NCBI RefSeq assembly: GCF_040869045.1
Contig: NW_027136913.1
Location: 496,001 to 560,000 of the forward strand
From: Eurosta solidaginis
Taxonomy: Eukaryota; Arthropoda; Insecta; Diptera; Tephritidae
Direction: 5' to 3'
DNA: 64,000 nt
Of this stretch, positions 1 through 64,000 are shown piece by piece. Below the pieces are notes generated by a model, which searched no databases, was not told the origin of the DNA, and saw only the letters and a program-made list of their open reading frames with translations. The translations under genes were made by a program, and so were the position numbers. How positions within the stretch are numbered: the first letter of the stretch is position 1; each line of letters begins with the position of its first letter.

Positions 1-1739
1 AGCTTGTGAATGAACATAACGCCAAGTAATACTCTACGATTCTCTAGAGATGGAAAATTAATTAGAAGAAGTCTATTCCTGTATGGTGGAAGATGAGTAT
101 TTGATTCCCAGTTGAGACCTCGTAATGCAAAAATTAAAAACCGTATCTGGACCGACTCAATCCGATCAACATGGATTTGATAGATCGGAGACCAGAAACA
201 TGAACAGTACTCGAGAATAGGACGTACCAGCGAGGTATAAAGGATCTTTGTGAAATAAGGGTCATCAAACTCTTTAGCCCAACGTTTGATAAAACCTAAT
301 ACACCAGTTGCTTTGTTTATAGCGGTTGAAATATGTGTGGTAAAACTTAATTTCGGATCAAAAATAACTCCTAGATCAGTTACAATAGATATCCGCTCCA
401 AGGGGTCGCCGTTAAGTGTATAAGATGATAGGACCGGCTTCACACGGTGAAAAGTCATTTGCTTACATTTAGAGTAATTCAAAAAAAGTAAATTTGCAGT
501 ACACCACCTTTGAAATGAGTCAAGATCGGCCTGAAGCTGATTAAAACAGAACAAGTTCGAAGGCAGATATGTGTAACAAAGTTTTACATCATCTGCATAC
601 ATAAAAACTCTAGAATGTAATATAACCTTTGGTAAGTCGTTAATGAACAGGTTAAAGAGTAATGGACCCAAATGGCTACCCTGGGGCACGCCAGAAGTTA
701 CATCAAACGACTTTGAAAGATTGTTGTTAAAGAAGACTCGCTGAGTCCTATTTTCAAGATAACTTGGAATCCAACTTAATAAAGGCGCTGGAAAACCCAG
801 AAGATCAAGTTTGGTAACTAAGAGCTCGTGATTAACAGAGTCAAATGCTTTACTAAAGTCGGTGTAAATTACATCTGTTTGTTTGCAAACTAAAAAACCA
901 TTAATAACAAAAGACGTAAGTTCAAGCAAGTTGGTAGTAGTTGATCTCCGATGAACAAAACCATGTTGGCAAGGCGATATTAAAGAGCTACACAAGTATT
1001 GAAGCTGATATGTAATTACCTGCTCAAAAGTTTTAGGGATAGCTGAGAGCTTAGCTATGCCTCTGTAGTTCTCAATATTAGACCTACTACCTTTTTTATG
1101 CAAAGGTATAATAAACGATTGTTTCCAAATAGATGGGAATGATGCGGATTCCAGAGACAGTTTAAATAATTTAAAGATAGGCTCTGATAAGCTGACAGCA
1201 CAGTACTTAAGTACACAACTAGGAACACCATCTGGACCCGGTGAAGATATCGGCTTCAATGCAAGAAGTTTATTAAGAACAGTATCTTTATCAATAAATG
1301 GGTTTAAAATATTATTAGAACTTTCCAAGCAATACGGATAAAGATTAGACTGGACACATTGGGATGAATAGGTTGATTTAAAGAAATCAGCAAATAAATC
1401 TGCGATTTCATGATCAGAATTTGCGTTTTTGCACCCATAAATAAAAGTAGATGGGAAACCAGAAGTTTTCTTTTTGGAATTAACAAATCTGTAGAAACGT
1501 TTCGGATTATTAGTAAATTGGAACTTGCAACATGATAAGTAACCTTTATAACACTGCTGGTTAAGACGATGAACATTGGAGCGCGCCATTAAATATTCAG
1601 ATAAATCAATAGCTTTACCAGATCTTTTGAAACGCTTATAGAGTCTAGATTTAATATTATCAAGTCTTAATAGTTGCTTTGAGAACCAAGGTGGTTTATC
1701 CGTGGTGGTACTGGAATTCAGTCCAAATATCAAAATTTG
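1..1739 (-). CDS. Non-LTR retrotransposon reverse transcriptase, partial, open off the left edge
   Basis: This is the reverse transcriptase part of a non-LTR retrotransposon ORF2, which copies its own RNA at a nicked target. I translated the minus strand from about 1,739 to position 1 and found no stop, so roughly 579 codons are open and the frame continues beyond the window. Readable motifs in order are a PPWF linker typical of the region between endonuclease and RT, SSPGPDGVPS, an IENYRGIA block, the catalytic TDFSKAFDSVNH, GVPQGSHLGPLLFNLFINDLP, the catalytic FMYADD (near 590-605), and then thumb sequence including SLVRPILEYCS. The endonuclease domain is missing: a stop and unrelated sequence appear just above 1,740, so the copy is probably 5'-truncated. 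The family looks like the Jockey/CR1/I group; I cannot place it more finely. The unbroken frame suggests a fairly young copy. Confidence 0.9.
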
Positions 1740-3485
1740 TTATACGTGGCGTGTCCCGTTATCAACATGAGTATCTCGGTACATATGTATGTATGTATAT
1801 TGAGGAGTACGCAAGGATAGTGACGCGTAACTCTGTGACCAACGCAAAAATATGTGTACTACCTACTCACTATAGCTTTCAATCTATATAGCTATACCAA
1901 GGGAAATTAATAATTTTCATTAAGCTCGGTTGGAAGCAACTTAATGTGCCCTTTTTGGCCTTGGTATTTAAGTTCCTATCGTGAACTGGAAAGGATTGGT
2001 GCTGCCGTCCAGAATAAAGTGGACGGGGTGCAATTCAATGAGTCATGTGTAAGAGTGTTAAGCATATATTCGGTGTCAGGTCAAAGCGCGCGGATCTCTT
2101 AGCCTGAACTGGCCACTGAGATATTACTGCATCTTTCCAGGTGTAAAGATCTTTGTGGTTATGGTATACACCAAGTGATAGGCTGAACTACTAGGCCTCA
2201 CAAATACCCTTTTCTCAATTGTGGTTGAGTGTTGTCGAGAAACTGCTCGTAATAGCGTTTAGCCAACGCACGGTGGGGTATTTGATCAATCTAGCTGGCA
2301 AAAACTAAAACAACTGTTATTTCTGTTAAAAAAGTAGTTTGTCTCACTTCATTGTTATGTAAGGAAATATTTGACAGTAAATTCACGGTGTTCCGCGCAG
2401 AATTACTATGGATCTAGCCCCCGGTATCGGAGGGACCCGGGGTAATTTTTTGGCATTACATGAGATATGTATGTCAATATGGGATTCCAACGAAAGGTAT
2501 TTTACTCCGCATTTCTATTGATACTTTTAAATAGGGTGCCCACTTAGGGTTGCCACCTCACCTTCTTTTTTTTATTTTTTTGTATATCCACTACCATCTC
2601 CGAAACGGCTTAACCGATTTGAGTCAAATTTGGTACATCGATGTAGTATAACATTTTAAGACTCTTCACCTAGGTGTTGCCACTGAGGATTTTTTCACAA
2701 GGGTGCCACCTTTTCTCTTACAAAATTTATCACCACTCAAAAAATCGCGGACATGCGCAGCCGTTTTTGTTATTAAACTTTGAAACAAACACGAGCTTAT
2801 GTATTGCCAAAAAATTGCTGACATGATATGCCATGAAAAAAATATATCTCTTTTTGTTTGCGAGGTTTTTAAAAAATTCAGTATTGAAAAGTAGTAGCAT
2901 TACAAGTAGAATAAATCAGTTAAGACATGCGGTATAAAAAATCTAACATATGAATTACGGCGACACGTGCCCCCTCTCAAACTGTACTTTTAGTGTTGTT
3001 GAGATTTCATTAGAATACAGATTTCCCGTATATGCTACGACGACACGTGCCCCCCTCGTTGGCTGGGAAAATATTTCCCGTTCGTGTTTACCAAGATCAG
3101 TCTCAAAATTTAATTTTTTTAAGCATTTGGTATAGGACCTAAATAATTGATTAAATTGCAAACATTTTTCACAATACCTATTGCTAAAATTTAAAATCAA
3201 ACTCCACACTATTGGAAATTTTGTTGTGAAATAACGTTTTGAGTCGCCTAATTTTGCGGTTTTTACCCGTTTTTTTTTTAATTGTAAACAATAACTCAAA
3301 TAAATCAAAATCATAATTCTTATAGATTTTGAAATTCTACAGAAATATCTATGTCCAATGAAAATTTCTCTTGTGAACTGTATATTTATATACATATGTA
3401 CATAATATTCGAATTTAATTTCAAGGAAATGTACTTTTTAAATTTATTTTCACACTTCTAAATAACTTTAAAAGAGAAAATTTGA
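1740..3485. other. No gene seen; AT-rich repeat-like sequence
   Basis: I see no coding region. Short phrases recur, including GGGTTGCCACC/GGTGCCACC near 2,545-2,710 and CGACACGTGCCCCC twice (2,961 and 3,040). A phrase around 2,610-2,640 (aaccgatttgagtcaaattt) resembles wording shared by the dispersed repeats in this window. The stretch is probably old transposon sequence, and part of it may be the missing 5' half of the hAT element to the right. Confidence 0.4.
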
Positions 3486-4860
3486 GTTATAAACAACACC
3501 CCGAAAATTACAAACCAAAGATATTGATATAGCTTCTGCATTTAAGCTTATTGATATGACCACATCAAGTTTACAGAGACAACGTGAAACTAGCACTGAC
3601 TCTTTTAAAACATTTTTCAACCAGGCTAAGGCCATCGCGAATGAGATTGGTGCAGAAATCACGGTCCCCAGAATCACCGGGCGTCAAAATAATCGACCAA
3701 ACATTCAGACTCAGTCAGTTGAGGATTGTTACCGAGTTGCAGTTTATATTCCTTTTCTAGAGGGAGCATGTCATTATTCTGTATTACAAAATTCTGGGTG
3801 ACAAAATTCTGTAAATTGCAAAAAAATTCTGCTTGAACAAAATTCTGCTTTTTTAAAATTCTGCTTTTTTAGAATTCTGCTTTTTAAAATTCTGCTTTTT
3901 CAAAATTCTGCATGTTTAATTCTGGAAGTCGAAATTCCGGAATCATGGCATGGCGTGGCCGGTGTTGGATCGGCTAAGGGTTATTTTTTTAAAGTGCGGC
4001 CGAAGGCCGCCTACACAGAAGGGTATACTATGCAGAAGGCCATCACCGTGGCGGTAGCCACGGTTACACCACACACCCGGACTTGGCATGGCGTAGCCCA
4101 GGGTTCTTTTTTATAAGCGCGGCCGAAGGCCGCCTATGCAGGAAGGTGTTCTACGCAGAATTACTGTGCATGGCGCACTTTTTCAAAATAATTACATGAA
4201 CTATTTAACATTGTTAACATTATATTTTAATACAGAATTTTGTAATACAGAATCTAGTAATACAGAATTTTGAAAGCAGAATTTTAGAAAGCAGAATTTT
4301 GAAAAAGCAGAATTTTAAAAAGCAGAATTTTGTACATACAGAATTTCGACACCAAACCTTTTCTAGACTATATTATAAACGAAATGTCATCCAGATTTCC
4401 TAAAGCCTCCATGCAAAGAATTGGGCCATTGCAAAAGTTGCTGTCCCAAAACTTCAGCGATGAAGATTTGGAGAATGATTTACAAGGCGCAGAAGTATAT
4501 AAAGAAGACCTTCCTTGTTTTGAAGCTTTGAAGGGTGAAATAAAAATTTGGAAAGATATGACAGAAAATATCCCAGATTCTGCAGCAGATGCCTACAAAT
4601 GAGCAACGGCGTTGCCAAATATTAGAACTCTTTGTCAATTAATGTACACGTTTTCAGTGACTACCAGCACTGCCGAGCGATCTCTCTCCACCTTACGCCG
4701 ATTAAATTCGTATTTTGGCAACAGGATGACAGGAGAGCGTTTGAATGGATTGGCTTTAATGAATATCAATGAAGATATTGCGGAAAAAATGGACCCTAAT
4801 GAAGTGCTGGACATTTTCAGCAGGAAATATAAAAGAAAAATGTCTTTACTGTACACATAA
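3486..4860 (+). pseudogene. hAT-family transposase fragment, 5'-truncated and interrupted
   Basis: This is the C-terminal half of a hAT DNA transposase of the kind often annotated as zinc-finger MYM-type or THAP-associated. The left part (about 3,490-3,761) reads as the helical insertion region with LQTKDIDIASAFKLI and VYIPFLE. The right part (4,357-4,860) resumes at PFLDYIINEMSSRF and ends in the hAT dimerisation domain, with SVTTSTAERSLSTLRRLNSY and NGLALMNIN. The two halves are split by a 595-bp insertion (3,762-4,356) with direct repeats at its ends. A TGA stop at 4,600-4,602 breaks the right part in frame. The N-terminal zinc-finger and first catalytic region are absent, so no active protein is possible. 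Family assignment is firm; sub-family is not. Confidence 0.88.
3762..4356. mobile_element. Foldback-type MITE inserted in the hAT transposase
   Basis: This is a 595-bp non-coding insertion flanked by an 11-bp direct repeat CCTTTTCTAGA (3,751-3,761 and 4,357-4,367). Its two ends are inverted relative to each other (TGTC..ATTCTGTAT.ACAAAATTCTG). Each flank carries a run of the short motif AAAATTCTGCTTTTT on the left (about 3,785-3,915) and its complement on the right (about 4,225-4,340). The middle has GGCCGAAGGCCGCCTA twice. Removing the insert and one direct repeat would put the two hAT halves in the same frame, which supports these borders. The length of the TSD would suit a Mutator-like or foldback mechanism; the class is inferred. 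Confidence 0.82.
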
Positions 4861-5040
4861 TTTTTTATTATTTTGACACTTTTATAAGCCTTCCTATATA
4901 TGTATGTATATACTTGAACCTCTATAACTAAATTTGAAGTAGGTATGCTACTTTTAAATATTTATATAAGCTCTTGTTAACTTTTATACGGGTTCGTTCT
5001 GTGTGCCCCCCCAAAAAAAAAAATCCTGGATCCGCGCCTG
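4861..5040 (+). repeat. hAT element 3' end with terminal inverted repeat
   Basis: This is the untranslated tail of the hAT copy. It ends at 5,040 in a sequence whose complement starts CAGGCGCGGATCCAGGA, the usual kind of hAT terminus (CAGnGGCGGATCC-like). A G-run and T-run next to it match hAT elements of this type. No matching left terminus was found upstream, in keeping with a 5' truncation. Confidence 0.7.
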
Positions 5041-5782
5041 GTTGCGAGTGTATGTATGTATATATATAGGTTGTGCCTGATCTATAAGGAATGTGCATAA
5101 GTACCTACTCCTACTGCCTTTGATAAATTACCTTCAATACGTCTTTTTTTTCTCCAACCTAATAGGTCCGACACATAAGCAGTTTTTCATATAGATGAGT
5201 TTAACATATGCTTATGCATTATGAGCAGATTGCACGTATTTTTATGGAGAACGGTAGAAAGAGCGACACTGGCGCCATCTGACATTGAAAAGTAGCCAAC
5301 TCCACAATTTTGTTCCAAGCAAATCAAGAAGAAGAATTTGACATTTGCTTTGGCTAAAGGTGTTGGCACACTTTGCAAGTGAAATTATTTTTCCCACTGG
5401 TTGGTAAATTTTCTAACAAATTTCACAATTAAAAACTGCAATATAACAATCGAATACGACACAAAATATGTTAGCAAGTATTTTTGTTGTATAGGGAGAA
5501 TGTTTACAACAGTGCTTCACGAAATTTTGTATGTGAATGGGCAAGGCATAATAAACTTCAATTGCCAAGTCTGAAGTTCCTTCATATATACAAACGCAAC
5601 ATCTTGGTTGATTGTGGCGATGTTATTAGAATGCATAACCTTGTGTTAAACGCATCTGTATGAAAATGTCATTGTGTCACCGCCTTAAACTTACTTCTTA
5701 ATTCATGTGAGAAGCATTTCGCAGCCGCATTTTGTCTCTTTTGTTGCACATTGGCTTAATGTATGGGAAACCTTTTATATGC
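5041..5782. other. No gene seen
   Basis: AT-rich sequence with a short (TATG)n-like tract near 5,049-5,066. I see no coding signal, no RNA gene and no clear repeat structure. Confidence 0.5.
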
Positions 5783-6328
5783 ATTAGACTGGGTCGATTT
5801 ATTAACCTATATCGCGCCATCGATTTTTCGATAGGATTTGGGCACAGGAAAAAAAGTTCCACTACGCATACCCAAACAAATAATTTTCGAGCCTGCGAAA
5901 TTTCTTTTTTTGACTTTTTTTCGACTTTGATTTTTAAGGTTTTTCTCATGGCCTACTAAAAAAATTTTAATTTGATTGTAAAATTTTCATGTATACCCTG
6001 TCCGACCCAAAAATGTCCGCTAAAAACGTTGGCGATAACAGTTTTTTGAAAAAAAAAAAAAAAAAAAAAAATATTTTTTATCGACAACCATTTTAGCGGA
6101 CATTTTTCAATCGGACAGGGTATACATATCAATATTTTTTTAGTACGTCATGGAAAAAACCTTAAACATTAAAGTCGAAAAAAAGTAAAAAAAAATAAAT
6201 TTCGAAGGCTCCAAAATTATTTTTTTGGGTATGCGTAGTGGAACTTTTTTCCTTAGCCCAAATCCTATCAAAAAATCGATGGCGCGATATCTGTTAACTT
6301 TCGTCCATACAAATCAACCCACTCTAAT
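5783..6328. mobile_element. Long-hairpin MITE (palindromic element)
   Basis: The left arm (5,783 to about 6,040) and the right arm (about 6,070 to 6,328) are inverted copies of each other for roughly 260 bp, separated by an A-rich spacer with a 20-plus A run near 6,050-6,071. Matching points include the ends (ATTAGACTGGGTCGATTT against the complement of aaatcaacccactctaat), GGCGCGATAT/ATATCGCGCC, AGTTCCACTACGCATACCC and its complement, and the inner CCCTGTCCGA/TCGGACAGGG. It has no coding capacity; the short frames inside are just the two arms read in opposite directions. It is a non-autonomous DNA element or an inverted duplication. Confidence 0.85.
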
Positions 6329-7195
6329 ATACATCATCGTTTCCAAATATTTATACACAGTCATAGCTGAGTGTAGAATTTGCTAAGCTAAAGCCAACCA
6401 ACTACCTGTTGGTGTGTTCAAAGTACATTCTTCATTGCATGCAAATTACGGTAATATTTTTTCAACATCGCAAAATGCCAGTGAACCTTAAATTTTATTG
6501 AAGTACATATTCGTATGCATATACATAAGCACATTTGTGTGTATGTGTGTATGTACAGTTGTAGACTTCTGCTGCAATGCAGTAAAATAGTTTGTAAAAT
6601 TCTAAAATTTTGAGGTGGATAAACGAAAAGAAAATGTGGGAAATTTCTTATTGCAACAGTTGGTTTGCATGTTAGTATGCAATAATGTATGTATGTATGT
6701 ATGTATGTATGTATGTTTAAGTGAATGCCTGTGCGGATGTGTAAATATGCTATCATTTAGTAATTTGTGTAAAATGGCAATTGATTACATCCGATTGTAG
6801 ACATTTTGTGAAGTTGAGTAAAGAAAGATAACGCCAATTGATTGATTGTTACCACAAATTATTTAGAAATCATATGCATAAGTAATTTTTTTATACATAC
6901 ATACACATGTACATATATTTAAGATGGATGTAATGAAAATAATTTAGGAAAATATAAGACATTGGTTTTTTGATATAAAGTTTGGAAAGAGACTAAATAT
7001 TAAGGGGTTATAGAAGAGACTTTAACTAGGACTTGCAGAGCTCCGAAAATATAAGAGTCTGGGGAGCGCATGGAGAGGGAAGAGAGAGAGTAGTATAAAG
7101 GATATTGTAAAAGAGAAAAAAAGGAGTTGAGATGAATCAAAATGGAAGAGAGGGAAAACCTGGCGTCGAGTGGAATAAAAGGAACAGACGGAGAG
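6329..7195. other. No gene seen; contains a (ATGT)n microsatellite
   Basis: AT-rich non-coding sequence. A (ATGT)n microsatellite of about eight units lies at 6,684-6,717. The short frames here are made by simple repeats and carry no recognisable domain. Confidence 0.5.
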
Positions 7196-8520
7196 GATAA
7201 AGAGTTCAGCAAAATCGAAAGCTTTTGATACGGTCAACCATGGCACGTTAAGGCAAGACTTGGAAGGGTCTACCCTTCCCCCAAGTCTTAAAAGGTGGAC
7301 TCCAAATTATCTGGGTAGTCGACGGCATCGCTGCAATTTAGAAACGCAACATCAAAACCAAGAAGAATTAAATAAGGGGTGCCACAGGGTGGTGTCCTAT
7401 CCCCACTTTTGTTTAACGTCTACATATCAAATCTACCTTCGCCAGCAGAAGGAGTTTTTCACCTCGCGGAACCTGACATTATCACCGACTAAATCATCGG
7501 CGACCTTATTTACGACACGGACGTACCAAATGTCGACCATTTTGAATATCCACGTCAATGGCACTATGCCACCGACTGTCTTACACCCCAAAATCTTGGA
7601 TGTGACGTTTGATCAGGATCTAAATTTTGGTGAGCATGCAGCCGCTATTGTACCGAAAATCCAGAGCCGTAATAAAATCCTAAAATCTCTTGCTGGTAGT
7701 ACTTGGGCAAAAGATAAAGAAACGCTCATTACTATTTACAAGGCAATTGGCCAGCCGATTGCATGCTAGGCGTCCCCGATATGGTCGCCAAGCCTTAAGA
7801 CTACTCACTGGAAGAAGCTGCAGGCCTGCCAAAGTACTTACCTCAAAACGGCCACGGGTTGTCTCCTTATGTCCCCAGAACACCATCTACACAATGAGGC
7901 GAGAATACTCCCCATTAGGGCCATTAAGGAGAGAAATGAAATGCTAACCAAACAGTTCCTGTTGAATACCCAGAAACCTAGGCATGGCAACAGACATCTG
8001 ATTGATGATCCACCACCGCTCAGGGGCTTAAGGGATCATTTCCGTAAGCATTATGAGGAAATACGGCACCTGAGAACACAGCCTTATGAAGCCGAAAAAC
8101 ACAAGCAGGTCCTCATTGAACTCCGCAAATAGGCGTCAGACCTCTATGCGAGGAATTGCCCGGTGAATCTTGTACTCAAAGAACAATAGCCAAAACTTGC
8201 AGAAAAGGAACGCACACTCCCTAGGGAAACGCGAGTCACTCTAGCTCAACTTCGATCTGGATACTGTAACAGGTTAAACTCTTACCTATCCAGAATCAAC
8301 CCCGACATACAAAGCATATGTCCTGCTTCTAACTTGTTCCCTCATGACACCAATCATGTCTTCAACTGTATTGTGGAACAAACGCCTCTAACACCCCTCT
8401 CATAATGGTCCACCCCTGTTGAAACAGCAAGTTTCCTTGGGTCCCGTTAGAGGATATTGATGAAAATTTGTGATCGGTGGCGCCTTTGGATGGGTGAAGC
8501 CCTGCTACAACAACAATAAG
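7196..8520 (+). pseudogene. Jockey-type non-LTR retrotransposon, decayed RT and 3' end
   Basis: This is a decayed reverse transcriptase with several frame changes. Readable pieces are KAFDTVNHGTLRQDLEG (7,213 on), GVPQGGVLSPLLFN (about 7,377-7,420), and LTLSPTKSSATLFTT joined to a thumb region with FDQDLNFGEHAAAIVPKIQS and TLITIYKAIGQ. Beyond a frameshift comes a C-terminal part (about 7,860-8,420) with RLNSYLSRINPDI and a Cys/His region near FPHDTNHVFNC. The segment that should carry YADD is deleted near 7,445-7,465, so the enzyme is dead. The copy ends in CAACAACAATAA at about 8,510, like a short non-LTR tail. Assignment to Jockey-type elements rests on the motif wording. Confidence 0.85.
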
Positions 8521-9236
8521 TCAGAAATTGGTACATTTGTTACAAGGACGGAAGAATGGATACTGTAAGAGTTTGTCTCGGTCTTGAAACCTCCGTGGGT
8601 TTTGCCGTCGGCTGGGGTAGCACTCTGCCAATCCAGAGTCTAGCACTTATCGATATGTGACTTGTTCAATGTTATTGGTTCACATACATGCCGCAAGGGA
8701 GAGTTGGATTTGTGGGAATATGAACGGTAAATGACTAAGTGCCAGATTAAAGATAAGAGTAGAAACTGGTGGGTAACCGTGATGTCGGCGAACGGCGCAC
8801 AGGTTTTCAGAAGCGGCAAAACGTGTATGAAGATATAAGAATTGTAAAACTTTTTTTTTTTTCATAATTTCCATTCTTTTATTAGCTAATTGAATAGGCG
8901 ATTGAGACGGTTTTTTGATATGCAGACTAATAGTTTGCAGATTAATAATTCTGATATAGCAAAGTGTGAGTTGTATTTTTCTAAATATAAAGGTTAATTT
9001 AAAAAATTTTAATGCCTATTTCAAATATATCCACACAAATTTCATCCCCTAGCTCAACTTTTTATAAACCGCTAATTTGAATCCGCCATATTGATTTTTT
9101 CTTTTAATTTCGAGTTTCTAATCTATGACTTCTAAAACCTTTTTGTTTTAGTTTGTACAAATATATTAAAGTTTGCTTAAAATATTGAGTATTTCCGGTT
9201 GCCAGTACAACCCTAAACGCTGTGCGACAGTTGTTT
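8521..9236. other. No gene seen
   Basis: AT-rich sequence without readable coding, RNA-gene or repeat structure beyond short homopolymers. Confidence 0.45.
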
Positions 9237-9424
9237 CAATTAAACAATAAAAATAAAAAATCATAAACGCGAGCTACCTCCGAGGAGAATTATGCCGAGC
9301 TTCTCTTCCGGTTTATAGGAAAAACACGTTTTTTTATATTTTTGATGTAGCCTTTGCTGGGGCAAACCTCGAATCGTGACCTTCAGTATGGTAGGTGAAG
9401 CACGCTAGCATCATACCACGGCGG
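9237..9424 (-). repeat. tRNA-derived SINE, shortened copy
   Basis: On the minus strand this begins GCCGCCGTGGTATGATGCTA and continues into a pol III box B-like stretch and a body with an interior deletion. It ends near 9,240 in an A/T tail after the stretch related to CTTCGGAGGTTATCGCGCC of the fuller copies at 42.4, 55.2 and 61.8 kb. It is the most diverged of the copies here. Confidence 0.6.
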
Positions 9425-9572
9425 CAGCATTCGAACTTGAACATCTACGATAATCGATTTGTTGACAAACAGACTCAGCCAACATCACGCTTTGTTGATG
9501 TACAACTTTTCCCAATAGCCTCTGCTACGAAGATTAAATTTTTTATTTTTTACAGAACATACATCAACAGGA

Positions 9573-9645
9573 CGAAGCCGTGGTCGAGTCTAATTGTTAA
9601 CAGATCGATCATAATAGGAATGCGGGCTCGAATCCCACATTGAAA
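9573..9645 (+). repeat. tRNA-like sequence, possible second SINE head
   Basis: About 70 bases start near CGAAGCCGTGGTCGAGTC, which resembles a pol III A box (TGGTCGAGT). They end with GGCTCGAATCCCAC, a one-mismatch B box. The middle does not fold into a clear cloverleaf by eye, so a functional tRNA is unlikely. It could be a Ser/Leu-like tRNA relic or the head of a SINE. Confidence 0.35.
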
Positions 9646-11391
9646 AGATTTACAAGGTATTGTTGAAACTTCCGTTAGTCTGACCGTCCTCATGTCGTGC
9701 TGTTTAAATTTCTCACGACCACAGAGACTTTTAAAATGACTTTCTCACACAAATTTTCAATTATAGGATCTACATATTATATATTTCATTTTTAATAAAT
9801 AGGGAGGTCAATGTCTAGTCTTTTCAAAAGGTCCATACATATTTTAAATTTCCTCTAATTTTGACCGTAAATAAGTGCGGTTTCCTTTTCTCGAGTCATT
9901 ATCGAGAAATTAATAAAATATAAAGCATTGAACCTAATAAGCCCATAAACTCAAAAGTTTAACAAGTAAGGAAGGCTAAGTTCGGGTGTAACCGAACATT
10001 ACATACTCAGCTGAGAGCTTTGGAGACAAAATAAGTGAAAATCACCATTTAGCAAAATGAACCTAGGGTAACCCTGGAATGTGTTGGTATGACATGTGTA
10101 TCAAATGGAAGGTGTTAATGATTATTTAAAACGTAGCGGGCTTTAGTTCTATAGGTGGACGCCTTTTCGAGATATCGCAATAAGGGTGGACCAAGGTGAC
10201 CTAGAACATCTTCTGTCGGGTACCGCTAATTTATTTATATATCGTATACGACGAACAGTATTCCTGCCAAGATTTCAAGGGCTTTTGATTTCGCCCTGCA
10301 GAACTTTTTCATTTTCTTCTACTTAATATGGTAGGTGTCACAACCATTTTACAAAATTTTTTTCTAAAGTTATATTTTGCGTCAATAAACCAACCCAATT
10401 ACCATGTTTCATCTCTTTTTTCATATTTGGTACAGAATTATGGAATTTTTTAATTTTTCGAAATTTTCGATATCGGAAAAGTGGGCGTGGTCATAGTCGG
10501 ATTTCGGCCATATTTTATACCAAGATAAAGTGAGTTTAGATAAGTACGTGAACTAAGTTTAGTTGAGATATATCGTTTTTATCGTGTATAAAAACTGGGC
10601 GTGGATTCAACCGATTTCGCCTATTTTCGCAGAAAGCAGTTATCGGCATAGAATCTATGTCTCTACCAAATTTCACAAGGATTTGTAAATCTTTGTTCAA
10701 CTTATGGCACTAAATGTATTCTAGACGAATTAAATGAAAAAGGGCGGAGTTACGCCCATTTTGAAATTTTCTTTTATCTCTGTGTTTTGTTGCACCATAT
10801 CATTAATGTAGTCGAATGTTGACATAATTTACTTTTATACTGTAAAGATATTAAATTTTTTGTTAAAATTTGACTTTAAAAAAATTTTTTTTTAAGTGTG
10901 GGCGTGTTCGTCATCCGATTTCGCTATTTTTTATTTAGCACACATATAGTAATAGGGGTAACGTGCACCAAATTTTATCATGATATCTTCAAAGACTGCC
11001 AAATTACAGCTTGCAAAACTTTTAAATTACCTTCTTTTAAAAGCGGGCGGTGCTACGCCCATTGTCCAAAATTTTTCTAATTTTCTATTTTCCGTCATAA
11101 TGTCAACGCACCTACCAAAGTTCATCGCTTTATCCGTCTTTGGTAATGAATTATCGCACTTTTTGTGTTTTTCGAAATTTTCGATATCGAAAAAGTGGGC
11201 GTGGTTGTAGTCCGATTTCGTTCATTTTAAATAGCGATCTGAGATGAGCGCCCAGGAACATACATACCAAATTTCATCAAGAGACCCCAAAGTTTACTCA
11301 GGTTATCGTGTTTACAGACGGACGGACGGGCATGGCTAAATGAATTTCTTTTTTCACCCAGATCATTTTGATATATAGAAGTCTATATCTA

Positions 11392-11825
11392 AGTTAATCT
11401 CTCGTGTCCTGAGAGATATAAAAAATTAAAGGTGCGGCGAACCCACTGTTCGCCGATACTGATTTAAGAGTAAAACACGAACAACTTCAATTTAAATTAA
11501 TCACAATTTATTACGTGCCACTTGCACGTCCCAAAATTAACTGAACTAAACATCCAAATTAACTTATTAGCTAACCTATTACTGCTAACTATTTATGCTG
11601 CGGTTGCAGTTCCCATATTTCGCAAGTCGAACGCTTGCGCGTGTAGACAGGAATTGCTTATATTGCATTTCCCATGATTTCAATAATTTCGATACCTGAC
11701 CTGATCGTTGGTTGCGCGTGTGCTGCGTCAGCGAAGTTAGTAAGTGGAACAATATGATCACATGCCTGGCAGCGTGAGTAAAGGGTGCGCCATTAGTTAG
11801 TATTGGGATTACAGGTGACATAACT
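11392..11825 (-). repeat. 3' LTR of the errantivirus-like element
   Basis: 434 bp. The two substitutions relative to the 5' LTR are at 11,566 and 11,772. It is flanked outside by TCTA. Confidence 0.95.
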
Positions 11826-11837
11826 CCTCCCCCTTTA
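11826..11837 (-). promoter_or_regulatory. Polypurine tract
   Basis: The minus strand reads AAAGGGGGAGG immediately before the 3' LTR. This is the expected primer for plus-strand DNA synthesis. Confidence 0.85.
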
Positions 11838-12154
11838 AAGATCTGCGTCTCGTAGATCAAAAGTTGAAAATCGTGAAGGGGTAAAATTTTGCAGTGAGTG
11901 GTATCGGCTTTCTGATGTTATCTTGGTCCTGATCGCTGTAACTGGTAGGCTTTTATCTGGTCAATATAGTTCGGGTGCGGATTTTCCTTTAGCGAATATG
12001 TTAACGCTGACGTTTCCCGTCGAATGTGTAGGAATTTGAACCGGTGGAAGATCTAGTCTTTTGGTGTAGCATCTCCATAGCACGCCTAGATACTTTACGT
12101 TCTTCATCGTGATGTCGTGAATATATTCCAAGTTTATCTTCGTGGTATGATTCT

Positions 12155-12762
12155 TTAAGTTAGATGGTACAGATGGCAGGTCATGCGTTGTAACCGCCTC
12201 GCATTTATTACCTTTGAACCATTATTACTCCTGATTATGCCTTGGTAGTTAGAGATAAAAATTTCGTTTTCGTTTATCAATTCTATATGCGTGTCATTCC
12301 GCCTCTTAAATTGGCATCTAGGTTCTCTTTGTTTTAGCAATCGTGGGAAGCAGTCGCTTTCCTCCATTTTGATCAAGGATTCTGATTTACATACTGTGGA
12401 TGAGCTGATCATTAAACAATCCTTCGTCAATCAGTATGTTCCTTTTTGATTGACGAGCATACTGCAGAGTTCTAAGTCACGCAGGTCAAGTTTTCTTCGT
12501 AGATTCCAGTGCGAGTAATTAGGAGGTTATATTTGTTACGCGTAACTTTGGGCATTGGGAAGATGAGTAGTGTCCCGTTTGTAAATACTGCATTTGCATC
12601 AGAACTGTGATATATTGTTGGAGGTTGACAACGTGTACCAGCTTTAATCACCCACCGATGATTCATCCAATTCCGTCCTGGATTATTGCGATTGGTGCCT
12701 TGTAATTGAAAATATGGAATCCGCTGATGGCCGATGCCAGCAGTGGGAATTTGCAACGCCAA
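12155..12762 (-). pseudogene. Envelope-like remnant (errantivirus env)
   Basis: Two frames (12,762-12,472 and 12,430-12,155), offset from each other, resemble the middle and later ectodomain of an insect errantivirus envelope glycoprotein. The second shows spaced cysteines in DCFPRLLKQREPRC followed by an acidic stretch and SNNGS. The first is Pro/Asn-rich and ends in YEENLTC. Signal peptide, fusion region and transmembrane anchor are not found in frame, and the 5' part is replaced by the CGGATTAGGCGCA array. In intact relatives the protein allows particle entry; here it is non-functional. Confidence 0.5.
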
Positions 12763-13286
12763 ATGTTATATCTAATTTAATGTTGTTAGTGGGTTAGTAA
12801 TCATTCGATTCTATGAATGTAGGTTATTGTTATTGGGTTAGCAAACAATTTGTCCTGTCACTTGTTGACTATTTAAGTATGTAAAGACTAGGTTTTTTAT
12901 TTGGCTAAATGTGTTAGTAGAGGTTTACAAAATATATTTCTGTTTCTTTAAAACGTTATTCCTAATTTAATGTTGTTAGTGGGTTAGTAATTATTAGATT
13001 CTATGAATATAAGTTTTTGTTTTGAGTTAGCAAAAATTGTTTCTACTACTTATAGATTACTTTTAACTATTTAAGTATGTTAGGGCTAGGTTTACAAAAG
13101 TTAGTTTTGCTCTTATTTTTTGTTAACATGCAAAATTCTTAGAGCTTTTCATTTTGTCGCTTTCTTATTTTTGTTAGTGTGCTAGTATTGAGGCATTGTT
13201 ACAAGAATAGTTACAATCGTTAGTTTGTTTAGTTAGGAAAAAATTAAATGTAGAAAAAAGGTATTGTCGTTCATTTTCTTTTCGTG

Positions 13287-13317
<31 letters not shown>

Positions 13318-13409
13318 CTTTGAGTAAGAAACAGAGATGTTCCTTATTTTGAATTTTTTAGTTTGCCTCAACTAAATTTACAGAATTTAGAATGTTAAAA
13401 AAGGTATGT

Positions 13410-14095
13410 CCTTTCATGCGGATTAGGCAAAGGTTATTGTTTTCTGTTTAATTTGCGGATCAAGCGCAAAAAGACAAGAACAAAAAATTATTCCTTTTTT
13501 TTCTTTTTTCTTTGTTCGTTTTTTTGTTTTGTGCGGATTAGGCGCAAGTGTTATAATTTTTTCTTTTAGTCATTTCACGGATTAGGCGCAAAATATATTA
13601 ATTTTAAAATTTCGTATACTTGCTTAGCTGATTAGGCGCATAAGCTTAAATTTTATTTTATTTTTTTATTTTCTTCTGTGGATTAGACGCAGAGTATTAT
13701 AATTTCATATATTGGCTTAGCGGATTAGGCGCATAAGCTTAAATTTTTTTTTTCTTTCTACGGATTAGGCGCAGATTATTCAAATTTCATATATTCGCTT
13801 AGCGGATTAAGCGCATAAGCTTAAAATTGTTTTCTTTTGTTTTTTTTTTTTTTTTTCATTCTACGGATTAGGCGCAGAGAATTAAATATGAATTTGCTTA
13901 GCGGATTAGGCGCATAAGCTCAAATTTTTCTTTTTTTTTTTTCATTCTACGGATTAGGCGCAGAGAATTAAATATGCATTTGCTTAGCGGATTAGGCGCA
14001 TAAGCTCAAATTTTTCTTTTTTCTTTTTCATCTACGGATTAGGCGCAGAGAATTAAATAAATATTTGCTTAGCGGATTAGGCGCATAAGCTCACA
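13410..14095. repeat. Array of about 15 CGGATTAGGCGCA motifs inside the LTR element
   Basis: A 13-bp core CGGATTAGGCGCA, with variants, recurs near 13,420, 13,456, 13,532, 13,578, 13,628, 13,679, 13,721, 13,760, 13,803, 13,863, 13,902, 13,948, 13,988, 14,034 and 14,073. Two alternating contexts (ctaCGG..gag and agCGG..taag) make an ~86-bp unit. Spacers are T-rich. It sits between integrase and the env remnant, where env coding would begin. Confidence 0.88.
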
Positions 14096-14366
14096 TTTTC
14101 CTCTTTTCTCCTGGACCAGAGGTGTTAACATTTCTCGAACCAGCTATGGGGAGATCGCCAGAATCCCGTTTGGAAGTAGTGTAGCCATTTGTCAAATTCG
14201 ATGGCACTACGAGCCTACTAAGGCACGATTTGTCCCACTTACAAGCCCGCTCTTGTTAGATAAACTCCCTCTTGGTGCCAGATCTTTTATAATTTCTTTT
14301 CAGGTTTTTTGTATGTTTGTTTGTTTTATTATGTGGGGGTATTTTGTCCCCTTCTTTTTACATTTT

Positions 14367-15195
14367 TTATATGTGCTTTATAATTTTTATCCCACTAAGT
14401 GTGGTTACAGAAACTTCGTTCTCCTTGGCAACTATTTCCTTTATATAAATTTGTTTTTGTTTCCCCTTTATTTGCTTATCCTTAACGTATATAACATCAT
14501 TTTTGTTATAACGCTTCTGCATGGTCCTTCTCCTATTATGTCTCTCAACCTTAGCCATCTGTTTCTATTTTAATAGTGTTTTTATGTATCTATTAATTTT
14601 CCTGCTTTTGTCAAGGAGTTCCTGATAGTTAGAAGCTTCTGAGCGAATAAAAAATATATCCGAAGGTTTCCTGTTCGTTACAGAGTGAACTGAATTATTA
14701 TAGCGATCTACTGCTATATTAACGAGTCCTTTAGTCCTGAGATCAGAGTTTTCCGCCTTCAGGCATCTATAAATTTCTAGTAACGTGGAGTGGAATCTCT
14801 CAATTTGGCCATTTACCTCACTTCTCTGAGATGAAGTGCGGTAAAGCTGAATTCCCAATGATTCTAATAAGTTCTGTATTATTGGGTTAATCAATCCCCG
14901 TTCATTATCACTGACTAAAATTTTTGGAGTTGTAAAATAGTGGAGAAGCTTCACAATTTTGTGTTTAAGGTGCAGAGTTCCTTTGTTCCTACCGTGAAAA
15001 AGCTTTGCGAATTTTAAAAATTTGTCAATAAAAATTAAAAATTGTTTGTTTCAAAAATATCTAGGTGAAGGATCTCGCAAGGTTGTGATGGGATTGATGT
15101 AGCCTGTAACTCTGTTTTATTAGGGTGTCTATCGTACTTACTAAACTTGCATGTTTCACAAGCCAGTACATATTTCCTAATTTGAGCACGCATTC
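14367..15195 (-). pseudogene. Integrase, broken
   Basis: From 5' to 3' on the minus strand: a zinc-binding region with CxxC wording (about 15,190-15,100), a damaged stretch with stops that should hold the first catalytic Asp (about 15,080-14,960), and an open frame (14,954-14,565) with the second Asp in VSDNERGL and the Glu in NGQIERFHSTL. A C-terminal frame (14,558-14,367) carries NDVIYVKDKQIKGK, like the DNA-binding tail of Gypsy integrases. The enzyme joins element DNA to the host genome. Stops and shifts make this copy inactive. Confidence 0.88.
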
Positions 15196-15434
15196 TAGGG
15201 AAATAATACCGCTCTAAAATCTGCTATTTTCAGTGACATTGCGGTGAGCCCTCTTATGCTCCTATCAACTTGGCCAAACATCTCTTCGTGCTTGCTAAGG
15301 ATTCTACGGATTTTTTCTTTTGTAGGCTCTGAAATGTTAGGATCGATAGGGAGGTCCGTGTAGATACTATTAACATGTGCCGTTTTGCGCTTAAGAGATA
15401 TTACTGTGTCTGGTTTTAATATCAATATGTTCAA
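15195..15434 (-). pseudogene. pol linker fragment; RT and RNase H deleted
   Basis: A 79-codon frame resembling the stretch between protease and reverse transcriptase, including SEPTKEKIRRILSKHEEMFG. It runs straight into sequence that belongs just before the integrase zinc-binding region (about 15,195). The RT and RNase H domains, normally more than 1.5 kb, are absent. The junction looks like an internal deletion. Confidence 0.7.
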
Positions 15435-15499
15435 TTCCCCCTCAAGAACTGCTCTGACTTCTGTCAGCGTATCGTCTCCAAGGATTCCATCAAAGGAGT

Positions 15500-15766
15500 T
15501 TAGCCCGGAAGGTTAAAGAATGTAGTGGGGATGTCCTTTCCCACAAACGTTAAAAAATGTCCACGAACTTTTCTATGTATTTTAATATTCCCCCCCCCCC
15601 CCCCCCCCCCCCCCCCCGCCGAAATGATTGTGAATGGTTTTTCCACCGCTGTGGAATTTTGTGCAACTCGTTCACTAATGTAATTCTTGTTATCCCCCAT
15701 GTATACCAAGAATTCTAGAGTTCCCTGATGTGGAGTGGCATAGTCTAAGTATGGTACACCAGACAC
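15500..15766 (-). pseudogene. Retroelement protease, active site degenerate
   Basis: This is the aspartic protease region of pol. The expected D-T/S-G triad is replaced: the strand reads FLVYMGDNKNYI, where the pattern around NKNYI is intact but the catalytic Asp and Thr positions are Tyr and Met. A run of 28 C (15,590-15,617), read as poly-Gly, interrupts the chain. The frame stops at 15,500 and the expected continuation lies in another frame. The enzyme cannot be active. Confidence 0.75.
15590..15617. repeat. Homopolymer of 28 C
   Basis: An uninterrupted run of C (G on the element strand) inside the protease region. It may be an expansion or an assembly artefact; the neighbouring frames are shifted. 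Confidence 0.8.
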
Positions 15767-15946
15767 GAGGCCCCTGCCGTAAAATTTAGTTGATCGCCAT
15801 CGCCTTGCTCCTGACCGTGTTCGATCGTAGTGTCTTCTCCTGCTTCCTCATCCACTGGTATTAAGTGAAACAACTTCTATTGTTTGCTTGGCCCCCTGCC
15901 TGATTGGAATAAAAACCTTTCCGAACGTGTGCCCCTTTTTAAATTG

Positions 15947-16297
15947 TTAAAGTCCTGTATTTGGCCGGTATTTTAGATATTCTGGTTTGGCGGGAAGGAC
16001 TAGGGTTTGTTCTAATAAATCCTGAAGGGGTAGAGTTGCTACGCCAATTTTGCGTAGTCTGATTGCTATTTCTCGTTTGACCGGAGTTCGGGTAGTTGCA
16101 GTTTGGTCCTGCCCGGCCTTGGTGTATACCTGAGAAATTTGTAAATGCTCCTGGTTGATTTGGAGCTGCCCTAACCTGACCGGCGTCATTATATTTGGGT
16201 TTACATAATACCGAGGGGCTATCGATTGGGAGTTGTTATTGAAATACCTATTTGGGCGGGGCTGGCGATATATGGCATTCCTGCGGTTGAAGTTCAT
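15947..16297 (-). pseudogene. gag C-terminal fragment
   Basis: A 116-codon frame rich in Asn, Arg and Gln, as in the nucleic-acid-binding tail of gag in errantiviruses, which often lack a CCHC knuckle. It follows the gag remnant and precedes the protease region. I assign it by position and composition only. Confidence 0.5.
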
Positions 16298-16472
16298 GAA
16301 CGTAAGGCATGCCGAGTAGGCCTCGGGCGACGATTTGGGTTTTGCACTAGTAGCCGAGTGGGGAGGTCACCATTTAGGCCTCTAATGAACACATCTAATG
16401 CTCTTCGAACCTTCTAAGTTGGGCGAGAATGGCTTTAACGGCGTCATTCATTTCCGTTAAGGAGTTTTTCAT
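16294..16472 (-). pseudogene. gag remnant (N-terminal/central)
   Basis: A start at 16,472 opens a short frame rich in polar residues that stops at about 16,395. A neighbouring frame carries FIRGLNGDL and LLVQNP, wording typical of Gypsy gag capsid regions, and stops at 16,294. A frameshift and a large deletion have removed most of the capsid. The protein would have formed the particle core. Confidence 0.65.
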
Positions 16473-16589
16473 TTTTCTGGATTCATGCTGGAATGAAAAG
16501 ATATACAATGAGGCTTACGATTTGTTACTTACAACCACCACTTCATTTGGGCTCGGTAAGTTTTGCTGATGCTTGTCTCCTTTTTGTTT

Positions 16590-16850
16590 TCTTGTTCTTA
16601 TTTTCACTGTAAGGATTTTTAGTTGATTCTTGCATATGTTTTGGTTTCTTGAATAAAAAAAAAATTTCTTTGTTTCGTATCTTCAATGCAAGGGTTTTTT
16701 ACTTGATTCTTCTATCTTTTTTGTTTTCTTGAATAAAAAAAATTATTTGTTTCTTATCTTCACTGCAAGGGTTTTTTTTATTCTTGAATCTTTTTTTTAA
16801 CAAAATAATTTTTTGGTTCTTATCTTCACTACACGAGTTTTTTATCCTTT
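16590..16850 (-). repeat. Tandem repeats in the 5' leader of the LTR element
   Basis: Four diverged units, spaced about 81, 80 and 63 bp, each contain a core related to TTATCTTCACTGCAAGGG (near 16,597, 16,676, 16,757 and 16,820) set in T-rich or A-rich sequence. They lie between the primer-binding site and gag. In the Drosophila gypsy element an insulator array sits in the same place, but no such function is shown here. Confidence 0.65.
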
Positions 16851-16900
16851 GATACTATTAACTAAATACAATTTCACTTGGAACGCGAACCCTGCACCGC

Positions 16901-16915
16901 ACTGCTCGGGCGCCA
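16901..16915 (-). promoter_or_regulatory. Primer-binding site (tRNA-Lys type)
   Basis: The minus strand reads TGGCGCCCGAGCAGT directly at the inner edge of the 5' LTR, sharing its last base. This resembles the complement of a tRNA-Lys 3' end (TGGCGCCCGA.CAG). Confidence 0.85.
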
Positions 16916-17348
16916 GTTAATCTCTCGTGTCCTGAGAGATATAAAAAATTAAAGGTGCGGCGAACCCACTGTTCGCCGATACTGATTTAAGAGTAAAACA
17001 CGAACAACTTCAATTTAAATTAATCACAATTTATTACGTGCCACTTGCACGTCCCAAAATTAACTGAACTAAACATCCAAATTAACTTGTTAGCTAACCT
17101 ATTACTGCTAACTATTTATGCTGCGGTTGCAGTTCCCATATTTCGCAAGTCGAACGCTTGCGCGTGTAGACAGGAATTGCTTATATTGCATTTCCCATGA
17201 TTTCAATAATTTCGATACCTGACCTGATCGTTGGTTGCGCGTGTGCTGCGTCAGCGAAGTTAGTAAGTGGAACAATATGATCACATGCCTGGCAACGTGA
17301 GTAAAGGGTGCGCCATTAGTTAGTATTGGGATTACAGGTGACATAACT
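16915..17348 (-). repeat. 5' LTR of the errantivirus-like element
   Basis: The 434-bp terminal repeat begins AGTTATGTCACC on the minus strand and ends ...TTAACT. It is identical in length to the other LTR and differs at two sites (17,089 and 17,295). It would hold the promoter and the start of the genomic RNA. Confidence 0.95.
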
Positions 17349-17434
17349 TCTATATCGATTAGTTTATGCCGTTACGGATTACCGTTATGCGAACAAAGTT
17401 AATATACTCTGGAAGCTCTGCTCGGCTGAGTATA

Positions 17435-17994
17435 AAAAGTGCGTATTCTCGTTTCTGAGAAATGGGCGATGATATAATTTAACATACTTAACATGACTGC
17501 CATAAGCTGTACACAACTATTGACATAAGATGCTACTTATTTACGTTAACCTTTCATCATATTTCACATCACAAACGCCACAACTGTCTCGAAAGTTATT
17601 TAAAAAATCTGAGATTTATTGTACTACCTTGTGCACAAAATTCCTTGCAAATTTTGTCTTTCTAACAAAAAAAAAAAACATCGAACATAATTTTTGACTT
17701 CCGAATCACGTCACGACTGCGGACAGCCAAAAATTCATTAAGCATAAAAATATGATAAACAGACAGACGATGAAATATGCCGAAATCAGGTTATTGCGCT
17801 TCAGATAGCATAAACGCGAAGCAAGCATTTTAGCAGCGGAAGTTGGTAGAAATTGCCCCCTACAAGATTGTGATTTGCGTGGCTCTTGTCTTCATAGCTA
17901 CTTGAAAAGACATATTCATAATGTTTCATTACCCGCATATATGCGAGATTGTAAATGTATGCCCATTTTATGGCATTTGAAAAATATGTAAGTA
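17435..17994. other. No gene seen
   Basis: AT-rich sequence between copy 1 of the DINE-like element and the satellite-bearing elements. I see no coding or RNA signal. Confidence 0.5.
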
Positions 17995-20900
17995 CTAGCC
18001 TTTACCCGCGGCCCCGTCCGCAAGGAGAAATTTAAATATATGGGCTATTCGCGTTAGCCTACTTATTATCTGTTTAAAATTTTGTTTTCTGTCTAATGCA
18101 TTTTATTTTTGTAATTGAGTAAAAAAAAGAACTAAATGAGCTGATAACCTGATAGGATCCCAAATGGTCCCGAAATTATCCAGAAAAAGCTATGAAATTA
18201 CCCCCACGCTATCGCGGACGGATCCCGAAAACCATCCAGAAATGCCCCGAAAGGGTCTCCAAAAGTTCCCCGAATAGTCCCCAAAAAAAACCCGAAATGA
18301 CAGCGACACGATTCTAGACGTATCTAGAGAACCACACAGAAATGATCCCTGAAGGTGTTCCATAATGATCCCGAAAAGGTTCCGAAATGACCCTGACGGG
18401 CTCCCGGGCGGATCTCAAAACCCATCCAGAAAATATCGAGGAAGGGTTCCTAAATTATCCCGACATACTCCAGAAAAAGTTCCGAAATGGCTCCCAGGGG
18501 ATCCACCACGGATCGCGAAAACCATACAGAAATGATTCCGGAAGGATCCCAAAATGGTCCCGAAATAGTCCGGAAATGACCCAGATGCGATCCCGCACAG
18601 ATCCAGAAATGATCCCGGAAGGGTGCAAAAACTATCCCGGAAAAGTAACAAAAAATCCGGAAATGGCTCCTACGGCATCCCGGACGGATCCAGAAATGAT
18701 CTCGAAAGTTCCCCAAATGTTCCCAAAATGGTCCCGAAATGACCCTGATGGATCCGTCAAACCATCAAGAAATTATGCCGAAAGGATCCCAAAATGATCC
18801 CGAAATAATACAGAAAAAGTCACGAAACGACCCCTACAGGATCCCCAAATGATCCCGTATTAGCCCCGAAAAGGTCCCGAAATAACCCCGACGGGATCCC
18901 GGACAAATCCCGAAAACCATCCAGAAATGATGCCGGAAGAAATCCCAAATGATTCCGAAAAAGTCCCGCATTGATTCCGACGGGATCCCGAACGGATACC
19001 GAAAATCATCCAGAAGTGATGCCAGAAAGGTCAGAAGGTAAGGGGTCATGGACGGATCCCATAAACCATCCAGAAATGATCCCGATATAGTCCCGAAGAA
19101 GTCCCGAAATGACCCTGACGGGATCTCGAACGCACCCCTAAATGACCCCGACCGGATCCTGAAAGCCATCTCTAAATTATCCCGAAATGACCCTGACTGG
19201 ACCCCGAAAGGATCCCGAAAACTTTTCAGAAATGATGCCGGAAAGGTCCTCAAATGATCTCCTAATAGTTCCGAAAAGACCCTGACGGGATCCCGAACGG
19301 ATCCCGACAACTATCTAGAAATGATGTCGAAAGGGCCCGCAAATGATCCCGTATTAGTCGAGAAAAAGTCCCGAAATGACCCCGACGGGATGCCGAACGA
19401 ATCCCAAAAACCATCCAGAAATGATGCCGGAAGGGACACCAAATGATCCCGAAAAAGTCCCGCAATTACTCCGACGGGATCCTGAACGGATACCGAAAAC
19501 CATCCAGAAGTGATGCCGGAAAGGTCCTCAAATGATCACCTAATAGTCCCAAAATGACCCTGACGGCATCCCGGACGAATCCTGAAAACCAATCTTAAAT
19601 GATGCCGAAAAAGTCCCGAAATGACCCTGATGGGACACGGAAAGGATCCCGAAAACTAACCAGAAATGATGCCGGAAAGGTCCTCAAATGATCTCCCAAT
19701 AGTTCCGAAAAGACCCTGACGGGATCCCGAACAGATCCCGACAACTATCCAGAAATTATACCGAAAGGGCCCGCAAATGATCCCGTATTAATCGAAAAAA
19801 AGTCCCGAAATGACCCCGACGGGATGCCGGACGAATCCCAAAAACCATCCAGAAATGATGTCGGAAGGGACCCCAATGATCCCGAAAAAGTCCCGCAATT
19901 ATTCCGACGGGATCCTGAACGGATACCGAAAACCATCCAGAAGTGATGCCGGAAAAGTCCTCAAATGCAAACCTAATAGCCCCAAAATTACCCTGACGGC
20001 ATCCCGGACAAATCCCGAAATCCATCCAGAAATGATCTTGGGAAGGTCCCAAAATGATCCCGAAATAGTCTCGGAAAAGTCCAGAAATTACCCTGACGGG
20101 TTCCCGGACGAATCCTGAAAGACCTCCTTAAATGATCCCGAAAAAACCCCGAAATGACCCTGACGGGATCCCGAAAGGATTCCGAAAACTATATAGAAAT
20201 GATGCCGGAAAGGTTCTCAAATGACCCCCTAATAGTCCCGAAATGACCGTGACGGGATCCCGAACGGATCCCGGCAACTATCCAGAAATTATGCCGAAAG
20301 GGTCCGCAAATGATCCCGTATTAGTCGAGAAAAAGTCCCGAAATAACCCCGACGGGATCCCGGACGAATCCCAAAAACCATCCAGAAATGATGCCGGTAG
20401 GTATCCCAAATGATCCCGAAATAATCCCGAAACGACCTCGTCGGCATCCCGGACGGATACCGAAAATTATCCAGAAATGATGCCGGAAAGGTCCACAAAT
20501 GAGCCCTAATATATCCGAAATTACCCTGATGGGATCCCGGACGGATCCCGAAAACCATCCAAAAATGATGTCGAAGGGGTTCCCAAATGATCCCGTATTA
20601 GTCGCGAAAAAGTCCCGAAATGACCCCGACGGCATCCCGGACGGATCCCGAAAAACCATCCAGAAATGATGCCGGAAGAGCCCCAAATGATCCCGAAAAG
20701 GTCCCCAAATGACCCCGACGAGATCCCGGACGGATACCGAAAACCATCCAGAAATGATGCCGGTAGGTATCCCAAATGAACCCGAAATAGTCCCGAAATG
20801 ACCCCGTCCGGATCCCGGACGGATCCCGACAACTATCCAGAAATGATGTCGAAAGGGTCCCCAAATGATCCCGCATTAGTCGAGAAAAAGTCCAGAAATG

Positions 20901-21887
20901 ACCCCGACGGGATCCCGGACGGATCTCGAAAACCATCCAGAAATGATGCTGGAAGAGACCCCAAATGATCCCGCAAAAGTCCCAAAATGACCCCGACAGG
21001 ATCCCGGACGGATCCCGTAAACCATCCAGAAATGATGCCGGAAGAGACCCCAAATGATCCCGCAAAAGTCCCAAAATGACGCCGACGGGATCCCGGACGG
21101 TTCCCGTAAACCATTCAGAAATGATGGCGGAGGAGACCCCAAATGATCCCGCAAAAGTCTCAAAATGACCCCAACAGGATCCCGGACGGATCCCGAAAAC
21201 CATCCAGAAATGATGCTGGAAGAGACCCCAAATGATCCCGCAAAAGTCCCAAAATGACCCCGACAGGATCCCGGACGGATCCCGTAAACCATCCAGAAAT
21301 GATGCCGGAAGAGACCCCAAATGATCCCGCAAAAGTCCCAAAATGACCCCGACAGGATAGATTTTACACCAGAGGGGGCGATAAAGGGGGCGCGGGGGCG
21401 GGCGGAGGGTGTCACTGCTTACTTTGTAAGCCCTCGACATATTTGACCACTTGAGTCTGTGATATTGGTGAAGGCCAGTATACATAAAGTTATGTGTAAA
21501 AATTATTGAAAAATAATTTCTCGAAGGGGTCGTGGGACCCCCACCCCTTTTTCCATGTTCGAAAAAAAAATCGCTAGTATACTACTGTCTGTGTCCCAAA
21601 TTTCATCAAAATCCGTGTAGCCATTCTGGCGTGATTCAGTCGCAAAGACGAAAAAGTATAATTATTAAATTATAACTGTTCCTAGGGGGCGGGGACCACG
21701 CCCCTTTTAAAAAATATATAGTTAGTAGATCCTTCTAGACTATTGGCTATATGTGTGCAAAATTTCATCCAAATCGGTCCAGCTGTTCTTGCGTGATTGA
21801 GTCACAAAGACAAACGTCTGGACAAACATCCAAACATCCAAACATCCAAACATCTTAACATCCAAACTTTGCCATTTATAATATATA
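17995..21887 (-). mobile_element. Helitron-like element with internal satellite, unit 1
   Basis: On the minus strand the 3' end is a short hairpin (GCGG-ACGGGG-CCGC) nine bases before CTAG at 17,998-17,995, followed by T. That is the layout of a Helitron terminus. The 5' module (21,355-21,887) is non-coding and holds a GC palindrome (GGGGCGGGGACCACGCCCC), two phrases of the type TTTCATCAAAATC/TTTCATCCAAATC, and an AAACATCC tract. Between the ends lies a satellite array (about 18,150-21,354). Its left two-thirds is degenerate and its right end is regular in 89-bp steps. No helicase or Rep coding is present, so it is non-autonomous. It abuts unit 2 directly. Confidence 0.72.
18150..21354. repeat. 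Degenerate satellite array (unit 1)
   Basis: Built from the same ~11-bp blocks (ATCCCGAAA, AGTCCCGAAATG, ATCCAGAAATGATGCC) but with irregular spacing and many substitutions. It becomes regular 89-bp copies from about 20,880 to 21,354. Confidence 0.88.
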
Positions 21888-22384
21888 CTAGCCTTTACCC
21901 GCGGCCCCGTCCGCAAGGAGAAAATAAAATATATGTGCTATTCACGTTAGCCTGCTTATCAAGTTGTCTGTTTAAAAATTTTTTCTGTCAATGTATTTTA
22001 TTTTTTAATACAGTAAAAAAAAGAACTAATAGTACAATAGTACAATACACTTTTTTCGAATTAAAAAAATACATTTTGTTTCTAAGTTAAATTAATTGAT
22101 ATGACAGGGGTGAAAGAATTACTACTCATAGAACAAAGGAGTGAAACTACAATTAGCTAAAACCAAAAGGAAGTTTTTAAATGAAAGCAGTGTTGCTTTT
22201 TCGGGTATTTAGTTGGTTAAAATATCACAAAAATTTTAATTATAGTTGTAATAGCTCGTTACAGGATTCATTTAAAAATAGAACGAAAAAGCTGTGATAT
22301 ATTAAAGATAAAACATACCGAATTTTAATTATGAATAATTTGCCGTAAATCCACGGCCATGTGTGCTGAATTACCGGTTTCGAA

Positions 22385-24399
22385 GAGACCTAAAATGATC
22401 CCGGAAGTGTCCCTAAATGACACCAAATAGTCACGAAATGATGCCGACGGGATCCTGGACAAATCTCGAAAACTATCCAGAAATGATGCCGGAAGGGTCC
22501 CAAAATAATCCCGAAGTAGTCACGAAAAGTCCCGAAATGACCCTGACGGGATCCCGGACGGATCCCGAAAACCATCCAGATTTGATTCCGCAAATGATCC
22601 CGATATAGTCCGAAAAAGTTCCGAAAAAACTCTGACGGGATCCCGGACAAATCCCGAAAATCGCCCAGAAATTATCCCGGAGGAGTCCCAAAATGATTCC
22701 GAAATAGTAGTCACGAAAAAGGCCCGAAATGACCCTGACGGGATCCCGAAAACCATCCAGAAATGACTCTGGAGGGATCCGGAAATGATCCCGGAAAAGT
22801 CCACAAACCATCCAGAATTGATCTCTGAAGGTTCCGCAAATGATCCCGAAATAGTCCCGAAAGTCACGAAAAACTCAGACCCATCCCGAAAATCATGAAG
22901 AAATTATCCTGGAAGGGTACCAAAATTACCCCGAAATAACTCCGACGGGATCCCGGACAGATCCCGAAAATCATCCAGAACTGAGCTCTGAAACGTCCGC
23001 AAATAATCCAGAAATAGTCCGGAAAAAGTCCCGAAAAAACTCCGTCGGGATCCCGGACAGATCCCGAAAATCACCGAGAAATTATGCCGGAGGGGTCCCA
23101 AACTGATTCCGAAATAGTCCCGAAAAAGTCCCGAAATGACCTTGAGGGGATCCCAGACCGATACCGAAAACCATCCAGAATTGATCTCTAAAGGGTCCGC
23201 AATTTATCCCAGATAAAGTCGCGAAAAAAACTACGAAGGGATCCCGAACAGATCCCGAAAATCATAGGGAAATTATCCCGGAAGGGTCCCAAAATGATCC
23301 CGAAATAGTCCCGAAAAGGCGCGAAATAACCTTGACGGGATCCCGGACGGATCCCGAAAACCACCCAGAAATGATCTTTAAGGGCAACTGACCCCGAAAT
23401 AGTCGTGAAAAAGTCCCGAAATTACCCCGACGGGATCCCGAAAACCATCCAGAAATTATCCCTGAAGGATCCCCAAATGATCCAAGAACAGTCTCGAAAT
23501 TCCCTGACATTTTCCCGAAAAAGTAAAAAAATAAACCCGACGGGATCTCGGAAGGATCCCGAAAACGATCCAGAAATGATGCCGGAAGGGACACCAAATG
23601 ATCCCGAAAAGTTCCCGAAATTCCCCCGATGGGATCCCGGACGGATCCCGGACCATCCAGAAATGATGCCGGTTGGTACCCCAAAATGATCCCGAAATAG
23701 GCCAGAAATGACCCCGTCGGGATCCCGGACGGATCCCCAAAAGTATACAGAAATGATGCTGGAAGGTGAAATGATCCCCTTAAAGAGAGATGAAAAATGA
23801 AATGATCCCCTTATAGTTCCGAAATGATCCTGACGGGATTCCCGACGGATCCCGAAATGATGCCGGAAAGGTTCCCAAGTTATCCCCAAATAGTCCCGAA
23901 ATTACCCTGACGGTATCCCGGACGGATACCGAAAACCATCTAGAAAAGTGGCCGGAAGATACCCCAAATGATCCCGAAAAAGTCCTGAAATGGTCCAGAC
24001 GGGATCCCGGACGAATCCCGAAAACTATCCATCTAGGTACCCCAAATGATCCCGAAATTGTCCCGAAATGACCCCGCCGGGATCACGGGCGGATCCCGAA
24101 AAAGTCCTGAAATGACCCCGACGGGATCCCGTACGCATCCCGAAAATCATCCAGAAATGATGAAAGTAGGTACCCAAATGATCCCGAAATAGTCACGAAA
24201 TGATCCCGACCGGATGCCGGACGGATCCCGAAAACCAACCAGAAATGATGCCGGTAGGTACCCCAAATGGTCCCGATATGACCCCGTCGGGATCCCGCAC
24301 GGATCCCTAAAACTATCCAGAAATGATGCCGGAAAGGTCCCCAAATAACCCCCTAATAGTCCCGAAATTACGCCGACGGAATCCCGGACGGATCCGGAA
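22385..24399. repeat. Degenerate satellite array (unit 2, left part)
   Basis: Irregular ~11-bp blocks. It closely matches 34,498-36,180 in unit 4, including rare variants such as the GGCGCGAAATAACC stretch (23,317 and 35,437). Confidence 0.87.
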
Positions 24400-26036
24400 A
24401 CCATCCAGAAATGATGCCGGAGGAGACCCCAAATGATCCCGCTAAAGTCCCAAAATGACCCCGACAGGGTCCCGGACGGATACCGTAAACCACCCAGAAA
24501 TGATGCCGGTAGGTACCCCAAATGGTCCCGATATGACCCCGTCGGGATCCCGAACGGATCCCTAAAACTATCCAGAAATGATGCCGAAAGGGTTCCCAAA
24601 TGATCCTGTATTAGTCGAGAAAAAGTTCCGAAATGACTCCGACGGGATCCCGGATGGATCCCGAAAACCATCTAGAAATAATGCCGGAAGAGACCCCAAA
24701 TGATCCCGCAAAGGTCCCAAAATGACCCCGACAGGATCCCGGACGGATCCCGAAAACCATCCAGAAATGATGCCGGAAGAGACCCCAAATGATCCCGCAA
24801 AAGTCCCAAAATTACCCCGACAGGATTCCGGACGGATCTCGTAAACCATCCAGAAATGATGCCGGAAGAGACCCCAAATGATCCCGCAAAAGTCCCAAAA
24901 TGACCCCGACAGGATCCCGGACGGATCCCGTAAACGATCCAGAAATGATGCCGGAAGAGAACCCAAATGATCCCGCAAAAGGCCCAAAATGACCCCGACA
25001 GGATCCCGGACGGATCCCGTAAACCATCCAGAAATGATGCCGGAAGAGACCCCAAATGATCCCGCAAAAGTCCCAAAATGACCCCGACAGGATCCCGGAC
25101 GGATCCCGAAAACCATCCAGAAATGATGCCGGGAGAGACCCCAAATGATCTCGCAAAAGTCCCAAAATGACCCCCACAGGATCCCGGACGGATCTAGTAA
25201 ACCATCCAGAAATGATGCCGGAAGAGACCCCAAATGAAACCCCGCAAAAGTCCCAAAATGACCCCGACAGGATCCCGGACGGATCCCGAAAACCATCCAG
25301 AAATGATGCCGGGAGAGACCCCAAATGATCCCGCAAAAGTCCCAAAATGACCCCGACAGGATCCCGGACGGATCCCGTAAACCATCCAGAAATGATGCCG
25401 GAAGAGAACCCAAATGATCCCGCAAAAGGCCCAAAATGACCCCGACAGGATCCCGGACGGATCCCGTAAACCATCCAGAAATGATGCCGGAAGAGACCCC
25501 AAATGATCCCGCAAAAGTCCCAAAATGACCCCGACAGGATCCCGGACGGATCCCGAAAACCATACAGAAATGATGCCGGAAGAGACCCCAAATGATCCCG
25601 CAAAAGTCTCAAAATGACCCCGACAGGATCCCGGACGGATCCTGTAAACCATCCAGAAATGATGCCGGAAGAGACCCCAAATGATCCCGCAAAAGTCCCA
25701 AAATGACCCCGACAGGATTCCGGACGGATCCCGAAAACCATCCAGAAATGATGCCGGAAGAGACCCCAAATGATCCCGCAAAAGTCCCAAAATGACCCCG
25801 ACAGGATCCCGGACGAATCCCGAAAACCATCCAGAAATGATGCCGGAATGGACCCCAAATGGTCCCGAAATGACACCGACGGGATCCCGGACGGATACCG
25901 AAAACCATCCAGAAATGATGCCGGCAGGTACCCCAAATTATCCCGAAATAGTCCCGAAATGACCCTGACGGGATCGCGGACGGATTCCGAAAACCATCCA
26001 GAAATGATGCCGATAAGGTCCCCAAATGATCCTGTA

Positions 26037-28016
26037 TTAGTCGAAAAAAAATTCCGAAATGACTCCGACGGGATCTCGGACGGATCCCGAAAACCATCTA
26101 GAATTGATACCGGAAGGTACCCCAAATGATGCCGAAATAGTCCCGAAATGACATCGACGGGATCCCGGACGGATCCCGAAAACCATCCAGAAATGATGCC
26201 GGAGGAGACCCCAAATGATCCCGCTAAAGACCCAAAATGACCCCGACAGGGTCCCGGACGGATCTCGTAAACCATCCAGAAATGATGCCGGAAGAGACCC
26301 CCAAATGATCCCGCAAAAGTCCCAAAATGACCCCGACAGGATCCCGGACGGATCCCGTAAACCATCCAGAAATGATATCGGAAGAGACCCCAAATGATCC
26401 CGCAAAAGTCCCAAAATGACCCCGACAGGGTCCCGGACGGATCCCGAAAACCATCCAGAAATGATGCCGGGAGAGACCCCAAATGATCCCGCATAAGTCC
26501 CAAAATGACCCCGACAGGATCCCGGACGGATCCGGTAAACCATCCAGAAATGATGCCGGAGGAGACCCCAAATGATCCCGCTAAAGTCCCAAAATGACCC
26601 CGACAGGGTCCCGGACGGATCCCGTAAACCATCCAGAAATGATGCCGGAAGAGACCCCAAATGATCCCGCAAAAGTCCCAAAATTACCCCGACAGGATCC
26701 CGGACGGATCCCGTAAACCATCCAGAAATGATGCCGGAAGAGACTCCAAATGATCCCGCAAAAGTCCCAAAATGACCGCGACAGGATCCCGGACGGATCC
26801 CGTAAACCATCCAGAAATGATGCCGGAAGAGACCCCAAATGATCCCGCAAAAGTCCCAAAATGACCCCGACAGGATCCCGGACGGATCCCGTAAACCATC
26901 CAGAAATGATGCCGGAGGAGACCCCAAATGATCCCGCAATAGTCTCAAAATGACCCCGACAGGATCGCGGACGGATCCCGAAAACCATCCAGAAATGATG
27001 CTGGAAGAGGCCCCAAATGATCCCGCAAAAGTCCCAAAATGACCCCGAAAGGATCCCGGACGGATCCCGTAAACCATCCAGAAATGATGCCGGAAGAGAC
27101 CCCAAATGATCCCGCAAAAGTCCCAAAATGACGCCGACAGGATCCCGGACGGTTCCCGTAAACCATCCAGAAATGATGCCGGAGGAGACCCCAAATGATC
27201 CCGCAATAGTCTCAAAATGACCCCGACAGGATCCCGGACGGATCCCGAAAACCATCCAGAAATGATGCTGGAAGAGGCCCCAAATGATCCCGCAAAAGTC
27301 CCAAAATGACCCCGAAAGGATCCCGGACGGATCCCGTAAACCATCCAGAAATGATGCTGGAAGAGGCCCCAAATGATCCCGCAAAAGTCCCAAAATGACC
27401 CCGAAAGGATCCCGGACGGTTCCCGTAAACCATCCAGAAATGATGCCGGAGGAGACCCCAAATGATCCCGCAAAAGTCTCAAAATTACCCCGACAGGATC
27501 CCGGACGGATCCCGAAAACCATCCAGAAATGATGCTGGAAGAGACCCCAAATGATCCCGCAAAAGTCCCAAAATTACCCCGACAGGATCCCGGACGGATC
27601 CCGTAAACCATCCAGAAATGATGCCGGAAGAGACCCCAAATGATCCCGCAAAAGTCCCAAAATGACCCCGACAGGATCCCGGACGGATCCCGTAAACCAT
27701 CCAGAAATGATGCCGGAGGAGACCCCAAATGATCCCGCAAAAGTCTCAAAATGACCCCGACAGGATCCCGGACGGATCCCGAAAACCATCCAGAAATGAT
27801 GCTGGAAGAGACCCCAAATGATCCCGCAAAAGTCCCAAAATGACCCCGACAGGATCCCGGACGGATCCCGTAAACCATCCAGAAATAATGCCGGAAGAGA
27901 CCCCAAATGATCCCGCAAAAGTCCCAAAATGACGCCGACGGGATCCCGGACGGATCCCGTAAACCATCCAGAAATGATGCTGGAAGAGACCCCAAATGAT
28001 CCCGCAAAAGTCCCAA
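26037..28016 (-). other. Long satellite-borne open frame (659 codons), not a supported gene
   Basis: The minus strand of the 89-bp unit lacks stops in all three frames. Because 89 is not a multiple of three, a frame passes through all three phases and encodes an 89-residue repeat with wording such as SFLDGLRDPSGILSGSFWDF and HHFWMVYGIRPGSCRGHFG. Similar long frames occupy 24,812-26,632 (606 codons) and 37,416-39,149 (577 codons), overlapping others in different phases. Overlap of several long frames in the same DNA, absence of a known domain, and identity to the satellite unit argue that these are by-products of composition. Translation cannot be excluded. Confidence 0.75.
26911..27979. repeat. 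267-bp higher-order repeat in the satellite
   Basis: Variant GCCGGAGGAG recurs at 26,911, 27,178, 27,445 and 27,712, and variant GCTGGAAGAG at 27,000, 27,267, 27,534 and 27,801. Both series have exactly 267-bp spacing (three 89-bp units). Confidence 0.88.
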
Positions 28017-29414
28017 AATGACGCCGACGGGATCCAGGACGGATCCCTAAAACCATCCAGGAATGATTACGGAAAGGACCCAAACTGACCCCGAAAAAGT
28101 CCCGTAATGATCCCGGAAACCATCAAGAATTTATCTCTCGAAGGTACGCAAATAATCCCGAAAGTACCCCGACGGGATCCCGGACGGATCCCGAAAACCA
28201 TCCAGAAATGATGCCGGAAGGGTCCCCAAATGATCGCGAAATAGTCCCGAAATGATTCCGGAATAGTCCCGAAAATGTCCCAAAATAACCCCGACGGGAT
28301 CCCGGACGGATCCCGAAAACTATACAGAAATGATCCCGGAAGGGTCCCAAAATGATCCCGAAATAGTCCCGAAAAAGTCCCGAAATTACCCCGGCGTAAT
28401 CCCGGACCGATCCCGAAAACCATCCAGAAATGATCCCGGAGGGTCTCGATATGACCCTTACGGGATTACAAATAAGGTGAAGCTAATTATAAAACCATGT
28501 TAATAAGGCAGCAGGCGCATTGGAGTGAATAAAAAGTTACATAAAAACATACAGGTAAAGCTAATAAAAGCGTGCTAATAAAAACAATTGATGGAGGGCG
28601 GATGGCGGGAGTAGAGGAGAGGACCACTGATCGTTCCTCCAAAATTGTCTAGATCTCGTTCTGTATGTACCAGATACCAAAAACTATTGATTTAGGAGAA
28701 AATTTATATTGATTTATAACAATTAATAGATTTTACACAAGAGGGGGAAATAAAGGGGGGGGGGGGCCGGCGGAGGGTGTCACTGCTTACTTTGTAAGCC
28801 CTCGACTTATTTGACCCCTTGAGTCTGTGATATTGGTGAAGGCCAGTATACATAAAGTTATAATGTGTAAAAATTAAAAAAAATAATTTCTCGAAGGGGT
28901 CGTGGGACACCCACCCCTCTTTCCATGTTCGAAAAAAATTTCGCTAGTAGACTACTGTCTGTGTCCCAAATTTCATCAAAATCCGTGTAGCCATTCTGGC
29001 GTGATTCAGTCGCAAAGACGAAAAAATATAATAATTAAATTATAACTGTTCCTAGGGGGCGGGGACCACGCCCCTTTTCAAAAATATATAGTTAGTAGAT
29101 CCTTCTGGACTATTGGCTATATGTGTGCAAAATTTCATCCAAATCGGTCCAGCCGTTCTTGCGTGATTGAGTCACAAAGACAAACGTCTGGACAAACATC
29201 CAAACATCCAAACATCCAAACATCTTCACATCCAAACTTTGCCATTTATAATATACTAGCCTTTACCCGCGGCCCCGTCCGCAAGGAGAAAATGAAATAT
29301 GTGGGCTATTCACGTTAGCCTGCTTATAAAGTTATCTGTTTAAAATTTTTTTTCTGTCTAATGCATTTTATTTTTGTAATTGAGTAAAAAAAAGAACTTT
29401 TTGAGCTGATAACC

Positions 29415-32400
29415 TGATAGGATCCCAAAATGATAACGAAATTATCCAGAAAAAGCCACGAAATGACCCCGACGCTATCGCGGACGGATCCCGAAAACCA
29501 TCCAGAAACACCCCGGAAGTGTTTCCAAAAGTTCCCGAAGTAGTCCCAAAAAACCCGAAATGACAACGACACGATTCTAGACTTATCCAGATAACCACAC
29601 AGAAATGATGCCTGAAGGGTACCAAATTGATCCCGAAATAGTCCCGAAAAAGTTCCGAAATTACCCTGACGGGCTCCCGGACGGATCTCAGAAACCATCC
29701 AGAAAATATCCAGGAAGGGTCCCTAAATTATCCCGACTAACTCCAGAAAAAGTTCCGAAATGGCTCCGAGGGGATCCACGATGGATCGCGAAAACCATAC
29801 AGAAATGATTCCGGAAGGATTCCAAAATGATCCCGAAATAGTCCGGAATTGACCCAGATGGGATCCCGCACAGATCCAGAAATGATCCCGGAAGGGTGCA
29901 AAAACTATCCCGGAAAAGTAACAAAAAATCCCAAAATGGCTCCTACGGCATCCCGGACGGATCCAGAAATGATCTCGGAAGGGTCCCCAAATGATCCCAA
30001 AATGGTCCCGAAATGACCCTGATGGATCCGGCAAACCATCAAGAAATTATGCCGAAAGGGTCCCAAAACGATCCCGAAATAATACAGAAAAAGTCACGAA
30101 ACGACCCCTAGAGGATCCCCAAATGATCCCGTATTAGCCCCGAAAAGGTCCCGAAATAACCCCGACGGGATCCCGGACAAATCCCGAAAACCATCCAGAA
30201 ATGATGCCGGAAGGAATCCCAAATGATTCCGTAAAATTCCCGCATTGATTCCGACGGGATCCCGAACGGATACCGAAAATCATCCAGAAGTGATGCCGCA
30301 AAGGTCCTCAAATGATCACCTAATAGTCCCGAAATGACCCTTAAGGGGTCATGGACGGATCCCATAAACCATCCAGAAATGATCCCGATATATTCCCGAA
30401 GAAGTCCCGAAATGACCCTGACGGGATCTCGAACGCACCCCTAAATGACCCTGACGGGATCCCGGACAGACCCCGAAATCCATCAAGAAATGATCTTGAG
30501 AGGGACCCCAAATGATCCCGAAAAAGTCCCGCAATGATTCCGAGGGAATCCTGATCGGATACCGATAACCATCCAGAAGTGATGCCGGAAAGGTCCTCAA
30601 ATGATCACCTAATACCAAAATGACCCTGACGGCATCCCGGACTGATCCCAAAATCCATCCAGAAATGATCTTGGGAAGGTCCCAAAATTATCCCGAAATA
30701 GTCTCGGAAAAGTTCAGAAATTACCCTGACGGGTTCCCGGACGAATCCTGAAAGCCATCTCTAAATGATCCCGAAAAAGTCCCGAAATGACCCTGACTGG
30801 ACCCCGAAAGGATCCCGAAAACTATACAGAAATGATGCCGGAAATGTCCTCAAATGAACACCTAATAGTTCCGAAAAGACCCTGACGGGATCCCGAACGG
30901 ATCCCGACAACTATCTAGAAATGATGCCGAAAGGGCCCGCAAATGATCCCGTATTAGTCGAGAAAAAGTCCCGAAATGAACCCGACGGGATGCCGGACGA
31001 ATCCCAAAAACCAGCCAGAAATGATGTCGGAAGGGACACCAAATGATCCCGAAAAAGTCCCGCAATAATTCCGACGGGATCCTGAGCGGATACCGAAAAC
31101 CATCCAGAAGTGATGCCGAAAAAGTCCTCAAATGATCACCTAATAGTCCCAAAATGACCCTGACGGCATCCCGGATAGATCCCGAAATCCATCCAGAAAT
31201 GATCTTGGGAGGGTCCCAAAATTATCCCGAAATAGTCTGGGAAATGTCCAGAAATTACCCTGACGGATACCGGACGAATCCTGAAAACCAATCTTAAATG
31301 ATGCCGAAAAAGTCCCGAAATGACCCTGATGGGACCCGGAAAGGATCCCGAAAACTAACCAGAAATGATGCCGGAAAGGTCCTCAAATGATCTCCCAATA
31401 GTTCCGAAAAGACCCTGACGGGATCCCGAACGGATCCCGACAACTATCCAGAAATGATACCGAAAGGGCCCGCAAATGATCCCGTATTAGTCGAGAAAAA
31501 GTCCCGAAATGACCCCGACGGGATGCCGGACGAATCCCAAAAACCATCCAGAAATGATTTTGGAAGGGACCCCAATGATCCCGAAAAAGTCCCGCAATTA
31601 TTCCGACGGAATCTGAACGGATACCGAAAACCATCCAGAAGTGATGCCGGAACGGTCCTCAAATGTTCACCTAATAGTCCCAAAATGACCCTGAGGGCAT
31701 CCCGGACAAATCCCGAAATCCATCCAGAAATGATCTTGGGAAGGTCCCAAAATGATCCCGAAATAGTTTCGGAAAAGTCCAGAAATTACCCTGACGGGTT
31801 CCCGGACGAATCCTGAAAGCCATCCTTAAATGATCCCGAAAAAGCCCCGAAATGACCCTGACGGGATCCCGCAAGGATTCCAAAAACTATCCAGAAATGA
31901 TGCCGGAAAGATCCTCAAATGATCCACTAATAGTTCCGAAATGACCGTGACGGGATCCCGAACGGATCCCGACAACTATCCAGAAATTATGCCGAAAGGG
32001 TCCGCAAATGATCCCGTATTAGTCGAGAAAAAGTCCCGAAATGACCCCGACGGGATCCCGGACGAATCCCAAAAACCATCCAGAAATGATGCCGGTAGGT
32101 ATCCCAAATGATCCCGAAATAATCCCGAAATGACCTCGTCGGCATCCCGGATGGATACCGTAAATTATCCAGAAATGATGCCGGAAAGGTCCACAAATGA
32201 TCCCCTAATAGTCCCGAAATTACCCTGATGGGATCCCGGACGGATCCCGAAAATAGGAAATAGGTCCGAAATTACCTCGTCGGCATCCCGGACGGATCCC
32301 GAAAATTATCCAGAAATGATGCCGGAAAGGTTCCCAAATGATCCCCTAATAGTCCCGAAATTACCCTAATGGGATCCCGGACGGATCCCGAAAACCATCC

Positions 32401-33140
32401 AGAAATGATGCCGAAAGGGTTCCCAAATGATCCCGTATTAGCCGCGAAAAAGTCCCGAAATGACTCCGACGGGATCCCGGACGGATCCCGAAAACCATTC
32501 AGAAATGATGCCGAAAGGGTTCCCAAATGATCCCGTATTAGTCGCGAAAAAGTCCCGAAATGACCCCGACGGGATCCCCGACGGATCCCGAAAACCATCA
32601 AGAAATGATGCCGAAAGGGTTCCCAAATGATCCCGTATTAGTCGCGAAAAAGTCCCGAAATGACCCCGACGGGATCCCGGACGGATCCCGAAAACCATCC
32701 AAAAATGATGCCGGATGAGCCCCAAAATGATCCCGAAAAAGTCCCCAAATGACCCCGACGAGATCCCGGACGGATCCCGAAAACCATCCAGAAATGATGC
32801 CGGATGAGCCCCAAAATGATCCCGAAAAAGTCCCCAAATGACCCCGACGAGATCCCGCACGGATCCCGAAAACCATCCAGAAATGATGCCGGAAGGGTCC
32901 CCAAATGATCGCGAAATAGTCCCGAAATGATTCCGGAATAGTCCCGAAAATGTTCCAAAATAACCCCGACGGGATCCCGGACGGATCCCGTAAACTATAC
33001 AGAAATGATCCCGGAAGGGTCCCAAAATGATCCCGAAATAGTCCCGAAAAAGTCCCGAAATTACCCCGGCGTAATCCCGGACCGATCCCGAAAACCATCC
33101 AGAAATGATCCCGGAAGGGTCTCGATATGACCCTTACGGG
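29415..33140. repeat. Degenerate satellite array (unit 3)
   Basis: Parallels unit 1 at its left end and the end of unit 2 at its right. Local duplications are present, for example three similar ~90-130-bp blocks at 32,390-32,690. Confidence 0.87.
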
Positions 33141-33844
33141 ATTACAAATAAGGTGAAGCTAATTATAAAACCATGTTAATAAGGCAGCAGGCGCATTGGA
33201 GCGAATAAAAATTTAGATAGAAACATACAGGTAAAGCTAATAAAAGCGTGCTAATAAAAACAATTGATGGAGGGCGGATGGCGGGAGTAGAGGAAAGGAC
33301 CACTGATCGTTCCTCCAAAATTGTCTAGATCTCGTTCTGTATGTACCAGATACCAAAAACTATTGATTTAGGAGAAAATTTAGATTGAGTTATAACAATT
33401 TATGGATTTTACACCAGAGGGGGAGATAAAGGGGGGCGGTCGGAGGGTGTCACTGCTTACTTTGTAAGCCCTCGACTTATTTGACCCCTTGAGTCTGTGA
33501 TTGGTAAAGTTATAATGTGTAAAAATTATGAAAAATAATTTCTCGAAGGGTCGTGGGACCCCCACCCCTCTTTCAATGTTCGAAAAAAATTTCGCTAGTA
33601 GACTACTGTCTGTGTCCCAAATTTCATCAAAATCCGTGTAGCCATTCTGGGGTGATTCAGTCGCAAAGACGAAAAAATATAATAATTAAATTATAACTGT
33701 TCCTAGGGGGCGGGGACCACGCCCCTTTTGAAAAATATATAGCTAGTAGATCCTTCTAGACTATTGGCTATATGTGTGCAAAATTTCATCCAAATCGGTC
33801 CAGCCGTTCTTGCGTTATTGAGTCACAAAGACAAACGTCTGGAC

Positions 33845-33955
33845 AAACATCCAAACATCCAAACATCCAAACATCCAAACATCCAAACATCCAAACATCC
33901 AAACATCCAAACATCTAAACATCCAAACATCCAAACATCTTAACATCCAAACTTT
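33845..33955 (+). repeat. (AAACATCC)n microsatellite in the unit 3 tail
   Basis: About 12 units of the 8-bp motif AAACATCC, against roughly 4-6 in the tails of units 1, 2 and 4 (about 21,825-21,870, 29,195-29,240 and 39,680-39,730). Confidence 0.85.
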
Positions 33956-34497
33956 CCCATTTATAATATATATTAGATAGCCTTTACCCGCGGCCCCGTC
34001 CGCAAGGAGAAAATAAAATATATGTGCTATTCACGTTAGCCTGCTTATCAAGTTGTCTGTTTAAAAATTTTTTCTGTCAATGTATTTTATTTTTTAATAC
34101 AGTAAAAAAAAAGAACTAACTGAGCTGATGGGCACGCTTACATGAATAGTACAATACACATTTTTCGAATTAAAAAAAATACATTTTGTTTCTAAGTTAA
34201 ATTAATTGATATGACAGGGGTGAAAGAATTACTACTCATAGAACAAAGGAGTGAAACTACAATTAGCTAAAACCAAAAAGAAGTTTTTAAATGAAAGCAG
34301 TGTTGCTTTTTCGGGTATTTAGTTGGTTAAAATATTACAAAGATTTTAATTATAGTTATAATAGTTCGTTACAGGATTCATTTAAAAATAGAACGAAAAA
34401 GCTGTGATATATTAAAGATAAAACATACCGAATTTTAATTACGAATAATTTGCCGTAAATCCACGGCCATGTGTGCTGAACTACCGGTTTCGAAGAG

Positions 34498-36179
34498 ACC
34501 TAAAATGATCCCGGGAGTGTCCCTAAATGACACCAAATAGTGACGAAATGATGCCGACGGGATCCTGGACAAATCTCGAAAACTATCCAGAAATAATGCC
34601 GGAAGGGTCCCAAAATAATCCCGAAGTAGTCACGAAAAGTCCCGAAATGACCCTGACGGGATCCCGGACGGGATCCCGAAAACCATCCAGATTTGATTCC
34701 TGAACGGTCCGCAAATGATCCCGATATAGTCCGAAAAAGTCCCGAAAAAACTCTGACGGGATCCCGGACAAATCCCGAAAATCGCCCAGAAATTATCCCG
34801 GAGGAGTCCCAAAATGATTCCGAAATAGTAGTCACGAAAAAGGCCCGAAATGACCCTGACGGGATCCCGAAAACCATCCAGAAATGACTCTGGAGGGATC
34901 CGAAAATGATTCCGGAAAAGTCCACAAACCATCCAGAATTGATCTCTGAAGGTTCCGCAAATGATTCCGAAATAGTCCCGAAAGTCACGAAAAACTCAGA
35001 CCCATCCCGAAAATCATGAAGAAATTATCCTGGAAGGGTACCAAAATTACCCCGAAATAACTCCGACGGGATCCCGGACAGATCCCGAAAATCATCCAGA
35101 ACTGAGCTCTGAAACGTCCGCAAATAATCCAGAAATAGTCCGGAAAAAGTCCCGAAAAAACTCCGTCGGGATCCCGGACAGATCCCGAAAATCACCCAGA
35201 AATTATGCCGGAGGGGTCCCAAAATGATTCCGAAATAGTCCCGAAAAAGTCCCGAAATGACCTTGAGGGGATCCCAGACCGATACCGAAAACCATCCAGA
35301 ATTGATCTCTAAAGGGTCCGCAATTTATCCCAGATAAAGTCGCGAAAAAACTACGAAGGGATCCCGAACAGATCCCGAAAATCATAGGGAAATTATCCCG
35401 GAAGGGTCCCAAAATGATCCCGAAATAGTCCCGAAAAGGCGCGAAATAACCCTGACGGGATCCCGACCGGATCCCGAAAACCACCCAGAAATGATCTTTA
35501 AGGGCAACTGACCCCGAAATAGTCGTGAAAAAGTCCCGAAATTACCCCGACGGGATCCCGAAAACCATCCAGAAATTATCCCTGAAGGATCCCCAAATGA
35601 TCCAAGAACAGTCTCGAAATTCCCTGACATTTTCCCGAAAAAGTAAAAAAATAAACCCGACGGGATCTCGGACGGATCCCGGACCATCCAGAAATGATGC
35701 CGGTTGGTACCCCAAAATGATCCCGAAATAGGCCAGAAATGACCCCGTCGGGTTCCCGGACGGATCCCCAAAAGTATACAGAAATGATTCTGGAAGGTGA
35801 AATGATCCCCTTATAGTTCCGAAATGATCCTGACGGGATTCCCGACGGATCCCGGAAACTATCCAGAAATGATGCCGGAAAGGTTCCCAAGTTATCCCCA
35901 AATAGTCCCGAAATTACCCTGACGGTATCCCGGACGGATCACGAAAACCATCCGGAAATGATGGCGAAAGGGTCCCCAAATGATCCCGCATTAGTCGCGG
36001 GTTCCGAAATGACCATGACGGGATCCCCGAAGGATCCCGGAAACTATCCAGAAATGATGCCGGAAAGGTTCCCAAGTTATCCCCAAATAGTCCCGAAATT
36101 ACCCTGACGGTATCCCGGACGGATACCGAAAACCATCTAGAAAAGTGGCCGGAAGATACCCCAAATGATCCCGAAAAAG
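34498..36179. repeat. Degenerate satellite array (unit 4, left part)
   Basis: Counterpart of 22,385-24,399, with small insertions and deletions between the two. Confidence 0.87.
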
Positions 36180-39100
36180 TCCTGAAATGATCCAGACAGG
36201 GTCCCGGACGGATCCCGTAAACCATCCAGAAATGATGCCGGAAGAGACCCCAAATGATCTCGCAGAAGTCCCAAAATGACCCCCACTGGATCCCGGACGG
36301 ATCTCGTAAACCATCCAGAAATGATGCCGGAAGAGACCCCAAATGATCCCGCAAAAGTCCCAAAATGACCCCGACAGGATCCCGGACGGATCCCGTAAAC
36401 CATCCAGAAATGATGCCGGTTGGTACCCCAAATGGTCCCGATATAACCCCGTCGGGATCCCGCACGGATCCCTAAAACTATCCAGAAATGATGCCGGAAA
36501 GGTCCCCAAATAACCCCCTAATAGTCCCGAAATTACGCCGACGGAATCCCGGACGGATCCGGAAACCATCCAGAAATGATGCCGGAGGAGACCCCAAATG
36601 ATCCCGCTAAAGTCCCAAAATGACCCCGACAGGGTCCCGGACGGATCCCGTAAACCATCCAGAAATGATGCCGGTAGGTACCCCAAATGGTCCCGATATG
36701 ACCCCGTCGGGATCCCGAACGGATCCCTAGAACTATCCAGAAATGATGCCGAAAGGGTCCCCAAATAATCCTGTATTAGTCGAGAAAAAGTTCCGAAATG
36801 ACTCCGACGGGATCCCGGATGGATCCCGAAAACCATCTAGAAATGATGCCGGAAGAGACCCCAAATGATCCCGCAAAGGTCCCAAAATGACCCCGACAGG
36901 ATCCCGGACGGATCCCGTAAACCATCCAGAAATGATGCCGGAAGAGACCCCAAATGATCTCGCAAAAGTCCCAAAATGACCCCGACAGGATCCCGGACGG
37001 ATCCCGTAAACCATCCAGAAATGATGTCGGAAGAGACCCCAAATGATCCCGCAAAAGGCCCAAAATGACCCCGACAGGATCCCGGACGGATCCCGAAAAC
37101 CATCCAGAAATGATGCCGGAGGAGACCCCAAATGATCCCGCTAAAGTCCCAAAATGACCCCGACAGGATCCCGGACGGATCCCGTAAACCATCCAGAAAT
37201 GATGCCGGAAGAGACCCCAAATGATCTCGCAAAAGTCCCAAAATGACCCCGACAGGATCCCGGACGGATCCCGTAAACCATCCAGAAATGATGTCGGAAG
37301 AGACCCCAAATGATCCCGCAAAAGGCCCAAAGTGACCCCGACAGGATCCCGGACGGATCCCGAAAACCATACAGAAATGATGCCGGAAGAGACCCCAAAT
37401 GATCCCGCAAAAGTCTCAAAATGACCCCGACAGGATCCCGGACGGATCCTGTAAACCATCCAGAAATGATGCCGGAAGAGACCCCAAATGATCCCGCAAA
37501 GTCCCAAAATGACCCCGACAGGATTCCGGACGGATCCCGAAAACCATCCAGAAATGATGCCGGAAGAGACCCCAAATGATCCCGCAAAAGTCCCAAAATG
37601 ACCCCGACAGGATCCCGGACGGATCCCGAAAACCAACCAGAAATGATGCCGGAATGGACCCCAAATGGTCCCGAAATGACACCGACGGGATCCCGGACGG
37701 ATACCGAAAACCATCCAGAAATGATGCCGGCAGGTACCCCAAATTATCCCGAAATAGTCCCGAAAGGACCCTGACGGGATCGCGGACGGATTCCGAAAAC
37801 CATCCAGAAATGATGCCGATAAGGTCCCCAAATGATCCTGTATTAGTCGAGAAAAAATTCCGAAATGACTCTGACGGGATCCCGGACGGATCCCGAAAAC
37901 CATCTAGAATTGATACCGGAAGGTACCCCAAATGATGCCGAAATAGTCCCGAAATGACATCGACGGGATCCCGGACGGATCCCGAAAACCATCCAGAAAT
38001 GATGCCGGAGGAGACCCCAAATGATCCCGCTAAAGACCCAAAATGACCCCGACAGGGTCCTTGACGGATCCCGTAAACCATCCAGAAATGATGCTGGAAG
38101 AGACCCCAAATGATCCCGCAAAAGTCCCAAAATGACCCCGACAGGATCCCGGACGGATCCCGTAAACCATCCAGAAATGATGTCGGAAGAGACCCCAAAT
38201 GATCCCGCAAAAGTCCCAAAATGACCCCGACAGGATCATGGACGGATCCCGAAAACCATCCAGAAATGATGCCGGGAGAGACCCCAAATGATCCCGCATA
38301 AGTCCCAAAATGACCCCGACAGGATCCCGGACGGATCCCGTAAACCATCCAGAAATGATGCCGGAGGAGACCCCAAATGATCCCGCTAAAGTCCCAAAAT
38401 GACCCCGACAGGGTCCCGGACGGATCCCGTAAACCATCCAGAAATGATGCCGGAAGAGACCCCAAATGATCCCGCAAAAGTCCCAAAATGACCCCGACAG
38501 GATCCCGGACGGATCCCGTAAACCATCCAGAAATGATGCCGGAAGAGACTCCAAATGATCCCGCAAAAGTCCCAAAATGACCGCGACAGGATCCCGGACG
38601 GATCCCGTAAACCATCCAGAAATGATGCCGGAAGAGACCCCAAATGATCCCGCAAAAGTCCCAAAATGACCCCGACAGGATCCCGGACGGATCCCGTAAA
38701 CCATCCAGAAATGATGCCGGAGGAGACCCCAAATGATCCCGCAAAAGTCTCAAAATGACCCCGACAGGATCCCGGACGGATCTCGAAAACCATCCAGAAA
38801 TGATGCTGGAAGAGACCCCAAATGATCCCGCAAAAGTCCCAAAATGACCCCGACAGGATCCCGGATGGATCCCGTAAACCATCCAGAAATGATGCCGGAA
38901 GAGACCCCAAATGATCCCGCAAAAGTCCCAAAATGACGCCGACGGGATCCCGGACGGTTCCCGTAAACCATTCAGAAATGATGGCGGAGGAGACCCCAAA
39001 TGATCCCGCAAAAGTCTCAAAATGACCCCAACAGGATCCCGGACGGATCCCGAAAACCATCCAGAAATGATGCTGGAAGAGACCCCAAATGATCCCGCAA

Positions 39101-39208
39101 AAGTCCCAAAATGACCCCGACAGGATCCCGGACGGATCCCGTAAACCATCCAGAAATGATGCCGGAAGAGACCCCAAATGATCCCGCAAAAGTCCCAAAA
39201 TGACCCCG
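36180..39208. repeat. Homogeneous 89-bp satellite core (unit 4)
   Basis: About 34 copies of the same 89-bp unit, closely matching the unit 2 core in variant order over long stretches (for example 25,556 onward against 37,366 onward) and matching the right end of unit 1 at its own right end (variant GGCGGAGGAGACC near 21,125 and 38,982). Confidence 0.9.
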
Positions 39209-39754
39209 ACAGGATAGATTTTACACCAGAGGGGCGATAAAGGGGGCACGGGGCGGGCGGAGGGTGTCACTGCTTACTTTGTAAGCCCTCGACATATTTG
39301 ACCACTTGAGTCTGTGATATTGGTGAAGGCCAGTATACATAAAGTTATGTGTAAAAATTATTGAAAAATAATTTCTCGAAGGGGTCGTGGGACCCCCACC
39401 CCTCTTTCCATGTTCGAAAAAAATTTCGCTAGTAGACTACTGTCTGTGTCCCAAATTTCATCAAAATCCGTGTAGCCATTCTAGCGTGATTCAGTCGAAA
39501 AGACGAAAAAATATAATAATTAAATTATAACTGTTCATAGGGGGCGGGGACCACGCCCCTTTCAAAAATATATAGTTAGTAGATCCTTCTAGACTATTGG
39601 CTATATGTGTGCAAAATTTTGTCCAAATCGGTCCAGCCGTTCTTGCGTGATTGAGTCACAAAGACAAACGTCTGGACAAACATCCAAACATCCAAACATC
39701 CAAACATCCAAACATCTTCACATCCAAACTTTGCCATTTATAATATATATTAGA

Positions 39755-42384
39755 TATTAGATTAGATTTACTTTATTTTTATTTTTAAAAGTTGTGGTCT
39801 TTACTTCCACACTCATCTGCGACTTCCTTGGTGAGCTGTGAAGAGAGATGGTTTTTTGTTAGTTTGTTTTCCAGTTTTACACGCCTTTTAGACTCATTTT
39901 GACTGCACTGTTTTTTAGACTTTTTCTTATGCCATTTACTCATAATTATTACGCTTGCGTGTTTATTTACATGTATTATTGTTTTTTTCATTTTTTTTTT
40001 TTTCATCGTACGCTCAGTTTCTTCTAAATATATATTTGCTGGACTCGGCGCCGTTGCCTCTTGAATTTTTCATTCAGGCGGCGTGTATAAGCCAAAAGCA
40101 AATTACGCCAGATGTTAATATAATTTAAAAATCATAAAAAATGCCATTATATGAACACGAAGGAAAGTTTGGCTCACATGTATTTACTCGGTGCATATTT
40201 GATTTTCTTCATGTTCATATTGAAGATGGGCGTATAGTCCTAATAGTATAATCCCGAATAGGTTAGGTTGAGAGAGTGCGCTTGGGAGCTTCCCTTACTT
40301 CTAATAAGAGAGTATTTCCCCATTTTGAATGCTTACGGTGATTGTCGATTGGGCGCAAATCTATCTAATCATATTATCTGTGATTACAAACGTTAATAAC
40401 CTAAGTCGACTTAAGTATAATTCAAAATGCAAAACTTTTACTGCCGAATTTCCTAACAAGGATCCATGATCATTTTAGTGAACAACATTATTTAAATAGC
40501 TCATAGAAAAAGTAATATGAAATCCAAAAAATTTTAGAAAAATTTGGGGTTTTATTATTAAAAACGGGCTCTGCACATTTCCTTAGTCGACTTAGGCTGT
40601 TTTCTCTCGTGACCAAAAATATATCTCTTAGTTGGTATAAAAACAATACATTTCTTTCAAATATGATATTGCTACTTTAAACCTTCTAGGTCTGTTTATT
40701 TTAGCCGCCTCCTACGACAGGCATGCTAATCACGGTAATATTCTCAGCCCCATAGCCCGCAGTTTCGGATATAGGCCTCAAAAGTGAATTATGAACTCGT
40801 CTTCCCACTCATCCTGACAGCTTCTGCAGAGGCAGCTTCTTAGTATAGGTCATCGTCGAAGCATTCAGTATAACGGTGAACTATGCTGACGCACGTGAAA
40901 ACTCTTTATGCAAATTGGTTTAGCTTGAAAACAGGGAGCTTGCCACCTCGTTTATATTAATTATAGTTCGCCCAGTGGATGAAATTTAATCACTACGAAT
41001 GGCATTATACCTGTAAATTATGCTTTCCGTTATGCATATTAAGCTGCATCCCTTCAGCGGAAGTCAGTGTTGTTTGCTATGTGCAGTTCAGTAATTCTCT
41101 CCAGTGTTTTTAAAGTAAAGGAAGAGAGGGTTACTTGATCGCAATCATTCGGAAGTTACCGTTAAGTTGTAGTCACTTTGAAAGGAAGCTAGGTAGATGA
41201 AGTATCAATCGTGAGCGGCTTGCAACAAGACTGGCATAACATTCAGTCCAAACGAGTTAAAAGGTTCAACTGGATGCATTGTCCATAGTGTATTATACCG
41301 GTCTGCGATATTTGTGATGTCGATTTTAGGAGAACAATGTTATCTTTATTATGTTTTTCGAAGTCTTAAAGTATCATTTGTTTTCCAAAGGCTTTCACAG
41401 TATTGCTTCTAAGATTTTTTCCTTTTAGCACAAAGGGAATTCTTTATTTGTCAAATCTATAACTATGGATATCGCCGCCCTTTTAGAGTTGTTTATGCTT
41501 ACCTTTGTTGAAGAGTTTCCGCGGCGTTGACAAAAATTCCCCCAACTCCGCGTACCACCACACTACCTGGGGTCTAGTTTCACTAACCCTCCTCCTGCTG
41601 TTGTCACTCTCACTTCCACCCTCACTCCTATTCTCACTCCCACTCCACGCCCACTCCTACTCCTACCAGTTTCATTTATCTATCACTGACCTCGTTTTGC
41701 GCGATTTATGTCAATTTTATCTCAATAAAAATATACTTACAACTTCTCAAAGCATTTTAAAAATGTTTAGTGCTTAGTTTAGTTGCATGGCCTTCGCATA
41801 TCCCGTTAGACCACATCTTTAGTGCATACGCATATTGATATGTTCAAAAAAAAAAAACACCATATGTGCCGCATGTTGCGTGCTCCTTTGGTTTTGTTTG
41901 TGATTCTTTAATGCTTCTTTCTATATACGTTTATTTTTTGTTCCACATTTTCATGGTATTTATTTTTATTTTACTTCCCTTCATTTCAATTTTTCCATTA
42001 CGCAATTTTTATTTACTGCACTTGTTTAAATATTTATTTGTGGGATATAGACTAAAAGAACTTTTATGGTCTGGTTATGCAACTCGAAACTAATTCATTA
42101 CTTCTTTACAAATTTTAAAACTAAAAAAAGTTTATTTTACAAACAGGTTTACCTTATTCTCGATGTGGACGGTAAGCACAACATCCACCAAAGACCTGTG
42201 CTAATTAATAAATAAATATATATTGTATAGAATTTAGGGAAAATTTCGCTTATTCCAGCCATTCTGCTAACGTTCAAATCGCTAAAATGTTGAATAAATA
42301 ACTCCAATATTCAATAATGCAAAATGGTCTTTATTAGACTACTTTGAAAGTACTTCACAATAACACTTATACTTCACAACCAAT
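39755..42384. other. No gene seen
   Basis: AT-rich non-coding sequence. Just right of the satellite block a minus-strand frame of 73 codons rich in Lys (39,785-40,006) has no recognisable domain. A short stretch at 40,700-40,735 (complement GCATGCCTGTCGTAGGAGGC) resembles part of the CAA-tailed repeat at 56.2 kb and may be a relic of it. Pyrimidine-rich tracts at 41,580-41,650 explain a chance frame there. Confidence 0.45.
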
Positions 42385-42735
42385 AAAAATAAATAAATGT
42401 AAGGCGCAATAACCTCCGAAGAGATTTTAGGCCGTTTGCTGCGTGCTCCTTTTTTTAATTTTCCTACAAATTGGCTTGCCGGGATCTACTTGTTTTATGC
42501 CTACACCGAGCGGCGTCTGCGGGGCAGATGAGTTTTCACTGAGAGCTTTTCATGGCAGAAATACACCCGGAGTGCTTGCCAAATACTGCCGAGGGGCGAC
42601 CCCGCTTAGAAAAATTTTCTTCTAATTGAAAAACCTTATTTCTAAAATTTTGATGTTGCTTTGCCCGGGGTGTCAACCCAGGGCAGTCGGTGCGGTAAGC
42701 GGAGCACGCTACCATCACACCACGGAGGCCGCTCA
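42385..42735 (-). repeat. tRNA-derived SINE
   Basis: On the minus strand this runs from GGCCTCCGTGGTGTGATGGT through a tRNA-like head to a body with GCAGATGAGTTTTCACTGAG (seen on the plus strand) and a tail ending in an A/T-rich TTTATTTATT-type stretch near 42,390. It matches the copies at 55.2 and 61.8 kb over its length. The B box is mutated here. Confidence 0.82.
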
Positions 42736-43146
42736 ATAGCGCGATTAAATCAAACTGATTATTGACTATTCAGCTTTCCATGCTTTTATACTCTCTGTTG
42801 TCTCGTCCACCCATTTCTCCTAAGGTCTAGTAATTTCGCGAAATTCATGTTTGGTTACCAGCCATATATGTACATGTATTTGTAGTTTATAGCCTCTCGC
42901 ATAGGCACATGCGTGTGTATATGTGAGTACTACTTCGGCTGATGATGAGTATCTCTTTGATGCCTTGTATATATGTTGGTAAATGATGATTAATGTGTTT
43001 ATGTAGCTTGCTTTAATGTTGTTGTGCCTTTATTTAATAACCTTAGGGATATGAGATCAATTAGTGATGCTAATATTCATCACAATATAATAGATTTCCT
43101 ATTACGCCTCGAGTTAGTTCACTAGTTTTACAAAAATGATAAAATA
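42736..43146. other. No gene seen
   Basis: AT-rich, with TATG-type short repeats around 42,860-43,000. No coding signal. Confidence 0.45.
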
Positions 43147-44589
43147 CACTCAATGGAAAAAGAAAATACACATACGTCGAAGGTTAATATATTTTTTCTA
43201 TTTAAAAATTTTGTGGGTGACAAAATGGACATTTTTTTTAAACGATAAACCAAAACTAAACTCTTACAACATAAAATGATGTGAACGAAATATCGGACTT
43301 ACTTAAAATTTTTCGTCTCAAAAGAAATTGCACAAAACAAGAGGTTGTCAATTTTCAGTACTTTGTGTGCTTTCCGTTTGCATTTATTACGATTTGTTAA
43401 CGCCGTGGCATGTAACTAACAAGTACTGTTGTCACCCCCGATACAATTTTCTGCTACCATTTCATTGCATTTAGCATATCTTATTACAAATAGTCCTTTT
43501 TCGGCTTTTTCTGTCTAGGTTGAGGTGCAGTGGCTGCAGTGGATGATCTAACTGCTTAGGGCGCCACAGAGCATCCATTATTTGACAACTTTCCACGGTG
43601 TTCGGAATCATTGTCCGGTAAAACACCCATTATTGGTCCAACTCAATTTTAGGGCACTCATTTATTCTTTAACATATTCAGATAGTCTAATTTATTCTTG
43701 GAATTTTCTTTGAAGACCAAATTTCCAATATCGCTTAACGCCAAACAGCCCCACACCATCGCATTGTTTGTCGAGAAGTGTCTTTTTTTTGTTCTCTATA
43801 TTTTCTTTGTTTTTTCTTCCCTGAAACCTCAAATTTGCTTTGGTTGCTAAAAGTACATACCGAAAGAAGTTGTGTTTGTACTACTTTTCATAAAAGTTTA
43901 AACGTTTTATTTGGTTAGGTTTATATATTAGAAGTTTTTTCAATGAAACTTGCGCATATATACCGTTTGCATATACTGCCCGACGAAATTTCTAGGCCAT
44001 ACGGCCTCCGAATTAGGGGATGTTTTAATGGGGAACTTTGGGTCGCCACAGCCTTTCCTGCTAAATATGTGAATGACACACTCATATTTGTAACAGGATT
44101 CACCTCGCGTTGAAGTTGACATTTGGGTAGGGGAAGCTTTGAATTACGCTTAACAACCCCTTGAATCCCGTCAATAATGCATTTTGCAGTGGTGTCATCT
44201 ATCATAGTAATATAATTATAATATGGATAAATACCTAAAATTCGGTTCTAATGATGTTTTATCACAAGCTCGCGCATGTCGATAGACATTTTTTTTCAAT
44301 TGCGAAAAATTTTCTTCTGCCAATATAACTCAAGATCGCGACTACCCAAACATTCAAAATAATTTAAGTCGCCTGCCATCTAAAGCCGGTATGTGTGTCA
44401 CGGATCTAAAGACTTCATTCGGTGCAAGCATGTGTGCTCCAACTTGAACATTTTCCTTTGACTTTAAACATTTGATGTATTTCCGGTTTTTCGTCCATTG
44501 AACAGATCTACATATTCTTTTCAAAAAGTAAGTAAGCAGAGCTAATACTGTTGCATTATACTGTGTACACTTTCTTTTGACACTGACTG
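43147..44589 (-). pseudogene. Tc1-like DNA transposon, decayed
   Basis: A 1,443-bp element flanked by TA on both sides (43,145-43,146 and 44,590-44,591), with imperfect inverted ends CACTCAATGGAAAAAGAAA and CAGTCAGTGTCAAAAGAAA. The minus strand retains Tc1 transposase wording: MVWGCFG-like sequence near 43,750, a QDND-type stretch near 43,620, and a C-terminus with SYMPRR and ANGKHTKY near 43,400. Numerous stops and shifts separate them. The transposase would cut and paste the element into TA sites; this copy is dead. Confidence 0.8.
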
Positions 44590-44591
44590 TA

Positions 44592-47500
44592 CGTTTTTTT
44601 GTATTGAGAATTTCAAGTTAAAACAATGTTTTCAAATTTAACATATGTATCTAGGAAATACCTCTGTTTACCCGCTTTCATTAGATTATCCTAAAATGCG
44701 ACACAATTTTTGTGAAGATTCTTTAATATATGTTTAGTTACCTGAAAAGAAAAGAAGGATTTTCGTGATATAAAAAATTTATTTCGACATTTTTGTATCA
44801 TCAATAATTGAAATATATGTAAGCAACTCTATAGATCCCAGTCCTCCCTTAGCACATGCAAAAATTCGGCGCACGAGCAAGATAAAAAACATTTGTATCT
44901 GAAAAACAAACTAATATCGTAAACGCTTTATTCATGTAGAAATCATGAAAAAATATTTGTTTATTCATTTTTTTTTATTTATTATCTTTATATCACCAAA
45001 TATGAACAAATAATTTTCAAAGGTACCAGCGAACTATAAATGCGAACCAATATTGGAGTTTTTAAATATATTGTACATATGTAGATACATACATACATGT
45101 ACGGTTAGAAGCTCCGCACTGTACATATATTAGGATGGATCAATAAAAAAATCAAACATAGAAAAATACGCAAAGACATAAAATGAAAGCAAAGGTGGAA
45201 ATTAAGCAAATAAAATCAAAGAAATTACACTGTGCAACAGCAACTTTGGACGCGAATTAACTCCAGTTCAGTATAAAGGACGCGGATCCATTTATTAAAA
45301 CTTCAAATTAGTTTCGCATACTTTGGTCAAATTTCATTGCTACGATCATTTTAAATTTTGACTATATTGTCTAAATGATTTTAGAATAAGTGAAAGAAAT
45401 ATATGTCGAATCGAATTATGCAGCTGAAGTATATAGGCAAATTTTAAAAGGAATAGTTCTGTTAAAAAAATATTCTAGGTTGAAATACTCTAGAAGGATA
45501 TTTGCCCGAATATTTCACTGGGAAGGCCTTTGTACAAGGAACATAATGGGGGCGATTCAGGGGGGTGGTTGATAAGCGAAATTCATAGTCCACGCAACTG
45601 TGGAACTAGGGGTGTGGCGGGATGACCTAGAAGGTTCAATGTGGTCACATTAAATCGTCACTCAAATGGTCGGGCTAGTACCATAATGGTGCTTGTTACA
45701 GGAACGTATTGGATCAATATCCGGCAAAGGATCATCAACATCTATAACACTCTCTAAATCTTTCGGGGAGTGTCCCTATTGCTACAAAAATAAAAATAAC
45801 AAGGAAAATAGAAGGACCATATTGAAGAAAATCAATCTTTATCTCTTTCATGAAAATAAAATGATATATTAAGTTTGTTACGAATCTCAAAATTGTAAGT
45901 CTTTAAAGAAGTGAAGCTAGGCTCACCGCTAAATATACCGAAATGATTAGGTTGACAAAATGGTTTGATTTAGTCATGTTCGTCTGACTGTTTAAACGCA
46001 AACTAGTTCCTGATTTTTTGGGATATCTGTACAACGCGTATATTAGGCTGTACGCTTAGATATTTGTCGGAACTATAGCATACTATATTCTCCATACAAT
46101 CGATTTTTCCAAAACCCGTTTTTTGTGTTAACTTTCTCATTTTATTAAATTAAGACTTCAAATATCCCTAATTGCTTTCATATATGGCACAGATTGTCGT
46201 TTCAAAAAATCGTTGAGGTCGATTTTATATGGAGCATATATCCCATACAGCCTTTTTTTCAGATAAGAACTTTTCGTAATTTGTGATGAAATTAACAGCT
46301 ACAAGCTTTATATAAACATATTGTTCAGATAAGGAGATTTTAGTAATTTTTCTTTATTTTAACAGCTAGACGCTTTAAAATCCATCAAATACTTCCGTAT
46401 ACGTTACATATATCGGTCGTATACAAAACGTGTATCCCATACAACCAATTGGTCTGGTGAGAAGATTTGTCTGAAAAATATTTTAGAGATCGGTGGAATA
46501 TATATCATATAAACAGATTGTTCAGATAAGGAGCTCTATTTGCCCCATTTTAACAGCTAAAAGCATCAAATATTTACGTATACGTCATATATTTCTAAGA
46601 TAAGGGATTTATGGTCATAGATTTCTCATGCAGACAACAAGACGCGTGAAACGTTCTGTGAGGATTACCGATCTATTCTTTATTTGATATTTATTAAAAA
46701 AGACGCGTAAGTATGTATATTCGTTTGTTCTCTAAATATTTCACATCCCTTACAGCCGACTATTCGGATAAAATGAATGGGATATGATTATTGCTCAGCT
46801 CCACTCATGAAAGATATGAAATCATCGGCACAGCCGACGACAGTCCCGTCCTTACTTATTTTATTCTTAAACACATCCTTACTAGTTGCTATGGCCAAAA
46901 AAGTCTACTTCATACAAATCGATCTACCCTAACGCTTATCAACCTACGTAAGTATGTATGTACGGAAGTACAAGAGCCAAATATAATTGGTTGTTTGATA
47001 TTTGTAGTCATGGCATTTGCTTCTGGTTTTGAATTGAAAATAAATTAAGAATACTTGGAAAGCTAAAAGCAGATATATCCAAATACCACATACACGGGAA
47101 CATCTTTACATATAAATATATGTAGTAATTGTTTTTTGCTCTACCAAAATTTCATTGAATTACAAGCTCAATTTTTTACATGCGACGTGGGAAACGAACA
47201 CGAAGATTGGTCTAACAAATGTTCTGCGTATTGAGTAATTCATGTATTTCAAAATGGAAAAATAGATACGGTAAAGCAAACATACATTAATATTAAATTC
47301 TTCGTGCGTGTAAGCTTTTGATTTTACAACGAAGTGTTACTGACAGCAAAACAAAATTTTGGTGCAGTACTTGCCGCGTTGTTAGCAATATGATTTTGGT
47401 GATTTTACCCATATATGCTGAAGCAATGTAAACAAACAAGCTAAAAATAAATTGTTGTAAGAAATATCTTCTTGTTAGTTCACTGGAAACATTTTTTAGA

Positions 47501-47639
47501 ATTGGTGGAATGATAAGTACATGCGTGCCACATTTGCATTTGTTTGTGTTTCAATTGGCACTTTTAAGATACGCAGATAAATTCCAATCGCTGCACGTCA
47601 CTTTGACGGATAAAAATTCGAGATTTTTTTGAACTCGTC
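44592..47639. other. No gene seen; scattered repeat relics
   Basis: AT-rich. At about 45,590-45,780 there is a relic of the CAA-tailed repeat found at 56.2 kb (shared TGGTGCTTGTTACAGGAACG and TTCGGGGAGTGTCC). At about 46,060-46,640 a loosely repeated unit recurs (CAGATAAGGAG..TT.AACAGCTA, with CCCATACA and TACGTCATATAT-type phrases). Short frames show no domain. Confidence 0.45.
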
Positions 47640-48250
47640 TACTTGGGAACTAGCATTAACAGCAAAAATATTTCCAGCTTAGAAATGAAACGGAGAATAA
47701 CTCTTGCCAACTAGTGATACTAGGATTGGCCTGAGTAGGCAATTGAAAAGTAAAGGCCTATCTCGACGAATAAAAATCATGCTCTACAAGTCGCTCACCA
47801 TACCTATCCTAATGTATGGCTCGGATTCATGGACGTTTTCGAGAGAAGATGAAAAGGCTCTTGTAGTGTTCGAGAGAAAAGTTCTCCGGAAGATTTATGG
47901 TCCTGTCCGTGAGGCCGACGGCGAGTATTGAAGGTGGTATAATCATGACCCGTAACAGCTTTACATAGATATGACAATAGTGTAGCGAATAAAAACCTAA
48001 AGGCTTCGCTGGCGAGATCATGATATGCGAATGGACGAAGACGCCCAGGCCAAGAAAGTATTTCAGTACACACCGCAGTTGAAAAGCAGAGGAAGGGGAG
48101 ACTTCCACTGAGCTGGTAGAGGTAGATGAAGGAAGACTTGACCTCACTCGGTGCTCCCAATTCATGTCTGTTATCCCGAAACAGGGAAAGCTGTCGTGAC
48201 TTGTAATGCAACTGTCGCTTAAGAGTTTAAGTATCAATTAATGATGATGA
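47640..48250 (+). pseudogene. Non-LTR retrotransposon, C-terminal RT relic
   Basis: A short open piece (47,704-47,931) reads LSRRIKIMLYKSLTIPILMYGSDSW, then FERKVLRKIYGPVRE, the familiar post-RT region of an insect non-LTR family. Upstream, GTSINSKNISSLEMKRRI belongs to the same protein. After a stop at 47,930 further matching wording continues in broken form to about 48,220. The copy ends with ATGATGATGATG, like a short microsatellite-type tail. The clade is uncertain (RTE-like is my guess). Confidence 0.78.
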
Positions 48251-48599
48251 TGTTAGTACTTGAATTGAATCCAAGGTAGAAGTTAATATTTTGTGAAATA
48301 CATATTTTTCTTTATTATTTAAATTGGGACAGCTTTGCAAAAATTTCCAAGAATAACGAGTTCATCGATGATAGCTTTCTTTGAATTTTTGTTGAATACA
48401 ACTTTTAACATTGTTCGAAAGAAGTTTCCTCAATTTGTTTTGTTAGTTCCAAGAAGGAGCTTCGTAATTTAGGTTCATACCTTCGAACTCTGTATGAAAG
48501 TGCTGGCGCACTCCAGAGACATTGTTTTGTACGAATTGTACCTTTGACATTGAATTTCAAGAAATATCATCAAGACGTTGCTTTGCTCTTACAAAATTA

Positions 48600-48965
48600 G
48601 AAACAAAATTTCGTGCATATATAAAACCCGTTGTATCTACTTATATCCGTGCAAAAAAAAACAAAAAAACAAAAAAAAAATTGTGTCTGATTTCGATATA
48701 ATTTTGATATTATTCGTAAAAAAATTTAGAAAAGTCCAGAAATGGCCGCAAAATAACACAGCAAAAGAACCAAAAATTCAACGGATATAATGCCGAAATT
48801 TTGATGACCACGAAAAAAAATGTTACTCTCATCGTTTAAATTATTTTAGATTATTAGCTATTTCATTAAAATCTGACCAGCCGTCCTGATATGACAAATT
48901 TGTGGACAAACCGTCATCCAAACATATCAACTTTGATATTTATAGAATTACTTAATTAAATATTT
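48600..48965. repeat. Decayed solitary relic of the satellite-bearing Helitron-like family
   Basis: A short stretch (48,735-48,800) carries AGTCCAGAAATGGCCGCAAA and ATAATGCCGAAA, like the satellite blocks. It is followed by a tail-like part with AAAATCTGACCAGCCGTCC, GACAAACCGTCATCCAAACA and a final TTTGATATTTATAGAAT (48,865-48,950), in the same order as the tails at 21.6-21.9 kb. It is strongly diverged. Confidence 0.55.
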
Positions 48966-49361
48966 CCACACTCTACTCTATGAAAATAAATATGTGTGAA
49001 GCCTTTTCTCATAACATGATACCGTCTTTTATGAGACCATTACAAAGTATTGTATATTATACCTGTATATATTAAATAATTGGTTATGCGTGTTAAGCAT
49101 TGAAGAAGGTGGTTCGCTACCTCCCATAAAGTTGGAAAATTTCAATAAAGCTTTTCGAAAACAATATAATAATTAATACCTAATCAAGCACGTATTCTCT
49201 CATTGACTTTGCGCTTACTTTTATCAACCCATATACCCAAGTACATGCATGGAAAAAATACTAAAATAATAAATAGCCTAAAATAGGTTTTGTAATATAA
49301 TACTATCTTCCCACTGAATATACGAAACCATGTCATAATTAATGATTAACATACCGTAGCA
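48966..49361. other. No gene seen
   Basis: AT-rich spacer before the composite R1/DINE insertion. Confidence 0.45.
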
Positions 49362-49541
49362 TGACAAGTGTGATATTTTTTTTTTTTTTTTTTTTTTTTT
49401 ATACTCAGTTGAGCAGAGCTCACAGAGTATATTAAGTTTGATTGGATAACGGTTGGTTGTACATATATAAAGGAATCGAGATAGATATAGACTTCCATAT
49501 ATCAAAATAATCAGGATCGAAAAAAAATTTGATTGAGCCAT

Positions 49542-49603
49542 GTCCGTCCGTCCGTCCGTCCGTCCGTCCGTCCGTCCGTCCGTCCGTCCGTCCGTCCGTC
49601 CGT
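49542..49603 (+). repeat. (CCGT)n microsatellite in DINE copy 2
   Basis: About 15 units. Copy 1 has only two or three at the corresponding place (near 11,318-11,330). Confidence 0.9.
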
Positions 49604-50849
49604 TAACACGATAACTTGAGTCAATTTTGAGGTATCTTGATGAAATTTGGTATGTAGGTTCCTGAGCACTCATCTCAGATCGCTATTTAAAATGAACGAT
49701 ATCGGACTATAACCACGCCCACTTTTTCGATATCGAAAATTTCGAAAAACCGAAAAAGTGCGATAACTCATTACAAAAGACAGATAAAGCGACGAAACTT
49801 GGTAGATGGGTTGACGTTATGACGCAGAATAGAAAATTAGTAAGATTTTGGACAATGGGCGTGGCCCCGCCCACTTTTACAAGAAGGTAATTTAAAAGTT
49901 TTGCAAGCTGTAATTTGGCAGTCGTTGAAGATATCATGATGAAATTTGGCAGGAACGTTACTACTATTACTCTATATGTGCTAAATAAAAATTAGCAAAA
50001 TTGGATTAAGAACACGCCCGCTTTTTAAAAAAAAATTTTTTTAAATTCAAATTTTAACAAAAAATTTAATATCTTTACTGTATATAAGTAAATTAAGTCA
50101 AAATTCAACTCCAGTAATGATATGATGCAACAAAATACAAAAATAAAAGAAAATTTCAAAATGGGCGTGGCTCCGCCCATTTTCATTTAGTTTGTCTAGA
50201 ATACTTTTATTGCCATAAGTCGAACAAAAATTTACCAATCCTTCTCAAATTTGGTAGGAGCATAGATTCTATGACGGTAACTGTTCTCTGTGAAAATGGG
50301 CGAAATCGGTGGAAGCCACGCCCAGTTTTTATACACAGTCCACCGTCTGTCCTTCCGCTCGGCCATTAACACAATAACTTGAGCAAAATCCGATATATCT
50401 TTACTAAGCTTAGCCCACGTACTTACCTGAGCTCACTTTTTCTTGGTATAAAAAATGGGCGAAATCTGGCCATAACCACGCCCACTTTATCGATATCGAA
50501 AATTACGAAAAATGAAAAAAATGCCATAATTCTATACCAAATACGAAAAAAGGGATGAAACATGGTAACTGGATTGGTTTGTTGACGCAAAATATAACTT
50601 TGGAAAAATCTTTGTAAAATGGGTGTGACACCTACCATATTAAGTAGAAGAAAATGAAAAAGTTCTACAAGGCGAAATCAACAGCCCTTGGAATCTTGGC
50701 AGGAATACTGTTAGTGGTATTGCATATATAAATAAATTAGCAGTACACGACAGATGATTTTCTGGATCACCTGGTCCACATTTTGGTGGATATCACGAGA
50801 ACGCCTTCACATATACATCTAAGGGCTACTCGCTTTTAAAACCCTCATT

Positions 50850-53220
50850 AATACCTTTAATTTGATATCCATATCGTACAAAAACATACCAGAGTCACCC
50901 CTGTCCCACCCTAATGGCGATATCTCGAAAAGGCGTCCACCTATAGAACTAATGCCCCCTCTCTCTTAAAATGCTAGTAACACCTTTCGTTTGATACCCA
51001 TATCGTACAAACATTCTAGAGTAACCCCTGGCCCACCCTAATGGCGATATCTCGAAAAGGCGTCCACCTATAGACCTAGTGTCCACTCCCTCTTAAAATG
51101 CTCAGTAACACCTTTCGTTTGATACCCATATCGTACAAACATTCTAGAGTCACCCCTGGCCCACCCTAATGGCAATATCTCGAAAAGGCGTCCACCTATA
51201 CACCTAATGCCCACTCCCTCTTAAAATGCTCAGTAACAGCTTTCGTTTGATACCCATATCGTACAAACATTCTAGAGTCACACCTGGCCCACCCTAATGG
51301 CGATATTTCGAAAAGGCATCCACCTATAGAACTAAGGATTACTCCCTTTTAAAATACTCATTACCACCTTTCATTTGATACCCATATCGTACAAACACAT
51401 TCTAGAGTCACCCTGGCCCACCCTAATGGCGATATCTCGAAAAGGCATCCACCTATAGACCTAATGTCCACTCCCTCTTAAAATGCTCAGTAACACCTTT
51501 CGTTTGATACCCATATCCTACAAACATTCTAGAGTCAACCCTGGCCCACCCTAATGGCGATATCTCGAAAAGGCGTCCACCTATAGACCTAATGTACACT
51601 CCCTCTTAAAATGCTCAGTAACACCTTTCGTTTGATACCCATATCGAACAAACATTCTAGAGTCACCCCTGTCCCACCCTAATGGCGATATCTCGAAAAG
51701 GCGTCCACCTATAGACCTAATGCCCACTCCCTCTTAAAATGCTCAGTAACACCTTTCGTTTGATACCCATATCGTACAAACATTCTAGAGTCACACCTGG
51801 CCCACCCTAATGGCGATATCTCGAAAAGGCGTCCACCTATAGAACTAAGGATTACTCCCTTTTAAAATACTCATTACCACCTTTCATTTGATACCCATAT
51901 CGTACAAACACATTCTAGAGTCCACCTGGCCCACCCTAATGGCGATATCTCGAAAAGGCGTCCACCTATAGACCTAATGCCCACTCCCTCTTAAAATGCT
52001 CAGTAACACCTTTCGTTTGATACCCATACCGTACAAACATTCTAGAGTCACCCTTGGTCCAGCTTTATGGCGACATCTCGAAAAGGCGTCCACCTATAGA
52101 ACTAAGGATTACTCCCTTTTAAAATACTCATTACCACCTTTCATTTGATACCCATATCGTGCAAACACATTCTAGAGTCACCCTGGCCCACCCTAATGGC
52201 GATATCTCGAAAAGGCGTCCACCTATAGACCTAATGCCCACTCCCTCTTAAAATGCTCAGTAACACCTTTCGTTTGATACCCATATCGTACAAACACATT
52301 CTAGAGTCACCCCTGGCCCACCCTAATGGCGATATCTCGAAAAGGCGTCCACCTATAGACCTAATGCCCACTCCCTCTTAAAATGCTCAGTAACACCTTT
52401 CGTTTGATACCCATATCGTACAAACATTCTAGAGTCACCCCTGGCCCACCCTAATGGCGATATCTCGAAAGGGCGTCCACCTATAGACCTAATGCCCACT
52501 CCCTCTTAAAATGCTCAGTAACACCTTTCGTTTGATGCACATATCGTACAAACACATTCTAGAGTCACCCCTGGCCCACCCTAATGACGATATCTCGAAA
52601 AGGCGTCCACCTATAGACCTCATGCCCACTCCCTCTTAAAATGCTCAGTAACACCTTTCGTTTGATACCCATACCGTACAAACATTCTAGAGTCACCCCT
52701 GGCCCACCCTAATGGCGATATCTCGAAAAGGCGTCCACCTATAGACCTAATGCCCACTCCCTCTTAAAATGCTCAGTAACACCTTTCATTTGATTCCCAT
52801 ATCGTACAAACACATTCTAGAGACACCCCTGGTCCACCTTTATGGCGATATCTCGAAACGGCGTCCACCTATGGAACTAAGGATCACTCCTTTTCAAAAT
52901 ACTCATTAACAGCTTTCATTTGATACCCATATCGTACAAACACATTATAGAATCACCCCTGGTCCACCTTAATGGGGACATCTCGAAAAGGCGTCCACCG
53001 ATAGACCTAAGGCCCACTCCCTCTTAAAATGCTCAGTAACACCTTTCATTTGATACCCATATCGTACAAACAAATTCTAGAGTCAGCCCTGGTCTACCTT
53101 TATGGCGATATCCCTAAATGGCGTTCATCCATAGAACTATGGCCTATTCTCTCTTAAAATACTCTTTAATACCTTTCATTTGATACACATGTTATAAAAC
53201 CACATTCCAGGGTTACCCCA
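50850..53220 (+). repeat. 128-bp tandem repeat array (about 18 units)
   Basis: Landmark GGCGATATCTCGAAAAGGCG recurs at 50,916, 51,043, 51,171, 51,299, 51,428, 51,556, 51,683, 51,812 and onward with 127-129-bp spacing. Two sub-types alternate irregularly: one with CCCACTCCCTCTTAAAATGC, one with GGATTACTCCCTTTTAAAAT. The last three or four units before 53,220 are the most diverged. Confidence 0.95.
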
Positions 53221-53321
53221 GATTGATTTTCCTTATTTTGTCTCCATAGCTCTCAACTGAGTATGTTATGTTCGGTTACACCCGAACTTAGCCTTCCTTA
53301 CTTGTTTTTTTTTTTTTTTTT

Positions 53322-54326
53322 GCGGGGAGGCTGAAAAATGCCTAATGCACCATAATTGCTGCCGTCGCAGCAACCGTGTGTCCGTAGACTAAAAAACAGC
53401 CCCGTTCTGGAACCGTCGCCCACCCCGGCACCACTTTCGCATTACTTCAGGGTGGCGTTCCATATTTCTCATTTTTTAAGAGCCTACTGTTGTCCCTGCG
53501 TCCAGGTTCCCGCTATTTGCTCTGAGTGTCCATTTAATCACCACTGCTTCGCATGCGCATTTCTCTGCGCTCCCTCTCAACATCCATCAGGCGTGTCATT
53601 ACTATAAATGCCATTTTGCTCACTGCAGTCCAGCATTCTTTCCTGCTGCACATATGTGAAACTAACTTTCTCGTGGTAGGTTCCTCCCCAAAGACTCCAT
53701 GCAAGGTGAGTCTTTCTTCGTGGAAACGGGGGCAGTAGAACATGACGTGTTCTGCGTTTTCTAACTCTGTGGTACACATTGGGCAATGAGGATCTTCCTC
53801 TATCCTACGCTTCCATAAATACTCTTTGAAACCGCCATGTCCACTCATTATTTGCGTGAGATGGTAGTTCAGTTCGCCGTGCTTCCGCTCATTCCATTGA
53901 GCTACGTTCCAAACTAGTGTGAAAGTCCAACGCCCTTTACTCGAGGCCTCCCACCGTTCTTGCCACTTAGCTATTGTTTGTGTCCTTGCTCTTTTCTTGT
54001 CTTCTTCAGATGGTCGCTCGATATTAGTGTTATACAGATCGGCCATTTCGCTTGCCAGTAAGTCCACTGGGATTTTCCGGGTTAGCACCAGGATCGCGTT
54101 GTCGGACACCGTCCGATAAGCACTTGCTATTCTTAAAGAAGCAAGTCGGTACGCTGCTAATATATATTTTTGATGGGTCTGTTTAGATCCATACCACACT
54201 GGTGCTGCGTATAGTATTATTGAGCTGGTTACTGTGGACAATAGCTGACGTATAGCTTCGCTCGGACCACCAATGTTAGGCATTATTCGCATAAGTGATC
54301 CATTAACTTTGGTAATTTTGTAATTT
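53322..54326 (-). mobile_element. R1-clade non-LTR retrotransposon, 5'-truncated copy
   Basis: A short retrocopy bounded by a 15-bp target duplication TGACAAGTGTGATAT (54,327-54,341 and 49,362-49,376) and ending on the minus strand in poly(A). The poly(A) tail is split by a DINE-like element into 53,305-53,321 and 49,377-49,399. It contains only the C-terminal end of ORF2 and about 200 bp of 3' UTR. The truncation is the usual result of incomplete target-primed reverse transcription. Confidence 0.85.
53534..54326 (-). CDS. R1-type ORF2 C-terminal domain, 5'-truncated but uninterrupted
   Basis: An open frame of about 264 codons; the first Met-started part is 252 residues from 54,292. The start shows MPNIGGP and a thumb region with SSIILYAAPVW and RIASAYRTVSDNA, wording typical of R1-clade elements. 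Near residues 170-187 is a Cys-His motif C-X2-C-X8-H-X4-C (CPMC...AEHVMFYC), the nucleic-acid-binding knuckle found after RT in R1 and R2 relatives. The catalytic RT core and endonuclease are missing because of 5' truncation. It ends in a basic/acidic tail before a normal stop at 53,534. The open frame indicates a young insertion. It is not expected to be functional alone. Confidence 0.88.
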
Positions 54327-54341
54327 TGACAAGTGTGATAT

Positions 54342-55188
54342 ATATGTACATATGTATGTCCATGTACCTAAAACTAAAACTCAATCACAGGATCATCTAC
54401 TTTTACGTACAGATATAATCATAAAACTATTGTATTTGATTCTTGAGTTAATTTGTCCTGAATGGCGAGGTAGGTACTATATGTATATTAAGATATTTAC
54501 ATCTGAATATTTACCTATATATTTTTGGGTATATGAATGTGATATTTTATTATACAAAGTTCATTAATTAGTCGCTTTTGTAACTTAAATAGCACAAAGT
54601 TCAACGTAGGCTCTATTTATCTTAAGTTTTGATATAGAGATTAATAAATGTACATAGTTTGCCGATATAAATATTTTTATAAATCGATATTGCGATAAAT
54701 TAGCATACTGCGCCAAATTTGATAATTTCTGAATTGCCTAACAAATCATCGAAAATATTTTATGCAAACAATTATCTATCACTGGTACTTAAGGTTGACA
54801 ATTGAGTATTAATTGCGCTTGTAAACTTTTGAGGTAGTGGTGCTACACTTGACCATGAAAACCACCCAGCAAACTATTCTGTGTCGGTAATTTTGGGCAC
54901 ACACACTGCAGAAAGCGCTGTGCATTTTCAAATCGTACATTACATGGGATCTACACTTTGGTCTTTATTGCGAAGTGGTTTGATGTTATCGGCCAAAGTA
55001 TTTCCCGATGACGTAGGGAATGTTATGGATATAGATGTCGATTTGAAGTATGCTCTGGTGCCAGCCCGATTGACCGGAAACGATTTTTTTGTCCCCTCAA
55101 ATCTTCAGGTTTGGGGACTTTAGTTGCCTCTCACGCCAGACATTTCTATCATGGGGATACTGCTCAAGTTTATTATTTCCCACAAATT
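54342..55188. other. No gene seen
   Basis: AT-rich sequence. Frames at 54,352-54,567 and 54,881-55,123 have no recognisable domain; the latter (80 codons) is the least repeat-like reading frame in this part but I cannot assign it. Confidence 0.4.
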
Positions 55189-55540
55189 GGCGGCCACCGT
55201 GGTGTGATGGTAGCATGCTCCGCCTACCACACCGTATGCCCTGGGTTCACACCCCGGGCAAAGCAACATCAAAATTTTAGAAATAAGGTTTTTCAATTAG
55301 AAGAAAATTTTTCTAAACGGGGTCGCCCCTCGGCAGTGTTTGGTAAGCGCTCCGGGTGTATTTCTGCCATGAACAGCTCTCAGTGAAAACTCATCTGCCT
55401 TGCAGATGCCGTTCGAAGTCGGCATAAAGCATGTAGGTCCCGTCCGGCCAATTTGTAGGGAAAATCCAGAGGAGCACGACGCAAATTGGAAGAGATCTTA
55501 GATCTCTTCGGAGATTATCGCGCCTTACATTTATATTATT
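55189..55540 (+). repeat. tRNA-derived SINE, best preserved copy
   Basis: The head reads GGCCACCGTGGTGTGATGGT, with A-box-like sequence, followed by GGGTTCACACCCCGGGC, which contains a good B box (GGTTCACACCC). The body contains AGCTCTCAGTGAAAACTCAT and GTAGGTCCCGTCCGGCCAAT. The tail is CGCGCCTTACATTTATATT. Pol III transcription of such elements is typical; movement would depend on a partner LINE. Confidence 0.87.
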
Positions 55541-55790
55541 TATAATTGGCGGGACGAAACAAACATGTTTTATGCCGACTCCGAACGTCATCTCGTAGGC
55601 ACATTAATTTTCGCAGAGAAGCTTTTCACTGCAGAAATACATTCTGAGCATTTCCCAATTTACTGTCGAAGGGCGGCACCGCTTAGAAGAAGTCTTCACA
55701 AAGTATTTTATTTTGCGTTTCCCTGACCTTGAATCCAGAACATTTGTTGTGGTAGCCCAGTGCGACGAGTGCCCACGGCAGCTGCTCAGG
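55541..55790 (-). repeat. tRNA-derived SINE, inverted diverged copy
   Basis: On the minus strand the body of the same SINE is recognisable (plus-strand AAACATGTTTTATGCCGACT and GAAGCTTTTCACTGCAGAAA correspond to the complement of the copy to its left). The head is poorly preserved. The two copies lie tail to tail. Confidence 0.72.
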
Positions 55791-56149
55791 ATGTTGCTTA
55801 GATATTGTGACCCCTCTTCTTTTCTTTGATGTGCATTTTCATATGATCGAACCCGCTTGTCTGTCTTCACCGACCTAACATAAGTAAATTACTCCGCTTT
55901 TAAGCAGGCCTATCGATTTCAGCTGATCTCTGCCCTTTGATTGCGACCGAAGCTACTTTCTCCCAAAACCGAGAATTCTCGCTGCAAATTTCTGGTAAGC
56001 GAACTACGTTTCACTAGGGTCCGTATTAAGTGTTACGGTAAGTGAATGAAAACCATTTTTACTCAAGCGATAATACTGCAACTGTCAACCTATTTTCTAT
56101 ATATTTTAATAAATTATGGATCTAATGAGTTGTATTTGTCGCATGTCAT
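55791..56149. other. No gene seen
   Basis: No coding or structural signal found. Confidence 0.4.
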
Positions 56150-56480
56150 GTCGTTAATCCGATCCACCATATCCGAGCACCCCAGCGGGTTAGAGGGCTT
56201 AGAGTATACCGGCGGTAGGTATGACTGTGGTAAAAGGCGAGTAAAACACCAAATTCATTCAAGGGGTTGTGTAGCGCAACGCTCTCCTGAAAGGTTGCAT
56301 ATGGTCATATCAAATCGTTCCCGATATGGTCAGGCTAGTAATTTTATTGTGCTTGTTACCGGAACGTACAGGACCTGCATTCGGCAAAGAACCTTCAACA
56401 TCGATAACACTCCGCAAGGCCTTCGGGGAGTGTGCTTATCGCTACAACGACAACAACAAAAACAACAAAAACAACCATTT
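56150..56480 (+). repeat. CAA-tailed dispersed repeat
   Basis: A block of about 320 bp containing GGTAGGTATGACTGTGGTAA, ATGGTCATATCAAATCGTTC and CCTTCGGGGAGTGTGC and ending in CTACAACGACAACAACAAAA. A decayed relative lies at 45,590-45,780. The layout fits the 3' end of a non-LTR element or a SINE built on one. A 190-codon frame across it (56,046-56,618) is repeat-borne and shows no domain. Confidence 0.65.
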
Positions 56481-58369
56481 GGGAGCTATTATGATTTAAA
56501 AAATGGGTTTCGATCACGGATCGTAGCACGTAATACGGGCCCTGTTTTCACTTCTATGCAGGCCAATCCTTTTCCTCTCTTCTTCTCAGTATCAGACTCC
56601 TTGCCGCACTTTTTCTGATCTCATTGATTTATCGCCACATTCCCTCTCCACTTTTATCTCCTCTCTTGTACCCATATCATTTTATCTCACTGGCGACATT
56701 ATTCTCTCTTCCTTTTTTCGTCGTTATAAACTTTAGAATGATTCACCTTGAACGTACGATCACGTGCCCAACAACGCGTCATCAACGATCTATAACTGGG
56801 AAGGAAATCGTCCTCTTATGCAGCTCATTCTAAAAACGTATGTGTATCTGTAAATACGACCACGACCAGTTTTTGTTAGATTCATGCATTAAAATTTTTA
56901 CTAAGATACATTTGAACTTTTTCCTCAAGCGTATCGAGTGCAGCATTCTGTACTGAATTGAGGCAAAATCTACGGCGTCTACAAAAACAAATTTGTTATT
57001 ACCTTTGCTCAAATTTTGGGTCAAACGCTTTTAATATAAATTTGCCTAAAGGTGCTCTTAAAAGAAAATTTTATACTTTTAATATCTTAAGTCATTGTAC
57101 TAAGTACGTTATTAATCAATACAAAATGTGTTGAGGCTGGCTGACGTCTGCAGAAAGCGAAACAATTTCTAAGTATATTCATTAATATGGATCATAAAAG
57201 GATTAGGCTGGAGATAATTAGTTTTTCGTACTTTATCTTAAAGTTCTTTAATATTTAGAAGAAAATGGGTTTGAAGACCAATTTTAGGATGAGTAAAGAC
57301 ATACGCACAAATAAAATCAATGAAGGTAGCAATTTTCACCTGAAATCTATGACATGAAAAATAAATATCATGAAAATTCGTATTGCTCTCAAGAGAATTA
57401 AATCAAATACAAATAATAAGAAAATGTTCGAATAATAAGAAAAATGCTCAATTTCATTTGACGTCATCATCCATACTACCATTAGAAACTAATTACATTT
57501 TAATAGGCTAAAGCAATGAAAAACAAGATTAAATGAAAAATGAATGAAGGAAAATTGTGAATATTAGAAATATTTGCCAAATGGCGTTGCAATGACCAAT
57601 AATATAATGGCTAACGAGCCAATAAAATGCAAAGATGTTATAATAAAAAATAATTAAGTAGCATACTTTAAGGCGTCGACTCCTTAAGGCAAAAGCAATA
57701 AGATTTGCGAAGCAAATTGCGTTTAAATAAATGAAGAAATAAGTAATGAAATATTTATTTGAAACTCAGAATTATATAAATATATTAAATTGTGATGTAT
57801 ATGAGTACTAATTCATGTCGGAACATATATGCATACATAAGTATGTACATATATAACGTAGAAATACCTTTTATTTTTGTTAAAGTTTCAAAGTTTTCAT
57901 GGGCTTCTAAAAGTTAAAAATTCTTTATTTTTTTGAAAATGCCGAATTTCCGGTAATAAACTCACTTGATTACATTTTCCCCTGTAACTTCATCAATAAA
58001 TTCCAATGTGTTGTGCGAAGGAGAGAATTTAAACTATGTTATATGAAATGAAAGAAACTTTTTACATAACTTACTTAGATGATGGAAAATGGATTACATA
58101 AGTAAGAAATAGTTGCTACGTAGATATAACGGAGTTGTTTTGAAACCGAAAAAATAATTATGGATGAAAATTTGAAAAAAGAAAAGGCGTGAGTACTCGT
58201 GAAGTTCGACGTGTAAACATACGGGTGTACATTTAGAGAACTTATGTTTTTAGTTAAAAAGGCAGAGGTATTTCTGAAGGAAACAAAAAAATTGTCGGTC
58301 TTTTTGAGAAGAGATTCGTCGTCTTCTTATCGGCAACAACCGACACCGACAAGCTTTTATATTTTTATC
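56481..58369. other. No gene seen
   Basis: Mostly AT-rich, with pyrimidine-rich tracts at 56,570-56,720. No convincing exon, RNA gene or repeat structure. Confidence 0.4.
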
Positions 58370-58960
58370 GGCTTATTATCGATAGCGAATAACTTTCGTC
58401 GATTTAACAGTTTGTTTTTGACTTGTTATAGACTAGTAATCGGGTTTTAATTGGTACTAATCGACTGGTTGAAAATGTGTCATCGTTTTTCGTTGCAGTT
58501 TTAACGTTATCTGTTTTCTTACATTCCAAAGAGTAGTCGATAACACGCCGATCAAAAATTGGTAGCACTCCGATAAGAAAAATACTACTTTTCGATATCA
58601 AATCGGTACTCTTTTGATAACAAATCGATAACTTTTGGATAACGAATCAAATGCTTTTCGATAACCAATGGATTATACGCCGATAACCAATTGATAACAC
58701 TCCCTTTACAAGTCGATAATTTTAAGATAATAAATCAATAACTTCTTGATAATACATCGATAACTTTTCTAAAATTGATCGATGATTTTTTGAAAAACAA
58801 TCGATAACTATACGATAACATATCTTTAACTGTTTCACAACAAATCGATTTCTTTTTTATGACAAGTCGATAACTTTTTGATAAAAAGACTACACCGTTT
58901 TAAAAGCAAATCGATGACTGTTTTGATAAGTTACTGATTACTTTATTCGATAGCAAATCT
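58370..58960 (+). repeat. Cluster of CGATA motifs in a loose short tandem repeat
   Basis: About 13 CGATA pentamers lie within roughly 590 bp, nearly all on the plus strand, most in the form ATCGATAAC or a one-base variant, spaced about 20-40 bp (for example 58,378, 58,539, 58,571, 58,607, 58,626). The intervals also share TTTTTGATAACAA-type wording. It may be a degenerate satellite or a binding-site cluster. Confidence 0.7.
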
Positions 58961-59251
58961 AGAAGCGAATTCAGCCAAGAAACTTATCGAAACACAAATT
59001 GGCTCGTTTATTTTTCATAGCGTAGCTTAAATTTTCCATTCTTTTCATTAGTTTTGTGAAACATAGTTTACAAATTTGCACCTTACTAGAAGTGAAGGAA
59101 ATGAAAAATTTAATTAAAAATATAAGAAAAGCACAAGAAAATAAGCTAGATTCTAGGATCTGGTAAAGCTTACAAAGACTTCTTTTGAGGCCTTCCGAAA
59201 ATTAAATTTACGTTTAATTTCCCTCTTTGGAAGCGGTTTGTAAGGTATATG

Positions 59252-59676
59252 CACTCAAAAAAAAAAAAAAAGTATCACTATTAATTTAATACATGATGTG
59301 CAAAAATGAAGCTATAAACGGTATGATTTTCGTGGTATCAATGCAACGATAAATATTATAAAAAGTATAATTAAAAGTATCAATTTTGTATTTCGACTAT
59401 TGATTTGCCCATGGAAAATATTTGTTTCGGCCTTAAAATGTATCAAAATGATACCTGTATAAATTTCCTAGTTTCATTATGATAACTTTTAATACTAGAT
59501 TGATTAAAAAACGCATTACATTTGTATATAGTCTATTAACTTGACAAATACAAGTATCAAACTAATATTTCGAAAATGTTAATAACATAAGATCATTGAT
59601 GATGAAAAAAAGATAAGCAAAAATTGTACATTGATGCCTAGATGGCATCGCCTTGATGATAACTTTTTTTTGAGTG
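59252..59676. mobile_element. Short inverted-repeat MITE
   Basis: Left end CACTCAAAAAAAAAA with AGTATCA soon after; right end is its complement (TTTTTTTTGAGTG, preceded by TGATAAC). About 425 bp, non-coding, AT-rich, with recurring AGTATCA/TGATAC phrases inside. No clear target duplication by eye. Confidence 0.6.
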
Positions 59677-60750
59677 TGCCGTTTATTTTAAATTTTATTT
59701 TAAAAAGGTTACAAAGTTCTCCCCCGAAAAATTGGAAAAATATTCTTACACTCTCAATATATGAGATAAGGAAGTTATTAAGAAGCACAGGGACATCGTT
59801 GCAATCTTGAAGGAAATGTTCAAATTGGCGAGAACGAGAAAAAATTTGCAATTATTCGGGATGAATGTTCGCATGAAGTCTAGACCCTATGAAAAATAAC
59901 GGCGTTCCAACTAAGTGGTATATAAGCAGCGTAATCTAAGGAATGATAAATCAGTTTGATTTTAACACGTTGTTAGTGAATTGCGCAAATAATTAGAATT
60001 GTGAAGTTTGGCGGTTGTGGTGAATTAAGATTCTTTGAAATTTTGGATACAAATAATAATCCTCTAACTGAAAAAGTTTATTTTAATTACTTAGATTAAG
60101 TATTAAGATGAATTAAGATTAAGTTTGTTTGAAAGTAACAAAACCAAATTATAGTAAAATTTATTATTCTCATATGTTTACATTTGTTTAACCAAAACGA
60201 AATATCTGAATAAATATATGTGTAAGAGAAAAGACATTTTTTTAATCAGTTTAATCAATCTATGCTTTACTACACATATACATATATGTTCGTGTTCGTG
60301 TCTTTTTTGCATGACCTCATACGCGTTAGATATATCTCATAGTAAATAAGTTTATCATGGGGAAGCTCTCAATCATAGATTAAATCATCACTTTCAAATT
60401 GATTGATTGATGTTACAAAGTCCTATGTCTCCACAAAAGAAAAATATCCACCTTTTCCATTCTATTTATCGACCTTTCGCCCTGCTTCTTGCCTCTTGTG
60501 TGTGTGTGTGTGTGTGTGGGAAAACTTTTCCAATTGAATTTGTTTATTTACTACGTTTACCTCTGCATGCCCTGCAAGCGAGGAAATACTTATTTAATGC
60601 AGCGCTAAAGTTTTCTTTTACCTGAAATTGATGGATTAGTATCGATATATTTCGAGGATTTTTAAGAGTTTGTATTTTAAGTTTAAAAATTCAGAAGAAA
60701 AAGCTGAAAAAATATTTCAACAAATAGGAGATCAACTGTCGCACTAATCC
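59677..60750. other. No gene seen; (GT)n at 60,498-60,518
   Basis: AT-rich, with a (TG)n tract of about ten units. No coding signal. Confidence 0.45.
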
Positions 60751-61760
60751 AAAGTGAAGACTCACAAAAGGTGTAAGTTGGGGGAAGTATTGGACTATAG
60801 TAAAAGTTTTTTTCGTGATAAGGACTTCCGATCGATCAGTTTAAATCAGGTCATCGGCAAGAGCTGGGTACTCTCGCCAAGGGATTTGCATTGGCTTTGT
60901 AAGACAGAAGTCAATCTTTATACGCTCTCTAGAGTGCTGATCTGGTTGACCGATTTGGCCCCGGATGGTATTACCAAAATGTTAGCATTAGTACTGAGGA
61001 GAGGGACTCATCTGAAGCAGTGGACTGTTTAGCTGGTTCACGGATGAGTAAAAGCTGGAGGTGAAGGTTGGATTAGGGGCTAGAAGCTCGCTGCAGCCGT
61101 TATTTCACTTTCCCTGATCACTGTAGAGCCTTTCAGGCGGAAGTAGCCGCTATTTCAGATGCAAGTGAAAGGATGCTATCCATTGCTGCTACGGTTAGAG
61201 AATTTTACACCTACTTGGATAGGCAAGCTGCTATTAAAGTGCTGAGCTTATCTGTGGTGCTATATAAAGTGGTTTGAGAATTACATACATCTTTTTAGGA
61301 TTGCATTGAAATATTTAAAGATAAGCACAATCTGGTTTCGGTCCATAGCGGTATCACGGACAACTGTTACTCGAATCCTTTAGCCCCTATAGATTCAGCG
61401 GAATCGGATAAAGTGTGCTGTGGGCAATTCAGTAATTTTTGGTTGACGGCTTAGCTAATCAAATGCTGGGCAGATTCTACCTCTCTCAGGGTAGCAAGAT
61501 TCTACTGGCCGGCAGTGGACAGCATTTCATTGGATGCACCAATGGTGATTGGGGCTCTAATGATTTACTGTCTGTAAGAGCCCATCCGGTACATCTCTGT
61601 GTACTAGAACGCCCCTTCTTGCTGCAACTGCAAGGCGGATGACGAGGTTGAATTATTGAGTAACTTCTGGCTTAACTCTTTTTGCCAGAACAACGCGAAA
61701 AATTTGGCGCCACTTGTATCTCCAGAGGACTCATCGAGCCTGAAGATATCGCTTTAATTT
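60751..61760 (+). pseudogene. Non-LTR retrotransposon relic with RNase H domain
   Basis: The clearest part (61,030-61,280) reads as an RNase H domain: WFTDE (first acidic position, followed at once by a stop), VGLGA, FQAEVAAI (second acidic residue), and YLDRQAAIKVL (third). Downstream, NQMLGRFYLSQGSK (about 61,460) and a broken C-terminal region to about 61,750 fit elements of the I/LOA type that carry RNase H after RT. The part left of 61,030 is not clearly readable. Several stops and shifts make it a dead copy. Confidence 0.72.
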
Positions 61761-61805
61761 GAAATATCCTTCAAAAAATATATATATCATTTAATGTAAT
61801 GTAAC

Positions 61806-62125
61806 GGCGGCGCCGTGGTGTGATGGTAGGGTGCTCCGCCTATCACACCGAAGATAGTGGGTTCACGCCCCGGAAAAGGCAACATCAAAAACTTTAGAAA
61901 CAAGTTTTTTCAATTAGAAGACAATTTTTCTAAGCACAAACTCGGAGTGCTTCTGCCATGAAAAGCTCTCAGTGAAAACTCATCTGCTTTGCAGATGCCG
62001 TTCGGAGGCGGCATTAAACAAGTAGGTCCCATCCCGCCAAATTGTAGGAATAAAATAGGACGACGCAAATTGGAAAAGAAACTCGGCCTTAGATCTCTTC
62101 GGAGGTTATCGTGCCTTACATTTGT
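61806..62125 (+). repeat. tRNA-derived SINE
   Basis: Head GCGCCGTGGTGTGATGGT; B box GGTTCACGCCC; body AGCTCTCAGTGAAAACTCAT and GCAGATGCCGTTCGGAGGCG; tail GTGCCTTACATTTG followed by T-rich sequence. About 320 bp; a short interior deletion compared with the copy at 55.2 kb. Confidence 0.85.
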
Positions 62126-62308
62126 TTTTTTTTTTAATATTTTATTGTTATAATATAACTATTGTTGTTATGTAAAAGACATATATGTATCTTCGTTACA
62201 AAAAATCGTATAAAAGTAAATAAAACTGTTGTGATGAGCAAAATATATATATAAAAAATATAGCAAAAATAATATCTATAACATGCTAAACCTAAAGTAT
62301 CAAGAAAA

Positions 62309-64000
62309 CAAGTAAGGAAGGCTAAGTTCGGGTGTAACCGACCAATACATACTCAGTTGAGAGCTATGGAGACAAAATAAGGGAAATCTTCATGTAGGAA
62401 AATGAAACTAGGGTAATCCTGGAATGTGGTTGTATGACATGTGTATCAAATGGAAGGTATTAAAGAGTATTTTAAGAGAAAGTAGGCCATGGTTCAATGG
62501 ATGGACGCCATTTAGGGATATCGCCATAAAGGTGGACCAGGGCTGACTCTAGAATTTGTTTGTACGATATGGGTATCAAATGAAAGGTGTTACTGAGCAT
62601 TTTAAGAGGGAGTGGGCCTTAGGTCTATTGGTGGACGCCTTTTCGAGAAATCGCCATAAAGGTGGACCAGAGGTGACTATGGAATATGTTTGTACGTTAT
62701 GGGTATCAAATGAAAGCTGTTAATGAGTATTTTGAAAAGTAGGGATCCCTAGTTCCATAGGTGGACGACGTATCGAGATATCGCCATAAAGGTGGACCAG
62801 GGGTGTCTCTAGAATGTGTTTGTACGATATGGGTTTCAAATGAAAGGTGTTACTGAGCATTTTAAGAGGGAGTGGGCATTAGTTCTATAGGTGGACGCCT
62901 TTTCGAGATATCGCCATAAGGGTGGGCCAGGGGTGACTCTAGAATGTGTTTGTACGATATGGATATCAAATAAAAGGTATTAATGAGAGTTTTAAAAGCG
63001 AGTAGTGGCCCTTAGATGTATATGTGAAGGCGTTCTCGCGATATCGACCAAAATGTGGACCAGGTGATCCAGAAAATCATCTGTCGGGTACTGCTAATTT
63101 ATTTATATATGCAATACCACTAACAGTATTCCTGCCAAGATTCCAAGGGCTGTTGAACTTGTAGAACTTTTTCATTTTCTTCTACTTAATATGGTAGGTG
63201 TCACACCCATTTTACAAAGTTTTTTCCAAAGTTATATTTTCCGTCAATAAACCAATCCAGTTAGCATGTTTCATCCCTTTTTTCGTATTTGGTATAGAAT
63301 TATGGCATTTTTTTCATTTTTCGTAATTTTCGATATCAATAAAGTGGGCGTGGTTATAGTCGGATTTCGGCCATTTTTTAAACCAAGATAAAGTGTGTTC
63401 AGATAAGTACGTGGGCTAAGTTTAGTAAAGATATATCGGGTTTTGCTCAAGTTATTGTGTTAACGGCCGAGCGGAAGGACAGACGGTGGACTGTGTTTAA
63501 AAAACTGGGCGTGGTACCGTCATAAAATCTATGCCCCTACCAAATTTGAGAAGGATTGGTAAATTTTTGTTCGACTTATGGCATTAAAAATATTCTAGAC
63601 AAACTAAATGAAAATGGACGGAGCCACGCCCATTTTGAAACTTCCTTTTATTTTTGTATTTTGTTGCATCATATGATTACTGGAGTTGAATTTTGACTTA
63701 ATTTACTTATATACAGTAAAGATATTAAATTTTTTGTTAAAATTTGAATTAAAAAAATTTTTTTTTAAAAAGTGGGCGTGTTCTTCATTCAATTTTGCTA
63801 ATTTTTATTTAGCACATATATAGTAATAGTAGTAACGTTCCTGCCAAATTTCATCATGATATCTTCAACGACTGCCAAATTACAGCTTGCAAAACTTTTA
63901 AATTACCTTCTTGTAAAAGTGGGCGGTGCCACGCCCATTGTCCAAAATCTTACTAATTTTCTATTCTGTGTCATAACGTCAACCCATCTACCAAGTTTTA
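62309..64000 (-). mobile_element. DINE-1-like element, copy 3, open off the right edge
   Basis: The 3' end on the minus strand is at 62,309 (CTTACTTG with the GTTCGG/CCGAAC hairpin), flanked by A on the plus strand. About five 128-bp units lie at 62,400-63,070, followed by the non-coding block with GGGCGTGG boxes, in the same order as copy 2 reversed. The element continues past the window end. Confidence 0.82.
62400..63070 (-). repeat. 128-bp repeat array in DINE copy 3 (about 5 units)
   Basis: The landmark GGTGGACGCCTTTTCGAGA, with variants, recurs at about 62,500, 62,630, 62,761 and 62,890. It is the same unit as at 50.85-53.22 kb on the opposite strand. Confidence 0.9.

What the first reader, a model, noticed from the sequence alone, without database searches (positions are those of the whole stretch)
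17995..39754. Satellite DNA carried inside four head-to-tail Helitron-like elements
The whole 21.8-kb block reads on the minus strand as A|TC ... hairpin-9 nt-CTAG|T. Three internal junctions place the tail of one unit directly against the CTAG head of the next, with no host DNA between. Each unit carries kilobases of 89-bp-type satellite. Known parallels are DINE-TR1 in Drosophila, where a rolling-circle element carries tandem repeats, and tandem Helitron arrays. I infer that rolling-circle read-through plus unequal exchange is building satellite DNA from a transposon here. I know of no description of this exact 89-bp family.
Basis: partly seen in the sequence, partly recalled or inferred. 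Interest (0 to 1): 0.87.

Follow-up and report, generated by a model that had tools for sequence, protein, structure and literature searches.

The report
Helitrons stacking into their own ends
Four satellite-carrying jumping genes lie end to end here, most likely because each newcomer inserted into the first few letters of the previous one, and the leftover letters form a small readable log of the insertions.

Summary
17,995-39,754 is four head-to-tail, apparently non-autonomous Helitron-type elements (minus strand, A|TC...CTAG|T), each carrying kilobases of 89-bp satellite. The proposed mechanism, rolling-circle read-through plus unequal exchange, is not what the joins show. The 5' end is TCTAATATATATTATAAATGG. 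Two joins lack its first 7 and first 5 nt (cut at A|T), and exactly those pieces, TCTAA then TCTAATA, stand outside the array at 39,755-39,766, in the order expected if each new element inserted into the 5' end of the resident. The same 1.9-Gb genome holds 3,200 exact-pattern joins. Of the 200 listed, all on contig C1, 161 are clean 5- or 7-nt cuts and 9 exact head-to-tail joins. 'Ladders' of such stubs mark outer 5' ends. On C1 innermost stub and next join agree in 15 of 19 scorable cases (P = 0.02); several arrays misfit, most simply through later loss of units. Units of one array are no more alike than units of different arrays. Best reading: self-targeted 5'-end insertion builds satellite blocks one element at a time. 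Parallels: maize Helitron nesting and TE double insertion.

The parts
17995..21887 (-). Unit U1 (3' type A, short 5' type); by the model the first inserted; 5' terminus cut by 5 nt (TCTAA missing)
21888..29255 (-). Unit U2 (3' type B, long 5' type); 5' terminus cut by 7 nt (TCTAATA missing)
29256..33977 (-). Unit U3 (3' type A, long 5' type); 5' terminus complete (TCTAATATATATT...)
33978..39754 (-). Unit U4 (3' type B, short 5' type); outermost, by the model youngest; 5' terminus complete; last G of its CTAG missing
39755..39766 (-). Stub ladder TCTAA + TCTAATA: by the model the 5' stubs of U1 and U2 left outside the array; host A at 39,767 on this strand
17995..18140 (-). 3'-terminal module of U1 with GCGG/CCGC hairpin, 9 nt, CTAG; copies begin at 21,888, 29,256 and 33,978
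21355..21887 (-). 5'-terminal module of U1; 1,941 candidate places in the genome, of which 40 were scored (itself 100%, the other 39 95-97% identical)
24270..28115 (.). 89-bp satellite in U2, about 43 copies, with weak 11/22-bp internal periodicity
35633..39215 (.). 89-bp satellite in U4, about 40 copies
19168..21358 (.). 89/189/434-bp satellite in U1, more diverged, about 70% match at period 89
30763..32930 (.). 89/100/200-bp satellite in U3, more diverged, about 65% match at period 89
33844..33952 (.). 8-bp microsatellite (CAAACATC)n just inside the 5' end, 13.6 copies in U3; 5.6, 5.6 and 6.6 copies in U1, U2 and U4

Best explanation
A non-autonomous canonical-type Helitron family that carries satellite DNA inserts preferentially, and in one orientation, into A|T sites within the first 0-7 nt of the 5' end of a resident copy. 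Each insertion puts the newcomer's CTAG against the shortened 5' end of the resident and leaves the resident's first 5 or 7 nt as a stub outside. The newcomer's own intact 5' end is then the next target. The array grows at one end, and the stubs pile up as a ladder that records the insertions, oldest outermost. Here: host A|T received U1; U2 hit U1 at A5|T6; U3 hit U2 at A7|T8; U4 inserted at the A|T exactly in front of U3. Shown by sequence: joins, stubs, their order in this array, and genome-wide recurrence of such joins and ladders. Inferred: that the helper Rep protein recognises its own 5' terminus as target, and that units are later lost by recombination, which is needed to explain the misfits.
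For: (1) Window: the missing 5 and 7 nt are found outside in the predicted order. (2) 1,312 + 1,888 = 3,200 exact-pattern joins genome-wide, reversed-pattern control 0; of the 200 listed (first 100 of each search, all on C1; coded by hand) 109 lack 7 nt, 52 lack 5 nt, 16 are insertions into or before a ladder, 9 exact, 14 other. (3) The 40 scored copies of the 5' module: 27 are in joins, all in the same orientation; the 13 outer ends carry 37 stubs. (4) C1 to 119.57 Mb: innermost stub against next inner join agrees in 15 of 19 scorable cases, P = 0.024; the subset from the ladder search alone 12 of 13, P = 0.005; with five arrays from elsewhere 18 of 24, P = 0.036. (5) By hand, 5 of 10 multi-stub ladders on C1 agree throughout, e.g. 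C1:22,449,122 (7,7,7) and C1:135,521,911 (5,5,7). (6) In-ladder strikes predict a 5-nt stub outside: 2 of 3 exact, third 6 nt. (7) Array neighbours are not closer kin than strangers. (8) A ladder-free solitary copy with A|T flanks.
Against: The stub-join association is moderate, not perfect. Misfits: L071 stub 5 vs join 7 and L079 stub 7 vs 5; L070 stub 9 vs 7; third position of the C4:257.6M array; on C1 26,166,088 (5 vs 7), 107,994,671 (5 vs 7), 108,250,377 and 71,072,534 (7 vs 5), 27,835,613 (5 vs 0,7,5) and stubs of 9 or 11 nt facing 7 or irregular joins. L067 has one stub but a single unit. 10 of 33 ladder ends on C1 have no listed inner join within 15 kb. Stubs outnumber clean truncations (37 vs 19 in the 40-copy sample), so unit loss or another source of stubs must be assumed; slippage could add some. 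An age-order test with the ATGGC/ATGGG variant showed no trend (19 vs 17 adjacent pairs, P = 0.87). In the C2 array neighbours are 99.8% identical with uniform joins and no outer 5' end found, which looks like ordinary duplication.
Confidence: 0.75

Rival explanations
1. Rolling-circle read-through makes concatemers that integrate as tandem arrays.
For: Helitron-type ends; tandem head-to-tail joins; Helraiser forms precise end-to-end circles (PMC5876387, passages), and that paper cites tandem arrays as support for rolling-circle transposition.
Against: Exact joins are 9 of 200 listed; truncations fall on A|T and matching pieces stand outside; array neighbours are not closer kin; 33 of 45 multi-join chains mix types.
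Confidence: 0.08
2. One or a few founder dimers arose and unequal exchange or segmental duplication multiplied the units.
For: C2 array: tails 99.8% and heads 100% identical with uniform 5-nt joins; the two C1:287.3M tails are also 99.8% identical; three 2,782-bp-spaced copies with the same ladder on C1 near 52.95 Mb; module reassortment among U1-U4.
Against: Does not explain stub ladders or their agreement with truncations, nor mixed join types; on average neighbours are not closer than strangers.
Confidence: 0.09
3. The outer TCTAA/TCTAATA repeats are only slippage of an AT-rich terminus and unrelated to the truncated joins.
For: Short repeats in an AT-rich context; a ladder on a single unit; stub counts exceed truncations; stubs of 4, 6, 9 and 11 nt occur; 4 of 19 scorable C1 pairs disagree.
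Against: Agreement of stub and join 15 of 19, whole-ladder matches, the window match, and ladder strings found behind CTAG inside joins, as insertion into a ladder would leave. It also leaves the A|T-bounded truncations unexplained.
Confidence: 0.08

Closest known systems
Maize HelA nested Helitrons (PMC3288121, passages read; it cites its reference 14 for the preference)
   Same: Helitrons inserting near or inside other Helitrons; elements with multiple termini arise from nesting
   Different: No stub ladder or ordered 5-7 nt 5'-terminal target in the passages seen; no satellite cargo mentioned there
TE dimers through insertion-site preference, McGurk and Barbash (seen only as cited in the review PMC12628747, passages)
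   Same: Tandem dimers come from insertion-site preference rather than replication and may seed satellites
   Different: Drosophila melanogaster TEs; here a Helitron type hits its own 5' terminus and leaves ordered stubs
Rolling-circle amplified centromeric Helitrons in plants, Xiong et al. (seen only as cited in PMC12628747)
   Same: Tandem Helitron arrays linked to satellite formation
   Different: There many arrays have multiple 5' ends and a single 3' end, explained by rolling circle; in the four arrays mapped here nearly every unit has both ends (exception: outermost C2 unit) and joins look like insertions
DINE-TR1 and oyster Cg_HINE elements (PMC7492417, passages; DINE-TR1 from listings and citations)
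   Same: Rolling-circle elements with central tandem repeats
   Different: Cg_HINE are Helentron-type with T-rich/TT targets; this family has TC/CTAG ends and A|T targets
Hel-2 Helitrons of insects (PMC4344730, passages)
   Same: 5'-TC, 3'-CTAG, flanking A and T, a microsatellite near the 5' end, 3' hairpin
   Different: No satellite cargo or tandem stacking in the passages seen; their sequences were not compared

Membership tests
Helitron (canonical type) | 5'-TC and 3'-CTRR (CTAG) ends | tested here: met
Helitron (canonical type) | Insertion between A and T without target duplication | tested here: met
   Host A before the outer 5' end at window, C5, C1, C4, the 10 outer ends and the one; host T after CTAG at window, C5, C1, C2, L067 and L077. 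No empty site was compared.
Helitron (canonical type) | Hairpin shortly before the 3' end | tested here: inconclusive
   GCGG/CCGC stem 9 nt before CTAG, but folding is no better than in shuffles (z 0.18)
Helitron (canonical type) | RepHel protein (own or of a partner) | not tested
   No RepHel domain in the ten window ORFs given to Pfam, only one of them inside the array; the genome was not searched for a partner
Helentron / HINE (DINE-1 type) | T-rich/TT insertion site | tested here: not met
   A|T flanks; ends TC and CTAG
Rolling-circle Helitron concatemer | Exact end-to-end joins and near-identical units | tested here: not met
   9 of 200 listed joins exact; within-array identity not above between-array; the C2 array is a partial exception in unit identity
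Satellite DNA | Tandem repeat arrays over kilobases | tested here: met
   blocks independent of the elements were not searched for

The most novel reading that the evidence does not exclude
This Helitron family has a self-targeting mode: its transposition machinery treats the 5' terminus of a resident copy as a preferred, orientation-specific target. This has built probably more than a thousand ordered arrays, many with a stub ladder that logs their insertion history, and turns a dispersed satellite-carrying transposon into satellite blocks without read-through or unequal exchange. The stub ladder gives a direct way to read the birth order of repeat units.
Probability: 0.5. Interest if true: 0.75.

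Novelty: new variant of a known kind. Interest (0 to 1): 0.62.

Why it matters
Tandem Helitron arrays are cited as evidence of rolling-circle replication (so in PMC5876387, passage). Here thousands of such joins carry the signature of serial insertion instead. The stubs give an internal record that can be read in any long-read assembly, so the old question of how satellites grow out of transposons becomes testable array by array.

Tried and rejected
Rolling-circle concatemers, unequal exchange as the main builder, and pure slippage were considered and ranked as rivals. Inheritance of the ladder with the element was considered: 5' modules 99.3% alike occur with a ladder of six (C5) and with none (L077), so it is not simply carried along. 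Age order by the ATGGC/ATGGG variant gave no trend (19 vs 17); a count of ladder ends with the ATGGG variant was asked for and never answered, and so was a count of all complete 5' ends. Rfam found nothing at gathering score in the window. A phage search with the 5' module and two viral-contig patterns found nothing. The one prokaryote-genome pattern scan gave 32 hits, about what chance gives for a 17-mer by my estimate; none was used. Pfam hits in a satellite ORF (two DUFs above cut-off, HTH_3 below it) were judged composition noise. Rows dropped before the order test on C1 to 119.57 Mb: of 33 ladder ends, 10 have no listed inner join, 8 have a stub or join that is not 5 or 7, and 2 repeat a triplication, leaving 13; six more scorable pairs come from ladders inside joins. 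The C1:287.3M array was left out because one piece of its ladder is irregular, the L070 array because its stub is 9. Not done: search for a RepHel partner, empty-site comparison, naming the species, sequence comparison with named Helitron libraries.
Full report
What is there. On the minus strand the block 17,995-39,754 reads as four consecutive elements, U4 (39,754-33,978), U3 (33,977-29,256), U2 (29,255-21,888) and U1 (21,887-17,995). Each begins with a 5' module of about 530 bp that has an 8-bp microsatellite near its end, goes on into kilobases of 89-bp satellite, and ends in a 3' module of about 140 bp closing with GCGG-loop-CCGC, 9 nt, CTAG. Host A precedes and host T follows. The hairpin is present but folds no better than shuffled sequence (z 0.18). 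No RepHel domain was seen in the ten window ORFs tested, one of which lies in the array, so the elements look non-autonomous; a partner gene was not sought.

The units are not copies of one another. U1 and U3 share their 3' part and satellite type, U2 and U4 share another; but U2 and U3 share a longer 5' part, and U1 and U4 a shorter one. All four combinations of two 3' types and two 5' types are present.

The joins. The complete 5' end is TCTAATATATATTATAAATGG. At U3/U2 the join is CTAG|TATATTATAAATGG, seven nt short; at U2/U1 it is CTAG|TATATATTATAAATGG, five nt short; at U4/U3 the 5' end is complete and the G of CTAG is missing. Outside the array the host flank reads ...GTAAA TCTAA TCTAATA and then the complete 5' end of U4. 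This 12-mer occurs once in the window, with 0.01 expected. If U2 inserted at A5|T6 of U1, U3 at A7|T8 of U2, and U4 at the A|T in front of U3, these 12 nt in this order are what must remain. Read-through predicts neither the cuts nor the stubs.

The genome. The window lies in a 1.9-Gb assembly of 569 contigs (contig C41). The 5' module has 1,941 candidate places, of which 40 were scored. I read or looked up the outer side of these 40: 27 are joins in the same orientation (8 lack 5 nt, 11 lack 7 nt, 4 exact, 4 with ladder pieces behind CTAG) and 13 are outer ends carrying 6, 6, 1, 2, 2, 6, 2, 0, 0, 0, 6, 2 (plus one irregular piece) and 4 stubs. These 40 are the best-scoring copies, not a random sample. 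Pattern searches count 1,312 and 1,888 exact joins for two variants of the 5' core, with none for the reversed pattern. Only the first 100 places of each search are listed, all on C1. Of these 200, 109 lack 7 nt, 52 lack 5 nt, 9 are exact, 16 lie in or before a ladder and 14 are other (coded by hand). The ladder pattern has 688 forward matches, in which every stub start seems to count, and 304 reverse matches, in which each locus seems to count once.

The order test. I paired ladder ends and joins listed on C1 up to 119.57 Mb. Of 33 ladder ends, 23 have an inner join within 15 kb and 10 have none. Innermost stub against next inner join: 5-5 five times, 7-7 nine times (three of these are one triplication, so seven), 5-7 once, 7-5 never; P = 0.005 after merging. 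Six more scorable pairs come from ladders that lie inside joins: 7-7 two, 5-5 one, 5-7 one, 7-5 two. With them the count is 15 of 19, P = 0.024. Adding the window, C5 and C4 arrays (7-7), L071 (5-7) and L079 (7-5) gives 18 of 24, P = 0.036; adding two C1 ladders beyond 119.57 Mb, where only the first join list reaches (both 5-5), gives 20 of 26, P = 0.015. The remaining eight pairs cannot be scored: two 5-nt stubs and one 6-nt stub face an in-ladder strike, which predicts 5; one 5 faces an exact join and one an irregular join; two 9-nt and one 11-nt stub face 7-type or irregular joins.

Whole ladders, compared by hand on C1: ten have at least two stubs and at least two listed inner joins. Five agree throughout: 22,449,122 (7,7,7), 18,666,019 (7,5), 26,177,277 (7,7), 80,180,881 (7,7) and 135,521,911 (5,5,7). 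Four agree in part: 107,987,285, 97,494,990, 52,951,027 and 56,749,029. One does not agree (26,166,088: 5,5 against 7,7). Outside C1 the C5:37.13M ladder (7,4,5,6,7,7 from young to old) resembles its joins 7,5,5,7 if the 4 and 6 are damaged 5 and 7, with two oldest stubs unmatched.

Results against. L071, L079, L070, the third position of C4:257.6M and the C1 places named above do not agree. L067 has one stub but one unit. There are more stubs than clean truncations. The simplest addition is that recombination between units removes units while the outer ladder stays; variation in the number of TA steps also blurs the reading, since some 5' ends carry four or more. Slippage may add a few stubs. 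In the C2 array the 5' modules are 99.8% identical, the joins uniform, and no 5' end of the outermost unit was found, so ordinary duplication is likely there. The subfamily-age test gave no trend.

Against concatemers. In 22 five-prime and 21 three-prime modules from eight fetched places, identity within a place is 0.941 and 0.873, between places 0.947 and 0.895; the nearest relative lies in the same place for 8 of 22 and 2 of 21. Of 45 chains on C1 with two or more joins, 33 mix join types.

How it probably works (inferred). A preference for A|T is general for Helitrons (PMC13286980, passages). Even with many thousands of copies, the A|T sites in their first 7 nt would be a minute share of all A|T sites of a 1.9-Gb genome, so thousands of hits there, in one orientation in the 27 joins read, call for recognition (estimate, not a computed control). 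The likeliest agent is the helper Rep protein, which must bind this very 5' terminus to start transposition. A solitary, ladder-free, full-length copy at about C4:159,984,161-159,990,997 shows the single-element state.

Literature. In maize, nesting of Helitrons and a preference for inserting near or inside others is reported (PMC3288121, passages). A review (PMC12628747, passages) cites insertion-site preference as the source of TE dimers and rolling-circle amplification as the source of plant Helitron arrays; I did not see those originals. The searches listed no title or abstract start that I recognised as describing a stub ladder; I read passages of seven papers and no paper whole, and the library lacks most subscription papers.

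Noticed in passing
window 50,789-53,219 and 62,422-63,064: A second satellite family of about 128/257 bp (18.7 copies) and, 9 kb on, a 130-bp array whose unit looks like the same family in the opposite orientation (judged by eye).
   Followed up: no
window 13,663-14,107: An 82-86-bp tandem repeat with GGATTAGGCGC-type sub-repeats and long T runs.
   Followed up: no
window 49,542-49,603: A perfect (GTCC)15.5 microsatellite.
   Followed up: no
window 53,534-54,367 (-) and 14,565-15,050 (-): Pfam matches below cut-off to a reverse-transcriptase zinc-binding domain and an integrase core: possible retrotransposon remains.
   Followed up: no
G000 C1:52,945,404-52,951,027: Three copies of the same 5' end with identical ladder spaced exactly 2,782 bp: a later tandem triplication.
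   Followed up: partly
L084 (G000 C5:153,976,301-153,984,300): An element whose CTAG is followed by a (TA)n tract and then another element's stub and 5' end, so a join with TA repeats between.
   Followed up: partly
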